Shown: one piece after another, positions 1 through 64,000 of the stretch
How the letters are laid out: every line of letters starts with the position of its first letter
Position numbering within the stretch: position 1 is the first letter of the stretch
Source: an uncultured Ignavibacteriales bacterium
Lineage (GTDB): Bacteria > Bacteroidota > Ignavibacteria > Ignavibacteriales > Ignavibacteriaceae
Assembly (NCBI GenBank): GCA_903929035.1
Contig: CAIYTF010000002.1
Coordinates: 1 to 64,000 of the forward strand
Reading direction: 5' to 3'
DNA length: 64,000 nt
Program-made: the position numbers and the translations under genes
The notes under the pieces: model-generated
Databases searched by the model: none
Seen by the model: only the letters and a program-made list of their open reading frames with translations
Told to the model about the DNA's origin: nothing

Positions 1-3
1 GGC

Positions 4-30
4 TAAACTTTTAGAAAATAGTTACGATAA
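4..30 (+). promoter_or_regulatory. sigma28 (FliA/SigD)-type flagellin promoter
   Basis: TAAACTTT (4-11), 11-nt spacer, TACGATAA (23-30), compared with the sigma28 consensus TAAAGTTT-N11-GCCGATAA; lies ~100 bp upstream of flagellin. Confidence 0.75.
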
Positions 31-67
31 TGTAATTGGAAGTAAAAATAATTGGTATTACTTCCAC

Positions 68-93
68 CCGGTCCAGGCAAGGATGCCTACCGG
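68..93 (+). promoter_or_regulatory. 5' leader hairpin with GGA in the loop, candidate CsrA binding site
   Basis: CCGGT-cc-AGGCA-[AGGA]-TGCCT-ACCGG: 10 bp stem with a 2-nt bulge; CAAGGATG matches the core of the CsrA SELEX consensus RUACARGGAUGU. Confidence 0.6.
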
Positions 94-132
94 AATATTT
101 TATCACTACCCTAAAATACACGGAGGTTTATT

Positions 133-987
133 ATGGGTTTCAGGATCAACACAAATGTAGATGCTTTAGCTGCTTACAATGCTTTAGCTAAAGTTAACAA
201 AGAAACTGCAACTGCTCAATTAAAACTTGCTTCTGGCAAAAGAATCAATTCTGTAGCAGACGACACATCAGGCTTCAATATCGGCAAATCTCTCGAAGGT
301 AAAATTGCTGTTATGAAAGCCGCCCAAGGAAACGTTTCAGGCGCGAAGAATTTACTCTCAACGGCTGAAGGTTCTCTGCTCTCTACCAACGATCTTTTAA
401 TCAAGATTGAAGGAAAACTTTCCGACTCGACAAACCCGACTGCAGATCGTGCTGCACTTGCTTCTGACATCACCTCACTTGCAACTGAAGTTCAGTCTGT
501 ATTGAATGCATCGAAATTCAATAACACGTCTCTGCTCACAGGTACAGCCGATGCGAAATCAGGATTCTCTTTCCAAGTAGGCAATGCCTACACGGACAAG
601 ATAAGCCTTGACTTTGCACAGAGCATTCTTTCCGGTTCTTCCGGCGGATTCAACACTTCTATCGGTAATCTTTTGGCGGTTACTTCAACAAGTGTTACAA
701 GTGCCGCGACAATGACAACCCTGCAAGCCAACTTGTCAACACTCAGGAGTGAAGTTGCAAGTGCTTTAGGCAAGATAGGTAACTTCGTGCAGAGATTAGA
801 CATTAAAGAGGATACTCTTAACACGTCAATCTCGAACGCTCAAGCCAGCTTTAGCCGTCTTTTCGATGCCGATATGGCAATGGAACAATTGAGTGCCACG
901 CGCGGGAGTATCCTAGGTCAAGCAGCCACCTCGATGGTGTCACAGTTGAACTCGGCTCCGAACGCGGTACTGTCACTGTTCAGATAA
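133..987 (+). CDS. fliC: Flagellin (short, conserved D0/D1 ends)
   Basis: N-terminal GFRINTNVDALAAYNAL...LASGKRINSVADDTSGFNI and C-terminal QAATSMVSQLNSAPNAVLSLFR flagellin signatures; SD GGAGG at 122-126. Confidence 0.95.
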   Translation: MGFRINTNVDALAAYNALAKVNKETATAQLKLASGKRINSVADDTSGFNIGKSLEGKIAVMKAAQGNVSGAKNLLSTAEGSLLSTNDLLIKIEGKLSDSTNPTADRAALASDITSLATEVQSVLNASKFNNTSLLTGTADAKSGFSFQVGNAYTDKISLDFAQSILSGSSGGFNTSIGNLLAVTSTSVTSAATMTTLQANLSTLRSEVASALGKIGNFVQRLDIKEDTLNTSISNAQASFSRLFDADMAMEQLSATRGSILGQAATSMVSQLNSAPNAVLSLFR

Positions 988-1086
988 TCTCGGTTCTAAA
1001 TAATTGATTCTCGCCCGCGGCAGCGCGGGAGGGAGCTATAAATAAACAACAAATTTTATAATAATTGCAGATAGTCGGTAAATACT

Positions 1087-1428
1087 ATGAACACTACATC
1101 ATATTCAAAGAATCAAACAACACAACTCAATCCATATTTAGTCAGAGAGATATTAGAAGCATCCCCGCAGAAATTGCTGGTGAGGATATATGATTTTGCA
1201 ATCACTAATTGCAGGCTGCACGATATGGTTAAAACAAACAGGGCGTTGGACGAACTAATAAACTCGCTAAATTTTGAAGATCCCAAAGCACGTGAAATAT
1301 CAATCGGATTATTGAAATTGTATCAATACTGTCAGGATCAAATGCGCAAGCAGAACTACGAAGTTGTTCACACGATTTTAACTGACCTTCGTGATGCTTG
1401 GCTTACTATTTTTAATATGAAACGTTAG
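1087..1428 (+). CDS. fliS: FliS-like flagellar export chaperone
   Basis: Small protein directly after flagellin; NPYLVREILEASPQKLLVRIYDFAITNCRLHD resembles the FliS N-terminal helix. Confidence 0.75.
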   Translation: MNTTSYSKNQTTQLNPYLVREILEASPQKLLVRIYDFAITNCRLHDMVKTNRALDELINSLNFEDPKAREISIGLLKLYQYCQDQMRKQNYEVVHTILTDLRDAWLTIFNMKR

Positions 1429-1451
1429 TTGATCCTACGATAACAGAACAG

Positions 1452-1491
1452 CTCGGCACTTCGCTTACCGATTCGATAGTGCCGAGGTTTT
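1452..1491 (+). terminator. Rho-independent terminator after fliS
   Basis: CTCGGCACT (1452-1460) ... AGTGCCGAG (1478-1486) perfect 9 bp stem followed by GTTTTC. Confidence 0.65.
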
Positions 1492-1587
1492 CTGAATATA
1501 TAATTTCAATACACCATATCGGAACAAATGCATTTGAGATAAATGCGCCTACACTTGAGGATACTAACAGCATTTGCTGCAACACTA

Positions 1588-1679
1588 AGCCCTTGTAAAG
1601 AAATAACCTTTACATTTTCTAAATGTTACCTTTCCGGTCTTCGCGTGAGAAAGTGCTAATGATATTTCTTAGAGAGCCA
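1588..1679 (+). repeat. Dispersed palindromic repeat, copy A
   Basis: AAGCCCTTGTAAAGAAATAACCTTTACATTTTCTAAATGTTACC...TCTTCGCGTGAGAAAGTGCTAATGATATTTCTTAGAGAGCC; same family as copies near 14.8, 20.2 and 57.3 kb. Confidence 0.7.
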
Positions 1680-1711
1680 TAAACCTTATATCTTTGATTT
1701 CTATAAATTTC

Positions 1712-2644
1712 TTATGTTGTGCCGTTTTCCGTCAACCGCCTGTTATACAACTCTCCTATCACCGCTCCAATAACAAAAACAGCCGCGGAGTAATAGAGCC
1801 AAAACGCGACTGCAACAAGTATCGCGTAAGCTCCATATATCTTGCCATACACAGCTATATTATATAAATAGTAGCCGAAAATCTGCTTTGCTCCCTCCCA
1901 CAAGATTGCCGCCCACATCGCACCCACGAACACTGCCTGAAATTTTATCCTTTTAATCGGGACAAAGTGATATAGCATCGAAAATAAAATCAGAATTATG
2001 CTAGTCGATATTGCTGAAGTGAACACTGTCTGGAAAATGCGGTATTTCAAAAACTCCAGCTCGACAAATTGCTCCGAAAATGTTCTAAGAATGGTCAGAA
2101 CCGGAGCAACAAGCGTCACCGCGAACATCAGTACAACACTCACGAAAATCAATACGAAATCGCGGAGTTTGCCGAGAAAGAAATTCACGTCAACTTTTGC
2201 TCCAAAAATATTATTTAATATCGTACGAATACTCCCTGCAAAACCGGATGCCGCGAAAAGCAAACCGCCCATACCAAGTATTCCCGCGGTGTTTCTGAAT
2301 TGTATAAGTTCGCGTGCGCGATTCTCTAATACTTCTTTTACAACATAGGAATAGTCTTCATAGGGAATAACCGTATCTACCAAATACCCTAATTGTGAAG
2401 AAATAGTCTCTGAATTCAAGAAATTCCCAAGTACCCAAAACAGAATAAGAATAAACGGAATAACGCAGAGAAGAATAGAGAATGCTAATCCTCCCGCGAA
2501 GAGAAATACGTGATGTTCATCAAGACTGTTATATAAGCCCGCGAAATAGTATTTGACTGCCCCCGCAAAGTCCTGTGCCCGCTTGGACAATTGATAAATC
2601 AGCCAAAACTTCCGGCGATAACGAACGTACATTTTCTTAACCAT
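1712..2644 (-). CDS. YihY/BrkB family inner-membrane protein
   Basis: Multi-TM protein with YihY-family pattern (ALAFSILLCVIPFILI..., WLYYSAAVFVIGAVIGELYNRR). Confidence 0.85.
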   Translation of the reverse strand: MVKKMYVRYRRKFWLIYQLSKRAQDFAGAVKYYFAGLYNSLDEHHVFLFAGGLAFSILLCVIPFILILFWVLGNFLNSETISSQLGYLVDTVIPYEDYSYVVKEVLENRARELIQFRNTAGILGMGGLLFAASGFAGSIRTILNNIFGAKVDVNFFLGKLRDFVLIFVSVVLMFAVTLVAPVLTILRTFSEQFVELEFLKYRIFQTVFTSAISTSIILILFSMLYHFVPIKRIKFQAVFVGAMWAAILWEGAKQIFGYYLYNIAVYGKIYGAYAILVAVAFWLYYSAAVFVIGAVIGELYNRRLTENGTT

Positions 2645-2701
2645 AGAAAACCTTTTTAATTGTTAATGGTTAATTATTAATTGCATACTATAATATTTCC
2701 A

Positions 2702-3739
2702 TTAATCAGGTAGTTCGCTCGAAAGGCAATGGAGAGTGCCTAATCCCCATACCAAATCCACCGCGTGAATACCATATACCTTTCTTTTCGGGAATTGTTC
2801 AGCTATAATTCCCAAAGCAATTCTGTCGTTTTCATCATTAAAAGTCGGGACAAGAACAAGGCTGTTGGCAATATAAAAATTCGCGTAACTCGCGGGCAGC
2901 CGCAATCCGTCATAAAAGAGCGGAGCAGGCATCGGAATAGAAACCACCTCCGGTTTTCCCCCATTAGGAAGCACGGATGATTGGAGGCGTTCAAAATTTT
3001 CTTCAAGAATGCTATAGTTATCTTCCTTGTGATTTTTCTCTCTGCAGGCAAGAATAGTATTTTCATTTACAAAACGAGCAATGTCATCTATATGCCCGTG
3101 CGTATCATCGCCGGCAATCCCTGCAGCAAGCCAAATAATATTATTAATACCGAGATATTTATTAAACAGCAAAAGATAATCATCTTTGCTGAATCCGGGA
3201 TTACGGACTTGCTGAATTTGATCTAACAAACATTCTTCCGTTGTAATTAGTGTCCCTTTGCCATTTACATCAATTGCCCCGCCTTCGAGAACAACTTTGT
3301 AATTATTATGTACCGCATCCACAATGGGAATGTCTAATTTCTTACCCATAAATTTTGGAAGTTTCTCATCCTTTTTGAAGTTGGAATATTTAGACCAAGC
3401 GTCAAAATGGAAATCAATTGCTATCAGCTCCTTTGTTTTAGAGTCCTTGACAAAGGCGGGACAGGAATCGCGCATCCAGTTTCTGTCTGTTTCAAAAATA
3501 TGAAACTTGATAAGATTCATATCGATATAACACTTGGCTAACAGTTTGGCTGCAAATTCTTTCTGTTTCTTATCTTTAACTATAAGAATAACAGGTTCAG
3601 ATTCTGCCAGCTTTCTTATAATTTCAGTATATGCCCAATACACCGGAATGAATTTTCCGGGCCAATCGCTTTTATTGGAAGGCCAGCATAGAATTGTCGC
3701 GCTGTGCTTTTCCCATTCCGCGGGTAATCGGTATGCCAT
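2702..3739 (-). CDS. aguA: Agmatine deiminase family protein
   Basis: MAYRLPAEWEKHSATILCWPSN, NWMRDSCPAF, GGAIDVNGKGTLITTEECLL, GDDTHGHIDDIARFV, C-terminal LHCLSSELP. Confidence 0.93.
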   Translation of the reverse strand: MAYRLPAEWEKHSATILCWPSNKSDWPGKFIPVYWAYTEIIRKLAESEPVILIVKDKKQKEFAAKLLAKCYIDMNLIKFHIFETDRNWMRDSCPAFVKDSKTKELIAIDFHFDAWSKYSNFKKDEKLPKFMGKKLDIPIVDAVHNNYKVVLEGGAIDVNGKGTLITTEECLLDQIQQVRNPGFSKDDYLLLFNKYLGINNIIWLAAGIAGDDTHGHIDDIARFVNENTILACREKNHKEDNYSILEENFERLQSSVLPNGGKPEVVSIPMPAPLFYDGLRLPASYANFYIANSLVLVPTFNDENDRIALGIIAEQFPKRKVYGIHAVDLVWGLGTLHCLSSELPD

Positions 3740-3773
3740 TATAATATAATCTTTCTGCTGCTAATATTAAATA

Positions 3774-4673
3774 TTAATCTCTAAAACGTTTGGTAATATC
3801 GCCGTACGCGTCAATCCTTCGGTCACGCAAAAAGGGCCAGTTGCGGCGCACTGTTTCCATTTTTTTCAAGTCAACTTCACAATGCAGAATTTCTTCTTTG
3901 TCAATTGACCCTTGCACGAGCATAACACCTTGCGGATCGCATATAAAAGATGAACCCCAAAATTGGATGCCGGCTTGTTCGCTTACAGGTTGTTCAAACC
4001 CGACGCGGTTTGCTGCCCCAACATAGCAGCCGTTAGCAATCGCGTGACTTCGCTGAATTGTTATCCACGAATCGCGCTGTTTTTCGCCGTGCCGCTCTTT
4101 CTCCGCCGGATGCCATCCGATTGCTGTAGGATAAAACAATATCGATGCACCTTGCAGTGCTGTCAATCGCGCACCCTCCGGATACCACTGGTCCCAGCAA
4201 ATCAACACGCCGATTTTTCCATAAGATGTCACAACCGATTTAAACCCAAGATCGCCCGGAGTGAAATAGAATTTCTCATAGTAGGCGTAATCATCAGGTA
4301 TATGCATCTTGCGATAAATATCCGCAATTAAGCCATCAGAGTTAATAATGACTGCACTATTGTGATATAATCCGGGGGCTCGTTTTTCAAAAACAGGAAC
4401 AACTAATACCGTTTTTGTTTTTGCTGCTAATACCTGCATTCTTTTAACAGTATCACCATCAATTGATTCAGCCAAATCAAACAGATTAATGTCCTCAGTC
4501 TGGCAAAAATATTGGGACCGGAACAATTCCGGCAAGCAAATAATCTGCGCACCCTCGCCTGCTGCCTGTATAATATATGCTTCCGCTTTTTTTAAATTCT
4601 CTTCCGGTGCAGGCGAGAATGCTAATTGAAGCAAGGCTGCCCGAAATTTGTTTTTATCTTCTTTTGTTTTCAT
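3774..4673 (-). CDS. aguB: N-carbamoylputrescine amidase (nitrilase superfamily)
   Basis: Nitrilase triad contexts CLPELF, RKMHIPDD, GVLICWDQWYPEGAR; adjacent to aguA. Confidence 0.93.
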   Translation of the reverse strand: MKTKEDKNKFRAALLQLAFSPAPEENLKKAEAYIIQAAGEGAQIICLPELFRSQYFCQTEDINLFDLAESIDGDTVKRMQVLAAKTKTVLVVPVFEKRAPGLYHNSAVIINSDGLIADIYRKMHIPDDYAYYEKFYFTPGDLGFKSVVTSYGKIGVLICWDQWYPEGARLTALQGASILFYPTAIGWHPAEKERHGEKQRDSWITIQRSHAIANGCYVGAANRVGFEQPVSEQAGIQFWGSSFICDPQGVMLVQGSIDKEEILHCEVDLKKMETVRRNWPFLRDRRIDAYGDITKRFRD

Positions 4674-4695
4674 ACATCATAATTAACAATTACCT

Positions 4696-5598
4696 TTAAT
4701 ATTTTTTCTCGGATATAATTGTTCCGTTTTCGGAATATTCTGTGCTTGATACTAATTTACCTTCAGAATAAGTATCACGATACCACAAAGTGCTGTCTTT
4801 CCGGAAAATTTCAGTTATGCCCTCAAGCGCGTTCTTAATATACGATTGCTTTGTCCACACTGCACCGTTTTCATAATATGTAACCGCCGCCCCGTTTTTA
4901 TTGCCGAGTTTATAATTTATATTTGCTTTTAAGGTGCCGTCAGGATAATAAATAGTATTAACGCTGTCTGCTTTGGCATAGTTAAAGTATTTAATTTCTT
5001 TCACTTTCCCATCGGTATAGTATTCAATCGATTCGCCGTGCAAATTCCCTTCAAGAAATCCGCGCGTAGTTTTTATTTTGCCATTTTCATAATATATTGT
5101 TGAAAGACCTTCTTCGCGATTTGCCGCGAATGTAACTTCAATATTCAACTGCCCATTCTCATAATAATAGAATGCTTTACCCTCACGCTTACCTTTAACA
5201 AATACTGCAACTGTCATCACTTTTCCTGATTGGTAATATCCTGTGAAAACTCCGTTTGGTAACCCATTGGAATATGCCCCTATTTCTTTAACTCTTCCAT
5301 CATCGTAATAGGAAGAAAAATCTCCCCGCATTAAATTATTCCGGAAAGTAGATATTTGTTTTACGATTCCTTTTTCGGAATATAAATATTGAACCCCGTT
5401 TAATTTATCTCCGTAATATAATGAAGATTCAATTAGAATTCCAGCGGGTGAATAGAATAGCTTTTCAATGTTATTTGCAAGCGAAGTTATTTTAACTGAC
5501 TTTAATATACCGGTGTCATAACGTGCAATGGTCGTATCTTGTGAAAACAATACCGCTGAAAACACTGCCGCTGCAGTTATAATTTTTAGACCGCTCAT
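4696..5598 (-). CDS. Secreted MORN-repeat (YwqK-like) protein
   Basis: N-terminal signal-like segment and ~23-residue repeats of type GxxxYYYENGKxxxxxxFxxGxxxG. Confidence 0.8.
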   Translation of the reverse strand: MSGLKIITAAAVFSAVLFSQDTTIARYDTGILKSVKITSLANNIEKLFYSPAGILIESSLYYGDKLNGVQYLYSEKGIVKQISTFRNNLMRGDFSSYYDDGRVKEIGAYSNGLPNGVFTGYYQSGKVMTVAVFVKGKREGKAFYYYENGQLNIEVTFAANREEGLSTIYYENGKIKTTRGFLEGNLHGESIEYYTDGKVKEIKYFNYAKADSVNTIYYPDGTLKANINYKLGNKNGAAVTYYENGAVWTKQSYIKNALEGITEIFRKDSTLWYRDTYSEGKLVSSTEYSENGTIISEKKY

Positions 5599-7106
5599 TT
5601 TTTCTCTCTGCTATAATCAAAAAGTTCTTTTATTGTTCCGTTCGGGTTGAACGTTTTTTTTGTCAACAAAATTCCGTTACTATAATATAATTCGGCAAGG
5701 AGTGAATCTGCTTCGGAATATTCCCGCACGAAGCCTTCCACTTTCCCTTCATAGAATCTTTCGGTTTTTTTCAATGCCCCGTTTTTGTGGTAATATGATG
5801 TAACTAAAAGAACGCCGTCAGAAATATCCGATATGAGCAGCAGCAAATTATCTTCACGGTATTTTTTCAGTTCACCGTTAAACACACCGCCGGAGATTGC
5901 AGCGACAGTATCAATATTTCCGTTCTTATAATAAGTGAAATATAATCCGCTTGGTTTCCCGTTTTCATAATAAGTTTCCGAACAAATTTCTCCCGAAGAA
6001 TAATATCTCTTCTCAATACCGCGCGGTATTCCGCGTTGATATTCAACTTTAGAAAAAAGTGTTCCTTCCTCATAGAAATTGTTCACCATCCCATCAAGTG
6101 TATCGTTAATAAAGAAGGCTTCTGTCTGCAAAAATCCTGATGGATAGTATTTGTGAATATAGCCCTGTTTTTTGCCATCGCGAATCAGATAATCTTCCTT
6201 CAATATTCCATCGGAATAACGATTCCTTATATACTGTTCCATTGATGTCTGCTTTCCAAGATAATCATATCGTATTCTATCAACAATCTCACCGCGCTCA
6301 TATCTATCTTTAACCCTGATATCACCCGCGTAATCATAAATATACAATACTCCTTCCAGCTTGTCTTCGGTATAAGCTGCATCCACCGCTATTTTTCCGT
6401 TCTCGTGATAGACGTAAGACTTGCCTTGCAGCTTATCGTTCACGAAATATTTTTCGACTTCTTTTTTCCCTGAAAGATAATATGTCAGCGAATAACCGTT
6501 CAAGAATCCGTTGTGATATCGCCATTCAGCCTGCAGTTGGCCCGTCTTAAAATATGTTTTGGTTATTCCTTCAAGTTTTCCGTTTGTATAATTTTGTACT
6601 GCCCATAACTCGTTTGTTTCATAGAACCAACGCGACTCTCCTTCTCGCTTTCCTTCACTATAATTCCACTGAATACTAAGTTTACCGTTTTCAAAATACC
6701 AGTAAGATAATCCGGATTCTTTCCCGTTCTTGAACGACCAATCTTTCCAAATTGTCCCCGTGGGATAGTATTCAATATATCTCCCGTTTAATTTGCCGTT
6801 AATATATTCACCTTCCGTCTTTACTTTGCCTGATGGGAAAAATGTTTTCTGCACCTCCCGCTTTTCAGGAGACACTGAATCAGCAAGGATTGGTTTTGCT
6901 GTCGTTTCGGGTTCGCTCAACAACAAGGGAATCCGAAATATTGTCAATGATGAGTCAACATTTTTTTTATATATGAACGTTGTGTCCATACCTTTTTGTA
7001 ATACAAGAGAATCAAATCTTTCAGCTTTAGCAAAAACAATGCCTGAAACAAACCAAAAATAAAGGGCAAGCGGCACGATTCCCCAAAAGTGAAAAGAACG
7101 AATCAT
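5595..7106 (-). CDS. MORN-repeat (YwqK-like) protein
   Basis: Long run of GxxxxYYxxGxxxxxxxYxxGKxxG repeats; 4-bp overlap with the downstream MORN gene. Confidence 0.8.
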   Translation of the reverse strand: MIRSFHFWGIVPLALYFWFVSGIVFAKAERFDSLVLQKGMDTTFIYKKNVDSSLTIFRIPLLLSEPETTAKPILADSVSPEKREVQKTFFPSGKVKTEGEYINGKLNGRYIEYYPTGTIWKDWSFKNGKESGLSYWYFENGKLSIQWNYSEGKREGESRWFYETNELWAVQNYTNGKLEGITKTYFKTGQLQAEWRYHNGFLNGYSLTYYLSGKKEVEKYFVNDKLQGKSYVYHENGKIAVDAAYTEDKLEGVLYIYDYAGDIRVKDRYERGEIVDRIRYDYLGKQTSMEQYIRNRYSDGILKEDYLIRDGKKQGYIHKYYPSGFLQTEAFFINDTLDGMVNNFYEEGTLFSKVEYQRGIPRGIEKRYYSSGEICSETYYENGKPSGLYFTYYKNGNIDTVAAISGGVFNGELKKYREDNLLLLISDISDGVLLVTSYYHKNGALKKTERFYEGKVEGFVREYSEADSLLAELYYSNGILLTKKTFNPNGTIKELFDYSREKK

Positions 7107-7663
7107 TCTTCTCCGCCTCTAAATTCATACAAGCAAGTATCTCCTAACTGCCGATACGGTTCAATGCCAAACGCGGCGGAATCTTTTTCTTTTGTTTGTA
7201 TCGAGCGTTCAATTATCATTATCCCGTTGGGAGCAATTAGTTTCCGTGCCTGAATTTCCGTCACAACCTCGTAAACATCAAATGCAAAAAAAGGCGGGTC
7301 GGCAAGAATTAAATCAAACGGGGCACCTGACCAAGTTCGCGCGGTTTGAATGGCAGATTGTTTACGGATTGTACAAAATTCTTTGACTCCCAGTTTCTCG
7401 ATGTTTTCAGCCAATACTTTTGCAGGAACATAATTTTTTTCTACAAATATTACGGATGCCGCACCGCGGCTGAACGCTTCGAATCCCAATGAGCCGGAAC
7501 CTGCATATATATCTAACACGCTGATATTTCCAAAATCGATTTTATTTGCAAGAGAATTAAATATACTCTCGCGAACACGCTCTGTTGTCGGTCTTGTAAG
7601 TTCTGTTTGCGGCGCGGTAATGATTCTACCGCACAGTTCACCGCCGGTGATTCGCAGTCGCAT
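7103..7663 (-). CDS. rsmD: 16S rRNA (guanine966-N2)-methyltransferase RsmD
   Basis: MRLRITGGELCGRII, RPTTERVRESIFN, VLDIYAGSGSLGFEAFSRGA, LILADPPF. Confidence 0.95.
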   Translation of the reverse strand: MRLRITGGELCGRIITAPQTELTRPTTERVRESIFNSLANKIDFGNISVLDIYAGSGSLGFEAFSRGAASVIFVEKNYVPAKVLAENIEKLGVKEFCTIRKQSAIQTARTWSGAPFDLILADPPFFAFDVYEVVTEIQARKLIAPNGIMIIERSIQTKEKDSAAFGIEPYRQLGDTCLYEFRGGEE

Positions 7664-7666
7664 TCC

Positions 7667-8590
7667 TTAAAACAAACGATAACAGGCACCCGCGGCAGGC
7701 GCGAATGCATAAAAATAATCTTTCAATATCTTTACACTTGAAAGTTTTGAATGAATGGTAAAACGCTTAAACGGATTCACGGGAAATATTTTCAATCGCG
7801 TGTGTTCTTCCAAGGAACTCAAAAAGGAGGGAGACAGTCTATCGGCATATATGAATGCCGAAGATATTTGTGCAATGGGAATATTGTTCTCAGATAAATA
7901 CTCTAATTCTACATTTATTGCTGTATGCAGTTCCGCTGTATTTTTCAATTTCCTTGTACGCGCGTAAACGGGCTTTCCATTCATCAAGAGTTCAAATGAA
8001 AGGGCACCGCTATCAACCAACAGAGTAATATACGCGCCATCACTCACCGCCGGATAATTAAGCAGTAACGCGCTGTCACAGGAAAAGTGCGCGTAGTCCA
8101 CGGTATGCAGTTCAAAATTATTCTTTTGCGCGAACGATTTTGCAATCCTTAAAAATTTTCGATTAAGCGCGACAAGCAGCGCGTGCCTATTTCGCGAAAA
8201 TATGTTTTCGGCAATTTCATAGAATGTTATTGCATAGTCATCAACCGATTCGTGCGGATAAAGAAGGCTAAACTCCCACCTGAACTGCGTGAGCAAATCC
8301 TGTTCAAGCAGCGTGTTGTCATAAGGCAGCCGCTGAATATAAAAGCACTCTGCCGGCAGCGAAATAAATAAAGTCTTGCCCGCTATGTTTGTTTTAACAG
8401 CTATTTCGTTAAATGCCGCCTGCAGATTACTCAATATCTTAGTCTCTTTATCAGTAACTAAATCTATTTCATCATTAAAATATGCTTCATCAAGATATTC
8501 AAGAATATATTCATTATTACGAAACACGAATTCAACAAACTTTATTTTTGTTGCCGAGAGATTAATACCGGTGCGATTTTCTAATGTCAT
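7667..8590 (-). CDS. PilM-like actin-fold protein
   Basis: TGINLSATKIKFVEF start, FISLPAECFYIQRLPYD, TLLVDSGALSFELLMNG; overall PilM-like layout. Confidence 0.5.
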   Translation of the reverse strand: MTLENRTGINLSATKIKFVEFVFRNNEYILEYLDEAYFNDEIDLVTDKETKILSNLQAAFNEIAVKTNIAGKTLFISLPAECFYIQRLPYDNTLLEQDLLTQFRWEFSLLYPHESVDDYAITFYEIAENIFSRNRHALLVALNRKFLRIAKSFAQKNNFELHTVDYAHFSCDSALLLNYPAVSDGAYITLLVDSGALSFELLMNGKPVYARTRKLKNTAELHTAINVELEYLSENNIPIAQISSAFIYADRLSPSFLSSLEEHTRLKIFPVNPFKRFTIHSKLSSVKILKDYFYAFAPAAGACYRLF

Positions 8591-8626
8591 TATAAGCGTT
8601 TATCTTCTTTACGTGTACAAATAATG

Positions 8627-9160
8627 CTACTTAATTGATATATGATTTTTAATGTTCTCAAATTTTTTCTCACCAATACCTTTAACATCCTTTAATTGCG
8701 TTGCTGCAGTAAATCGTTTGATATACTGCCTATACGAGATGATTGCTTCGGCTGTAGCTATCCCGATGCCTTGCAAAGTTGCTAATTCCGCGACAGTAGC
8801 AGTATTTATATTCACCCTGTCAATTGATCCTTTTGCTAATTTTTCAATAGGCGCGTTAATTGAACTAAGGCGAAACGCCGCCAATGTGTCAGGTTCTCTT
8901 ACGAGCAATGTATCCTGTCGCGAACTGTTCACTATGTCATCAACATTCAGGCGGTTGCTTCGGCGTTCGCGGGAATCTCTCATAATTGATATGTAAAGAC
9001 TGTCCTCCCGCTCGTAAGAAAACTTTTTTCCTATGTGAAATGATGAATCCGCGATTTTATAAATCCCTCCAATAGAAGCTAACGACAGGAAAAAGATCAC
9101 GACCGTGACTTCGCTCGTGGTAAATCCTATTTTGTCCCCGATCTTCTTTAGCAGTTTCAT
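8627..9160 (-). CDS. ComEA-like helix-hairpin-helix protein
   Basis: N-terminal TM segment; C-terminal VNINTATVAELATLQGIGIATAEAIISYRQ...LKDVKGIGEKKFENIK. Confidence 0.85.
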   Translation of the reverse strand: MKLLKKIGDKIGFTTSEVTVVIFFLSLASIGGIYKIADSSFHIGKKFSYEREDSLYISIMRDSRERRSNRLNVDDIVNSSRQDTLLVREPDTLAAFRLSSINAPIEKLAKGSIDRVNINTATVAELATLQGIGIATAEAIISYRQYIKRFTAATQLKDVKGIGEKKFENIKNHISIK

Positions 9161-9181
9161 TTTGCAAGAATCCTGACAGTT

Positions 9182-10354
9182 TTATAATCCGAAATGGCTG
9201 AAAATTCCGCTTGAAGATTCGCTGCCTTTGGGATTAATGTTTGGCATTGTCTGAAGTTCTTTCAGCATATCCCGCTCTTTGGTAGTGATCTTTTTCGGAA
9301 CGATCACGTTGACGCGGACAAGTTCATCACCGATGCCGTGCTTGTTCAAGTGTTTTATTCCTTTCTCGCGCATACGGAGGATTTTCCCGGGCTGTGTGCC
9401 GGGATCTATTTTCAGTCTTGCCTTGCCGCTCAACGTTGGAACATCACACTCTGTTCCTAAAACAGCTTCAGGGAAACTAATTGTCAAATCAAGATAGATG
9501 TCATCACCGTCACGCTTAAAGTATTCGTGCGGGATCTCTTGGAAGACCACGAGCAAATCACCCGATGCACCGCCGCGTAATCCGGAGTTTCCTTCGCCGC
9601 GTACCGTCATATAACTTCCTTCTCCAACTCCCGCCGGTACTGTAATCGGGATTGTTTGCTCATCCTGCATTCTGCCGTCACCCATACATTTTTTGCAAGG
9701 TTTATCAATCACGGATCCTTCGCCGTTGCAATTCGCGCAAGTTTGAATATTTACGAACTGACCGAACACGGACCTCGATACCGTGCGGTGTTCGCCGGTT
9801 CCCTGACAAGAAGGGCAAGTCTTTGTTGACGAACTGCCCTCGGAGCCGCTTCCGGAACAACCGGAACAGGCAATGAACTTTTTAATCTTGATTTTTTTGG
9901 TTACGCCGGTGGTGATTTCCTCAAGCGTTAGTTTCAGGTTTACTTTCAAATCAGAACCGGGTGTTCCGCTGCCTCTCCGTTTTCCGCCCTGTCCGCGTCC
10001 TTGTCGGCTGCCGCCCGCGAAAAAATCATCGAATATCGAAGAACCGCCAAATACATCAGAAAAGTGAGAAAAAATATCGTTGACATTGGAATAGCCGTGG
10101 AAATCTTGTCCTTCGCGCATACCGCTAAAGCCGTATCGATCGTAGCGTGCGCGCTTTTCATCATCACTTAATATTTCATAAGCTTCAGTCGCTTCTTTGA
10201 ACCTGTCTTCTGCTTCCTTGTTGTCAGGATTCCGATCAGGGTGATTCTGCATTGCAATCTTCCTGTATGATTTTTTTATTTCATCTTTGGTTGCCCCTTT
10301 CACGATACCCAATACTTCATAATAATCTCGTTTTGCCATAGTGTTATTATTCAC
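9182..10354 (-). CDS. dnaJ: Chaperone DnaJ
   Basis: J-domain with HPD, G/F region, four CxxCxGxG zinc motifs; probable start [11 protein letters not shown] a few codons in. Confidence 0.97.
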
Positions 10355-11030
10355 CTTCTTTCATTTCTTCATCTATCCGCGGTTCCGCCGAAACAATCAC
10401 CTGGGAGTGTCGAATTACTTTTTCCTTATATGTATAACCGGCTTGCACCTCTTGCAAAATCGTGTTTGGCGGAACCTCAGCCGTTGGCTGAGGATAAAGC
10501 GCATCGTGCAGATTGACATCAAACTCTTTGCCAATAGTATCAATTTTCTTTACTTCATTATCAGTTAAGAATTTAATAAATTTTTCGTAAATAAGCATAA
10601 CGCCATCTTGCAAACTCTTCACATCGGATTTATCTGTTATGTGCTGTAATGACCTTTCAAAATCATCAACAACAGGGAGTAATTTAATAATAAATTTTTC
10701 ACCTGAATATTTCAGAATTGCCTGTTGTTCTTGTTCTGTACGGCGTTTAAAGTTATCGAACTCTGCCATTTTCCTCATAAATCGATCTTTGAATTCATCG
10801 CGTTCTTTTTCAAGCGATGCCGCCAATTTAATATTTTCTTCAAGCTCTGCGCGCAACAATTGCATTTCCGTTTCTTCCGGTGCAGATGCGGCTGGGACAT
10901 CTTCTTCATTTACCATATCATTATCGTTAATTATATTCGAGTTTATTTGTTCACTATTTTCCATTTGTATTTTATCAGATTCCTTTTGATTCCGAGTTTT
11001 GCTCATAAATAACCTTTCAAATATTGTCAT
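10347..11030 (-). CDS. grpE: Nucleotide exchange factor GrpE
   Basis: [45 protein letters not shown]; adjacent to dnaJ. Confidence 0.95.
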
Positions 11031-11096
11031 ACCGTGAGTAATGTTTCTATATTCAAAGTGTTTTTAATAAATGTATTTTAATGTTGTTTTAGATTC

Positions 11097-12140
11097 TTAT
11101 TGTTTCGTCAAAGTTTCAGTTAAAATATCTGAAACATAATTAACAATCGCCATAATTTTCGCGTATTCCATTCTCTTTGGTCCGATAACTCCAAGCGTTC
11201 CTGTTATCTCGCCAAATTGATATTCTTTTGCAACTAAGCTAAAATCTCCCAAGAGCGGAAATTCATTCTCAGCCCCGATAGTAACGCTTACCGCGGATTG
11301 ATTGACCTTTGATGCTTTTTCAAAAACGTGAAAAATAACATCTTTATCTTCTATCATTTCAATCACACCTTGAAAACTGTCGGGACTATCAAACTCCGGT
11401 TTTCTTAACAGGTTAGTTGCTCCCGTTATAATTGCTTTCTCAGCGGGATTTGCATCCTTGAATATCTTGTCAATCGATTCAAGGAATACTGTCAGGACCG
11501 GATGTAAATCAGTAGAAAAGTCCTTCATCCTTTCAGTGAATGTTGTCCTGATTTCTTTCAGTGAAAGACCGCCGAGCCGCTCGTTTAATATTGTTTGAAC
11601 TTCCTGAATTTGTGTTTCTTTTATACCGGAGTTAATTTCAAGAGTTATTGTCTTGACCATTCCGGAAGAAATGCTCAATACAATCAATATTCGAGAAGAA
11701 CTGACGCTGATAATTTGCAGCCGCTCAAGAATACCGGAATCAAGTCTCGGGTAAAGCACACACGCGAGCTGCTGGGTGATGTTGCTCAACAATCTGGAAA
11801 CAAGTCCAAGCATTTCTTCTCTTTGATTCTGAAAAGAGTCTATCTGAGCAGAAATTGCCTCCCGTTCAACAATTGGAAGTTCTTCCATCCGCATCAAAGC
11901 ATCAACATAGAACCGGTATCCTTTGTCCGTGGGAACACGTCCGGCAGAAGTATGCGGGTGATTAATAAACCCGGAATCTTCTAAATCGGACATAATATTC
12001 CTAACGGTCGCTGCAGAAAAGTTGAGGTTATACTTCTTGGCAATATTCCTCGACCCGACAGGGGAAGCAGTCAAAATAAATTGCTGCACGATAAACTTGA
12101 GAACGTTTTTCTCGCGTTCTGATAATTCTTCTTCAAACAT
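11097..12140 (-). CDS. hrcA: Heat-inducible transcriptional repressor HrcA
   Basis: LSEREKNVLKFIVQQFILTASPVGSRNIAKKYNLNFSAATVRNIMSDLEDSGFI...HTSAGRVPTDKGYRFYVD; start reassigned to MFEEELSERE instead of the track's 12245. Confidence 0.95.
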   Translation of the reverse strand: MFEEELSEREKNVLKFIVQQFILTASPVGSRNIAKKYNLNFSAATVRNIMSDLEDSGFINHPHTSAGRVPTDKGYRFYVDALMRMEELPIVEREAISAQIDSFQNQREEMLGLVSRLLSNITQQLACVLYPRLDSGILERLQIISVSSSRILIVLSISSGMVKTITLEINSGIKETQIQEVQTILNERLGGLSLKEIRTTFTERMKDFSTDLHPVLTVFLESIDKIFKDANPAEKAIITGATNLLRKPEFDSPDSFQGVIEMIEDKDVIFHVFEKASKVNQSAVSVTIGAENEFPLLGDFSLVAKEYQFGEITGTLGVIGPKRMEYAKIMAIVNYVSDILTETLTKQ

Positions 12141-12392
12141 TGAATATATTAGCTTTAAACCTCTAAATATACTCAAAAAAAAGCACAATGACCACAGATT
12201 TTCATAATTTAGAATTTTGCCAACAATCCGGTACAAGTGGTACAAATGGAATTGGACAACTTAAAAATGGCTAATAGATTACAAATAAATGGGTTATGAA
12301 GAATCGGAATTAGAAGTTTTACACAACTTGCCACGATATTTCTAATTTGAGTGCTACTATTTCAAAAAAAAATCGTAACTGTTTAGCTTATC

Positions 12393-12417
12393 TAACTACT
12401 TGTAAAATAAGTAGTTA
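12393..12417. repeat. Perfect inverted repeat in long AT-rich intergenic region
   Basis: TAACTACTT-GTAAAAT-AAGTAGTTA (9 bp arms, 7-nt loop). Confidence 0.6.
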
Positions 12418-12601
12418 CAAATATCAAAAATTAAGCATACAAATATATCAAATTTATAAGTGCTTATAATATAACGGCTTATATTTTTAGGCATTTTTTG
12501 CGAAAAAAATTGAATATTTTGTAAGTGTATGATATTCAATAGGTTACATCGGTTGCAGAGTACCTAAACAGTTACAAAAAATCATTTATTTTATTTTTCG
12601 C

Positions 12602-12630
12602 TTGACATTAGTTCAAGTTCGTATTATTTT
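12602..12630 (+). promoter_or_regulatory. Putative sigma70-like promoter upstream of yceI-like gene
   Basis: TTGACA (12602-12607), 17-nt spacer, TATTTT (12625-12630). Confidence 0.4.
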
Positions 12631-12678
12631 AACTTAAAGCATTTAATTAAATTCAATAAAAATATATATGAGGTCTCT

Positions 12679-13269
12679 ATGAAAACTGTGAAGATGTTTC
12701 TTGCAGTATTAGTTGTTCTAAGTTCGGTATCATTCAGCCAAGTAAAATGGAATGCCGATGCGTCACATTCAAGTGTTGTTTTTCGCGTAAAGCATTTAGT
12801 AATTTCTGAAGTAGCGGGTTATTTCCGCGAATTTTCAGGAACAGTCGAATCAAAAAAAGATAACGACTTCTCTAACGCGCAGATAGATTTCACCGTGAAA
12901 ACATCAAGTATCAACACCGATAATGAAAAACGCGATGCTCACTTGAAATCGGACGATTTCTTCAACTCTGAAAAATATCCTGCAATGACTTTCAAAGGAA
13001 AATCAATGAAGAAAATCGGCAAGGATAAATATACCCTTGTTGGTGATTTAACAATCCGCGATGTAACTAAAGAAATCAAGCTTGATGTTGTATATAACGG
13101 CACTGTTAAAGACCCTTGGGGACTTACCCGGGCAGGATTCAAACTAACCGGCCAGCTAAATCGATTCGACTATAATTTGAAATGGAACACGCTGATGGAA
13201 ACAGGCGGTGCGATGGTTGATAAAACAATCAAGATTGAAAGCAACTTAGAGTTTGTTGTATCTAAATAA
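12679..13269 (+). CDS. YceI family protein (periplasmic)
   Basis: Signal peptide then KWNADASHSSVVFRVKHLVISEVAGYFREFSGTVE, YPAMTFKGKSM, GDLTIRDVTKEIKLDV. Confidence 0.93.
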   Translation: MKTVKMFLAVLVVLSSVSFSQVKWNADASHSSVVFRVKHLVISEVAGYFREFSGTVESKKDNDFSNAQIDFTVKTSSINTDNEKRDAHLKSDDFFNSEKYPAMTFKGKSMKKIGKDKYTLVGDLTIRDVTKEIKLDVVYNGTVKDPWGLTRAGFKLTGQLNRFDYNLKWNTLMETGGAMVDKTIKIESNLEFVVSK

Positions 13270-13307
13270 AGTTAGCCCTGTTAAACATTATCCATATCTC
13301 TATCAAG

Positions 13308-13342
13308 AACCCCCTGCTGAAATATGCAAGGGGTTTTTTGTT
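13308..13342 (+). terminator. Rho-independent terminator after yceI-like gene
   Basis: AACCCCCTGC...GCAAGGGGTTTTTTG hairpin plus T-run. Confidence 0.75.
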
Positions 13343-13468
13343 TTAATATTTATTTCTTTAGCTCTTGGAAATATTGGTTCAATAACGGATAGTGCAGATA
13401 ATCCAATTGGGGCTTACCTGCAATGAAGTAAATCATATTTACAGTTTATACATAAATATTATTGGATA

Positions 13469-14731
13469 TTACTTCCTCAAAAGTGTTGTCAATTTTTCTA
13501 AACTGCCGCGCTTTACTTTGAATGTAACCATAACTTTGTCATCTATATATTTTTCTTCAATTGCATCGGCAAAAGTTTTCGCACGCTGAATTAAGTAACT
13601 GTTTTGAGTATCAAGTTCAAAGGACTCGATGACAAAGTTATTTTCAATAAAGCCCTCTATTCTAGATTTCAACGCGGTGATATTGAATCCTTTCATCGCG
13701 GAAACACATATCGCGCTTTCGTACGCGTTCAGCACGAATTCAATTTTGGTAAGGTCTTTTATAGTATCAACCTTGTTAAAAACTTTTAAGACAGGTTTAT
13801 CTTTGCAGCCGAGTTCATTAAGTGTCTGCGTTACCACGCTGATATGATCTTCGTAAAACGGATGTGACATATCGATAATATGAAGTATTATATCGGCTTC
13901 GCGAACTTCGCTAAGCGTGCTTTTAAAAGATGCCACCAGATTGTGCGGCAGTTTTCGAATAAATCCAACCGTATCACTAAGTAAAATTTCGACATTCTTC
14001 TTTAATGAAAATGTCCGCGTGGTAGAATCCAATGTGGCAAATAATTTATCTTCCGCCAAGGCATCCGCCCCTGAAAGCAAATTGAATAAAGTTGATTTTC
14101 CTGCATTGGTATAGCCGACTAAAGTTGCCTTTACAAAATCTTTTCGTCCTTTAGTTTGTATTTGCCTGTCAGATTCAATTTCTTCAAGTTTCTTTTTCAG
14201 GTAAGAAATTCTGTCGCGAATCAACCGCCTGTCTGTTTCAATTTGTGTTTCACCAGGTCCTTTTGTACCTATACCTCCTAACTGTTTGGAAAAGTGCGTC
14301 CAAGCGCGAGTTAATCGAGGCAGCATATATTGGCACTGTGCCAGCTCAACTTGAGTACGAGATGTTCTTGTCTTGGCGTGTGAAGCGAAAATATCCAAGA
14401 TAAGCCCGCTCCTATCAACAATCTTTCGTTTTATGATTGTTTCCAGATTTCTGGTTTGAACAGGTGCCAAATCATCGTCAAAGATTATCAAATCAATGCC
14501 GTGATCCTCAACCAAATCAGCTATTTCTTGTGCCTTTCCCTTACCAATATAATAGGCGGAATCAAAATTATTCCGGTCTTGGGTAAACTTGAAAACAACC
14601 TCAGCTCCGGCAGTTCTTGCAAGCTCCTCCAATTCCGATAAATGTTCATCAACAACTTCTCTGCTGATAAAACGCGTGCGAGCTGCAACCAGAATCGCGC
14701 GTTCAATAACTTTATGATTTATTTCGTGCAT
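13469..14731 (-). CDS. hflX: GTPase HflX
   Basis: GGIGTKGPGETQIETDRRLIRDRI, GYTNAGKSTLFNLL, DTVGFIRKLPHNLVASFKSTL. Confidence 0.96.
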   Translation of the reverse strand: MHEINHKVIERAILVAARTRFISREVVDEHLSELEELARTAGAEVVFKFTQDRNNFDSAYYIGKGKAQEIADLVEDHGIDLIIFDDDLAPVQTRNLETIIKRKIVDRSGLILDIFASHAKTRTSRTQVELAQCQYMLPRLTRAWTHFSKQLGGIGTKGPGETQIETDRRLIRDRISYLKKKLEEIESDRQIQTKGRKDFVKATLVGYTNAGKSTLFNLLSGADALAEDKLFATLDSTTRTFSLKKNVEILLSDTVGFIRKLPHNLVASFKSTLSEVREADIILHIIDMSHPFYEDHISVVTQTLNELGCKDKPVLKVFNKVDTIKDLTKIEFVLNAYESAICVSAMKGFNITALKSRIEGFIENNFVIESFELDTQNSYLIQRAKTFADAIEEKYIDDKVMVTFKVKRGSLEKLTTLLRK

Positions 14732-14820
14732 TTTTTTTGATAATCCGGTTAATTATAATAGTTTTTGATTTCTAACATCAAGATACTGAAATTAATTCCT
14801 CTTGCATAGAAAGGATTAAG

Positions 14821-14903
14821 TGTTTGCCAACAAATAACTTTTACATCTTCTAAAGATAACCTTTGCGTGAGAAAGTGTTAATGTTATTTCTGAACGAGTC
14901 CTA
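14821..14903 (+). repeat. Dispersed palindromic repeat, copy B
   Basis: TGTTTGCCAACAAATAACTTTTACATCTTCTAAAGATAACCTTTGCGTGAGAAAGTGTTAATGTTATTTCTGAACGAGTCCTAAG. Confidence 0.7.
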
Positions 14904-14996
14904 AGAGATTTTCCCCAATAAATTAGTAAGGACGACCAGCCAATCGCCCCTACAGCTTACAGTTATATCAACTTGGGTTAGCAAATCTATATAGAT

Positions 14997-15356
14997 TTAC
15001 TTAACCTTGAACCCGTTCTTGAGCAAGTTTTTCTTCGCATCTTCCAATGAAACTTCTTTCAATTTCATTTTGCACAAAGAACATTTACCCGGCGCATCGG
15101 AAATAACATTCCAATCCATCTGGCATTGAAACACCTTGCCGTCTTTATTCTTATCAATGGCGGATAAGTTGATTGTACCTTTTCTAACCATATCCACAAC
15201 TTTAGATGAATCATCTTTCGCTTCCTTTTTGGGCATATCCATCTGTTTGTGCATTTTTTTCTTTACGACTTCTTTCGGCTGTTCCTGTGCAAAAGAACTT
15301 ATTGAAAAAGCACTCAACATCACGCAGCCAATAATCACTAACCACATCGTCTTCAT
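14997..15356 (-). CDS. Secreted heavy-metal-binding-domain protein
   Basis: Signal peptide; FQCQMDWNVISDAPGKCSLCKMKLKEV resembles the HMBD (YxCPMxxxVxxxxPGxCPxCGMxL) motif. Confidence 0.75.
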   Translation of the reverse strand: MKTMWLVIIGCVMLSAFSISSFAQEQPKEVVKKKMHKQMDMPKKEAKDDSSKVVDMVRKGTINLSAIDKNKDGKVFQCQMDWNVISDAPGKCSLCKMKLKEVSLEDAKKNLLKNGFKVK

Positions 15357-15476
15357 TATTTTACCTTTACCTTTTGTTTGTTATTTTGGCAGCATCTATA
15401 AAGGCTGCCCGTAATTGATGGTTAATTTTCAATGGTTAATAGCTATTCTAATACATTAATCTTTAACCAATAACAT

Positions 15477-16691
15477 TTATTTATTTTTCGTTCCTGTCTT
15501 TAGCTGACTCTCTGAATCTATCAAAAATCCTCCGGATGCGGCAACTTCATCGTTTTCATTTAATCCGGCAAGTACCTGATATTTATCGCCATATTTATCG
15601 CCAACTGTAACCAGATGTCCTTCAAACATTCCGTCAGGCATCTTTACCCAGACAATAGTTCTTTTGCCGGAAAAAATAATTGCTCCCGCCGGAACAAGTA
15701 ATCCCTGTCCAGCGTTTATAGAAAATACTGTTTCTCCATACATTTGCGGTTTCAATTTACCGGCAGTATTTGAAAACTCACTTCGTACTTTTACTGTTCT
15801 TGACTGAGAATTGACTACAGGATAAATAAAAGTCACTTTCCCGATAAAAACTTCTTGAGGATATGCTTTCAAATTAAGTTTAACAGTGTTACCAACCTTT
15901 ACAGAAGCTAAATCCTTCTCATTTACTTCAGAGATGCTCCATAACGAAGATAACTCCGCTATATCATATAAGGCGGTTCCCTCGTTAACATACATTCCCT
16001 CGCGGACTTTCTTTTCGATAACGGTACCACTGACGGGGGAGTAGTATGTTAAAATTGATTTTACTTTATTACCGGTTTCAATTTCTTTTATTTGAGTGTT
16101 CGTCAAGCCAAAAAGTTCCAATTTACTTTTAGCGGCGGTCGCCAGAGAAATATTCTCGTTATTACTCAAAGCCAGCAGATAGTCATTCTGTGCTTGTACT
16201 AAATCCGGACTGTATATTTCAAAAAGCGCCTGTCCTTTTTTAACATAATCGCCGGTTTTATCCACTAACAGTTTTTCTATCCTTCCATTAAATCGCGCGG
16301 AAATAATTTTTCTGCTTTGCTCGGCAAAATCTAAATAGCTATAAACAGCAACCTCTTTTTTCAAAGTCTCTTTTGTTACACGAACCGTGGACACATTTGC
16401 AAGCACTTGTTTCCTGCCCGATAAAGTTACACTGCTTACCGAATCGTTTGTTTCTCCGGCACCTGATCCTTTATCGTTATCAATTTTTTTTATAAGGTCC
16501 ATTCCGCATATCGGACAGGCACCGGGTTTATCCATCCTTACCTGCGGGTGCATTGAGCAAGTCCAATATTCTTTAACCGGTGTAAGGGACTTATCATCTT
16601 TACCCTGCTTTTCGCTCTTCGTGCATCCGGAATAAAGAAAAATTATTGCCAGAATCGGTATCAGTAAATATATAATATTTTTCATTTTCAA
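15477..16691 (-). CDS. RND efflux periplasmic adaptor (CusB-like) with N-terminal heavy-metal-binding domain
   Basis: Lipoprotein-like signal, YWTCSMHPQVRMDKPGACPICGMDL, then membrane-fusion-protein pattern. Confidence 0.88.
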   Translation of the reverse strand: MKMKNIIYLLIPILAIIFLYSGCTKSEKQGKDDKSLTPVKEYWTCSMHPQVRMDKPGACPICGMDLIKKIDNDKGSGAGETNDSVSSVTLSGRKQVLANVSTVRVTKETLKKEVAVYSYLDFAEQSRKIISARFNGRIEKLLVDKTGDYVKKGQALFEIYSPDLVQAQNDYLLALSNNENISLATAAKSKLELFGLTNTQIKEIETGNKVKSILTYYSPVSGTVIEKKVREGMYVNEGTALYDIAELSSLWSISEVNEKDLASVKVGNTVKLNLKAYPQEVFIGKVTFIYPVVNSQSRTVKVRSEFSNTAGKLKPQMYGETVFSINAGQGLLVPAGAIIFSGKRTIVWVKMPDGMFEGHLVTVGDKYGDKYQVLAGLNENDEVAASGGFLIDSESQLKTGTKNK

Positions 16692-16742
16692 TCTCTTTTA
16701 ATAATTGTAAATTGTTAGTTGTAAATGATTAATTAACTCACA

Positions 16743-18239
16743 TTAACCATTAACCATCATCTCTATTTCAGCCAATGCTATCCGCGTATCAGCTTTCGCC
16801 ATATAATAATTCATCTGCTGCATTAAGAGCATTCTATAAGAATCTATAACCGAGGTAATCGCGGTTTTATTATTATGGTAGGCAGATACTTGCGCTTCTG
16901 ATGCTTGACGATACAAGGGAAGAACTTTTTCTTCATATAGTTTAAGAAGTTCAGCGGATGTCCGGTATTTCACGGCAGCTTCTTTTATTTTTGCTGACAT
17001 CTCACGCTGCATTTCTTCTTTCTCATACTCTAAACTGCTTATTCCCGCGGCAAGTTCTTCGGATTTCGCTGTATATTTATTTATCGACCACGGCGCGAAT
17101 GGAAGGTTGACAGAAAACATCAAAGAATACATAACTTCGGTTTTGGGCTCTAACATTGTTAAATCCGATTTAGCCGTCAGAATCATCCCGCGCGGCATTC
17201 TCATCAGCATAGCCTGAACCATTAAGTCAGGAATCAATTCGCGGTTGTTTGCCGCTATCATAGCTTTGTTCATTTCAATCATATCACCCATCTTTTTCAG
17301 TGTCGGGTTTGCCTCACTCAATAATTCTTCCAATTTTGATTGGGTTATAGAAAACTCCATTGTAGAAAATTCATCAATATTTGCAATACCTTTATCCTCA
17401 AGTTTCCTGCCAAGTAGTTTATTCATTCTATAGTTTTCAGATTCCTGTTGTTTCCCCAGAATAAACAGCTGCGTTTCAGCGGATGCTATCTCGCTTTTAA
17501 TCGTGAGTATATCAGCCTGATTTATACGATTTATGGAAAATGTTAATTCCATCGATTTTATTAAGTCTTCCAAAAACAAAATACTTTTCTTCTGTATGTC
17601 AATCTTCCTTTCGATTAACCACAAGGTGTAATAAGACATCTTTACTTGTCCTATTAGATTTATCTTAAAAATTGCGGCATTATCACCTTCAATTTTTACG
17701 TTTCGTCTTTCAACTTCCGTCATTGCTCGTATTTTGTCTCCAAGTGGAAACATTTGTGAAACTGCAAAATTATTCGAGATAGATTGGTTCAAAAGATTTA
17801 TTTCATTTATCGGCACCTGCGAAAATTCCAATGATACATTTGGAGCGGGATAATTATTGACCGATTCCGCTCTAAACTCTGAAGCTTTTACTCTATACCG
17901 GAGTGCTTTTAACTGAGGATTATTAGCAACTGCCTCCGAAATCAAGGAATCCAAAGATTGGGCTTGCAGGCTAAAATGCGCGAGAGTAATTAAAATAAGA
18001 AATAGTTTTATCGACTTCGTTTTCCTAAACAAATAACAAGATAGGTAAATTAATACTTTCTTGGTTAGGAGATTGATGTTAGAAGAAGAAAAGAAACACC
18101 CCGCCAGTACCGCTTTTTCGTTAGGAAATAAATATTGTGATTTAGTTCCGAATGGCTCTAAACATATATTCCTGTACAGTTCATACCCCTTGCTCGGGTA
18201 GAAATCGCGAGTCTGCTTTATTGTTGTTTCCGCTAACAT
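16743..18239 (-). CDS. TolC family outer-membrane efflux protein (CusC-like)
   Basis: OEP repeats (AVANNPQLKALRYRVKASEF..., AYHNNKTAITSVIDSYRMLLMQQMNYY); signal-like IKLFLILITLAHFSLQAQ lies ~80 aa in, so the true start is probably downstream. Confidence 0.8.
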   Translation of the reverse strand: MLAETTIKQTRDFYPSKGYELYRNICLEPFGTKSQYLFPNEKAVLAGCFFSSSNINLLTKKVLIYLSCYLFRKTKSIKLFLILITLAHFSLQAQSLDSLISEAVANNPQLKALRYRVKASEFRAESVNNYPAPNVSLEFSQVPINEINLLNQSISNNFAVSQMFPLGDKIRAMTEVERRNVKIEGDNAAIFKINLIGQVKMSYYTLWLIERKIDIQKKSILFLEDLIKSMELTFSINRINQADILTIKSEIASAETQLFILGKQQESENYRMNKLLGRKLEDKGIANIDEFSTMEFSITQSKLEELLSEANPTLKKMGDMIEMNKAMIAANNRELIPDLMVQAMLMRMPRGMILTAKSDLTMLEPKTEVMYSLMFSVNLPFAPWSINKYTAKSEELAAGISSLEYEKEEMQREMSAKIKEAAVKYRTSAELLKLYEEKVLPLYRQASEAQVSAYHNNKTAITSVIDSYRMLLMQQMNYYMAKADTRIALAEIEMMVNG

Positions 18240-18380
18240 AAGTGTCCTTTCGGATGAATATTAATTACATTTATTTCCACGCCAATAAATGTAATATAGC
18301 ACTTTAAAATTAAAGGCCAAAATAGGCTCTTTAGCAATTCCGATTCCGATACTTTTTAAGTGCCTGCAGAAATCATCATT

Positions 18381-18420
18381 GAATTTAGAAGATGCAGAGG
18401 TTATTTGTGGGCAAACACCT
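18381..18420 (-). repeat. Dispersed repeat, partial copy E (left arm only)
   Basis: Minus strand AGGTGTTTGCCCACAAATAACCTCTGCATCTTCTAAATTC resembles the left arm of copy B. Confidence 0.5.
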
Positions 18421-19334
18421 TAGAAGTATTTCTCAATTATTGCTCCATATCGCAAACCCCTTGTACTCACAATAACTTTATCAAAATTCAAAAAAGACAT
18501 AATCTCTGCCAAAATGATACTGCCCGTTAAAAGAACATCCTCCCGCCCTTTGACAATTGTAGAATATTTTTCTTTTACTTCTTCTGCGTTAAGGAGCGCG
18601 AGGCTTTCAATAAATAGTTCAATGTCGTTTATTGATAACTCTGCCTTATGTATTTTTTCTTCGTTGAATGATGAAAGACCAAGTTTGATACAAGCCAAAG
18701 TTGTTGGAGTTCCGGCTATTGCAATGGCTTTGCTTGCTTTAATATTATGAGGATAAAAATTTATTATCATATTTTGGATTTTATCACGAATTTCTTTCAA
18801 ATTCAAGCCGGAAACAGGGTAATGTTTAATTAGTTCCTCTGTTAGGTTAACAACGCCAATGGGGGCACTTATCTTTATTGTAATTTCTGATTTATTACCT
18901 AAAATCAGTTCTGTACTGCCACCGCCAATATCGATTACACAAACGTTGTCTTTAGAAGGTATATCCGAAATTGCGCCAAGAAACGAAAAGTTAGCTTCTT
19001 TGTCTCCCGATAGCGCGGAAATTGTTATTCCGGTTGAGTTAGCAATTAAGTCAATCACATCACTGCCGTTTATAGCTGTTCTAAAAGGGTATGTTCCGGA
19101 AGCAATTATTTCGGTGCAGCCATATTTGCCTGCTTCCGCGGCATAGCCGGATAAAATTTGTCTTAATAATTCAATCTTGTCATCCGGAATATATCCGGAT
19201 AGTGCTAAGCCTTTTCCGATTCTGGGAATTTCATACTTATTGTATAATGGATTAAGCTCCTTTTGGGTAATATCAATTGAAGCGATAAGCATTAATACCG
19301 TGTTTGTTCCTATGTCAATTGAGGCTATATTCAT
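18420..19334 (-). CDS. Ppx/GppA family exopolyphosphatase/pppGpp phosphatase
   Basis: MNIASIDIGTNTVLMLIA, VCVIDIGGGSTELILG, AGTPTTLACIKLGL. Confidence 0.92.
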   Translation of the reverse strand: MNIASIDIGTNTVLMLIASIDITQKELNPLYNKYEIPRIGKGLALSGYIPDDKIELLRQILSGYAAEAGKYGCTEIIASGTYPFRTAINGSDVIDLIANSTGITISALSGDKEANFSFLGAISDIPSKDNVCVIDIGGGSTELILGNKSEITIKISAPIGVVNLTEELIKHYPVSGLNLKEIRDKIQNMIINFYPHNIKASKAIAIAGTPTTLACIKLGLSSFNEEKIHKAELSINDIELFIESLALLNAEEVKEKYSTIVKGREDVLLTGSIILAEIMSFLNFDKVIVSTRGLRYGAIIEKYF

Positions 19335-19429
19335 TATTTTTTAGTATCTTTAAAATGGTAGAAATAAATAATTCAATATGTAAAAGTAACTATTCCGCAC
19401 TCGAAATTGCAATTACTCGGGTAATTCTT

Positions 19430-19708
19430 ATGAAAATAAAAGAAAAAGAATTTGAAGATATAATACAGGAATTAAAGGAACTCTCTGTTCAATTGGGAGC
19501 GAGTGTTCGTTTTGAAAAAGGAGATTTCAAGGGAGGATATTGCATAGTGGAAGACAAAAAGCAAATAATAATAAATAAACTCGCGAATACTCAGCGGAAA
19601 GCGATTATTTTGGCATCGGCATTGAAAGAGCTGGGCGTTGATAAAATGTATTTAAGCCCGCGAATTAGAGAAATAATTGATGAAATGATTGAAACGGAGG
19701 GAAAATGA
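19430..19708 (+). CDS. Conserved hypothetical protein, translationally coupled to aroQ
   Basis: ORF with likely start MKIKEKEFEDIIQELKEL; ATGA overlap with aroQ; track start at 19304 overlaps ppx and is unlikely. Confidence 0.6.
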   Translation: MKIKEKEFEDIIQELKELSVQLGASVRFEKGDFKGGYCIVEDKKQIIINKLANTQRKAIILASALKELGVDKMYLSPRIREIIDEMIETEGK

Positions 19709-20130
19709 ATATTCTTATCGTGCAGGGACCAAATCTTAATTTACTTGATAAACGGAGTAAAGAACACTATGGGGTGCTTTCTATAGAAGCTATTCACGAT
19801 CTCATCGTGCAAAAATTTCCTGATGACGAATTTACCTTTTACCAGTCCAATGATGAAGGTGCATTGATAGACATAGTTCAGACTGCCGACCTTGATTATG
19901 ACGGAGTAGTTATTAATCCTGGGGGCTATTCACATACTTCGGTCGCCTTGCACGATGCCCTTGAGCTTTGTTCAATTCCAAAGGTTGAAGTACATCTATC
20001 TAATGTTCTATCGCGTGATTCATTTAGAAAAGAATTAATCACGGCAAAGGCTTGTACAGCTTGCATAAGCGGTGCGAAAGAACATAGCTACCTATCTGCT
20101 GTTTATTTACTGAAATCATTTGCTGGGTAA
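19705..20130 (+). CDS. aroQ: Type II 3-dehydroquinate dehydratase
   Basis: MNILIVQGPNLNLLDKR, YQSNDEGALIDIVQ, VINPGGYSHTSVALHDAL, EVHLSN. Confidence 0.95.
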   Translation: MNILIVQGPNLNLLDKRSKEHYGVLSIEAIHDLIVQKFPDDEFTFYQSNDEGALIDIVQTADLDYDGVVINPGGYSHTSVALHDALELCSIPKVEVHLSNVLSRDSFRKELITAKACTACISGAKEHSYLSAVYLLKSFAG

Positions 20131-20163
20131 TCTATAAATATTACTAATGCTTATGAAAACAGT

Positions 20164-20262
20164 TAGGACTCGTTCCAAAATAACGTTATCACTTTCTTGC
20201 GCGAAGACCGCGATGGTTAGATTTAGAAGATGTAAAGATTATTTCTTTACAAGGACTTAGTA
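20164..20262 (-). repeat. Dispersed palindromic repeat, copy C
   Basis: Minus strand CTAAGTCCTTGTAAAGAAATAATCTTTACATCTTCTAAATCTAACCATCGCGGTCTTCGCGCAAGAAAGTGATAACGTTATTTTGGAACGAGTCCTAAC. Confidence 0.75.
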
Positions 20263-20344
20263 TATATGTTAGCTGTTGCTCTTTGCTATACTTTGTATAT
20301 AAATAATAGATTATGTATTTTAGTCTAAATGAATTTTTAAGGTT

Positions 20345-20755
20345 ATGAGAGAATCCGGTCTAAAAAAGCTATATTATTCAATTAGTGAAGTAAGTAAAAT
20401 TACTGAAGTTGAACAATATGTTCTTCGGTATTGGGAAGGTGAGTTTGAGCTGCTCAAGCCTCAAAAAAACCGTTCTGGCAACCGTGCTTATTCAAATCAG
20501 GATATCAAGCTGATTTTTGTTATCAAATTGTTATTGCGCGAAAAAAAGTTTACAATTGAGGGTGCAAAAATTATTCTTGCTGAAAAAAGCTTAGAAGAAC
20601 TTATTAGTGATCATATTGATACACCTAATAAAAGCGTAACTCAAGAAACTATAGGGAAAGCTACTGTTGAAAAAAAAAAGGAAGATATTATAATAAAAAG
20701 GGAAGATTTAAGTAATATTTTGGGTATATTAATCAGTATTTATAAAAAATTATAA
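20345..20755 (+). CDS. MerR family transcriptional regulator
   Basis: [49 protein letters not shown]. Confidence 0.92.
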
Positions 20756-20829
<74 letters not shown>

Positions 20830-20830
20830 C

Positions 20831-20858
20831 AAAAGGTGCTTTTTTTGCGCCTTTTTTT
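20831..20858 (+). terminator. Terminator directly after tRNA-Pro
   Basis: AAAGGTGC-TTTTTTT-GCGCCTTTTTTT hairpin plus T-run. Confidence 0.7.
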
Positions 20859-20953
20859 ATTTCCGGCAACTTTATAGTTCTCGCCATCCAAAAAATACTT
20901 TTTTCTCCATATCAACAAAGCAAAAAGGTCAGGAAACGATATAGCAATTTGCT

Positions 20954-21347
20954 GATGAACTGGAAGGGAAAGGTAGTTCAGCCCAAATTCGTCTATGATT
21001 TTACTACTGCAATTCCTGCAATAGATTCAAAATGGAGTTCAGCCCGGTTTAGTGATGCAGCAGGAAACAAATCGAGTATGTATTTCGCTCCGGCATCGCA
21101 GGACAAAAGCAAATTTGAACTGCCCCCTGTTCCTCCTGCAGGAATTTTTGATATTCGGTTTGCGTCACAGTCTTTTGTCGCGAATATTGACGGCACCGCG
21201 AATGTAGCAGAACTTGTAAATGGGCAGATGGATGCAGGGTACCATCAGGTCATTTGGAATGCGGCAAATTTGAGTTCAGGAGTTTATTTCTATGAATTAA
21301 AAACAGAAAAATTTAGATCTGTAAAGAAATTAATTCTAATGAAGTAA
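20954..21347 (+). pseudogene. Orphan C-terminal fragment with T9SS type A sorting domain
   Basis: C-terminus VNGQMDAGYHQVIWNAANLSSGVYFYELKTEKFRSVKKLILMK is a typical Por secretion C-terminal domain; no signal peptide; the track ORF begins inside the tRNA. Confidence 0.6.
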
Positions 21348-21393
21348 GTTTCAAGCAGGGCTTGAACTGACCGCTAATTTCATTTATGAAATT

Positions 21394-21424
21394 AAAAGGG
21401 ATATGGCTCGCCATATCCCTTTTT
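21394..21424. terminator. Strong hairpin terminator, potentially bidirectional
   Basis: AAAAGGGATATGGCTCGCCATATCCCTTTTTT: >12 bp stem with T-run. Confidence 0.8.
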
Positions 21425-21514
21425 TCATTTTAAATTTTTGTAATAGTTGAACTATTATCTAACTTTAGCTTTTTATTTTAAATAATTCTGATTATCGGGT
21501 TAGTTCAAATTATA

Positions 21515-22819
21515 ATGAATATATTCTTCAAAGCAGCTCCTATCGAGGGAACAACCAACGCGTTTGGAAAATTAATCGATTATTTCTCAGAGAATAACAT
21601 CGATTACTTTTACTATAGATGCAATCGCGATTCTTATTCTTTCATCGCGTATCAATTCGAGGAATATATTGACGCTGACACGCGAAATTATGTTGATGTG
21701 TTAGCCAATATTAAAGCATCATTACAGGATTATTTAACCGGATTACCCAGAGATATCTTAAGCAGTTTCCCTGCAATGCTTTCATTTATCCCCTTTGATG
21801 ATACCAAATCGGAATCGTGGTCTGATTTTTCGAAACATTTAGTTATCCCGAAGACTATTATTGTTAGTATCAGAGATATGCTGTTTTTAATTGAACGAAT
21901 TGGTAGTGATAATTTTCCATCAGAAGCTGAGAATATTAAAGCTATATTTATTGATAATTTGGCTCATAAATGCAGTAAAATGCCCCGTTCTGAAAATTTG
22001 GTAAGTGATAATTTGCAGCATAGAAAGCAAGAAAGTATAAATAATATCGGATTAGCGATAGAACAAATTCTAAACGGGCAAATTGAGAAAGTTGTTCTCG
22101 CTCGAAAAATAGATTTGAAAATCTCCGGTGAACCTGCGTGGTCAGTTGTCAAACAAGAAATGGATAACTATATCAATAGCCACCGCTTCATAATTCGTCA
22201 AAATGGTTCTACTTTTTTTGGCACATCACCTGAAATATTATTTTCTTATCGTTCGGGAAAAATATTTAGCGAAGCATTAGCAGGCACTATTGAACGATCG
22301 TTAGCAAATTCAGATGATATGCAGGCAGCGGTCTTAGGCAATTCAAAAAAAGACGGTGTTGAACAAAGCATTGTCGTAGAACATATTATTTCCGTGCTTT
22401 CTAAATATTCAGATTCAGTAGTTTATGACAAACAAGCCCGTATTAGAGTTACTAACAAATTGCTGCACTTGAGAACACGAATTTTAGCTCGACACGTAAA
22501 TAAGAAGCAATTAGGGGCTATCTTCGCGGAACTATTCCCTACTCCCGCGGTGTGCGGGCAGCCGAAAGAAAAAGCACGTGAACTGCTCAGGCAGCTTGAG
22601 GAATATGAACGCGGGTTATATAGCGGTGCAATAGGATGGACTTCCCCTGATGGAGGAATGCTATATTTTGTTCCGCTGAGATGCGCGCTCTACAAGGCGA
22701 AAACATTAAGTATATTCGCCGGCAGCGGAATAGTAGCCGATTCAGAACCAAACACAGAATTTACTGAAACAGTTGTAAAAGCAGGGTCGGTCGCGGCTTT
22801 GGTGTTTGATGAAAATTAA
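21515..22819 (+). CDS. menF: Isochorismate synthase
   Basis: ILNGQIEKVVLARKIDL, FFGTSPEILF, EALAGTIERS, PTPAVCGQPKEKA, YSGAIGWTSPDGGMLYFVPLRCAL. Confidence 0.93.
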   Translation: MNIFFKAAPIEGTTNAFGKLIDYFSENNIDYFYYRCNRDSYSFIAYQFEEYIDADTRNYVDVLANIKASLQDYLTGLPRDILSSFPAMLSFIPFDDTKSESWSDFSKHLVIPKTIIVSIRDMLFLIERIGSDNFPSEAENIKAIFIDNLAHKCSKMPRSENLVSDNLQHRKQESINNIGLAIEQILNGQIEKVVLARKIDLKISGEPAWSVVKQEMDNYINSHRFIIRQNGSTFFGTSPEILFSYRSGKIFSEALAGTIERSLANSDDMQAAVLGNSKKDGVEQSIVVEHIISVLSKYSDSVVYDKQARIRVTNKLLHLRTRILARHVNKKQLGAIFAELFPTPAVCGQPKEKARELLRQLEEYERGLYSGAIGWTSPDGGMLYFVPLRCALYKAKTLSIFAGSGIVADSEPNTEFTETVVKAGSVAALVFDEN

Positions 22820-24521
22820 CAGAAATATATTTTATTCTGAACAGCTTGTCGGGCAGTTCATTCGATACAATTTGAAATATGTGGTCATATCCCCGGGTTC
22901 CAGAAGCACTCCGCTGGTTTTCGCATTTCTGAACAATAAAAAGATAAAGCCTATTTCTATCCTTGATGAACGCTCTGCCGGTTTCTTTGCTGCAGGGTTA
23001 GCGCGACAAACAAATTCGCCGGTCGCTCTTGTATGTACTTCTGGTACCGCCGCGGTTGAATATTATCCCGCGATTGTTGAAGCATATCAACAGCGAATTC
23101 CGTTAGTTATCTGCACTGCCGATCGCCCACCTGAATTAAGAAATTCCGGTGCCAACCAAACAATTAATCAGTTTAATTTGTATAGCAATCATATTCGGTA
23201 TTTTGCAGAATTCGTGATTGGCAAGCCCGATATTGAGAATGTTGCAGCCTTTAGGAAATCAATCACTGAAGGTTTGAATATTGGTTTCTATAGAAATAAA
23301 GGTCCCGTTCATTTTAATATCGCTTTCAAAAAACCTTTTGAACCGGATATGTTTACCGATGAAATTGACATACTGCAATATGACCAAGTATTGGATAAAC
23401 ATATTTCTAAAACCGATACCAAATTACAGGTTAGTAAGTCAATTTCTATGACTGTAAATTCCTTATGGAAACAGTCAAAATTGCCTATAATAGTATTGGG
23501 AGCGGGACAATATTCTGATTCATTTCTTAATGAATTGAATAAATTCAGCAAAAAATATAGAGTTCCTATTTTTGTTGATATAAATAGCAGCGCGCGTTTT
23601 GCCGCTAACATTGACTCAGCCTTAGCCCTATATGAAAATTATCTTAACAATCGCGTGCCGGATAAATACATTCCTGATTTGGCATTTATGTTTGGCAGGT
23701 ATCCAATATCGAAAGCTTTGGCAGACTATCTGAAAGGGCTAAATATTCACAAAATTATCGTGAACGACTACGGAGATAGGTTCGATCCCACAAGTGACGG
23801 AAGAACAATCCTCGCGATGAACCCGCGGGATATTTTCGGGTGTTTAGAAGATAAACCTGTTGTGGAGATGATTGTCAAGGAATATTTAAAAGAATTGCAG
23901 TCTTTAGAGAATGAGTTTGCATCAGTGATTTCTAAAACGCTCTCTCGAGGAAAGTTAACCGAGCTTTCAATTATCAAAACCGTTGTTGACCAGATTCCCG
24001 AAAACTCGAATGTTTTTATTTCGAACAGCCTTATAGTCCGAGACTTTGATAGAATAGTACAAAACATAAAAAAGAAAATTACGATATTTCAAAACCGCGG
24101 CGCGAGCGGAATCGATGGCATCATTTCTTCCGCGCTGGGTATGGCATTTGATTCAAGAACTCCTTCATACTTGGTAATTGGTGATTTAGCTTTTCTTTAT
24201 GATTTAACCGCTTTGAGCATTGGAGTATTCAATAATATCAACCTCAAAATAGTATTAATAAATAATAATGGCGGTCGAATATTTGACTATCTACCTTCAG
24301 CAAGATTTAAAAATATTCAGCCATTTTTTGTAACTCCGCAAAACATTAATATTAAACAAGCCTGCAAAGCATTTGGCACTGCTTATTATTATGCAAAAAG
24401 TATTAACGGCTTACTGAAAAAGTTCAGTAAGCTAAGGACAGAGATTGGCTTGACTGTATTGGAGTGTGATGTTGATAATGACATATCGAGAGAAGAAAGA
24501 GAAAAGATAACTTGCTGGTGA
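22806..24521 (+). CDS. menD: 2-succinyl-5-enolpyruvyl-6-hydroxy-3-cyclohexene-1-carboxylate synthase
   Basis: ThDP enzyme: VISPGSRSTPLVFAF, DERSAGFFAAGLAR, CTSGTAAVEYYPAIVEA, ADRPPELRNSGANQTINQ. Confidence 0.96.
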   Translation: MMKINRNIFYSEQLVGQFIRYNLKYVVISPGSRSTPLVFAFLNNKKIKPISILDERSAGFFAAGLARQTNSPVALVCTSGTAAVEYYPAIVEAYQQRIPLVICTADRPPELRNSGANQTINQFNLYSNHIRYFAEFVIGKPDIENVAAFRKSITEGLNIGFYRNKGPVHFNIAFKKPFEPDMFTDEIDILQYDQVLDKHISKTDTKLQVSKSISMTVNSLWKQSKLPIIVLGAGQYSDSFLNELNKFSKKYRVPIFVDINSSARFAANIDSALALYENYLNNRVPDKYIPDLAFMFGRYPISKALADYLKGLNIHKIIVNDYGDRFDPTSDGRTILAMNPRDIFGCLEDKPVVEMIVKEYLKELQSLENEFASVISKTLSRGKLTELSIIKTVVDQIPENSNVFISNSLIVRDFDRIVQNIKKKITIFQNRGASGIDGIISSALGMAFDSRTPSYLVIGDLAFLYDLTALSIGVFNNINLKIVLINNNGGRIFDYLPSARFKNIQPFFVTPQNINIKQACKAFGTAYYYAKSINGLLKKFSKLRTEIGLTVLECDVDNDISREEREKITCW

Positions 24522-24524
24522 CTG

Positions 24525-27485
24525 TCATACAAAACCGGCACGAGTCAATGTTGTTAATAGAGATTCAGCACTTTTCTTCCACGTGAAACTCTTCATAAAC
24601 TCATCGGCAGCATTGCCGATAGTATTAATTTCTTGCCGATGATGATATGCCCATTCTAATTTGGAAACAATTTCATCAAGTGAAGATTCACGCCAATCGG
24701 CAATCAAGTTATTATTATTTTCATCATAAAGATAATATGGATTCTGCTCTAACAGCGGCAGTGAATTTTGGTTAGTCAAAACATCGGTATGTCCTGAATT
24801 ATACGAAGCGATTACAGGTTTTCCGCAAGCCATATATTCCATTAACACGAGATTAGTCCCCCCCTCGCATCGGTTTGGAAATAATCCGATATCAGTTTTT
24901 GAATATATATCCGGCAATAAGTTATTATTCGTTAATGGCAGCGTGATAACACGTGAAAGATCAAGTTTATTATCTATGCAAAGATTTGCTACAAATTCCA
25001 GCCAGTCATTCCCCCTTGGATTGAAGTAAATATGCTTGGACTGCCGCATACTTGTCATTGTCCCAAGCCATATATTAAACCAAGCATTAACCAAAATAAC
25101 ATCAGAATACTTCTGTTGTAAAATTGAGACTGCCCGCAAAACAAGGTCTTGTCCTTTTCGCAATTCAAATTTTCCGCCGGAAAATATAGTAAACAAGGAA
25201 TCTTTACGAATATTATCCCGAGGATAAAAAATAGTTTCGTCTATCCCTTGTATCAAGCATTCAGCGGCAGCAAATCCTTTTTCTTTAAGTTTATTTCTAT
25301 TCCAAATTGAGCCGCCTAAAATAAGGTCAAGCTGCTTGCCGTTTTCTATGGATTCATCGGAAAGCTCGTTTTCAAAGAATGTATAACCGATATTTTGCTT
25401 TCCGCGCACGGTATGGAGAGTTTTCAAATCAGCTCCCTGTAACGCGTGGAATATAGTACCATTAAATACCAATGTGTCACCAGCTGAATTGAATATTTGT
25501 ACCTTGGTGAGCTGTTGAACTTCTTTTATTAAATATTTACTGCAAACACCCCATCCAAAATTTTCGCCCGCGGAAAGCGCGAGCATCAATGGTATCTTCG
25601 CGATGTTCTGATTTGGATTCAGTATATCAAGAATAGATTTTTTTACGGCGGAAACTACATTGCTCCATACACGCTGTTGTGTCTGCCTGAATATGGTAAT
25701 AGATAGATACCACTTTGACTTTGACCCATCGCCTATCCATCTCCAGTCAGGAACTTTGGCAGCCATAAGAAAAGTCTTTTTCCCGAGGGCACCGCAAAGA
25801 TGTGCAACTGAAGAATCTATGGTAACAATAAGGTCCATATTGCTTATGATAGCGGCTGTATCGGCAAAGTCCGCAATTTCACCCGACAAATCTGTGATTC
25901 TATTCTTTGCAAAACAATCAGATTGTAATTCTTGAGCGGGACTGCCAACCTGGATACTGAAAAAATCTATATTAGGAATCTCAAGCAAAGGTAATAAATC
26001 AGAAATATTGCAATGCCGTTTTTTGTTTATGTTTGAAAACGTGTTACCGGTCCAAAACAACCCTACCCTAAAGTTTGTTGATGTTGATAAATTTAACCTC
26101 CATTTATCAGCTAAATCTTTTGGGGGCTTCAAATATTCGCGATATTCTGAAAGTTCATAGCATTTTTGCCATAATATTTTAGGAATGCTTAGCAGTGGAG
26201 AATAATAGTCATAGCTATTCGATTTCGCGGTTGTATCATCACTTACAATTGTATCTATTTGTGTAAAATATTTTAGCAGTCTGAGATGTTCCGGCTTAGA
26301 ATGAAATGTTATAACAGCTCCATTTTCTTTCAATGGAATTAAGTAGCGAATAAATTGGAACGTGTCGCCTGACCCTTGTTCTTCAAAAACAAAAATGCTT
26401 TTTCCTTCAAGTGATTCTCCCTCCCATTTTCTAATTGGATATTTCCGATTCTTAAACAAATCGAATTTTAGTCTTGATTCATAGCAGTTCCAGCCCGCCT
26501 CGAAATTACCAATAGACATCTCTATCTCTGACAAGGCAAATTGAACGAGCTGATTCTCAGGCGCGAGTTCAAGCGCGGTTGTTAGGAGACTTCGAGATTC
26601 ATTGAATAATCCCATTTCCTGTTTGGCAAGTCCTGCATTAAAATAGGCTTCCCAACGAGCCGGATTGACAGTAATAGCACGATTAAATAGCTGCAGAGCA
26701 ATATCAAAACTCAATCGTTGAAAATTGATTTCTCCAAGATCGATTAGTGCTTCATAATAATCCGGATTAGCCGCGAGTACCTCGGTGAGGTATTGTTCTG
26801 CTTCCGCGACATTGTTTGTTTCTATCCTGAGAGAGGCTATGTTATATTTAATGTCAACTGAATTTGGAGCTGAGCTAAGTGCTTTGAAAAAATATTCTTC
26901 CGCCATAGAAAGAGATTTCTTTTTACGATAGATTAGTCCCAAATTTAATAAGCATTCAGAGTGACAGGGTAATATTCTTAAGAGCAGCAAGTAAAACTTT
27001 TCCGCCTCGTCCAATCGCTCAAGTTTATGCAGGCACAGCGCAAAATTATATATTGCTTCCGGTGAAGAAGGTTCTATAGAAAGTGCTTTATTGAGCATCG
27101 CGAAAGCATCATTATAGTTCTCCCTGCCGGATAGTAACACGCCATAATTTGTGAGAACGCCAACGTGGTTAGGCTCAATACGGAGAGCAATTTCGAAACA
27201 TTCGGCTGATTTTTCATAGTCATTCAATGAGTGGAATACAAGCCCCAATGCATTCAGTGTATCTGTGTTAGCAGAGTCTATAGAATAGGAATCCATCAAA
27301 AGCTCGCGTGCGGAAATCATATCTCCTACTTGATATTTTAGAGTGCCAAATAGGCGGAGGATTTGAGCATTTGATTTCTCAACGGAGAGCAATTGATTAT
27401 ATAAATCTTCGGCAGCTTCAAAATTAGCGTTACGATGCTCTGCTATGGCTTGTTGAAGTAATTGGGAAGTATTAAAGTTATCCAC
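24525..27485 (-). CDS. TPR - GT9/GT41-like - GT4 multidomain glycosyltransferase
   Basis: N-terminal TPRs; middle GLFWTGNTFSNINKKRHCNISDLLPLL...VTIDSSVAHLCGALGKKT; C-terminal GT4 (SGGKFELRKGQDLVLRAV, FPNRCEGGTNLVLMEYMACGKPVIAS). Confidence 0.85.
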   Translation of the reverse strand: MDNFNTSQLLQQAIAEHRNANFEAAEDLYNQLLSVEKSNAQILRLFGTLKYQVGDMISARELLMDSYSIDSANTDTLNALGLVFHSLNDYEKSAECFEIALRIEPNHVGVLTNYGVLLSGRENYNDAFAMLNKALSIEPSSPEAIYNFALCLHKLERLDEAEKFYLLLLRILPCHSECLLNLGLIYRKKKSLSMAEEYFFKALSSAPNSVDIKYNIASLRIETNNVAEAEQYLTEVLAANPDYYEALIDLGEINFQRLSFDIALQLFNRAITVNPARWEAYFNAGLAKQEMGLFNESRSLLTTALELAPENQLVQFALSEIEMSIGNFEAGWNCYESRLKFDLFKNRKYPIRKWEGESLEGKSIFVFEEQGSGDTFQFIRYLIPLKENGAVITFHSKPEHLRLLKYFTQIDTIVSDDTTAKSNSYDYYSPLLSIPKILWQKCYELSEYREYLKPPKDLADKWRLNLSTSTNFRVGLFWTGNTFSNINKKRHCNISDLLPLLEIPNIDFFSIQVGSPAQELQSDCFAKNRITDLSGEIADFADTAAIISNMDLIVTIDSSVAHLCGALGKKTFLMAAKVPDWRWIGDGSKSKWYLSITIFRQTQQRVWSNVVSAVKKSILDILNPNQNIAKIPLMLALSAGENFGWGVCSKYLIKEVQQLTKVQIFNSAGDTLVFNGTIFHALQGADLKTLHTVRGKQNIGYTFFENELSDESIENGKQLDLILGGSIWNRNKLKEKGFAAAECLIQGIDETIFYPRDNIRKDSLFTIFSGGKFELRKGQDLVLRAVSILQQKYSDVILVNAWFNIWLGTMTSMRQSKHIYFNPRGNDWLEFVANLCIDNKLDLSRVITLPLTNNNLLPDIYSKTDIGLFPNRCEGGTNLVLMEYMACGKPVIASYNSGHTDVLTNQNSLPLLEQNPYYLYDENNNNLIADWRESSLDEIVSKLEWAYHHRQEINTIGNAADEFMKSFTWKKSAESLLTTLTRAGFV

Positions 27486-27503
27486 TAACTTTTTTTAAGC
27501 TCA

Positions 27504-29036
27504 TTATTTTGTTATAGTAACCGCGTTAACAAGATTATTGATTTTCTTTATAACAGAATCAATAATTTGAATCTTGGAAACATCATCCTTAAATATTTCT
27601 TTTGAATCAGCCAGAATGCTTATACAATCGTCAATTTTATTCTCTCTGATTAAAATTGAAATCTTTCGCAGAAGAAGCGAAAGATTCTTTGGACGAGCAG
27701 TCAAAGATTCGGAGGCAAATTGCATTGCAAGCAATTCATTCCCTGTTTCTTCATACAGCAAAGAAAGTGCTTCCGCGATATAGCTGTCGGAACTCTTTTT
27801 ATACAAACCGGATAATAAATCTAAAGCAAAAGATTTGTTAGGAAGACGGGCTATCAGCTCGCAATAAACTTCATTTTTCCCTTCTATAAAAAGAGAGATT
27901 AAAAAATCAAGTTCTGATGATGAAAGAGTTGTATTTGAGAAAAACTTACGCAGTATTCTTGTTTCTTTCTTTATTGAATCATCTGAATTTCCTTCGGATA
28001 TTTCAAGTTCATTTAGGTAAAATTCAAGAGCCGGAAGATTTTGATAACGAACGGAAAATGATATTCCTTGTAAAGCAAGTTCGGCAGGGTCTATCATAAT
28101 ATCAAATGGACTGACAGCCTTTCCTTGTAATAACGCGAGATTATTCTTATATCCTTTCAAATAAAAATCAAATCCGGGCAGCAACTCATTTTTTCGGAAA
28201 CAAACTTTTGCCGCGATCACGTTCACTAACGGGGCATCTGGATTAGCTTCTAAAGCACTCAAAATAAAGCGCGATGCTGAATCTACATCATTTTTTTCAA
28301 GTGCTACTGCAGCTAAGAATCGGTTAGCGTGGGCATTGTAATGTGAAGCTAGCGAAGCATCAGTCAGGCAATATTCAAAATACTCGGCTGCCTTCGTGTT
28401 ATGTTGCATTACAGCATAAGAACTCGCGATCTGAAATGCAGTGTATCCGTCTTTTATTTCATTGAAATCTTCAAGGAGAAGAATTAGATTCCGCTCAGCT
28501 TTGGCTTCTAACTGTTCTCGTGGAACATCATAACCCAAATGGATAAGTTTTATTCCGGAATCGTGTATAGAATATCCTTGTTCATTTAACGAGCCGAATA
28601 TTTGTTCGTGAACTCTCCCTTTAAAACGAATATCAGGGTGCGCGCGGAAGAGGCGAATATACTTCATCACGTTGGGCCGTCCGCCTTGTTTATCAACGCT
28701 TTGCAGATTGCAATAAATACCCGCGAAAATATTAGATTTAACTATATGTAACAGTTCTTTAATTGATTTAGATGAAAGTCGTTCATCTGCATCTATATAA
28801 AATATCCACTTCCCTGTCGCTTTTGATAAGGCATAGTTTCTTGTATAGGAGAAGTTATTATTCCAAGGCATATCAAACAATTTAACGGAAAATTCATTGG
28901 CGATTCTTTTAGTGGCATCGGTTGATCCCGTATCCACTATAATAAACTCAGGGGAAACCGGCAACAGGGATTTTAGACAATCACGAAGATACTTTTCTTC
29001 GTTCTTGACAATCATACAAACACTTAAATCGGGCAT
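27504..29036 (-). CDS. Family 2 glycosyltransferase with TPR-like C-terminal region
   Basis: LSVCMIVKNEEKYLRDCLKSL...IIVDTGSTDATKRIA...IFYIDADERL. Confidence 0.88.
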   Translation of the reverse strand: MPDLSVCMIVKNEEKYLRDCLKSLLPVSPEFIIVDTGSTDATKRIANEFSVKLFDMPWNNNFSYTRNYALSKATGKWIFYIDADERLSSKSIKELLHIVKSNIFAGIYCNLQSVDKQGGRPNVMKYIRLFRAHPDIRFKGRVHEQIFGSLNEQGYSIHDSGIKLIHLGYDVPREQLEAKAERNLILLLEDFNEIKDGYTAFQIASSYAVMQHNTKAAEYFEYCLTDASLASHYNAHANRFLAAVALEKNDVDSASRFILSALEANPDAPLVNVIAAKVCFRKNELLPGFDFYLKGYKNNLALLQGKAVSPFDIMIDPAELALQGISFSVRYQNLPALEFYLNELEISEGNSDDSIKKETRILRKFFSNTTLSSSELDFLISLFIEGKNEVYCELIARLPNKSFALDLLSGLYKKSSDSYIAEALSLLYEETGNELLAMQFASESLTARPKNLSLLLRKISILIRENKIDDCISILADSKEIFKDDVSKIQIIDSVIKKINNLVNAVTITK

Positions 29037-29043
29037 AAATGAA

Positions 29044-30207
29044 TTAGCGGTACTTCAGAATAGACTGCAGTCCTATATGCGCCGCTTCATTTTGCGGATT
29101 TATTTTAATTGCCCACTCATACATTGTTTTAGCTGCATCGAAGTTGCGTTCTCGTGAAAAGACATCTGCCAAGCCCACGCAAGCTGGTGATGATTCCGGA
29201 TAAACTGTCAAGGCTTCTTCAAACGACATTCGGGCTTCATTCAAGAGGTTAAGTTTCAATTGCGCGGAACCTTTAAAATTTAATAAACGGGACATCATCA
29301 CGCAATCGGCATCGTCACGCTTGCGAAGTTCATCTTCCGCGGCAGTAATTTTTTCCAATGCACTGTCAAAAGCATCTTTAGAAAAGAGATCGAATGCTTC
29401 GCTTATCATTTGTTCAACGAATTTCAATATCTTGGAACCCTGGAAAATAGAACTTGTTTTAGGAAGTTTATTTAATCCTCCAAGCGCAAATTTGTTATCG
29501 GGATTCAAGCGTATAGCTATCTCGAACATTTTTTTTGCTTCATAATCTTTGTTCTCTATATATAGTATTTCGCCCAGTCCTGCATAAGCCTGGGAAGATT
29601 CCGGATTGACAGTTTTAGCTTTCTCAAAGTAAGTTCGTGCCATCTCTTGATTATTTTTAGCCATATAGATAAAAGCCCTAAAATTTAATATTGAAGCATA
29701 TTGTTCTTTATATGTTTCTTCAAGCTCTTGCACGCTCTTTAATGCCGAAGAGTAATCTTTACGAGAAAAATCATTGTATGCCGATTCAAGCAGCTGGTCA
29801 CTCCGGTGTGCATCCAAACCATCCTGCAAAGTTGCTTCAACTTTTTGCAGCAAAAGGCGCGCGTTCTGATTCATATCATCGTTCTTTAATGCCCATTGCA
29901 ACATAACTTTGGCATTTTCCAATTCGCCAAGTTGAAGAAATGTTTTTCCTAAGTACAAACAGGCATCTGTAGATTCCGGATTTTCTTTCAGTGCTGCTTC
30001 ATAAGATGGAAGCGCGGCATCAAAATTTCCCTGATTATATAAAATACTGCCGCGAAGCATAAACAATTCCTCCTTTGATAGACCTGCACTTTTCTCGAGC
30101 GGAGTAAATGCATTTTCTGCTTCATTAAGCAGTGCTAATGCCTTATCGTGATTATTTTCTTTTGATTCACGAATCGCGCTTTGCAGGCATTCTAAGTATC
30201 GATTCAT
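29044..30207 (-). CDS. Tetratricopeptide repeat protein
   Basis: Multiple TPR units (LYNQGNFDAALPSYEAALKENPESTDACLYLGKTFLQLGE...). Confidence 0.88.
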   Translation of the reverse strand: MNRYLECLQSAIRESKENNHDKALALLNEAENAFTPLEKSAGLSKEELFMLRGSILYNQGNFDAALPSYEAALKENPESTDACLYLGKTFLQLGELENAKVMLQWALKNDDMNQNARLLLQKVEATLQDGLDAHRSDQLLESAYNDFSRKDYSSALKSVQELEETYKEQYASILNFRAFIYMAKNNQEMARTYFEKAKTVNPESSQAYAGLGEILYIENKDYEAKKMFEIAIRLNPDNKFALGGLNKLPKTSSIFQGSKILKFVEQMISEAFDLFSKDAFDSALEKITAAEDELRKRDDADCVMMSRLLNFKGSAQLKLNLLNEARMSFEEALTVYPESSPACVGLADVFSRERNFDAAKTMYEWAIKINPQNEAAHIGLQSILKYR

Positions 30208-30249
30208 CTATTAATACTCTTTCTGATGTTAGTAATTCTTATTTTCATA

Positions 30250-32316
30250 TTATGATGATACGTTGTTGCTATTCATTATACACAATTTTTTATGCAGTTC
30301 AGTAATTGCAGCAATCTCTTTTTCGGAAATATTAAATTTGTCAGTTTCAATATACTTGATAATTTTTTCTGTTTCTAATTGTGCAGCAAAATAATCGTTC
30401 TCACTCAAAAGTGATTGTAATCTTAAATTTAGTTCAATATAGCGGCTTGAATCGAAAGGAATAAATGTTTTTCTTTTGTTGGGGGAAATGCCTTTAAGCC
30501 AAATGTCTTCCGGGTCCGCACCCCATTTATTGATGAAAATTTGCTTGTTTGTTTCAAGTCCGGCAAAATATTTCTTTTCACCTTCAGCAAGAAAGCTTTT
30601 CGAGCCGAAGTGGTGAATGAAAACATCCCGTGCTATTACTGTTTTATATCCCGATAATTGAAGACGGAGACAATAATCATCGTCTTCAAAATTACCAGGC
30701 GCAAAACGCTCATCTAAACCGCCTAACAAGGTTAGCACTTCTCTTTTTAATAAAACACACAGAAAGGCAGCACGAGGGAACTCCGTGTAGTTACCTCGCT
30801 CATTGACTTTTAGTTTGTCAGCGTGTGAAAACATTTCTTTAATTGTTGAATATTTTGCTGTCTTATCAATCTGGACACCGCTCACATAGTTGGACATCGG
30901 AGCAGCAATTCCATATTCTTTTTTTTGCTCTGCCAATGAAATAAGTTTTTCTAACCATTCTTTGGTGAAAATCAGGTCGTTATTCGCGATAACAAGATAT
31001 TCACCGTTTGCAACTTTCAATCCTTGATTTACCGCTCCCGGAAAGCCGACATTCTCAACATTATGAATTGTGGTATAGTTAATACGTCCTTTTTGTTTGG
31101 CAAGTTTATCAATATATGCTTTTGTGCCATCGGTTGAGGCATTATTTATAAGTATTATTTCAAACGGCAATTGTGTTGAAACTTCAAGAGAGTCAATGCA
31201 TTGTTTTGTATATTCAAGATTATTAAAAAGAGGAATAACAATTGACGTTAATCTTGGCGAACCGTCAATATACCGAGTACCTTTTTGGATAGAATTCCTG
31301 TTCATTTGCCAATTTAAAACATCTTTTATTCGGCTTTCTACAAAAGATACAGATTGCAAATCAGCAAAAGACTCATAAACATTTCTGAGATTTTGTAATA
31401 TATCAATATTCCCTGTAGAGAGGCTCAAAAGGTTTTCGAAATTTAGTATTAGTTCCTTTTTTTCGGTTTGAAGCATTAAGAACCGGCGAAATGATTGTGA
31501 AAGAAGACTTTCCCTAATTTCGTGTGAGTTGAATAATATTAGCTCATTCACATCCCACAAATATTTTTTTTCACCTTGAATAAACTCGTCATATTGCACG
31601 TGCCATCCAGCGGCTCTTTCCTCTTCAGCAAATCGAGCTGCCCTATCTTGCATCACTTTTTTATATCCGTGTTGTTCGCTCCTGATAGGATAGTGCCGCA
31701 GGAGAAAAGGAATTGGGAAAATATTTCGATCTGCAAAACTTATTGAATGACCACCGGATGTGACAAGATCAATTTTCTGTTTGGTGTTTTTCCAAGCCTT
31801 GATCTGATTATGATCGAACCAACGTCCCGGTTCATAATAGGTTAGATATTTTCTTACATCCTCAAAAGGAGGAAACGAATTATCAATCGGTCTGAAATTA
31901 TATAGGCTAAAATTGATAGCATTATATCCTAATTTATCGACAAAAGCGATACCTTCCGAAAGAGAAGTGTTTGGGAACGGACTTTCGCGAAATTCATCAG
32001 CGTCCGCGTGGATAATCCAATCCGCTTCGGACTGCATCGCGATTTGTTGTTTCCGTTGAAGGATCAAATGCCACAAATATTCTTTCTTGGCACGTACAGA
32101 ATATTCAGCGTCATCAGGAAATGTCTCGATATGAATAAGTCCCTTCCCAAGCAGCTTTTTTGCTTTATCAACCGTTTTATCGGTTGAGCAATTATCTATA
32201 AGATAGACATCAACACCATTATCTATCAAGTCTTTAATCACGTGGTAGATGACATCTTCTTCGTTAAATGAAGATATAATTGCAAGAATAATTAGCTTAT
32301 TATTTTGAGGGGTCAA
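30250..32316 (-). CDS. Double-domain family 2 glycosyltransferase
   Basis: N-terminal GT2-like domain (AIISSFNEEDVIYHVIKDL...DADEFRESPF) plus second GT2 (TSIVIPLFNNLEYTKQCIDSLE...NNASTDGT...NNDLIF); TTG start. Confidence 0.85.
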   Translation of the reverse strand: MTPQNNKLIILAIISSFNEEDVIYHVIKDLIDNGVDVYLIDNCSTDKTVDKAKKLLGKGLIHIETFPDDAEYSVRAKKEYLWHLILQRKQQIAMQSEADWIIHADADEFRESPFPNTSLSEGIAFVDKLGYNAINFSLYNFRPIDNSFPPFEDVRKYLTYYEPGRWFDHNQIKAWKNTKQKIDLVTSGGHSISFADRNIFPIPFLLRHYPIRSEQHGYKKVMQDRAARFAEEERAAGWHVQYDEFIQGEKKYLWDVNELILFNSHEIRESLLSQSFRRFLMLQTEKKELILNFENLLSLSTGNIDILQNLRNVYESFADLQSVSFVESRIKDVLNWQMNRNSIQKGTRYIDGSPRLTSIVIPLFNNLEYTKQCIDSLEVSTQLPFEIILINNASTDGTKAYIDKLAKQKGRINYTTIHNVENVGFPGAVNQGLKVANGEYLVIANNDLIFTKEWLEKLISLAEQKKEYGIAAPMSNYVSGVQIDKTAKYSTIKEMFSHADKLKVNERGNYTEFPRAAFLCVLLKREVLTLLGGLDERFAPGNFEDDDYCLRLQLSGYKTVIARDVFIHHFGSKSFLAEGEKKYFAGLETNKQIFINKWGADPEDIWLKGISPNKRKTFIPFDSSRYIELNLRLQSLLSENDYFAAQLETEKIIKYIETDKFNISEKEIAAITELHKKLCIMNSNNVSS

Positions 32317-32420
32317 AGCGTTTCCTTTTCTATATTCAGTATTTAAACACTGAAATTTTTAAAAAAAACGCTACCCGCGAGCTATCTGAATTTTGGGTTA
32401 CTGATAGAATAACTTCGTTT

Positions 32421-35369
32421 TTAAGTTCCAATATTATATTTCCTCAAAAGGGGTTCGAATTTCTGTTTATGTGCTTCATTCTTGATTTTAGCGATATAAG
32501 TAAGTGCCCCTGTTATATCGTTTAGTTGAAGAAATTTCATAGCGATGTTCATATTGGCGGCATCCATAGAAATCTCTCTTTCATATTGCCAATTGAAGTT
32601 TGGGAAAAAGAAAGATAAATCCCTTTTTTGTAAAATATTATTGATTATTCGAGCATCGAAAGAAAGGTCGATATGCGGTTTCATTCTGCCGGAAAGATTG
32701 TCCGCGTGAATTCTGTATTGAACCAAAACTTCCGGCAGATATTTCACGTTGATATTCAAACTTGGCAAAATTCTGGACCACAACTCATAGTCGTGCGCAC
32801 GATGAAAAGCGGTGTCGTATTGAAATTCGCGTAAAATAGTTCTTTTTATTAACAATCCCGGATTGGGAATTGGCGAACCGTACAAAAGATAACGGATAGC
32901 ATCATCTATTCTATTTTGCCAATCCTGATATTGATGTATCACATTCGTTTCTTCGCCAATGGAAACCAATTTGCAGTATATCGCATCAGTATTTGGATAG
33001 TCAATCAGCAGTTTGCGATATTTTTCCAATATCTCCGGATATAGAATATCGTCTGAATCCAGCCAAAGAATATAGTCACCTGTTGCTTCCGTAACTGCTC
33101 TATTGCGTGTGTCCGGTGCGTTAGTGTGGCTTTTAAAAATGATTCTGACTTGTTTGTTTGAGGAATAATTTTGCAATAAATCCTTTGTTCCATCGGTAGA
33201 ACCATCATCTACAATCACTATTTCGAAATTTCTAAATGTTTGGCTTAATGCACTATCTACCGCGGCTTCAATAAAATCTTCACGATTATAAACAGGAATA
33301 CAAATAGAAATAAAAGGAGTATTCTCTTTTGTCTGTTGTTTAGTTTCGATAGATACAGATGTTTGAGACGGATTGTTATCCATCGAATTTAACAGTTGGC
33401 AAATAATAGATTCAACTTGAGGAAGAATAATATCCGATCCATATTTTTTTTCTACCAGAGAACGGTATCTTTCAGAATCATATTCATTAGCTGTTATAAG
33501 TTCAACGGCTTCATCTATAGTGTTGAACACCAAGTCATCTCCATAGATATTTCGGAGATTGCCGTAACCGTTATGAATGACGGGCTTAATACCCATCATC
33601 ATCGCTTCCATCAGTCCCAATCCTTGAGACTCGACTATCGATGTGGAAAGTATTATCGATTTATCACCTAACCATTCTTCGATGTTTTCAACTGTGCCTT
33701 CATAAAAGAAATTATTTTGCAATCCCAATTCATTGATTAAATGAATGCAATAATCATAGAGTTGATAATCCTGAATACGTCCAACCATATAAATGGAATA
33801 GCGAGGGTCTTTTTTTACCAAAGCCGATAGAACTTGAATCATCAATTGAGGATTCTTGTCTTTCTGAAAACGGGAAATATAAGCTATACGGAAATTATTT
33901 TTATGCTCTCTGAATTTTATTTGTGAACTTACAGAGTTTGGAATGTGAACTATGGAAACATTGTTATCTATTTCCGGCTCGTGATATTTCTTTATTACAT
34001 TAATAAATTCCGGATTAACTGTAATGAGTTTTTCAACACCAAACCAATTAATGTTGTTGATAGTTCCATCGTATGCCTCATAGCGGTGAAGCCGAACAAT
34101 CATTGGGGGCCTATGTGCCAATTGGCTTATGGTTATAGCGGGACCGTTCGCCCATTCACACCAAACCAAGTCGCTTTCATCGAGTATTTTTAAAAGTAAT
34201 TCTTCGTTTATCTCCGAAGCGTTATAACAGTTTACGATATAACCGCGGTTTTCTAGATAATTTTTTATCGGAGCAAAGAAACTGAAATTATTTTCATCGC
34301 CGGCGAAACAAGCGATAACAAGTTTTTCATTTTTTGACGGGGGTAGAACCACGGGAAATATCCCTTTTTCAATTTGCGATGAAAAAAGCGAAGTGTCCAA
34401 AGCCTTTTCATTGCGAAACACTTTTAACAATTCAGTTAGATTATTCCGGATCGCATTTGATTTTGGAGAATATTTTATTGCCGATTGAAAACAAAATGCT
34501 GAAAATTCTAAATCTGATTTATATTGTTTTGACCAAGGGGTTTTAAAAAATAATGACTTTACTCCGACTTTAAGAAGAGTATCCGCTACCTCTTTCATAG
34601 TAAAGCAACTATTCCCGTCAAATTTAAGGAGCTTAATAATATTGGATTCATTCCGGTATTTAGCTTTCATTATTTTCCTCTCTTCTAATTGAATAGAGGA
34701 ATCATTTGTCAGGGAATTGGGATTTTGAAAAAACAGGCCCAGTCTTTCGCCAAAGTGAAGTGCTTTTCTTTTATGCAAATTAAACCGTATATTAAATTCT
34801 CCATCTCCTACTGCCTGCAAATGCGGGGCAAAAAGTCCAATTTGTTTATGCAGGCTTTTCCGCCAAAGAGGCTGATGCCCAAATTGATGATGATGAAGAC
34901 AATTCTCATAATTGAACTCAGGATAGGTATAATAATTAATAGAATTGCATTCGGCAAAAGTTTCATTCATAATTGAACTTTCAATTGCATCTGCAAACAC
35001 TAATTCAATTTGAGGATTATGGTTTAAAACTTCGGCAAGAGTTTCAATAGCATCTAATCGATGCCGATCATCGCAATTTGCAATGGTTAGATAGTTACCG
35101 CTTGAATGTCTTAAGGCAAGATTCCACGCCGAAGAAAGAGTTTCCCGTACATCGGTTCTATAATATTTGATATTATGAAAATTATCGGTAAATCTTTCAA
35201 TGATTGGTTTCTCGTTCCCGGGTGATGCACTATCTACAACTATTATTTCCAATTGCCCTTGTTTATACAATGTTTGGTCGGTTAAATCGACCAAACATCC
35301 TTCAATGAATTTCGGAGCATTGTAAACAGATACTAATGCACTAACCATTATAGTGGAGCTTGACACCAT
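32421..35369 (-). CDS. Triple-domain glycosyltransferase (GT2 - GT4 - GT2)
   Basis: N-term VSALVSVYNAPKFIEGCLVDL; middle IAYISRFQKDKNPQLMIQVLSALV...GLGLMEAMMMGIKPVIH; C-term ISICIPVYNREDFIEAAVDSALSQTFRNFEIVIVDDGSTDGT. Confidence 0.87.
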   Translation of the reverse strand: MVSSSTIMVSALVSVYNAPKFIEGCLVDLTDQTLYKQGQLEIIVVDSASPGNEKPIIERFTDNFHNIKYYRTDVRETLSSAWNLALRHSSGNYLTIANCDDRHRLDAIETLAEVLNHNPQIELVFADAIESSIMNETFAECNSINYYTYPEFNYENCLHHHQFGHQPLWRKSLHKQIGLFAPHLQAVGDGEFNIRFNLHKRKALHFGERLGLFFQNPNSLTNDSSIQLEERKIMKAKYRNESNIIKLLKFDGNSCFTMKEVADTLLKVGVKSLFFKTPWSKQYKSDLEFSAFCFQSAIKYSPKSNAIRNNLTELLKVFRNEKALDTSLFSSQIEKGIFPVVLPPSKNEKLVIACFAGDENNFSFFAPIKNYLENRGYIVNCYNASEINEELLLKILDESDLVWCEWANGPAITISQLAHRPPMIVRLHRYEAYDGTINNINWFGVEKLITVNPEFINVIKKYHEPEIDNNVSIVHIPNSVSSQIKFREHKNNFRIAYISRFQKDKNPQLMIQVLSALVKKDPRYSIYMVGRIQDYQLYDYCIHLINELGLQNNFFYEGTVENIEEWLGDKSIILSTSIVESQGLGLMEAMMMGIKPVIHNGYGNLRNIYGDDLVFNTIDEAVELITANEYDSERYRSLVEKKYGSDIILPQVESIICQLLNSMDNNPSQTSVSIETKQQTKENTPFISICIPVYNREDFIEAAVDSALSQTFRNFEIVIVDDGSTDGTKDLLQNYSSNKQVRIIFKSHTNAPDTRNRAVTEATGDYILWLDSDDILYPEILEKYRKLLIDYPNTDAIYCKLVSIGEETNVIHQYQDWQNRIDDAIRYLLYGSPIPNPGLLIKRTILREFQYDTAFHRAHDYELWSRILPSLNINVKYLPEVLVQYRIHADNLSGRMKPHIDLSFDARIINNILQKRDLSFFFPNFNWQYEREISMDAANMNIAMKFLQLNDITGALTYIAKIKNEAHKQKFEPLLRKYNIGT

Positions 35370-35450
35370 TAGATATTTTTTCTTGAGTATTTGTATTGTT
35401 CATATAGTAAACATAACTTATACATTGATTATTTGCAAATATTGCATTCG

Positions 35451-35481
35451 ATTTTCAAACAAAAAGCGTATATTTGAAAAT
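35451..35481. promoter_or_regulatory. Inverted repeat in divergent intergenic region, candidate operator
   Basis: ATTTTCAAA (35451-35459), 13 nt, TTTGAAAAT (35473-35481), between GT operon start and methyltransferase. Confidence 0.4.
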
Positions 35482-35525
35482 GACAGAGTAGTTAGTTAAG
35501 TTATTTTGAAAAATAAAGCGAACTT

Positions 35526-36173
35526 ATGGATAGTAATAATATTTCACTACAAGGGTGTGATTTTTCTTCAAAAGATTACTGGGAAAATAGATACAAAAGT
35601 TCTGGAAATTCCGGATCGGGTTCTTATCATAACCTTGCAATGTTTAAGGCTGAGGTTTTGAATCAGTTATTTGAACAATGTAAAATCAAAAGTGTAATTG
35701 AGTTTGGTTGCGGTGATGGTAATCAGTTGGGCCTTTTGAAATGTCAGAGATACATTGGTTTAGATGTATCTCTAACAGCTATAGAACAATGCAGGTCTTT
35801 ATATAAGGGAGATAAATCAAAGAGTTTTTTTTTATACGATTATCGAGGTTTCATTGATAATGCCGGACTCTTTAAACAAGAATGTGCTATTTCGCTCGAT
35901 GTATTGTATCATCTGGTAGAGGATGAAGTTTATGAGTCCTATATTAGACATTTGTTCTCATCGGCCGGCAAACTTGTTGTTATTTATGCAGCCGACTTTG
36001 ATCACATCCAAGTTGCAAAGCACGTACTGTATCGTAGATTTACTAAATATGTGAAAGAAAATATACTTGGATGGACGATGGAATTTACCATCAAAAACAA
36101 ATATCCTGCAAAAGGGTTTGATGATGACCAAGGCAGTATGGCAGACTTCTTTGTCTATATAAAGAATTTGTAG
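35526..36173 (+). CDS. Class I SAM-dependent methyltransferase
   Basis: SVIEFGCGDGNQLGLL...YIGLDVSLTAIEQC; only plus-strand gene inside the glycan locus. Confidence 0.8.
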   Translation: MDSNNISLQGCDFSSKDYWENRYKSSGNSGSGSYHNLAMFKAEVLNQLFEQCKIKSVIEFGCGDGNQLGLLKCQRYIGLDVSLTAIEQCRSLYKGDKSKSFFLYDYRGFIDNAGLFKQECAISLDVLYHLVEDEVYESYIRHLFSSAGKLVVIYAADFDHIQVAKHVLYRRFTKYVKENILGWTMEFTIKNKYPAKGFDDDQGSMADFFVYIKNL

Positions 36174-36243
36174 TCTTTTTAATTTCAAATGCGGTTTAAT
36201 AGTCTATGATATGGATTGATATTTGACATTCACTTATAGTTTT

Positions 36244-38403
36244 TTACTTTATAATCTGGCTTGATTCGAACCCTTTAATTTCCTTTTGCAGAAATGCCAG
36301 CAAAGCATCTTTTTGATATTTCGGAGAATTTAATAAATCAATAAAATTTTGCAGATAATTTTGCCATGCAATCGAATTTTCTATTAGTTTCTGTAAACTT
36401 TTTAAATCCAATTTGCATTGTGTATCGAGAGATTTGATTGTCCTATTCTCATAAATTCGTCTCTGATATAAGGACTGGTTATTTTGGTAGTATTCTCTTT
36501 CGCGGTTGATGATGCCATCTGCCTCAATTTTGTATTTGTCAAAAGAGAGAGTTGCTTTTTGGTTACCGTGCATTCTGTAACCGCCAAATAAGCTATCAAC
36601 TGTGAATATTGATGTGATACGAAAGAAACGCATCCAAAGGTCGAGATCACCGGCGAAATTTAAATCAGGGCTTAAAAAAGCACCTGCAAGGTTCCATAGC
36701 TCCCTTCGCCAAAAGGTGCTTTCCTGCTGAATATATGGAGAATCGTAACCGAATGATAGGAATTTATTTAGATCATAACTGTTAACGAATGGAGTTATAT
36801 GTGATATTCCATTATTTTTATTCCAGAATGTTGAGCGTCCAGTCAGCCATAAAACATCGGGAGCAGATAAAAAGATATCGGCTACTTTAAAAAATGCATA
36901 AGGATGATATTTATCGTCAGAATTGAGCCAACTCATAATTGTCCCTGTTGAGCGATTGAATCCACCATTGAGAGCAGCGTATTGTCCGCCATCAGGTTTA
37001 CTCTGCCAAAAATCTATATGATCTGAGTGCTTTTTGATAATCTCTATCGAGTTATCGCTGCTCCCGCCATCCATAACAATATATTCGAGGTTTGGGTAAT
37101 TCTGGCTAAGAATTGAATCTATACATTCTTCCAAAAAAATTTCTTGGTTGAATGATGCGGTCACTATGCTAATTTTTGGGTAACTAAGTTTATTAATATT
37201 TGTAGATTTGATGAAATTTTGTTCACCGGCTGCATTATTAGGAACATTGTTTACAATTGAAGCTATATGCCGTTCAATGGGACGAAACAATTCCTCAAAA
37301 TCAAAAACTTTTGGTACGATGTTTGGGATATTTTGTTTATAATATTCTAACTGATCGTTGCCGATAGTAAGAACAAAGGGAGTATTTTTATCATAGACTA
37401 AACCTATGTTATACATTTCGATCAGATTAGACAATTCACCAATTTGATTTAAACATACAGGCAGACCATTTTGTAGGTAAGTGAATATTTTCCCTGATGC
37501 TAAGCCGATGAATTCGAGATTTTTACCATCGTAGATACCGATATTTGTGGGGTGATAGTAAGCAATTCCTAGGTCAACAGCCTCCAGTAGTTCCGTGAGT
37601 TCACTAATAGAGTTATAAGGCTCATATGAAAAGAAAACCTTTTCTTTAAGGCTGGATAACTGGAGTTTCTCCATAAATGAGTCATTGGGATATCTTGCGT
37701 GGATAACCAGAACCCATTCATTGCTCCAGTATTGGACGCTATTGATGAGGTATTCAGTGCCGCTCCACTTCGAGAGTGTGCCGGCATATAAAGCGATCTT
37801 CTTATCTTTTGGTATGCCAAGCTTATCATTTAAGAAATATGATCTATTATGGGGGTGAAATCCTTGATTTATAACAGGCATTCTGAATATTTTCTCTTTA
37901 GAGATTTTGTTCTCAACAGAAAGTTTATCCGTCCGCACATCATCTTGACAAATAGCAAAGCTCAGGTTTTTGCAAGCGTTGATTTCCGAAACTTTGAATT
38001 CATCTCCTGTTTCATCCGCGAAAAAAATTTCATACGAGATTAATCCAAGTGGTATTTTCTGAACCATTGCAATAATGGAAGCTTCAATTATTCCTCTATC
38101 AACGCATATAACAAGATCGTATTTCTTTAACGTGTTTTGTACAAAATTAATAATGTGAGTTTCATCAATAGCAGGGAGTGAAAGAAAACTAACAAAACCG
38201 ACCGTAATTTCCACTTTACTATAATTATTAAAAAGAATATGTTCGCAGTTATCGCAAATGATGCCCTGAAATATTCCCGGACGAAGAATGGAAAAAACAT
38301 CAACAAAATAACCTAATTCACATAATTTTTTTACAATAGCATACAAATTTGGATTGTTATGAATATTCCCTTCTGGGTGAATAATTAGGATTCGTTTTTG
38401 CAT
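36244..38403 (-). CDS. Double-domain glycosyltransferase (GT4 - GT2)
   Basis: N-term GT4-like (LGIPKDKKIALYAGTLSKWSGTEYLINSV); C-term GT2 (SIVTASFNQEIFLEECIDSILSQNYPNLEYIVMDGGSSDNS...WLNSDDKY). Confidence 0.87.
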   Translation of the reverse strand: MQKRILIIHPEGNIHNNPNLYAIVKKLCELGYFVDVFSILRPGIFQGIICDNCEHILFNNYSKVEITVGFVSFLSLPAIDETHIINFVQNTLKKYDLVICVDRGIIEASIIAMVQKIPLGLISYEIFFADETGDEFKVSEINACKNLSFAICQDDVRTDKLSVENKISKEKIFRMPVINQGFHPHNRSYFLNDKLGIPKDKKIALYAGTLSKWSGTEYLINSVQYWSNEWVLVIHARYPNDSFMEKLQLSSLKEKVFFSYEPYNSISELTELLEAVDLGIAYYHPTNIGIYDGKNLEFIGLASGKIFTYLQNGLPVCLNQIGELSNLIEMYNIGLVYDKNTPFVLTIGNDQLEYYKQNIPNIVPKVFDFEELFRPIERHIASIVNNVPNNAAGEQNFIKSTNINKLSYPKISIVTASFNQEIFLEECIDSILSQNYPNLEYIVMDGGSSDNSIEIIKKHSDHIDFWQSKPDGGQYAALNGGFNRSTGTIMSWLNSDDKYHPYAFFKVADIFLSAPDVLWLTGRSTFWNKNNGISHITPFVNSYDLNKFLSFGYDSPYIQQESTFWRRELWNLAGAFLSPDLNFAGDLDLWMRFFRITSIFTVDSLFGGYRMHGNQKATLSFDKYKIEADGIINREREYYQNNQSLYQRRIYENRTIKSLDTQCKLDLKSLQKLIENSIAWQNYLQNFIDLLNSPKYQKDALLAFLQKEIKGFESSQIIK

Positions 38404-38417
38404 AGGCTTTTAATTTA

Positions 38418-41400
38418 TTATTTGCTTTTTATATAAATCGTGTTCCGTATAGCTTCCAGATAAGCGTGTCCATATTTTAAATCCGGTTCAAGGTGATTTC
38501 CTTCTGCCCACTCGTTCCATGCTTTAATGAAGACGAGGCGATGTTCAAAATCAGTAATATTTTCTATTTTTTGAATAGCATTTTCAAGCATTTGCATAAA
38601 TAATTCTGGAGTCGAGTTATGCAAAACCAACCCATTTGCTCCACTGCGCGGCGTGTTATCCCAGTTTGGAAATACTAATGGGTACTCATTTGGACCAAGT
38701 TTGTACGAGTTTAAAAACAAAACTAATTCTGAATAGTCATTTATTCGTGGAACACCATTTGGATTAGCGGGTTTAACATCTAATTGGGGCACTTTCATAT
38801 CGTAAAATGGAGCATTGTCCACGCAAGTCTCACATCCATATTGTTCAGGATTCTTTGCCATATGAGCAATAAAATGGAACCCCGGTAATCGTTCCTTTAT
38901 TGCAAGTTCTTGCCATATATATGTAAAGTGTTCTGCATTTGGCAGGTTTTGAGGACTGTATATAAGGAACACCAATTTACCATTAATTTTCAAATAACGG
39001 CTATCTTGGAAAGCATTTAATAAGGCATAAAAATGTGCCTGATAATCTTCTATTCCAGGATATGTTTGCTCTATTAGAATTTTGTTTGGTGCTCCGTGCC
39101 ATATCCCTGACCAAGTTTGATTTGCCCATCCTAAACAAAATGGAAAATCAGGTTTCCCTGATGATACAACATCATTAAACGGGCGTTCCAGTAAACGATG
39201 TCCGGCAAACCAATAATGCCAATAGCAGAATGCTTCAACTCCATAGTTCTTTGCTAATTCTGCTTGTGCTTCTCTGGTTTCAGGCAATCGAAGATCGTAA
39301 TATCCAAGATCGGCAGGGATGTGTGGTTGGTAGTGTCCTTCATATAACTGCTTTGCTTTTCCTACATTACTCCATTCTGTAAATCCTTTGCCCCACCATA
39401 TATCGTTTTCAGGAATTGGGTGGAATTGAGGTAAATAAAACGCGATGACGCGTGCTCTTGGATTGGATGAAAGGGCTGTATCAATTGAAACAGTTGTAGT
39501 TGATGATATCCCCATAGAAAATTGCTGATGCCCGCCTGTCGCGTTAATATGGGTTTCAAGGAGATTACCAATATTAACAATTGGGTCATTGAATATATCA
39601 TCCTTAAGAATTGTCAATAATTCATTATGAGATGGGTGTTCTGCTAAATGTATTGCCTGAGTTTTATATTCTTCTGTTAAAAAAGTACCCCAATTTTGCA
39701 TTACGAAAAATACTACACTATCAACCCCAAAAGATTTTCCGAGTTCGATAAATTGTTTCATTTCACTGAAGTTCTTTGCTTGAACAATCATACGAATAAT
39801 AAATAACATACCCTTTTTTCGTTGTGGTAACCCCGAAATGAAAGCAAGGTTTTTTAAAATTGTTTGAAAATTTCCGCCTCTCCTAATTTCTGAATAAGTT
39901 ACTTCAGTTGCTGCATCAATTGAAACCGCCACTAACTTTATTCTATCCTGTATGTTTTTAAGGGTTGTATCCCATAAATGCTGATTAAAAAGAATTCCAT
40001 TAGTATCAAGTCTGAAACCAAGTTCTGGAAATTTACTGAAGTCATATTGCAGTAATAACTTGCGGTAAGAGGCAGCTGCGAATGGATCGCCGGCACCACA
40101 GAGCCAAAGTTCTTTGAGATGCATACCTAATGAATCCAGCATATTGATTTGTGAAGTTAGCCGTTCACCGCTTTCTTTTGTGTTTATCGATATAATCGAT
40201 GTTCTACAGCTTGGGCAGCTAAGGTTACACGAAGGATCATCTTCAAAGGAAATAATCTCCGGTGTCGGTAAATTAATAATATTACCTGTAAGAATAGCAT
40301 TTCTCAAAATTGGGTTGCTAACTTCCGACTTATTAAAGAGTTGATACGGTATCTGATAGTTTAATACATTTTTGTTTTTCGGATGAGATACTTCCTGCAT
40401 TGCCGCGCATTTCGATTTATCGCAATACGAGTAATCTCCGTTAAGAATAGATTTGCGTAATTCCTGCGAAATTTCTGAGTTCCAAGCTTGATTTAGTTTT
40501 CCTCCTTCGATATTTCCTAATGTAAATGGAAGATAGCAGCAACTCGATACTTCATTATCTTGCCGAAGTTCCATATATAAAAAAGGATTAGGGCAAATAA
40601 ATTTTTTGAATTCAGTCCCATAATAAAACTTTTTATGAAACTCAATCTGGTTGTTAATTGTTTGATTTGTACTCATTTCTTTGCTGATACTTCGCAGTAA
40701 TACTTGTAAGAATTTAGATGCAGATTGCCATTCCGGCGAATCTTTTAATGCATCGTAAATTTGCTTACAAATATCAAATTCAGTTGTATCAGCTTTCCCT
40801 AATAATTTTATCTGCTCAAAGTAATCAGCATAGGAATCTCCTGCCTGCATCTTGAAAATAGTATCAATATGTGATAGTAACCTCTCGATAACAGGTATTG
40901 GTGATGGGTAGTTTTGTTTCTTTTGAAGAAGTTCGTTTCTTATTGTATAAAGGGAATTGGAAACTGCATCATCAGGAACTGACAAGTGAACTCTTGTTAT
41001 TCCGGTATAAACTTGTCTTACGATATCTTCGATTAAAGTATTGTATTCTTGCAGTATTTTCTCATCAATACAATATCCTGCATCATTTAATGAGAACAAT
41101 AGATTCTCCTTTGTTAATTCAGGAAGTAATTTTTCATAGTCTCTGATTGCATCCACCGTACGCAACAATAGTGCCCCAATTGAGACATCCCTTTTTACTT
41201 TCCATTCTTGATCAATCAAGCGAAGAGTTCCTTTAAAATATATAAGGTTCGCCGGAATACAATCAATAAAATCAGGATGAATTATCGAGAGTGCCTTATT
41301 TGAATAGTTCATTTTGGAAATGCCATATTTTTCCATAAAGGAAATTTGAAGTTCCATAAGCTCGGAAAACCGTCTAATATCTTTTGTCAAAATACATTTT

Positions 41401-44375
41401 CTGTATTCGATTTCAAGATTGCTCCCGCTAATATATTTTGAACTTCCAAATATATGCTCTATCACCCCATCACGGATATAATTTTTAAATTTTGGGAAGA
41501 GAGGCTCCTTCGTTGTTGTAATGGTATTATCTGAAATAGAGAAAATAGTTTTTACATTCAAATCCGGAACGCGATCAGTAGTGTAAAATGCTCCTAAAAA
41601 TTCATCTTTTGAAAAGTTCCTCGATAATCTGGATGCCGGAGTAGCAAAAACCAAGAAAGAGTTGGAAACATCTTCCATAATTCCGTTTCTACAGAGTACC
41701 GGAATAGCAAGTTCTTGTTCAAATGTTGGATGTACTTCTCCAGAGTAATCACGGTATTTCAACTGACTAAGAATAGCTTCAGGAGAAAATGCCGGAGTTG
41801 AGAATGCCTGAGATGTCAATAGTAGTTTCGGAATCTTGTAGTCAGGAAAAGGATACTGAAACTCTATATCTGCGAAGCCGGCTGATTTTAGAATATTTTC
41901 TAATTCTTTTTTTCCGAAAGTAACTGCTGTTTTTGAATTGTATCTGTCCTCAACACCAAAAAAAGGAATATCAACGTGATCTTCGTGGTAACCACTTAGA
42001 TATTTTAGCCCTAATTGATTTTCAATTGCGATTATTAAAACACCGGTCGCTTTCAATGCATTATATGCTATTTTTAGACATTCACCGATAGGATCTTCAG
42101 ACATAAAAAATTGGGGGCTATACTCAAGAACACCGATTAAAGTTACCACATCATATTTTTTTTGAATCCCTATGTCCTGAAAATTTGAGCAAAAAACCTT
42201 CACATTTTCCAAGTCTTTGCATCGTGCTGCTGCCGATCTTGCTCTGTCATAACTGCCTTCCACCGCGGTAACTGAAGCACCGGTTTCTCCCAGCTGTCTT
42301 GTAATTGCACCACATCCGCAACCCAATTCTAAAATATTCCATTCCTGTTGAAAGTCTATATGCCTGAGCAGGTTATGTCTTTCACGAGAGAAATGATATT
42401 CAGTTACCCAATCATTAATTTTTTTATGTAGTTCTTCTGAAAGTATTGAACGATCTTGAGTAGTAAGTATTGTTTGAAGCACAAGATTTTCGCGATCTTC
42501 ACCATCAGAATACGCGAAGTCTTTCCGGATGTCCGGCGATTGAAATACTCCATCGTGATCGCGAATGAATTTATCGATTGGTGTTTTCATTTGAGTTCCT
42601 ATTGTCAAATCCTTTTCTTGTACTAAATTTAATAAAAAATTAGTCAAATATTCCGGTTTTCCTAGATTCTTTTCCAAAAAATTGTCCTTAGCTGCTTGTA
42701 CCTCCGGTTTCGACCACCATTCTTCTGGATTGTACCTAACTGATTCGATAAAATTCGCGGCTTTGACTGGATCGGTTTGGCAAATACCCACATCTATCAG
42801 TGCATCAAAAAAGTCTTTATTATTTTCATTCAATTGATAGCTTCCTAATCTGATAAGGAGAATAGTAGGAATATTCATACTCATAGATTCAAAGTGAGAA
42901 GTGGAGAGATAATCTACTATTATCAACCGCGATTGCAGCATCCGTATTTTATTGGATTGACTGTGATCATCGATAATCATTCGCGGGATGAAATCCCTCA
43001 TTAAAAATGAGTCATTGTAATAAAGCGTCCAGTTGATCGCGTTATTATCTCCTAATGGATATTCCCGATATAGTATTTCATTCCTGCATTCAGCACTTAG
43101 GGCTTTAAAGAACTCTAATTTGAAATCGTAATAGTATTTTGCGTGCTCTCCAGTTTCAGCAAAAGAATGGGAATAATTTGAATACTTTGCATTGCCAATA
43201 GAACTCGTGTATAGTATCGAGTATTTTTTTTTAGGAATTTCATTAACTCCCTGTGAAAACTCGAATAAAGACCCCGTTGATATCTTGTGTTTAATCGGAA
43301 CTTCATAATTACCGTGGGCAGCAAAAATATCAGCGAATGAAGTTTGTTGATCAAGAATTGATGAATAAAAAGGGTATTCCGAATAATTGTGCTCATTGTA
43401 AACCACCTTAACTCCCCGTATGCTTAAGATTGCCAGTGCTATAGACTCGTTAGATTCACCTATAAAAGTTTCACTTACTACATACCGCAATTTTTGGTAT
43501 TTTCCCAATTGAAGATATAGGCTATTGAATATCGAATGAAAATCTTCTACAAACTGACGAGGCATCAGGACAGGCAATGAATAAAAAAAGAATTTATCAA
43601 AACGATCAAACCAAATTTCAGAACATTCTAACAATGCTCTTTTATCCCACGAAATACGTTCTGAAACAGGAAAAGTTGTATCATAACCAATTGAAGCTAC
43701 ATCGCCATTACTGGAGGCGACAAGTTCTTTTAATTTCGCTGAGTTAAAAAGTGCTCTCATAATTCCGACTATAGGGTCTGAATTTTCGTTAGCGTAGATT
43801 CTTGGTAAAGTGTATAATGAAGAATAATGCTCTTGGTACTCATTCCCATATCCATCGTGAAAAAAATGGAGGTAAAGACTAAAAAGCTGCTCTTGTCCAA
43901 AGTTGCTATGTTGGAAAAACCATCGGTGTTCGTCATAGTTAACCGGTATGTAAAAGTTATCAGTTGATAATAAATACGCTGAATGTTTATAAGGATCAAA
44001 ATATTTATCACAAATTTTGAACAAATCAAATACCATTGTTAAATGGCGCATCAACCCCATACTCAAAGACCTGCGCCAAAAATCATCAGATAGATTAGTC
44101 CCATTTACTTTATTCAAACTTTCCGAGAGCAGGGGAAGATACTTATTATACTTTTCCCAAAGCAGTGCATTATCAGTTCTCAAATCCTCCGGATTTTTAC
44201 GAATATATGGTGCAACTTCAATTTTAGGGAATTGAACTCGAAGTTTATGGACATCTATCAAATGATTTATGAATGGCTCGGCAATAAAAAGCGGTTCCGG
44301 TTTTTTTAGTAATTTTATACCATTAAATGAAACTATGAAACGGGCTTTCTGAAAGTCCCTCTTGTCTTTTGTCAA
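38418..44375 (-). CDS. 1985-aa fusion: LIC12162-like transferase - SAM methyltransferase - SPASM/radical SAM - WbsX (GH99-like)
   Basis: MTase motif [28 protein letters not shown]; Fe-S motif [12 protein letters not shown] (CX3CX2C); WbsX motif [30 protein letters not shown]...[14 protein letters not shown]; N-terminal assignment is tentative. Confidence 0.85.
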   Translation of the reverse strand: [1985 protein letters not shown]

Positions 44376-44421
44376 ATTGCACCAATTATATTAAATAAAA
44401 ATGTTTGTTTATGGAAATATA

Positions 44422-45645
44422 CTAATCATCTAAACCTGTTATGTTAACAGTATGCCGCAGTTTCCATTCACCGCCGTTCATTCCCCAAAGATGTGGGGAA
44501 CGTAAACTATCAATTTTTCTATAGAAATCATCTTCATTAACGGAGATATATTCGCAAAATTCTTTAAGATACTTGCTCGGAAATTCGCTATCGAATTTTG
44601 AAACCAAATATGCCGCCTCGGCTCTTGTTATCTTGCCGTTGCGGACTTCCTGTGAGGCATCATAGGAGGTTCTACCTATTCCAAATTTGATAAATGTTGT
44701 ATAAAAATGAAACGGAACCATTTTATCATCTATTTCCGCATATCGAGAGTATGTTCCAATTGATCTCTCGTAAGCCGGTTTAAATCCGGTGTTTTCAACT
44801 GCATAGTAATAGCATTCTTGTGGATCCCATTGTTCAAAGTAACCGAGGAACGAAACTTTAATATCTGATGATTCAATCTCTTTTACCGAAGGAGGTATGT
44901 AGGAAGAAAAATCATTTAATGTAAAGTTATATTTCTTCATAATGGTATCAATTTTTTCGCCGCCAAGAATCATATCAAGCGGGTTATCAATTGAAAAAAA
45001 AGTAGGCTTCATAAACGGATCTAAATTATCCTCAAGCGGATTACCATATTCTGCCTGATTTTCTCCGTACATAATAAGTTTTATTCCGAATTTACGTGCC
45101 AATTTCGGACCAATTATCTTTTGTCCGTGAATGAATGGTTGAAAAGGATGTCCAAGATTAAGGAATGCCAGTTTAGTTAGTAAACTGTGAACTTTACCAT
45201 TTGGAGTATATAAAAAACTGTCAATTCCTCCTACTCTTGTGAGGTTGTTAAAGTTATTCCAGCCTGCTCTTGTGAACATATTTGGGGCCCAGGTTACAGC
45301 CAATGGGTTCATTTTATATTTGTATTTTAACAAATGGGCTGCAAATGAACTATCTTTCCCACCACTGCTTGGAACCAGCACATCATAACTGCCATCTTTA
45401 CTCCTGTATTTCTCCAGCAGCTCAAATAGCTTCTCTTCTCTTAATTTCCAGTTTATTTCCTTTTTTTCTCGTGTATAACTACAGGCAGAACACACACCAT
45501 CATCATCAAAAGCGATAGTTTCTTTTTTTTCATTTATGTTTTTCATTTCAACAGTTGAATTAGGTCTCTGATTTGAAATGACACATTTCTTACAAAATTT
45601 AACAACCGCCGGTAATCCGTAAAATGTTTTCATTTTTTGATTCAT
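44422..45645 (-). CDS. N-acetyl sugar amidotransferase (PseA/WbpG family)
   Basis: CKKCVISNQRPN...IAFDDDGVCSACSYTREKKEINW, PP-loop PSSGGKDSSFAAH, AVTWAPNMFTRAGWNN. Confidence 0.9.
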   Translation of the reverse strand: MNQKMKTFYGLPAVVKFCKKCVISNQRPNSTVEMKNINEKKETIAFDDDGVCSACSYTREKKEINWKLREEKLFELLEKYRSKDGSYDVLVPSSGGKDSSFAAHLLKYKYKMNPLAVTWAPNMFTRAGWNNFNNLTRVGGIDSFLYTPNGKVHSLLTKLAFLNLGHPFQPFIHGQKIIGPKLARKFGIKLIMYGENQAEYGNPLEDNLDPFMKPTFFSIDNPLDMILGGEKIDTIMKKYNFTLNDFSSYIPPSVKEIESSDIKVSFLGYFEQWDPQECYYYAVENTGFKPAYERSIGTYSRYAEIDDKMVPFHFYTTFIKFGIGRTSYDASQEVRNGKITRAEAAYLVSKFDSEFPSKYLKEFCEYISVNEDDFYRKIDSLRSPHLWGMNGGEWKLRHTVNITGLDD

Positions 45646-45646
45646 T

Positions 45647-46555
45647 TTACACTTTCATAAATTTATTGCAGTCAATTCTGGATAACTCTAACCGTTTTAT
45701 ATTGTTGCCTTGCTCCTGGTTATCAAAGACAACAGCATTATGTACATTTAATTCTGAAAGAATACTCAAAGTGGTTTGATTATATGATGAAGCGTAACCA
45801 TAAGGGAAACAAAAACTATGTTTAGTTATTTTCACAATAGATTCAAGGAATAAAAACGAGTCTTTTATTTCTCGTACCTGCTCATTATATGACAATCTGG
45901 AGAGAACTTTATGACTTACGGTATGTGACCCAATGATATTACCTTGATTTTCCAATTCTTTAATTTGTTCAACAGTTAAGTAAAAGTCTTCTTTAAGTTT
46001 TTCTTCTACAAAATATTTCTTCATAAGTATATCAAGGATTTGATCCCTGTAGTCATATTTTATGTAATAATTAAATAAACGACGGAGTTTTTTGTCGTCC
46101 TCTTCATAGTTTGTAAAAGTGTAGATGTCTTTATCAAAGTTTGCTATATTCTCTTGATCCAACATACCTTCATCAATAATATTTAGTGCCTCTTTAAGAA
46201 TAGCAGAAGAACCATATTTCCCTTTTAGGCAATGTATCCTGTGTACTCCGAGCATAGCAACAGTAGCTTCTGTATATATTCTAGTTGGAATATAAAACAG
46301 ACCCCAAAGACCTCTACTTTTAAGTTCTGACAATACAAACGAATAGTGATCTATCAATCCATCGTCAAAAGTTAGAACACAGCCATTTTTATTCTCTCCA
46401 CTCTCAATCGCTTCAAAATACTCTGTTTTACTTAGAAAATGGCTTTCCTTTTGAAAATAGTCAAGTTGTTTTCTGAAGATATTAATATCTAAATAATTAA
46501 AATGAGGAAATTCATTACTCTGTTCCCGAACATAGTGGTACATAATTATTTTCAT
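45647..46555 (-). CDS. Polysaccharide deacetylase family protein
   Basis: VLTFDDGLIDHYSFVL, IGSHTVSHKVLSRLS, FCFPYGYASSYN. Confidence 0.88.
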   Translation of the reverse strand: MKIIMYHYVREQSNEFPHFNYLDINIFRKQLDYFQKESHFLSKTEYFEAIESGENKNGCVLTFDDGLIDHYSFVLSELKSRGLWGLFYIPTRIYTEATVAMLGVHRIHCLKGKYGSSAILKEALNIIDEGMLDQENIANFDKDIYTFTNYEEDDKKLRRLFNYYIKYDYRDQILDILMKKYFVEEKLKEDFYLTVEQIKELENQGNIIGSHTVSHKVLSRLSYNEQVREIKDSFLFLESIVKITKHSFCFPYGYASSYNQTTLSILSELNVHNAVVFDNQEQGNNIKRLELSRIDCNKFMKV

Positions 46556-46557
46556 AT

Positions 46558-47388
46558 TTATCTCTTCAATAATTCCTGTTCCACTATCGGGTATTCACGT
46601 TCGAGTCCTTCTTTGATTTTCAAATAATTAAAAACTGCATTGTTCTTGAAATTATCATATAGTAATTTAATTCTGTCATATGTAGCATCTTTTCTTTTAT
46701 AGGTTCGTCCTACTGAAGTAGTCAAGGCTGTTTTTTCTACTATGAGCTCCATATTCTGGATCAATTTTATAAAATCGTTTGTCATCTGTTTTATAAGTCT
46801 ATTCCCAATCTGGTGCGGATTATCAAATGGAAATATTTCCGCTCTTGACTGATGAATAATTTTACCGGTATCAATTCCTTCATCCATATACATAAATGTA
46901 TAGCCTACACATTGAAAATTGTTTTCAACCATTGCATGAAAATTAGTTCCTGAACCAAAATAATACGGAGATATTCCCAGGTGGACATTTATAATCCGAT
47001 TTTTAAGTACCTCTAATAATCTGGAGCGAAGAATACTGCACCCATAGGTAACAATATAGTCAGGATTCAATGATATTATTTCATTTACAACAGCCTCTGT
47101 ATTAATATCATTTTTAGAGATATATTTTGTGTTACTGTTATCAATGCTTGATAGAATAATATCAGAGAAAAAATCGTATTCTGTATTGTGTCTTGAATTA
47201 AAATGGAGTTGAATGATATCTTCAAGTATTTGGTTTGATACTTGCTTCTTTCCAAGACTAAATCTGAACTCCGATTCCGCATATGTTTTAAGAACCTTGA
47301 TTTGAGGAGCATTTGAAAACATTAGTTTGAAATAATTATGCCTTATATCATCAGAAGATAATATTATGATTTGTTTTCTGGAGTTCAT
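46558..47388 (-). CDS. Formyltransferase family protein (Fmt/ArnA-like fold)
   Basis: NPDYIVTYGCSILRSRLLEVLKNRIINVHLGISPYYFGSGTNFHAMVENN...MDEGIDTGKIIHQ. Confidence 0.82.
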   Translation of the reverse strand: MNSRKQIIILSSDDIRHNYFKLMFSNAPQIKVLKTYAESEFRFSLGKKQVSNQILEDIIQLHFNSRHNTEYDFFSDIILSSIDNSNTKYISKNDINTEAVVNEIISLNPDYIVTYGCSILRSRLLEVLKNRIINVHLGISPYYFGSGTNFHAMVENNFQCVGYTFMYMDEGIDTGKIIHQSRAEIFPFDNPHQIGNRLIKQMTNDFIKLIQNMELIVEKTALTTSVGRTYKRKDATYDRIKLLYDNFKNNAVFNYLKIKEGLEREYPIVEQELLKR

Positions 47389-48023
47389 TTTTGATTTCCT
47401 GCAAACCTTATAAATTCTGCTAAAATGTTTAATCCATATTCACCGCTTTTTTCCGGATGAAATTGACATCCAAAAATGTTGTTCTTCTGAACAGCAGAGC
47501 AAAATGATATTCCCCCATACTCAGTTGTAGCTAAAATGAATTTACTATCTCTTGGTACACAAATGAAGCTATGCACAAAATACAAATCATCTTTTTCTGT
47601 TATTGACTTCAAGATCGAATTTCCCCATTTCTTTCCATTGGGCCTATGAAGATTGTTCCAACTAATATGTGGTAGTTTTTCGTTGATTGTTGCCGGGAAC
47701 TTTTCTACTCTACCTTCTATCCACCCTAGACCTTTGGAAAATCCGAATTCTTCACTCTCCTCAAATAATAACTGCATACCAAGACATATTCCTAAGAATG
47801 GCTTGTTGGTTTTTACTAATTCATAAAGTATTGCATCCAGATTTCTCTTTTTCAATTCTTCCATTGCTTTCTTGAAAGCTCCTACACCGGGAAGAATTAT
47901 ACCCTCCATATTTGACAGAACATTTTTGTCAGAACTTAAAACGGCTGTTGAATTCAATATTGTTAAAGCATTAATAATACTTTGAACATTCCCTATACCA
48001 TAGTCCACGACTCCTATTGTCAT
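47385..48023 (-). CDS. hisH: HisH-type glutamine amidotransferase subunit (locus-specific paralog)
   Basis: IGVVDYGIGNVQSIINAL, PFLGICLGMQLLFEESEE, GCQFHPEKSGEYG. Confidence 0.92.
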   Translation of the reverse strand: MTIGVVDYGIGNVQSIINALTILNSTAVLSSDKNVLSNMEGIILPGVGAFKKAMEELKKRNLDAILYELVKTNKPFLGICLGMQLLFEESEEFGFSKGLGWIEGRVEKFPATINEKLPHISWNNLHRPNGKKWGNSILKSITEKDDLYFVHSFICVPRDSKFILATTEYGGISFCSAVQKNNIFGCQFHPEKSGEYGLNILAEFIRFAGNQK

Positions 48024-48784
48024 ACCAATATCCTTACATTAATATTGTTAGCTGCCATTACTTGTTTTATCTCCTGCACTCCCGCGATTTTATAGTGCAG
48101 AATTGAAGCAACTGCAACCGCGTCACAATTTGTAACTTTGCAAACCTCAACAATATGATTAGGATTTCCGGCACCGCTTGCCGCGATAACAGGTATTCTG
48201 ACTGAATTTGTAACTTTCTGAATTAAGTCCAGATCGAAACCTTTTTGAATACCATCCTTATCTATGGAGCTAACTATTATCTCTCCTACACCGGATTTTT
48301 CCAATTCCATTGCCCAATGAATTGCATCCAACTTTGTCCTATGTTTTGCATTGTCAATAAATGCCTCCCAATAATTCCTGTTCTTTCTTGCTACAACTGA
48401 ACCAACAATAGCCTGAGAACCAAAAATTTCCACTGCTTCTTTAATAAAACCGATATCTCTGACCGCTGCAGAATTTATCGCGACCTTGTCTGCTCCGACA
48501 CTCAGTGCTTGTTTAATATCGTAAATACTCCTAATTCCGCCCCCCACCGTTAGAGGTACAAAAACTTCCCCGCAAGCTCTTTTTATAATATCAAATAAGG
48601 AGTTTCGGTCATATAGAGAAGCAACTGCATCTAAGAAGATAATTTCATCAATCCCAGCAATATAGTATTCCAGGGCAAGAAGATTCGGTTTTCCAACCTT
48701 TCGCAAGCCCTCTAAATATTTCCCTTTTATAACATATTCGTTATTAATATCTAATCTTGCTATTAATCTTTTCTTCATCATCAT
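48020..48784 (-). CDS. hisF: HisF-type cyclase subunit (locus-specific paralog)
   Basis: KKRLIARLDINNEYVIKG, PLTVGGGIRSIYDIKQALSVGADKVAINSAAV, IVSSIDKDGIQKGFD, IPVIAASGAG. Confidence 0.92.
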   Translation of the reverse strand: MMMKKRLIARLDINNEYVIKGKYLEGLRKVGKPNLLALEYYIAGIDEIIFLDAVASLYDRNSLFDIIKRACGEVFVPLTVGGGIRSIYDIKQALSVGADKVAINSAAVRDIGFIKEAVEIFGSQAIVGSVVARKNRNYWEAFIDNAKHRTKLDAIHWAMELEKSGVGEIIVSSIDKDGIQKGFDLDLIQKVTNSVRIPVIAASGAGNPNHIVEVCKVTNCDAVAVASILHYKIAGVQEIKQVMAANNINVRILV

Positions 48785-48868
48785 TCAACATCCCTATTTT
48801 GGGAATAGAAAAATTTTAGGGAAATTCCACTTTGCTCAAAGTATAATTGCTTAGATTTAAAATGTGCT

Positions 48869-49633
48869 TCAGTTTTCATTCTGTCTTTCTTGCAGCAACA
48901 ATTCTGCCAGCTTAATATCAAAATGATCATCGATATCAGTAGAATCTTCTTCGGACATTAGGAAAGGGAGTGTATTCCCTGCTGTAAATGAACCGGAAGT
49001 GAGAAATAAAGCAACATCTGAAATATAGATTGCTCCGTTTGGAATGAATAATTCAGGTAAATCCTGCCGTCTTGTATTCCTTGTCTGATCACCTATAAAG
49101 TTCTGAAGAAAACCATCAGGAGTGATTGTTTTCATCCACCACGGAAATTGTTTAACCTGAGTAACAGAAATTAATGAAGTCGCTTCCGGTGTATTAGTAT
49201 ATTTGTAAATTGCCTCATCAATATGTTCTTTTCTGCGAAGCGGAGAGGTTGGCTGCAATAAAATAAAAGTTTGATATATATCATTTCTGTTATCTTTAAG
49301 CCATTGAATTGAATGAGTTACGGCATCCTCGCTTGATGACGTGTCCCGGGCTATCTCTACAGGGCGCAAAAAAGGAACAGGTACTCCATAACTTTCTGTA
49401 ACCTCAGCAATTTTAGGATCATCGGTCGAAACAATAATAGTGTCGATATATATGCTTTTTTTTGCTTCTTCTATCGTGTAACCAATGAGCGGTTTATTTA
49501 GTATAGGGATAATATTTTTATGAGGAATTCCCTTAGAACCACCCCTGGCTGTTATAATAGAGAGTATTCTGTTTCCATTAATCAATTTGCAACCTCGATA
49601 TCGTTGAACTGTTTCTGTGGATTGACATTCCAA
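48869..49633 (-). CDS. Acylneuraminate cytidylyltransferase family protein
   Basis: ILSIITARGGSKGIPHKNIIPILNKPLIGYTIEEA, FILLQPTSPLRRKEHIDEAI. Confidence 0.92.
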   Translation of the reverse strand: MECQSTETVQRYRGCKLINGNRILSIITARGGSKGIPHKNIIPILNKPLIGYTIEEAKKSIYIDTIIVSTDDPKIAEVTESYGVPVPFLRPVEIARDTSSSEDAVTHSIQWLKDNRNDIYQTFILLQPTSPLRRKEHIDEAIYKYTNTPEATSLISVTQVKQFPWWMKTITPDGFLQNFIGDQTRNTRRQDLPELFIPNGAIYISDVALFLTSGSFTAGNTLPFLMSEEDSTDIDDHFDIKLAELLLQERQNEN

Positions 49634-50718
49634 AGAGACTCGGACTTTAATGTTTCTAAAAAAAGATTATTACTATTACCTTGTCCAAATAATTCAACTT
49701 TTTTAGGATGTAGATTATAGAATTTAGTGATTCCATCAAGAATATCAGTTGTACTGTACCCACAATTATGAATTTCCTTCAGTGATGTCCTATTGTTCTG
49801 GCGTGTTCCGATATTTACAACAGGAACACCATAGTATGGAGCCTCTCTAATCCCCGCACTCGAATTACCAACAAGAAGTTTAGACATTTTTAATAATACC
49901 AGGAAATATTCAAACCTTATGGAAGGAAACACTCTGAATCTTGGATTATTTTCAAATCTTTTATATTGATTTAAAATGCATTCTGAACCCAAATCGTTAT
50001 TTGGATAAATCACTACATAATTTAATTCTGATTCCAGTACAGCATCAACAACTTGTTCAACATTCTTTGGCATTCTTCCATTTTCAGTTGTAACAGAATG
50101 AAACAATAATATAGCATATTCTTCAAATGTAATATCATACCTGTTTTTTACTTCCTCAATTGATGGCAATTTATTTGAAACCATAATGTCAATATCAGGT
50201 GAACCGATTACATAAATACTTGAACTGAGTTCTCCCATCTGTATTAATCTTTTTTTTGCTGATTCGCTGGATACAAAGTGGATGTGACTTAATTTACTGG
50301 TTGAATGTCTCAGGAGTTCATCGATAGTTCCTGAGACTTCTCCACCTTCAATATGAGCAACTAATTTATTGTTCAGTGAACCAACTATGGCACCTGCTAA
50401 TGTTTCAACACGATCTCCGTGAATAACTATCAAATCGGGTTTAATTCTTTTTACATAATCAGAAAAACCTTCAATGGTTTTTGCAAGCGTCTTATCCATA
50501 GATTCTTCTGAAGTCCAATTCACGTACATTTCGATATTTTTATAACCGCATTTTACTATTTCATCTACAGTGTAACCATATTGTGACTGCATATGCATAC
50601 CAGTAGCAAAAATGTGGACATCAAATTCTTCTGAATTCGAGGAGATCTCTATTAGCGATTTAAGCTTGCCGAAATCGGCTCTTGTTCCAGTAAGAAAGAC
50701 TATTCTTTTCTTTTCCAT
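49582..50718 (-). CDS. Hydrolysing UDP-N-acetylglucosamine 2-epimerase (NeuC/LegG-like)
   Basis: RIVFLTGTRADFGKLKSLI, IVIHGDRVETLAGAIVGSLNNKLVAHIEGGEVSGTIDELLRHSTSKLSHIHFVS, GNSSAGIREAPYYGVPVVNIGTRQNNR; start reassigned to MEKKRIVF. Confidence 0.93.
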   Translation of the reverse strand: MEKKRIVFLTGTRADFGKLKSLIEISSNSEEFDVHIFATGMHMQSQYGYTVDEIVKCGYKNIEMYVNWTSEESMDKTLAKTIEGFSDYVKRIKPDLIVIHGDRVETLAGAIVGSLNNKLVAHIEGGEVSGTIDELLRHSTSKLSHIHFVSSESAKKRLIQMGELSSSIYVIGSPDIDIMVSNKLPSIEEVKNRYDITFEEYAILLFHSVTTENGRMPKNVEQVVDAVLESELNYVVIYPNNDLGSECILNQYKRFENNPRFRVFPSIRFEYFLVLLKMSKLLVGNSSAGIREAPYYGVPVVNIGTRQNNRTSLKEIHNCGYSTTDILDGITKFYNLHPKKVELFGQGNSNNLFLETLKSESLWNVNPQKQFNDIEVAN

Positions 50719-50737
50719 AAAAATATTTATCTGACTA

Positions 50738-51772
50738 CTATATTTTTTTTGCAATGAGAAGCATTGTGTCTGACAGTCCGTTTTTATCAAGTACCGCCTG
50801 AAGTTCATCTACTGTTTTTAAGGCGCAATCGTATAATTTAGTATTTGGAAAATTACTAACAACAGCAATGCTTGAGAATATTTCTGCAATATCCTGTCCA
50901 AAACTCCATAAGGAAATTGGGTTCAAATGAGAATTATCCAAAATTATTGAAAGTGATTTTTCCGTGAAAATATGAAGATGGTCCGGCGGGTAGATATGCC
51001 TATGGGCCTGACTAGGAAAAGCTAAATTAGCAAAAGAGCTAATTGACGGATGATGAGGAACCTCAATTAATACTATTGTATCTTTTTTAAGTAATCGCGC
51101 TACTGACTGTAAAAACTCTGACGGGCGGGCTATATGCTCAAGAATATTAATTAAAGAAATAACATTCCCATCTTCAATGTTTTCCGCGATATTATTCTCA
51201 TTTAGAAACACGTTTTTAACATTTAGCCCATTTTTTTTTGCCATTGATACTTCATCAGGATCACTTTCAATACCTGTTGCATCCCATCCCAATTTTTGTG
51301 CAGCATAAATAAGTTCTCCTGTTCCGCAGCCAATATCTATCCATTTGCCTTTGGTTTTCGATCTATCACTTACAAATTTAACTTTGGGAAATGAAATATT
51401 CTCAACCCTTGATTCAAAAATGTTCTGATCAAGATAAACTTCACATTGAGCTGATTTTGGTAAATTTCGATCATTTTCGTAAAGTGCCTTTATTGAATCG
51501 GAGTTTGGAGGTGTTTTACAGAAAATGTGTCCGCAATTATCGCACTCGCAGTACTGAAAATCATAAATATTTACGAACAATGAAAAATCAGCGGAATTAC
51601 AAATAGGGCAAGAACTCAAAACTTGTTGATAGTCTTTAAGTTTCGCGGATAATTTTCTCTGTAATTCGGCAATTTTAAGTTTCCAACCTATGTCGCGATT
51701 GAGTTTTTTGGCATCAAATTGTTTCGAGCATATTCGTTCAATGTTATCTATTTTATAGGTTTTGCTATCCAT
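50738..51772 (-). CDS. Class I SAM methyltransferase with N-terminal zinc-ribbon-like region
   Basis: SCPICNSADFSLF...YCECDNCGHIFC; WIDIGCGTGELIYAAQKLGWDATGIESD. Confidence 0.87.
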   Translation of the reverse strand: MDSKTYKIDNIERICSKQFDAKKLNRDIGWKLKIAELQRKLSAKLKDYQQVLSSCPICNSADFSLFVNIYDFQYCECDNCGHIFCKTPPNSDSIKALYENDRNLPKSAQCEVYLDQNIFESRVENISFPKVKFVSDRSKTKGKWIDIGCGTGELIYAAQKLGWDATGIESDPDEVSMAKKNGLNVKNVFLNENNIAENIEDGNVISLINILEHIARPSEFLQSVARLLKKDTIVLIEVPHHPSISSFANLAFPSQAHRHIYPPDHLHIFTEKSLSIILDNSHLNPISLWSFGQDIAEIFSSIAVVSNFPNTKLYDCALKTVDELQAVLDKNGLSDTMLLIAKKI

Positions 51773-51787
51773 ATCGAACCATATTGT

Positions 51788-53746
51788 TTACAGGTAATTC
51801 AGACTATAACATAAATTCACAGGGCGAAGGTGATAAACCATTTTATTCAATTTATCTTCATCTTTGGTATAAGTCTCATTTAACAGATTGATAATTGATT
51901 GTTGATTCTCAGAAAGTGAATAAGAAACGGAAGTACCAAAAATATCACGTAGAACAGGAAAATTTATATTTAAGTTTTTTGATCCGATATTATGTTTTAA
52001 GCTAATCATACTTTCATTCAATATCTCACTCACTTCAAATAAAGTTTCTGGCAGCATCGATTCTATTAACTCCAACAGTGAATCGGTTATAACAGAAATA
52101 ACAGTTCCTTTATGTTGAAAAAAGGCACACGATAGGTGCTTATAAATTTTGTTTGACGTAAAATCATCAATATTGCAACTTTGTAAACTAATGTCCTCAA
52201 TTGAAGACGATATTTCCGTTTTGGTATCAGTAATATAATTATCGAGTAATAAACAAAAATCCATATTCTTATTTTTACTGATTGTTTGAATCAATCGAGA
52301 TTTCGGAACATTATAGAAAGCTAAAAGCTTATATATCGGGTTTAACAAACTAGTATTATGAAAAATCATTACAATAAGATGAAGCTTTCTTGCTTCCAAG
52401 TAATCATTAAAACTCATAGTGTTTGTACCTGTAATTATTTCTTCGTATTCACAGATTCTGATATTTTCATTAAATATCTCGTAGTTCCCCATACATTCGG
52501 GTATTGGCCTGAATTGAGAGGAGATTTCATATTTATCTCTGAATGTGTCTTTTTCTATCTCTGTTCCTTTCAAGATAATTGTTTGCAGAAGACAAAACTC
52601 ATCCATACCCCAATCAATCAACTCAAAAATAGCTTTTATATGAGATTCCAAAGTTTCGCGAGGTAATCCAAGCATTAGATCTGCACAGCATCTGATACCT
52701 TTCTGCTGCTGATATTCCTGAATAATTCTATAGCTATCAATTTTGATATTTTTTCTTTTTATCGCTTTAAGTGTTTCTTGATTCATTGATTGAATCGCAA
52801 TCCTCATTATTACCGATCCACTCTCTAATGGAAGAAGATTCTCTATTATTATGTCCCATTTATTTTTGCCGGTAGAAGAATAAATATATTTAGGAAAACT
52901 ATACTTTACCTGACAATCGCTTATATGTCTGATAATTTCTGCATCTCTTTTGTACATAGCAAAATTTGAATCCGCTATTTCAAGAATCAGGCTTTGAAAA
53001 TTTTCGCGATGGATTTTATTTGAGATATATGATAGTTCTTCTTTTACTCTATCTATATTCAAATTGCATAATTTGGAGAAGGATTTATTCCCTTGCTGAC
53101 AAAATGCACACGTAAAAGGACAACCTCTGTTTGTTTCAATAAGAGGAATAGTATTCTTTTCGAAGAATTTATCCATCAACCCTGCAATATATGGTGATGG
53201 GATATTGTTAAATTCAGCATTTGAGAAATTACAATCCCTATTTTCTCCGGTAAAATTATATTTATTTTCCGATTTTAAGTTTTCTTTCGATATAACAGAA
53301 TGAATATTTTTTTGTTTTAATATCCTTATATCCCTGCATTGGAGAAACATATTTATGATTAATGCAGATGGAGCCTCGCCTGCATTCAAAACGTACAAAT
53401 CTATGTAAGGATTGTCGTTTAAGAAGTCCCTTTGTTTTTTTTCATCAAGACTAATATTTGGACCACCCATTACGGTAAGAACATTATTATTATGTTCTTT
53501 CACTTTTTTTGTGAATTCAAGATTTAAATTTAAGTTCCACATATAGTTACTCATCATCAGCACATCAGGCATTTTATTCTTAAGTGCAGTATTTAATTCA
53601 TCAGGGTACTTAAAGAGCTGAATTTCTATCTGATTTCTGAATATTTGCTTTAGATAACCGCCAATATAGCCGATTGCCAACGGAAAATGTCTGTTTTGGG
53701 ATGCAATTCCATATTTATGAGTTAGCTGAGCAAGATAGATCAACAT
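51788..53746 (-). CDS. B12-binding-domain radical SAM protein
   Basis: N-terminal Rossmann-like B12-binding region (VLMMSNYMWN..., VMGGPN) and TNRGCPFTCAFCQQG (CX3CX2C). Confidence 0.87.
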   Translation of the reverse strand: MLIYLAQLTHKYGIASQNRHFPLAIGYIGGYLKQIFRNQIEIQLFKYPDELNTALKNKMPDVLMMSNYMWNLNLNLEFTKKVKEHNNNVLTVMGGPNISLDEKKQRDFLNDNPYIDLYVLNAGEAPSALIINMFLQCRDIRILKQKNIHSVISKENLKSENKYNFTGENRDCNFSNAEFNNIPSPYIAGLMDKFFEKNTIPLIETNRGCPFTCAFCQQGNKSFSKLCNLNIDRVKEELSYISNKIHRENFQSLILEIADSNFAMYKRDAEIIRHISDCQVKYSFPKYIYSSTGKNKWDIIIENLLPLESGSVIMRIAIQSMNQETLKAIKRKNIKIDSYRIIQEYQQQKGIRCCADLMLGLPRETLESHIKAIFELIDWGMDEFCLLQTIILKGTEIEKDTFRDKYEISSQFRPIPECMGNYEIFNENIRICEYEEIITGTNTMSFNDYLEARKLHLIVMIFHNTSLLNPIYKLLAFYNVPKSRLIQTISKNKNMDFCLLLDNYITDTKTEISSSIEDISLQSCNIDDFTSNKIYKHLSCAFFQHKGTVISVITDSLLELIESMLPETLFEVSEILNESMISLKHNIGSKNLNINFPVLRDIFGTSVSYSLSENQQSIINLLNETYTKDEDKLNKMVYHLRPVNLCYSLNYL

Positions 53747-53754
53747 ATTATTTC

Positions 53755-54816
53755 TTAATTCTTGTTCGGATTTGTTATATCTGCCTGGGTTAAATGAATA
53801 TCCGGCTCAATATCCCGCGAAGCAACATTACCCAAAATCACAGGAAATTGTTCTGCCCGTATTTCTCCTGTTCCTGGTCGTTTCACCCACAAATTGTCAG
53901 TTGTAAAAATATCTCCGCGTTTTACCGGTTTGATTGTAACAACTGATGCATAAGCAAAATCAATTGTTGGCTTTTCTTCTGCAACAGGACCTTTTTTACC
54001 ATCTCTTGCAAGTCTTACTATTTTTGATGCAACAATTAGTTCCTTACATACATCGGGGTCCATAGAGCAGATTATATCCGGCCCGGTGCGTTTCATACTG
54101 TCAGTGAAATGTCTTTCCAGAATTGAGGCACCTAATGCTACGGAGGCAATACAAGGATAATTAGTAATCGTATGGTCTGACAAACCAACAACCGCATCGG
54201 GAAAAGCTTCTGATAATTCATTTATCGCATTTAGTCTTACAATTTCAGGCGGAGTAGGATATACATTTGTGCAATGAAGCAGAGCAAATTGAATCTTAAA
54301 TTCCCTAAAAATATTTACTGCTTTGCTAATGCTTTCTATTGTATTCATACCTGTTGAAAGAATAACTGGCTTCCCGTATGCTGCTATATGCCGCAATAAA
54401 GGATAATTATTACATTCTCCGGAGCCAATCTTAAATGCAGGAACATTCATATCTTGCAGCCTAATTGAAGCGGCTCTGGAAAATGGTGTTGATATGAATA
54501 TCATTCCTTTTCCCATTACATATTGCTGCAATGATCGTTCATCCTGTTCATTCAATGCACATAATTCCATAATTTCATAAATGGAAATATTAGCGTTCCC
54601 TGGTATTACTTTCTTTGCGGCACTGCTCATTTCATCTTCAACAATATGAGTCTGGTGCTTAATAAACTCAACACCTGCTTTTGCTGCAGCATCAACCATT
54701 TGCTTTGCTACTTCAAGTGAGCCGCCGTGATTAATTCCCAATTCAGCAATAACTAAGGGATCGTAATCGTATCCTATTTTTCTCCCCGCTATTTCAATAT
54801 ATGGTTTCATCGTCAA
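53755..54816 (-). CDS. N-acetylneuraminate/legionaminate synthase family with C-terminal SAF domain (NeuB/LegI)
   Basis: VIAELGINHGGSLEVAKQMVDAAAKAGVEFIKHQTH, FKIGSGECNNYPLLRHIA, LSTGMNT, GLSDHT, SAF-like VKRGDIFTTDNLWVKRPGTGE. Confidence 0.94.
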   Translation of the reverse strand: MTMKPYIEIAGRKIGYDYDPLVIAELGINHGGSLEVAKQMVDAAAKAGVEFIKHQTHIVEDEMSSAAKKVIPGNANISIYEIMELCALNEQDERSLQQYVMGKGMIFISTPFSRAASIRLQDMNVPAFKIGSGECNNYPLLRHIAAYGKPVILSTGMNTIESISKAVNIFREFKIQFALLHCTNVYPTPPEIVRLNAINELSEAFPDAVVGLSDHTITNYPCIASVALGASILERHFTDSMKRTGPDIICSMDPDVCKELIVASKIVRLARDGKKGPVAEEKPTIDFAYASVVTIKPVKRGDIFTTDNLWVKRPGTGEIRAEQFPVILGNVASRDIEPDIHLTQADITNPNKN

Positions 54817-55021
54817 AGTTTATTATTTATAATTTCAATATGCGTGAACTGTTTTCGGCACTTTTCTTCGCAACAAAGTACACCCCCAAGTCTTTTCAGA
54901 CAGGGCATTCCCGCTCATCCATTCTTCACTGTGTAAAAGCTGCATATTGTTATTGTTTAATAGCATCTCAAGTTCGGGCAAAAAGTAATACCTAAATTAA
55001 GCAATATGACATAGAAAAAAA

Positions 55022-55048
55022 CTTTTGGGCGGTTAACCGCTGTAAAAG
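55022..55048. promoter_or_regulatory. Palindrome upstream of the neuB-like operon
   Basis: CTTTTGGGCGGTTAACCGCTGTAAAAG with perfect 12-bp core GCGGTTAACCGC (55029-55040). Confidence 0.45.
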
Positions 55049-55182
55049 CAGTATCATTGTAATACAACAAAAACAAAAATAAACAACCCAAAATGTTACA
55101 CAAAGATGCAAAAAGATGTGCAAAAAAACGAATTTAAAATAGACAAAATCGGAATAACAAGCCCTAAACTGTCAATTATTAT

Positions 55183-55220
55183 TCATCCCGCGAGAACTTG
55201 TCCCGCTTCGCGGGAGATGA
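55183..55220. repeat. Nested inverted repeat
   Basis: TCATCCCGCGAGAACTTGTCCCGCTTCGCGGGAGATGA: outer TCATCCCGCGA/TCGCGGGAGATGA and alternative inner CCCGC-TTC-GCGGG. Confidence 0.55.
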
Positions 55221-55407
55221 AATGATTCTATAAAAAACAAAATCAACCAAATGGGCACGCGATTTTTCACTAACGGTTTATTATTGTTTTAGCTACCCAC
55301 GCAAACCGTTATAGAACCTTTTTTTCCCTCTTATTCAAAAAGTTCATAAGATATCTTCACTCTTAAAAAAGGAATCTGTATATTTCGGTATAAAGTATGG
55401 TACAAAA

Positions 55408-55923
55408 GTGAAAACAATATATAAATTATTTCTATCGATTATTTTTTTCGTCCTTTCCGGATGCGGTGCAGTTCCAACCAATGATAGGTACGCGGATAAA
55501 AAAGCTGTTGATGCCGCCAAGCAGCCGGAAGTTGTCACTGTTAAAGAAATTCTTTTTGACTTTAAGCCTTTTGAAACAAAATTATCATTCTCTGAGCAGG
55601 ATTCAGCTGCACCGGAAAATTTGTTGCTTTGGTATCACTTCCCCGATCAATCAGCCAATCGGAAAATGCTTAAAACTTCAGGATACAGGATACAGTTGTT
55701 AAGCACAGATGACTATATCGAAGCCCAAAAAATGGAGAATAGTCTAAAGACAGTTTTTAATACTCATCAAGTATATATAAAGTTTGAATCGCCATTTTAC
55801 CGCTTGCGTATAGGCGACCTGCCTGAAATTGCACAGGCTTCAGAACTGCAATTTAAGCTAAATCAATTAGGTTTTAAGAATCATTCCATCACTCAAGACT
55901 CTATCAGCATCCGAATCAAATGA
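55408..55923 (+). CDS. Lipoprotein with SPOR-like C-terminal domain
   Basis: Lipobox-like FVLSGCG; C-terminal YRIQLLSTDDYIEAQKMENSLK...FYRLRIGDLPEIAQASELQFKLNQLGF. Confidence 0.75.
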   Translation: MKTIYKLFLSIIFFVLSGCGAVPTNDRYADKKAVDAAKQPEVVTVKEILFDFKPFETKLSFSEQDSAAPENLLLWYHFPDQSANRKMLKTSGYRIQLLSTDDYIEAQKMENSLKTVFNTHQVYIKFESPFYRLRIGDLPEIAQASELQFKLNQLGFKNHSITQDSISIRIK

Positions 55924-56025
55924 GAACCTTGTTTTGCAATCCATCGGCAATCTTGGCATCATCAGAAGTAAATGAATACTTGCATAATGATTGTAAATTA
56001 CCTAAAATCATCAAGATATTGATTA

Positions 56026-57042
56026 ATGAAAATTATTGAATGCGTCCCCAATTTAAGCGAAGGTAGAAACCTGCAGGCACTCAATGCCATCCGCGAACAA
56101 GTTGAAACAAGATCACGCGCAAAACTATTAGGCTTCGAATCCAACAACGATTATAACCGCGCTGTTGTTACCCTTGCCGGCAATGCTGATGAAATTCTAT
56201 CCGGTGCAATTGAACTGACAAAAGCGGCAGCCGAACTAATTGATATGAGTTACCATAGTGGGGAGCATCCCCGAATAGGTGCAATTGATGTGGTTCCGTT
56301 TGTTCCTGTCCGCGATGCCTCGATGGAAGAATGTATTGCCATAGCAAAAGAGTATGGGAAAATTGTTTCCGAAAATCTTTCTGTTCCTGTCTATCTTTAT
56401 GAAGAGGCATCTGAACAGGATTACCGAAAGAGTCTCTCAGACATTCGAAAAGGAGAATATGAAGGACTTGAAAGTAAATTGCAGCTCCCTGAGTGGGTAC
56501 CTGACTTTGGTACAACAGCATTCAATAAAAAACTTGGTGCAATTGTCACAGGAGCGCGTTTCTTTCTGATTGCTTACAATGTAAATATTAAATCTACCGA
56601 TGTTTCGTTCGCAAAAGAGATAGCTGAAGTGCTGCGTGAATCCGGAAGAACCAAGCGTGATGAGAAAGGCAGCCTTATCAAAATTAACGGGATGCCTGTG
56701 AAAGAGAAGGGGAAATTAAAGTTTGTAAAAGGTATGGGTGTTCAGTTAGAAAACTATGGCATTACACAAGTGAGTATGAACCTGACCAATTATATCATTA
56801 CGCCAATTCACGTTGCATTTGAAGCTGTAAAAGCAGAAGCTGCAAGGCTTGGAATTACAATTGACGGCAGCGAGATTGTCGGATTAACGCCGCTTGATGC
56901 ACTGGTTGCAGCAGGAAAATATTATGCAAAAGGTATAACCTATTCTGAAAGAGACCTTTTAAAGATTGCAATTGAAAAGCTTGGGTTAAGCACGCTTAAT
57001 CCTTTAGATGTTCGAAATAAAATTATTGACTTTCTCATATAA
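56026..57042 (+). CDS. ftcD: Glutamate formimidoyltransferase
   Basis: MKIIECVPNLSEGRN, YHSGEHPRIGAIDVVPFVPV, GARFFLIAYNVNI, GSEIVGLTPLDAL. Confidence 0.93.
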   Translation: MKIIECVPNLSEGRNLQALNAIREQVETRSRAKLLGFESNNDYNRAVVTLAGNADEILSGAIELTKAAAELIDMSYHSGEHPRIGAIDVVPFVPVRDASMEECIAIAKEYGKIVSENLSVPVYLYEEASEQDYRKSLSDIRKGEYEGLESKLQLPEWVPDFGTTAFNKKLGAIVTGARFFLIAYNVNIKSTDVSFAKEIAEVLRESGRTKRDEKGSLIKINGMPVKEKGKLKFVKGMGVQLENYGITQVSMNLTNYIITPIHVAFEAVKAEAARLGITIDGSEIVGLTPLDALVAAGKYYAKGITYSERDLLKIAIEKLGLSTLNPLDVRNKIIDFLI

Positions 57043-57286
57043 TAACCAAACCGTAACTGTTTGTAATTTTCCGCGGGGAAAAAGCAAATGGAATAAAATT
57101 GAGTACTATTTGTTTTCTCAAATTTCATTAAATTGAAAAGGAATTCCACTAGAAAATTATGAAACAGTTGTAAATCTCATCGGTGCAGAAAAACAAAACG
57201 GGATTAGTGGTACAAGAAATTAATATTAAAAAAAACGATTTTTATGGCGAATGGAATTATACCATTATGCCCAATTGTAAAACATA

Positions 57287-57370
57287 GGGCTGGTTAAGAA
57301 ATTACTTTTTAATCTTCTCAAGAAACTTTCGCGTGAGAAAGTGTTAATGTTATTTCTGAACGAGTCCTTA
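57287..57370 (+). repeat. Dispersed palindromic repeat, copy D
   Basis: GGGCTGGTTAAGAAATTACTTTTTAATCTTCTCAAGAAACTTTCGCGTGAGAAAGTGTTAATGTTATTTCTGAACGAGTCCTTA. Confidence 0.7.
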
Positions 57371-57416
57371 GATAGTAGAAAACATCAAAATAAATAAATT
57401 AGGAAAGCAGTATTAT

Positions 57417-58367
57417 ATGAAAACTTCAAATAATCATAATAAGATAATAATTATCGGCTCAGGTCCTGCAGGATTAACCGCGGCACTGTATTGTGCCCGC
57501 GCTAATATGAATCCGCTTGTTTTTGAAGGAATGCAGCCGGGAGGACAGTTGACTATAACTACTGAAATCGAGAATTATCCGGGTTTTGAGAACGGCATAA
57601 CAGGTCCGGAATTAATGGAGGTTATGCGTAAACAAGCAGCAAGATTCGGTGCGGTTTGTAAATCTCAAGAAATTACAAATGTAGATTTAACTAAACGCCC
57701 CTTTACTTTATGGAGCTATGATGAAGTATATACTGCAGATTCAGTAATTATTTCCACCGGCGCATCTGCTAAATTATTAGGATTGCCAAGCGAGCAGCTC
57801 TTTATGGGATTTGGTGTCAGTGCCTGCGCGACCTGCGATGGATTCTTTTTCAAAAATCAACGTGTTGTTGTTGTTGGAGGCGGTGATACTGCATTGGAAG
57901 AGGCAAATTATTTGGCTAAACTTGCATCGGAAGTAATTCTAACTCATCGAAGAAGTGAATTCCGCGCATCTAAAATAATGACTGAACGCGCGCATAAAAA
58001 TCCAAAAATTAAGTTTATGTTGAATAAAGTTGTTGATGAAGTAGTCGGAGATATTGAAGAAAACAGAAAGATAATGAAGGGTGTCCGGTTGAAAGATACA
58101 ATTACAGGAGATATTTCGGAAATTAGTGCTGATGGTCTATTCATCGCGATTGGTCATAAGCCGAATACAGATTTGTTCAAAGATGTTTTGGATATGAATG
58201 AAACAGGATATTTATTGACAAGACCCGGCAGCACTGCTACAAATATTGATGGTGTATTTGCCGCCGGCGATGTCGCTGACAGTAAATATCGTCAGGCAAT
58301 TACGGCAGCCGGCACCGGCTGTATGGCGGCAATAGATGCAGAAAAATGGTTAGAAGCACAGGAATAA
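57417..58367 (+). CDS. trxB: Thioredoxin-disulfide reductase
   Basis: IIGSGPAGLTAALYCARANM, redox motif CATCDGFF, VVGGGDTALEEANYL, GVFAAGDVAD. Confidence 0.96.
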   Translation: MKTSNNHNKIIIIGSGPAGLTAALYCARANMNPLVFEGMQPGGQLTITTEIENYPGFENGITGPELMEVMRKQAARFGAVCKSQEITNVDLTKRPFTLWSYDEVYTADSVIISTGASAKLLGLPSEQLFMGFGVSACATCDGFFFKNQRVVVVGGGDTALEEANYLAKLASEVILTHRRSEFRASKIMTERAHKNPKIKFMLNKVVDEVVGDIEENRKIMKGVRLKDTITGDISEISADGLFIAIGHKPNTDLFKDVLDMNETGYLLTRPGSTATNIDGVFAAGDVADSKYRQAITAAGTGCMAAIDAEKWLEAQE

Positions 58368-58370
58368 TAG

Positions 58371-59198
58371 TTGTTTTCTGCATTTAAAATTATTCGTCCG
58401 TTAAATACAGTTTTCACTTTCTCGATAGTATCAGGTTTTTGTTTCTTAATAAACCCGCATCTGCATTTTTATGTTATAATCATAACAGGGTTATGTGCTG
58501 GCTTATCAGCAGCCGCGGGGAACATCATTAATGATATTGTTGATGTGAAAATAGATGCAATTAATAAGCCAAATCGTGTTCTGCCTTCAGGGAAAATGAG
58601 CATCCGAGGTGCATTCACGCTATATTATTTATTAGTTTCAACTTCTATTTTTCTTTCCTTGCAAATATCTATCATATCGTTTTGCATTGTATTGACTGCT
58701 AACCTTATGCTGATGTTATATTCATTACGATTTAAAGGAATCCCTGGAATCAAAAATATTACAATTGCATTTCTTGCTGCAATGATTTTCATATATGCCG
58801 GTACAGTCGCGGGAAATTTAAAGCTGTCAATTTTCCCTGCCATATTCGCATTTCTTTCAACACTCTTGCGGGAAATAATTAAGGATATTGAAGACATTAC
58901 CGGTGATGCCGACGCAGGACTTTTAACCTTTCCTATTCGATTTGGCGAGTTTTTTACATTAATTGTAATCCGGACTACTTCTGCGTTGTTAATTGTTTCC
59001 TGCTGTCTTGCCTATTATACCGATTCTCTATCAATATACTTTTTCCTTATGGTTATGCTTTTTGTATCCCCGCTTATTGTATCATTAAACAAAAAGGTAC
59101 TTCAAAATGAAAGTGACTTCAAAACAAAAGGAATAAGCAAGTTGGCAAAATTAATAATGGTTTTAGGATTTGTTTCGATACTGCTTGGTTTATGTTAA
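58371..59198 (+). CDS. UbiA-family prenyltransferase, DGGGP-synthase-like
   Basis: NIINDIVDVKIDAINKPNRVLPSGKMSIRGA and REIIKDIEDITGDADAGLLTFPIRFG; TTG start. Confidence 0.88.
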   Translation: MFSAFKIIRPLNTVFTFSIVSGFCFLINPHLHFYVIIITGLCAGLSAAAGNIINDIVDVKIDAINKPNRVLPSGKMSIRGAFTLYYLLVSTSIFLSLQISIISFCIVLTANLMLMLYSLRFKGIPGIKNITIAFLAAMIFIYAGTVAGNLKLSIFPAIFAFLSTLLREIIKDIEDITGDADAGLLTFPIRFGEFFTLIVIRTTSALLIVSCCLAYYTDSLSIYFFLMVMLFVSPLIVSLNKKVLQNESDFKTKGISKLAKLIMVLGFVSILLGLC

Positions 59199-59809
59199 CA
59201 TTCGACAGCAAATACCGCGAAAAGGGTTTTGTTAATCTGTGCGGTTGTGATGAAGCCGGACGCGGACCTCTAGCTGGGCCTGTTGTTGCAGCTGCGGTGT
59301 TATTTTCCGCTAATAAAAATATCGTTGGGGTAAACGATTCAAAGAAACTAACTGAAAAGATGAGAGAAAAACTTTTCCCTGAGATTAAGGAACAAGCGGA
59401 TGCTTATGCTTATAAAGTAATTTCACCGAACCGCATTGATGAAATAAACATATTGCAGGCTTCGTTAGAAGGAATGCGTCTATCTGTCAACGAATTAAAC
59501 ATATTACCAAATATGATATTGATTGATGGAAATAAAACTTTTCATAGTACAATTCAACGGGAGGCAATTGTAAAAGGCGACTCAAAGAGTTTTGTTATCG
59601 CCTGCGCCTCCATCATTGCTAAAGTCACGAGAGATAATATTATGATGGAATTAGCCAAGGAACATCCTGCTTATGGATGGGACCATAATAAAGGATATCC
59701 AACAAAAGATCATATCAGAGCAGTCTTGAAGTATGGACCAACCAAATATCACAGAAAAAGTTTCTTGAAAAATATTACAAAATGGGAACAGGATGGACTC
59801 TACAAATAG
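59192..59809 (+). CDS. rnhB: Ribonuclease HII
   Basis: CGCDEAGRGPLAGPVVAAAV, DSKKLTEKMRE, KVTRDNIM, HPAYGWDHNKGYPT. Confidence 0.95.
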   Translation: MLTFDSKYREKGFVNLCGCDEAGRGPLAGPVVAAAVLFSANKNIVGVNDSKKLTEKMREKLFPEIKEQADAYAYKVISPNRIDEINILQASLEGMRLSVNELNILPNMILIDGNKTFHSTIQREAIVKGDSKSFVIACASIIAKVTRDNIMMELAKEHPAYGWDHNKGYPTKDHIRAVLKYGPTKYHRKSFLKNITKWEQDGLYK

Positions 59810-60155
59810 TGTCGGCAAATCCGGCGAAGAAATTGCAATGCAATTTCTTGTTCAAAAAGGATATATAATTGTTGGCAGAAATTACCGTTTTGGTAAAGGT
59901 GAAATTGATATAATCGCGGAGGACTGCGATGAATTGGTTTTTGTTGAAGTGAAATATAGAAAATCTGATGAATATGGTCATCCGGTGTACGCGATTTCAA
60001 CAGGGAAACAAAAACAACTGGTAAAATTAGCAAAAAGCTATCTCTACGTGAAAAACATTTCCAATAAAATAATCAGATTTGACGTAGTGACAATTAAGAA
60101 AGAATTGGAGACTGAAATAATAGAACATATTAAAGACGCGTTTATGGAATGGTAA
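59793..60155 (+). CDS. YraN/UPF0102 family endonuclease-like protein
   Basis: GKSGEEIAMQFLVQKGYIIVGRNYRFGKGEIDIIAEDCDELVFVEVKYRKS. Confidence 0.93.
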   Translation: MDSTNSVGKSGEEIAMQFLVQKGYIIVGRNYRFGKGEIDIIAEDCDELVFVEVKYRKSDEYGHPVYAISTGKQKQLVKLAKSYLYVKNISNKIIRFDVVTIKKELETEIIEHIKDAFMEW

Positions 60156-60168
60156 TTCAGCAGGTAAT

Positions 60169-60248
60169 GGCTTGTCAAGAAATAACCTATACGTCTTCCA
60201 TTCTAGCCCAAAACCTTTGCTGTCTTCGTATCTTCGCGCGGGAAGGTT
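60169..60248 (+). repeat. Dispersed repeat, degenerate partial copy F
   Basis: GGCTTGTCAAGAAATAACCTATACGTCTTC...TCTTCGCGCGGGAAGGT matches left arm and centre; right end lost. Confidence 0.5.
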
Positions 60249-60347
60249 TCTGTTTTTTTTACTCAAAACCTCACTTCGCGAACTTTTCAAATTTTTTTTG
60301 TCCTTTCACTTGATTTTTAATGAAATAAACAATAAATTTAATTTGTT

Positions 60348-60740
60348 ATGAAAAAAGTTTTATTAATACTTTCGTTTATACTTATATCATTCGCGGTGGC
60401 TTCAGCATTTTTGGAGAGTTTCACCGCGAAAAGCGATGGCAGCCAAATCCGTTTGGAATGGAAAACTTCAAGTGAGGTCAGTGTGAAGTATTTTATTGTA
60501 GAACGAAAAACAGTTAATGGCAACTTTATTCCAGTTACCGAAATTGCCGCGAAAGGCAGTAATTCTACTTATTCCTTTACTGATGACAACATCTACAAAA
60601 CTGCTTCTTCGGCATACGTGTATCGATTGAAGATTGTTGACCAAACTGAAACTTCCGCGTACTCAAAGGAACTTATGGTTAGCCATAGTCTATCGGATAT
60701 TAAGAGGACTTGGGGCAGTATCAAGGCTATGTTCCGGTAG
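60348..60740 (+). CDS. Small secreted protein with fibronectin type III-like fold
   Basis: Signal peptide, then LESFTAKSDGSQIRLEWKTSSEVSVKYFIVERK...YVYRLKIVDQTETSAYSKEL. Confidence 0.6.
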   Translation: MKKVLLILSFILISFAVASAFLESFTAKSDGSQIRLEWKTSSEVSVKYFIVERKTVNGNFIPVTEIAAKGSNSTYSFTDDNIYKTASSAYVYRLKIVDQTETSAYSKELMVSHSLSDIKRTWGSIKAMFR

Positions 60741-60760
60741 TGTAATAATTTCTATCTCTC

Positions 60761-62029
60761 TTGTCAAATCTCACATCTCATAATATATTCACTTCTAAAA
60801 ATATTCTTTTAAAATTATTAAGTTTTGCGAACACTATATTCGCTTTGATTTTTATTATTGCTATTAATTTTTGGGGAAGTGACCTCTACGCGTATGAAGG
60901 TCAATTCAGACACATCAGGATTTTACTAAAAAGATACCCGTTACAAACCAGTGTTCATATATCTCAAGAAATCAATGTTTTCCGGAATGACTCCCTTTTT
61001 GCCGTCATCAAAAAAAATAATGAAATAAATTTTACACTCGAGACTTCCGGCTTAGAAATGGAAATTCAGAATAAAGAATTTCACGCCAACACATTCTCGA
61101 TTTCTGCTTCCAACGGCAATAACATTCAACTTGAGAACAAAAATTATCGCGGGACTATCCGCTTCGCGGGTGATGGAACTGATATTCTTGTTATCAACGA
61201 AGTTTCCATAGAAGATTATCTCAAAGGTGTCCTCCCTGCAGAATTAGGCAAAATTGATTCGGACTCACTGAAAGAATCCATAAAAGCATTTGCAATAACA
61301 TCGCGAACTTTTGCAATTAATAAAATTTTGGAAAACAGAAAATTTTATGATGTTGAGGCAAATGTTTCTTCCCAATTGTTTTTTTCAACTGAATCAGAGC
61401 GTCCTTTCCTCAATAAACTCTTGGATGAAACAAAATCTGAGGTGTTAGTATTTGACGGCAAAATAGCAACTGTATTTTTTCACTCGTGCTGCGGCGGTTC
61501 AACCGAAAACGTTGACAATGTTTTTAAGACTTTAGGTCTCCCCTATCTTATCGCCAAGAAAGATAGCTCGCCTCCAAATTGCAGATTCTCTCCTGTTTTT
61601 GAATGGACAGAAGCGTATTCTACCCGAGAGTTTCTTGATATGCTTTCTAATTATGAACATAAAATTCAGCCGGCACAACAAATTATTGATGTCCGCGTTT
61701 CAGGGAAACTTCCATCCGAACGCGTGACCGGATTAGATATTACATTCAGTGACAGCACCTCATATACCATTCAAGCGAAGCAAATCAGGTTGGTTATCAA
61801 ACGCAAAAATAACAGCGGGATTCTACGCGGTTTGCTTTTTTCTATTGAATTGAAATATAATGAAGATGTTTTGGACTCAGTGATTTTTCACGGAAAAGGA
61901 AACGGACACGGCGTAGGGTTATGTCAGTGGGGTTCGTTTCAACTTTCAAAAGAAGGATATAGTTACAGTGAAATTTTAAATTTTTATTTCCCCGGTACCA
62001 AAATTCGGAAACTCGATGATCTCGATTAA
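60761..62029 (+). CDS. SpoIID/LytB domain protein
   Basis: NEVSIEDYLKGVLPAELG, AFAITSRTFAINK, HSCCGGSTENVDNVF, FHGKGNGHGVGLCQWGSFQLSKEGYSYSEILNFYFPGT. Confidence 0.9.
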   Translation: MSNLTSHNIFTSKNILLKLLSFANTIFALIFIIAINFWGSDLYAYEGQFRHIRILLKRYPLQTSVHISQEINVFRNDSLFAVIKKNNEINFTLETSGLEMEIQNKEFHANTFSISASNGNNIQLENKNYRGTIRFAGDGTDILVINEVSIEDYLKGVLPAELGKIDSDSLKESIKAFAITSRTFAINKILENRKFYDVEANVSSQLFFSTESERPFLNKLLDETKSEVLVFDGKIATVFFHSCCGGSTENVDNVFKTLGLPYLIAKKDSSPPNCRFSPVFEWTEAYSTREFLDMLSNYEHKIQPAQQIIDVRVSGKLPSERVTGLDITFSDSTSYTIQAKQIRLVIKRKNNSGILRGLLFSIELKYNEDVLDSVIFHGKGNGHGVGLCQWGSFQLSKEGYSYSEILNFYFPGTKIRKLDDLD

Positions 62030-62612
62030 CCAGCCTATTATACTCGCTTCTCAATCACCAAGGCGTAAAGAACTTCTTAGCCGAGTATTTGGGAATGTTA
62101 GAATTCTTGTCATTGAATCCGATGAAACCGTTCCGCCTGATACCTTACCATCCAAGGCGGCTTCTGCAATCGCGCTCAGGAAAATGGAAATTGCAAAATC
62201 CGTAGTTCAAGAAAACTGCATAATAATTACCGCGGATACAATAGTTTCATTTAACGATAGGATATTAGGGAAACCAGCCGGTAAAGATGAAGCATTTTCT
62301 ATGCTGAAACTTCTATCAGCTAACACCCATCAGGTATTTACCGGATACTCAGTTTATGATATTGAATCTTCAAGACAAATCACCGGAGTGGAAGAAACAC
62401 GAGTCACGTTCAATTGCCTATCAGAGCAGGATATTAATAGTTACGTGGCTTCCGGCAGCCCGCTTGATAAGGCAGGCGGTTATGGAATTCAGGACGCGTT
62501 CGGTTCTATCTTCGTTCAATCAATAAAAGGATGCTATTACAATGTAATGGGGCTTCCTATTTCTAAAATTTACAACGTAATTAAACAAATCAATTATGAT
62601 CGAAAAAGTTAA
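62016..62612 (+). CDS. maf: Maf family nucleotide pyrophosphatase
   Basis: QPIILASQSPRRKELLSRV, IITADTIVSFNDRILGKPAGKDEAFSMLKLLS, GSPLDKAGGYGIQDAFG. Confidence 0.95.
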   Translation: MISINQPIILASQSPRRKELLSRVFGNVRILVIESDETVPPDTLPSKAASAIALRKMEIAKSVVQENCIIITADTIVSFNDRILGKPAGKDEAFSMLKLLSANTHQVFTGYSVYDIESSRQITGVEETRVTFNCLSEQDINSYVASGSPLDKAGGYGIQDAFGSIFVQSIKGCYYNVMGLPISKIYNVIKQINYDRKS

Positions 62613-63549
62613 AAAAAATATTCTTCTCTCAATAGCGGCAACGGGAGCAATTTACTTGGGATTATCGATCTATGCCGACTACGCGAAAGTTATTGGTGCC
62701 TTAGAAAAATTTTCGTGGGCACTCTTCCCTGTTTTATTACTATTATCATTTTCTAACTACCTCGCGCGCTTTTCTAAATGGCATTATTATCTTAAACTTC
62801 TTAAAATAGAAATTTCTGTTTTAGATTCAATGATGGTTTTTATGTCAGGACTTATAATGAGCGTAACACCCGGGAAAATGGGCGAACTTCTTAAATCATA
62901 TTTGGTAAAACAAATCAAAGGGGTCAGCATCAGCCGAACAGCACCCATAATATTCGCCGAAAGAATTACCGATTTTCTTTCTTTAGTGCTTATCTCTATT
63001 CTCGGTTCTTTCAGCTATCATATCGGAGAAGTAGTTTCAATTTCTATTGCAGTGTTTTTCACATTTTTAGTTATTCTAGTAGGAAAACGCCATTGGATGT
63101 TTAGTATCTTCAAGTTATTTGAAAAATCTAAATTCTTGAAAAAACATATTGAAAACATACACCGCGGGTATGAAAGTGCCTTTGAAATGCTGTCAATTAT
63201 CCCGTTATTAAAAATGATTGCAATAAGTTTAATATCTTGGTTCTTTGAATGTTTTGGATATTATATTATTCTCCGTAATTTTAAGATAGATGTTAATTTA
63301 CTTTGGGCATCGTTCAACTATGCCTTTGGAACAATTGTCGGAGCAGTTACAATGCTTCCGGGTGGTCTCGGAGCAACTGAATTTTCACTTACCTCGATGG
63401 TGGTGAATTTAGGTTACGATAAAAATTTAGCAGTCGCATCGACTTTTTTAATTAGAATTGTAACGCTTTGGTTTGCAGTATTCGTTGGAATAATCAGCGT
63501 TATTCTCTACCAAAAGCGATTTGGAAAAATAAATACAGAACAACAATAA
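62596..63549 (+). CDS. Lysylphosphatidylglycerol-synthase TM-region family protein (flippase-like)
   Basis: [48 protein letters not shown]. Confidence 0.88.
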
Positions 63550-63565
63550 GAGAACCGAAAACTCT

Positions 63566-64000
63566 ATGAACAAATTCACAAATATCTCTATCCCCGCTGA
63601 GGGGACACAGATTCAGTTTACAGATGGCAATTTAGTTGTTGCCGATAATCCGATAATTCTTTTTATCGAAGGCGATGGCACAGGTCCTGATATTTGGCAA
63701 GCCTCGAAAAGAGTATTTGATGCTGCTGTGGAAAAAGCATACGGCGGTAAAAAGAAAATAGCTTGGGCAGAAATCTATGCCGGAGAAAAAGCACTCGCGG
63801 TATATGGTGAAAATCAATGGCTGCCTGATGAAACTGTTGAAGCTATCAAACAATATAAAGTTGCTATCAAAGGACCGCTTACAACCCCTGTTGGCGGCGG
63901 TATAAGAAGCCTCAATGTTGCTTTGCGTCAACTCCTGGATTTATTTGCCTGCGTTCGTCCTGTTAAATATTACGCTGGTACACCAAGCCCTGTAAAAAGA
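63566..64000 (+). CDS. icd: Isocitrate dehydrogenase (NADP), 5' part truncated by window end
   Basis: Not in ORF track because it runs off the edge; translation [67 protein letters not shown]...[36 protein letters not shown]. Confidence 0.93.

Follow-up and report, generated by a model that had tools for sequence, protein, structure and literature searches.

A long gene in a nonulosonate locus

The stretch of DNA analyzed here (the window, 64,000 nt from an uncultured Ignavibacteriales bacterium) includes, between 24.5 and 54.8 kb, a locus of glycan genes in which one open reading frame encodes 1985 amino acids (P0001, 38418..44375). This gene and the genes given below with coordinates between 36244 and 54816 are on the minus strand. 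The initial annotation had taken the frame to be a single uninterrupted one, and that is what we find at exactly these coordinates: there are 0 internal stops over 1985 codons, an opening that has a probability of about 1e-48 given the frequency of stop triplets in the window. The gene starts with a TTG, the only start codon near its 5′ end, five codons past the upstream stop.

Directly upstream lies the gene for a WbuX-type N-acetyl sugar amidotransferase (44422..45645; TIGR03573, 332 bits), and beyond it come a polysaccharide deacetylase, a formyltransferase, HisH and a WbuZ/HisF-like protein (45647..48784), a sugar amidation set. Then follow a CMP-nonulosonate transferase (PseF-like, with a score below the cut-off) and a NeuC UDP-GlcNAc 2-epimerase (48869..50808), and finally a UbiG-like methyltransferase, a KedN5-like B12-dependent radical SAM protein and a NeuB-like nonulosonate synthase (50738..54816). 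The next gene downstream of the fused one encodes a 719-aa glycosyltransferase with a GT2 and a weak GT1/GT4 domain (36244..38403). The locus also holds several large glycosyltransferases with TPRs, and TPR-rich proteins with GT1 or GT2 domains adjoin it at 24525-30207. The flanks are ordinary: one has genes for chorismate-binding and TPP enzymes, the other a formiminotransferase gene.

Two details of these neighbors are worth recording. The B12-dependent radical SAM gene (51788-53746) is only distantly KedN5-like, below the cut-off, and it is kept in L003, a gammaproteobacterial locus described below. Between 49582 and 51772, the NeuC frame overlaps the UbiG-like frame by 71 bases and the CMP-transferase frame by 52, and the start sites have probably been called too far upstream.

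Could an assembly or sequencing error have joined separate genes? The host genome is a 3.36-Mb draft in 222 contigs (rated 100% complete), and this is the sole four-module case that we have found, both of which leave room for an artefact. But the gene is located inside an 84-kb contig, far from both ends, and one frame stays open across three junctions. GC3 is even along all modules (0.28-0.32) and similar in the neighboring genes, and the first two modules are independently fused in another genome of the same class (G181). For these reasons we rejected an assembly-level fusion, and we regard an error of this kind as very improbable.

Modules of the protein and the segment that connects them

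The four modules named in the initial annotation are all recovered by Pfam or TIGR profiles and in the order proposed. From its N-terminus, the protein reads A, B1, B2, X, C, D. Loss of catalytic residues was also checked, and the predicted active-site residues are intact in B1 (methyltransferase), B2 (kinase-like), C (radical SAM) and D (WbsX).

Module A (residues ~10-590, 42606..44348) matches the LIC12162-type transferase family TIGR04331 with 334.9 bits, where the curated cut-off is 225, over residues 51-569 and model positions 36-569 of 585. The resemblance suspected for the N-terminal region is thus a family assignment. An AF2 model of moderate quality (pLDDT 64, pTM 0.65) was used in a fold search, in which the best matches are mostly GT-B transferases, all of them with E > 0.001, so that the predicted fold is weakly GT-B-like. 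Among 395 genomes sampled from the phylum, 14 have LIC12162 proteins (9 above the cut-off), mostly stand-alone proteins of ~585-610 aa. Unlike most family members, module A is fused to module B in the window and in G181, the only two cases in that sample where a LIC12162 protein is fused to other modules.

Module B has two parts. The first, B1 (residues ~604-860, 41796..42566), is a class I SAM methyltransferase with the motif LELGCGCGAI that matches Methyltransf_12 over residues 682-780 (E 1.4e-10), which bears out the methyltransferase noticed at about 42.3 kb. The second, B2 (residues ~861-1150, 40926..41795), goes unrecognized by Pfam models, even with the threshold relaxed to E 5, and it had been overlooked. 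In an alignment of the window module with its relatives (alignment A1, five proteins), Asp1038, Asn1043 and Glu1057-Trp1058 of B2 are invariant, that is, an invariant Asp followed by an invariant Asn and a D-x-E-W motif. A plain methyltransferase was the first reading of module B; the alignment with relatives encoded on plasmids, together with the published work on the O7 polysaccharide of K. pneumoniae, led us to replace it with a methyltransferase-kinase. The methyltransferase part of the original description stands.

In K. pneumoniae O7, the N-terminal half of ORF6 adds first a phosphate and then a methyl group to the end of the glycan in vitro, and its kinase domain escaped recognition by sequence searches (PMC11231755). 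The SAM-site residues of ORF6-O7 are Y28, Y66, G91, G93, E112 and Y158, and its mutated catalytic Asp is D441 (PMC11231755). We compared module B with ORF6-O7 by residue positions and shared architecture, not by direct alignment. Numbered within module B (P0002), the window has Y22, Y60, G85, G87, E106 and Y152, the same six residues at a constant offset of 6. All six are invariant in the five aligned proteins, and in a Pseudomonas relative (L113) even the residue numbers are identical to those of ORF6-O7. The invariant Asp1038 (D438 in P0002, Asp443 in L113) corresponds to O7 Asp441, a match by alignment position only. The comparison suggests that module B is a methyltransferase-kinase of the O7 type, which forms a methylphosphate cap. 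Because the kinase-like half is present, its likely product is a methylphosphate and not a simple methyl group, a prediction that borrows its chemistry from the characterized relative. The AlphaFold model of module B is poor (pLDDT 38, built from two sequences).

Module C (residues ~1237-1610, 39546..40667) was delimited with Pfam and NCBIfam profiles and alignment A3. The initial annotation had placed a SPASM-like cysteine segment before a radical SAM domain at about 40.2 kb. The order holds, and the cysteine segment is better described as an N-terminal twitch/SPASM domain, an arrangement already present in NCBIfam as NF033640. The SPASM match (residues 1261-1319) is above the Pfam cut-off, and the Radical_SAM match (residues 1382-1516, E 2.3e-5) scores 25.0 bits against a Pfam cut-off of 29.5. 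The profile of the module retrieves radical SAM structures, and both the CX3CX2C motif (Cys1383, Cys1387 and Cys1390, 40206..40229) and a GDP motif show no variation among four relatives (alignment A3). As in the NF033640 proteins, a cysteine-rich domain precedes the radical SAM core, but the module is not a member of that family because it scores 59.5 bits and the curated cut-off is 170. Its conserved motifs point to radical chemistry.

Module D (residues ~1640-1980, 38436..39458) is the WbsX/GH99-like domain expected at 38.4-39.5 kb, and here the match to PF14307 is full-length (440 bits, E 1e-131, residues 1643-1976, model positions 1-350 of 350). Its NEWAE motif carries Glu1955 and Glu1958, a pair that is invariant in alignment A4. 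The EWxE glutamates are the catalytic pair of GH99 (PMC11025385). Like the GH99 endo-mannosidases, module D keeps this pair; its sequence similarity to the solved GH99 enzymes is only weak (E 0.03), and so is the alignment that puts NEWAE on their NEWHE. The motif would be consistent with GH99-type cleavage or transfer.

Between the kinase-like part and module C, there is just segment X (residues ~1152-1236, 40668..40922), a connector of ~85 aa with counterparts at the N-terminal end of stand-alone WbsX proteins. X forms the C-terminal end of the G181 A+B protein, and the unfused WbsX proteins of G181 and of a Desulfuromonadales locus (L004) begin with it. The similarity holds between the window and the G181 WbsX protein (E ~6e-11), between the G181 WbsX protein and L004 (E 2e-10), and between L004 and the G181 A+B protein (E 2e-8), while a reversed-sequence control gave nothing better than E 0.5. 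Altogether, we have located copies of ~85-120 aa at 40668-40922 in the window, and at L135 12383-12745, L004 12195-12539 and L136 2263-2538. Within the 395 phylum genomes, X occurs in the genome of the window and in G181 only. X has no Pfam model and no clear match among solved structures, and it appears to be a new, undescribed segment.

Because X both ends the A+B protein and begins separate WbsX proteins, it may be a docking element, a guess that we make from its distribution. A bolder version would be that X docks to itself, joining A-B to the separate WbsX proteins in the relatives, and that in the window this complex became one assembly-line chain, in which sugar transfer, capping with methylphosphate, radical chemistry and trimming all take place on a single nonulosonate glycan. 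We give this bolder version a small chance. A small connector that travels between glycan enzymes could explain how the separate enzymes of such a locus are held together.

The modules in other genomes and the role of the fusion

The most informative relative is L003, from a gammaproteobacterial metagenome-assembled genome, where A, B, C and D are four adjacent genes on the same strand in the order of the window. Their identities to the window are 36% for A, 57% for the methyltransferase and 32% for the kinase part of B, 34% for C, and 53% for D. These four genes sit behind genes for a B12-dependent radical SAM protein, a UbiG-like methyltransferase and NeuC, all three of which are also in the window.

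Other genomes have parts of the set. In G181, from the same class as the genome of the window, A and B are fused in one frame of 1254 aa that adjoins two genes, one NeuB-like and the other of the CTP_transf_3 type, with identities of 26% for A, and of 70% (methyltransferase) and 47% (kinase part) for B; its WbsX protein is separate, ~8 kb from A+B, and 71% identical to module D. In L004, A (51%) is directly followed by WbsX (67%), and both come after a set of NeuB-like, CMP-transferase, WbuZ, HisH and WbuX genes resembling that of the window. In L005, C and D are neighbors. Because identity varies by module, as it does between A and B of G181, the modules have been exchanged between loci and may act on different sugars in different places. 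Beside its WbsX gene (L135), G181 also has a frame that stays open for at least 3731 codons (2-11194), with several glycosyltransferase regions that resemble three separate glycosyltransferases of the window at 42-49% identity.

What would the fused protein do? We lean towards a multi-enzyme glycan-assembly protein whose four units act on one nonulosonate-containing glycan. Module A would add a sugar, possibly a CMP-activated nonulosonic acid provided by the neighboring genes, a role suggested by its family, its neighborhood and its weak fold match. Module B would put a phosphate on one sugar within the growing glycan and then methylate that phosphate, as ORF6 of K. pneumoniae O7 does. Module C would change a sugar by radical SAM chemistry, and module D, with its glutamate pair intact, would cleave a glycosidic bond, or it could transfer rather than cleave. 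The fusion would hold on one substrate four enzymes that in relatives are separate adjacent genes. The common glycan, the substrates, the activities and the order in which they act are our inference, made from modules, conserved residues and gene order that can be read directly in the sequences.

The initial annotation had suggested that the protein could couple the radical modification of a sugar with methylation and with the transfer or trimming of a glycan. Because L003 has the four modules as adjacent genes in the same order, coupling is the best-supported reading, although the suggestion missed the kinase-like half of module B and segment X. Alternatively, the fusion could be neutral, a merger of adjacent genes by loss of stop codons in which each module works alone and nothing is coupled. 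The modules of L003 are separate and presumably working, and the fused protein has an internal Met at each junction (596, 1229 and 1617), the first two being the starts of the downstream module. But for such a merger, each of three junctions would have had to fuse harmlessly and in frame; the A-B fusion occurs in G181 too, with a very different A, and C and D are also neighbors in L005. Multi-module proteins of this kind are, moreover, common in such loci. A neutral origin seems to us improbable, and we keep the reading in which the four enzymes are coupled.

The initial annotation knew of no description of this combination. A scan of 84,980 species genomes with six exact peptide patterns shows no second four-module fusion in its best 80 places, and none was found in 391 genomes of the class or in plasmid and phage records. 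A set of 97 relatives has no four-module fusion, and modules A and B and the full WbsX are all absent from it. The A and B profiles have 0 matches in viral contigs, and the matches of P0001 in viral contigs and phage records are to single modules only. Searches of the literature on LIC12162, on WbsX, and on radical SAM proteins with nonulosonic acid yielded no account of the fusion. In the genomes and literature searched, the combination appears to be new.

Destination of the glycan and comparison with known systems

Where would this glycan go? An O-antigen assignment is not established because there is no flippase or exporter gene in the locus. A simple hydropathy count gives no multi-pass membrane protein for the interval from 24.5 to 54.8 kb. 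Wzm/Wzt relatives were found neither in the window and the 20 kb that follow it nor in L003, L004 and those stretches of G181 that were read, and the only ABC2_membrane pair of the whole genome is on another contig. Eight flippase-type genes do exist elsewhere in the genome, and because of them export from another locus is possible.

One alternative is that module B truly terminates the chains of an ABC-transporter-dependent polysaccharide, like its counterpart in K. pneumoniae O7, and that it is this protein which determines how long an O antigen or capsule becomes. The methyltransferase-kinase residues do match those of the O7 terminator, and plasmid relatives of B in Citrobacter and Pseudomonas are encoded right behind the genes for an ABC permease and an ATPase. 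Yet the places just listed have no Wzm/Wzt relative, the lone ABC2_membrane pair is elsewhere, and a long coiled-coil ruler would hardly fit because only the ~85 residues of X separate the kinase part from module C. With no ABC transporter found, we keep O-antigen termination only as a rival, and a rather doubtful one.

Another alternative is that the protein helps to build a glycan not for an O antigen, but on flagellin or some other cytoplasmic protein. This glycan would bear phosphate and methyl groups, for which there is a precedent in Aeromonas AH-3, where flagellin has a nonulosonate-linked glycan whose HexNAc is variably phosphorylated and methylated (PMC7874193). The window opens with a flagellin gene (133-987) and a FliS-like gene (1087-1428), further flagellin genes are on other contigs of the host genome, and the lack of multi-pass membrane proteins in the locus would fit such a destination. 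On the other hand, the flagellin gene is surrounded by unrelated genes at a distance of more than 20 kb, a search with PF01973 found no Maf-type transferase, and the eight flippase-type genes could serve export from another locus. We consider this destination unlikely, if somewhat less so than chain termination. For the multi-enzyme assembly protein that we favor, the evidence suggests that the four modules work together on one sugar chain, either on the surface or bound to protein. Gene order and fusion tie two poorly understood families, the LIC12162 transferases and WbsX, to nonulosonate loci, and also to a methylphosphate-forming enzyme of known chemistry, which offers concrete substrates to test.

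The closest characterized system is ORF6-O7. In both proteins, a methyltransferase is followed by a kinase domain invisible to Pfam, within a large multi-module glycan protein. Unlike ORF6-O7, the fused protein has a LIC12162 transferase before module B, and a radical SAM module and WbsX after it, and it comes with no evident coiled coil, no GT2 modules and no genes for an ABC transporter. The Pseudomonas L113 protein, which combines the methyltransferase and kinase-like part with two GT2 domains, is beside Wzm/Wzt-type genes. This arrangement is also that of ORF6-O7, where the terminator likewise comes with two GT2 modules. The idea of a bifunctional methyltransferase-kinase is also that of WbdD (E. 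coli O9a and K. pneumoniae O3). The O7 type of kinase differs from WbdD in sequence and structure (PMC11231755), and the profile of module B did not match any WbdD structure.

As a kind of object, the protein is not new because other genomes have large proteins that combine WbsX with methyltransferases, or methyltransferases with radical SAM domains. Examples are G161 (1454 aa; methyltransferase, GT9, WbsX, TPR and GT2), G172 (1840 aa; GT9, WbsX, GT2s and GT1), G328 (GT2, methyltransferase and WbsX in one protein) and G122 (1761 aa; methyltransferases, TPR and SPASM-radical SAM). In G122, the 1761-aa protein (L157 5413-10695) is adjacent to another of 1139 aa (10725-14141), with a B12-binding radical SAM domain, TPR and a second radical SAM domain. 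Like G161, G172, G122 and the 3108-aa protein of G206, the window protein puts WbsX, methyltransferase, glycosyltransferase or SPASM-radical SAM units in one chain; unlike any of these four, it has its own set and order of modules. It appears to be a new combination in a known style.
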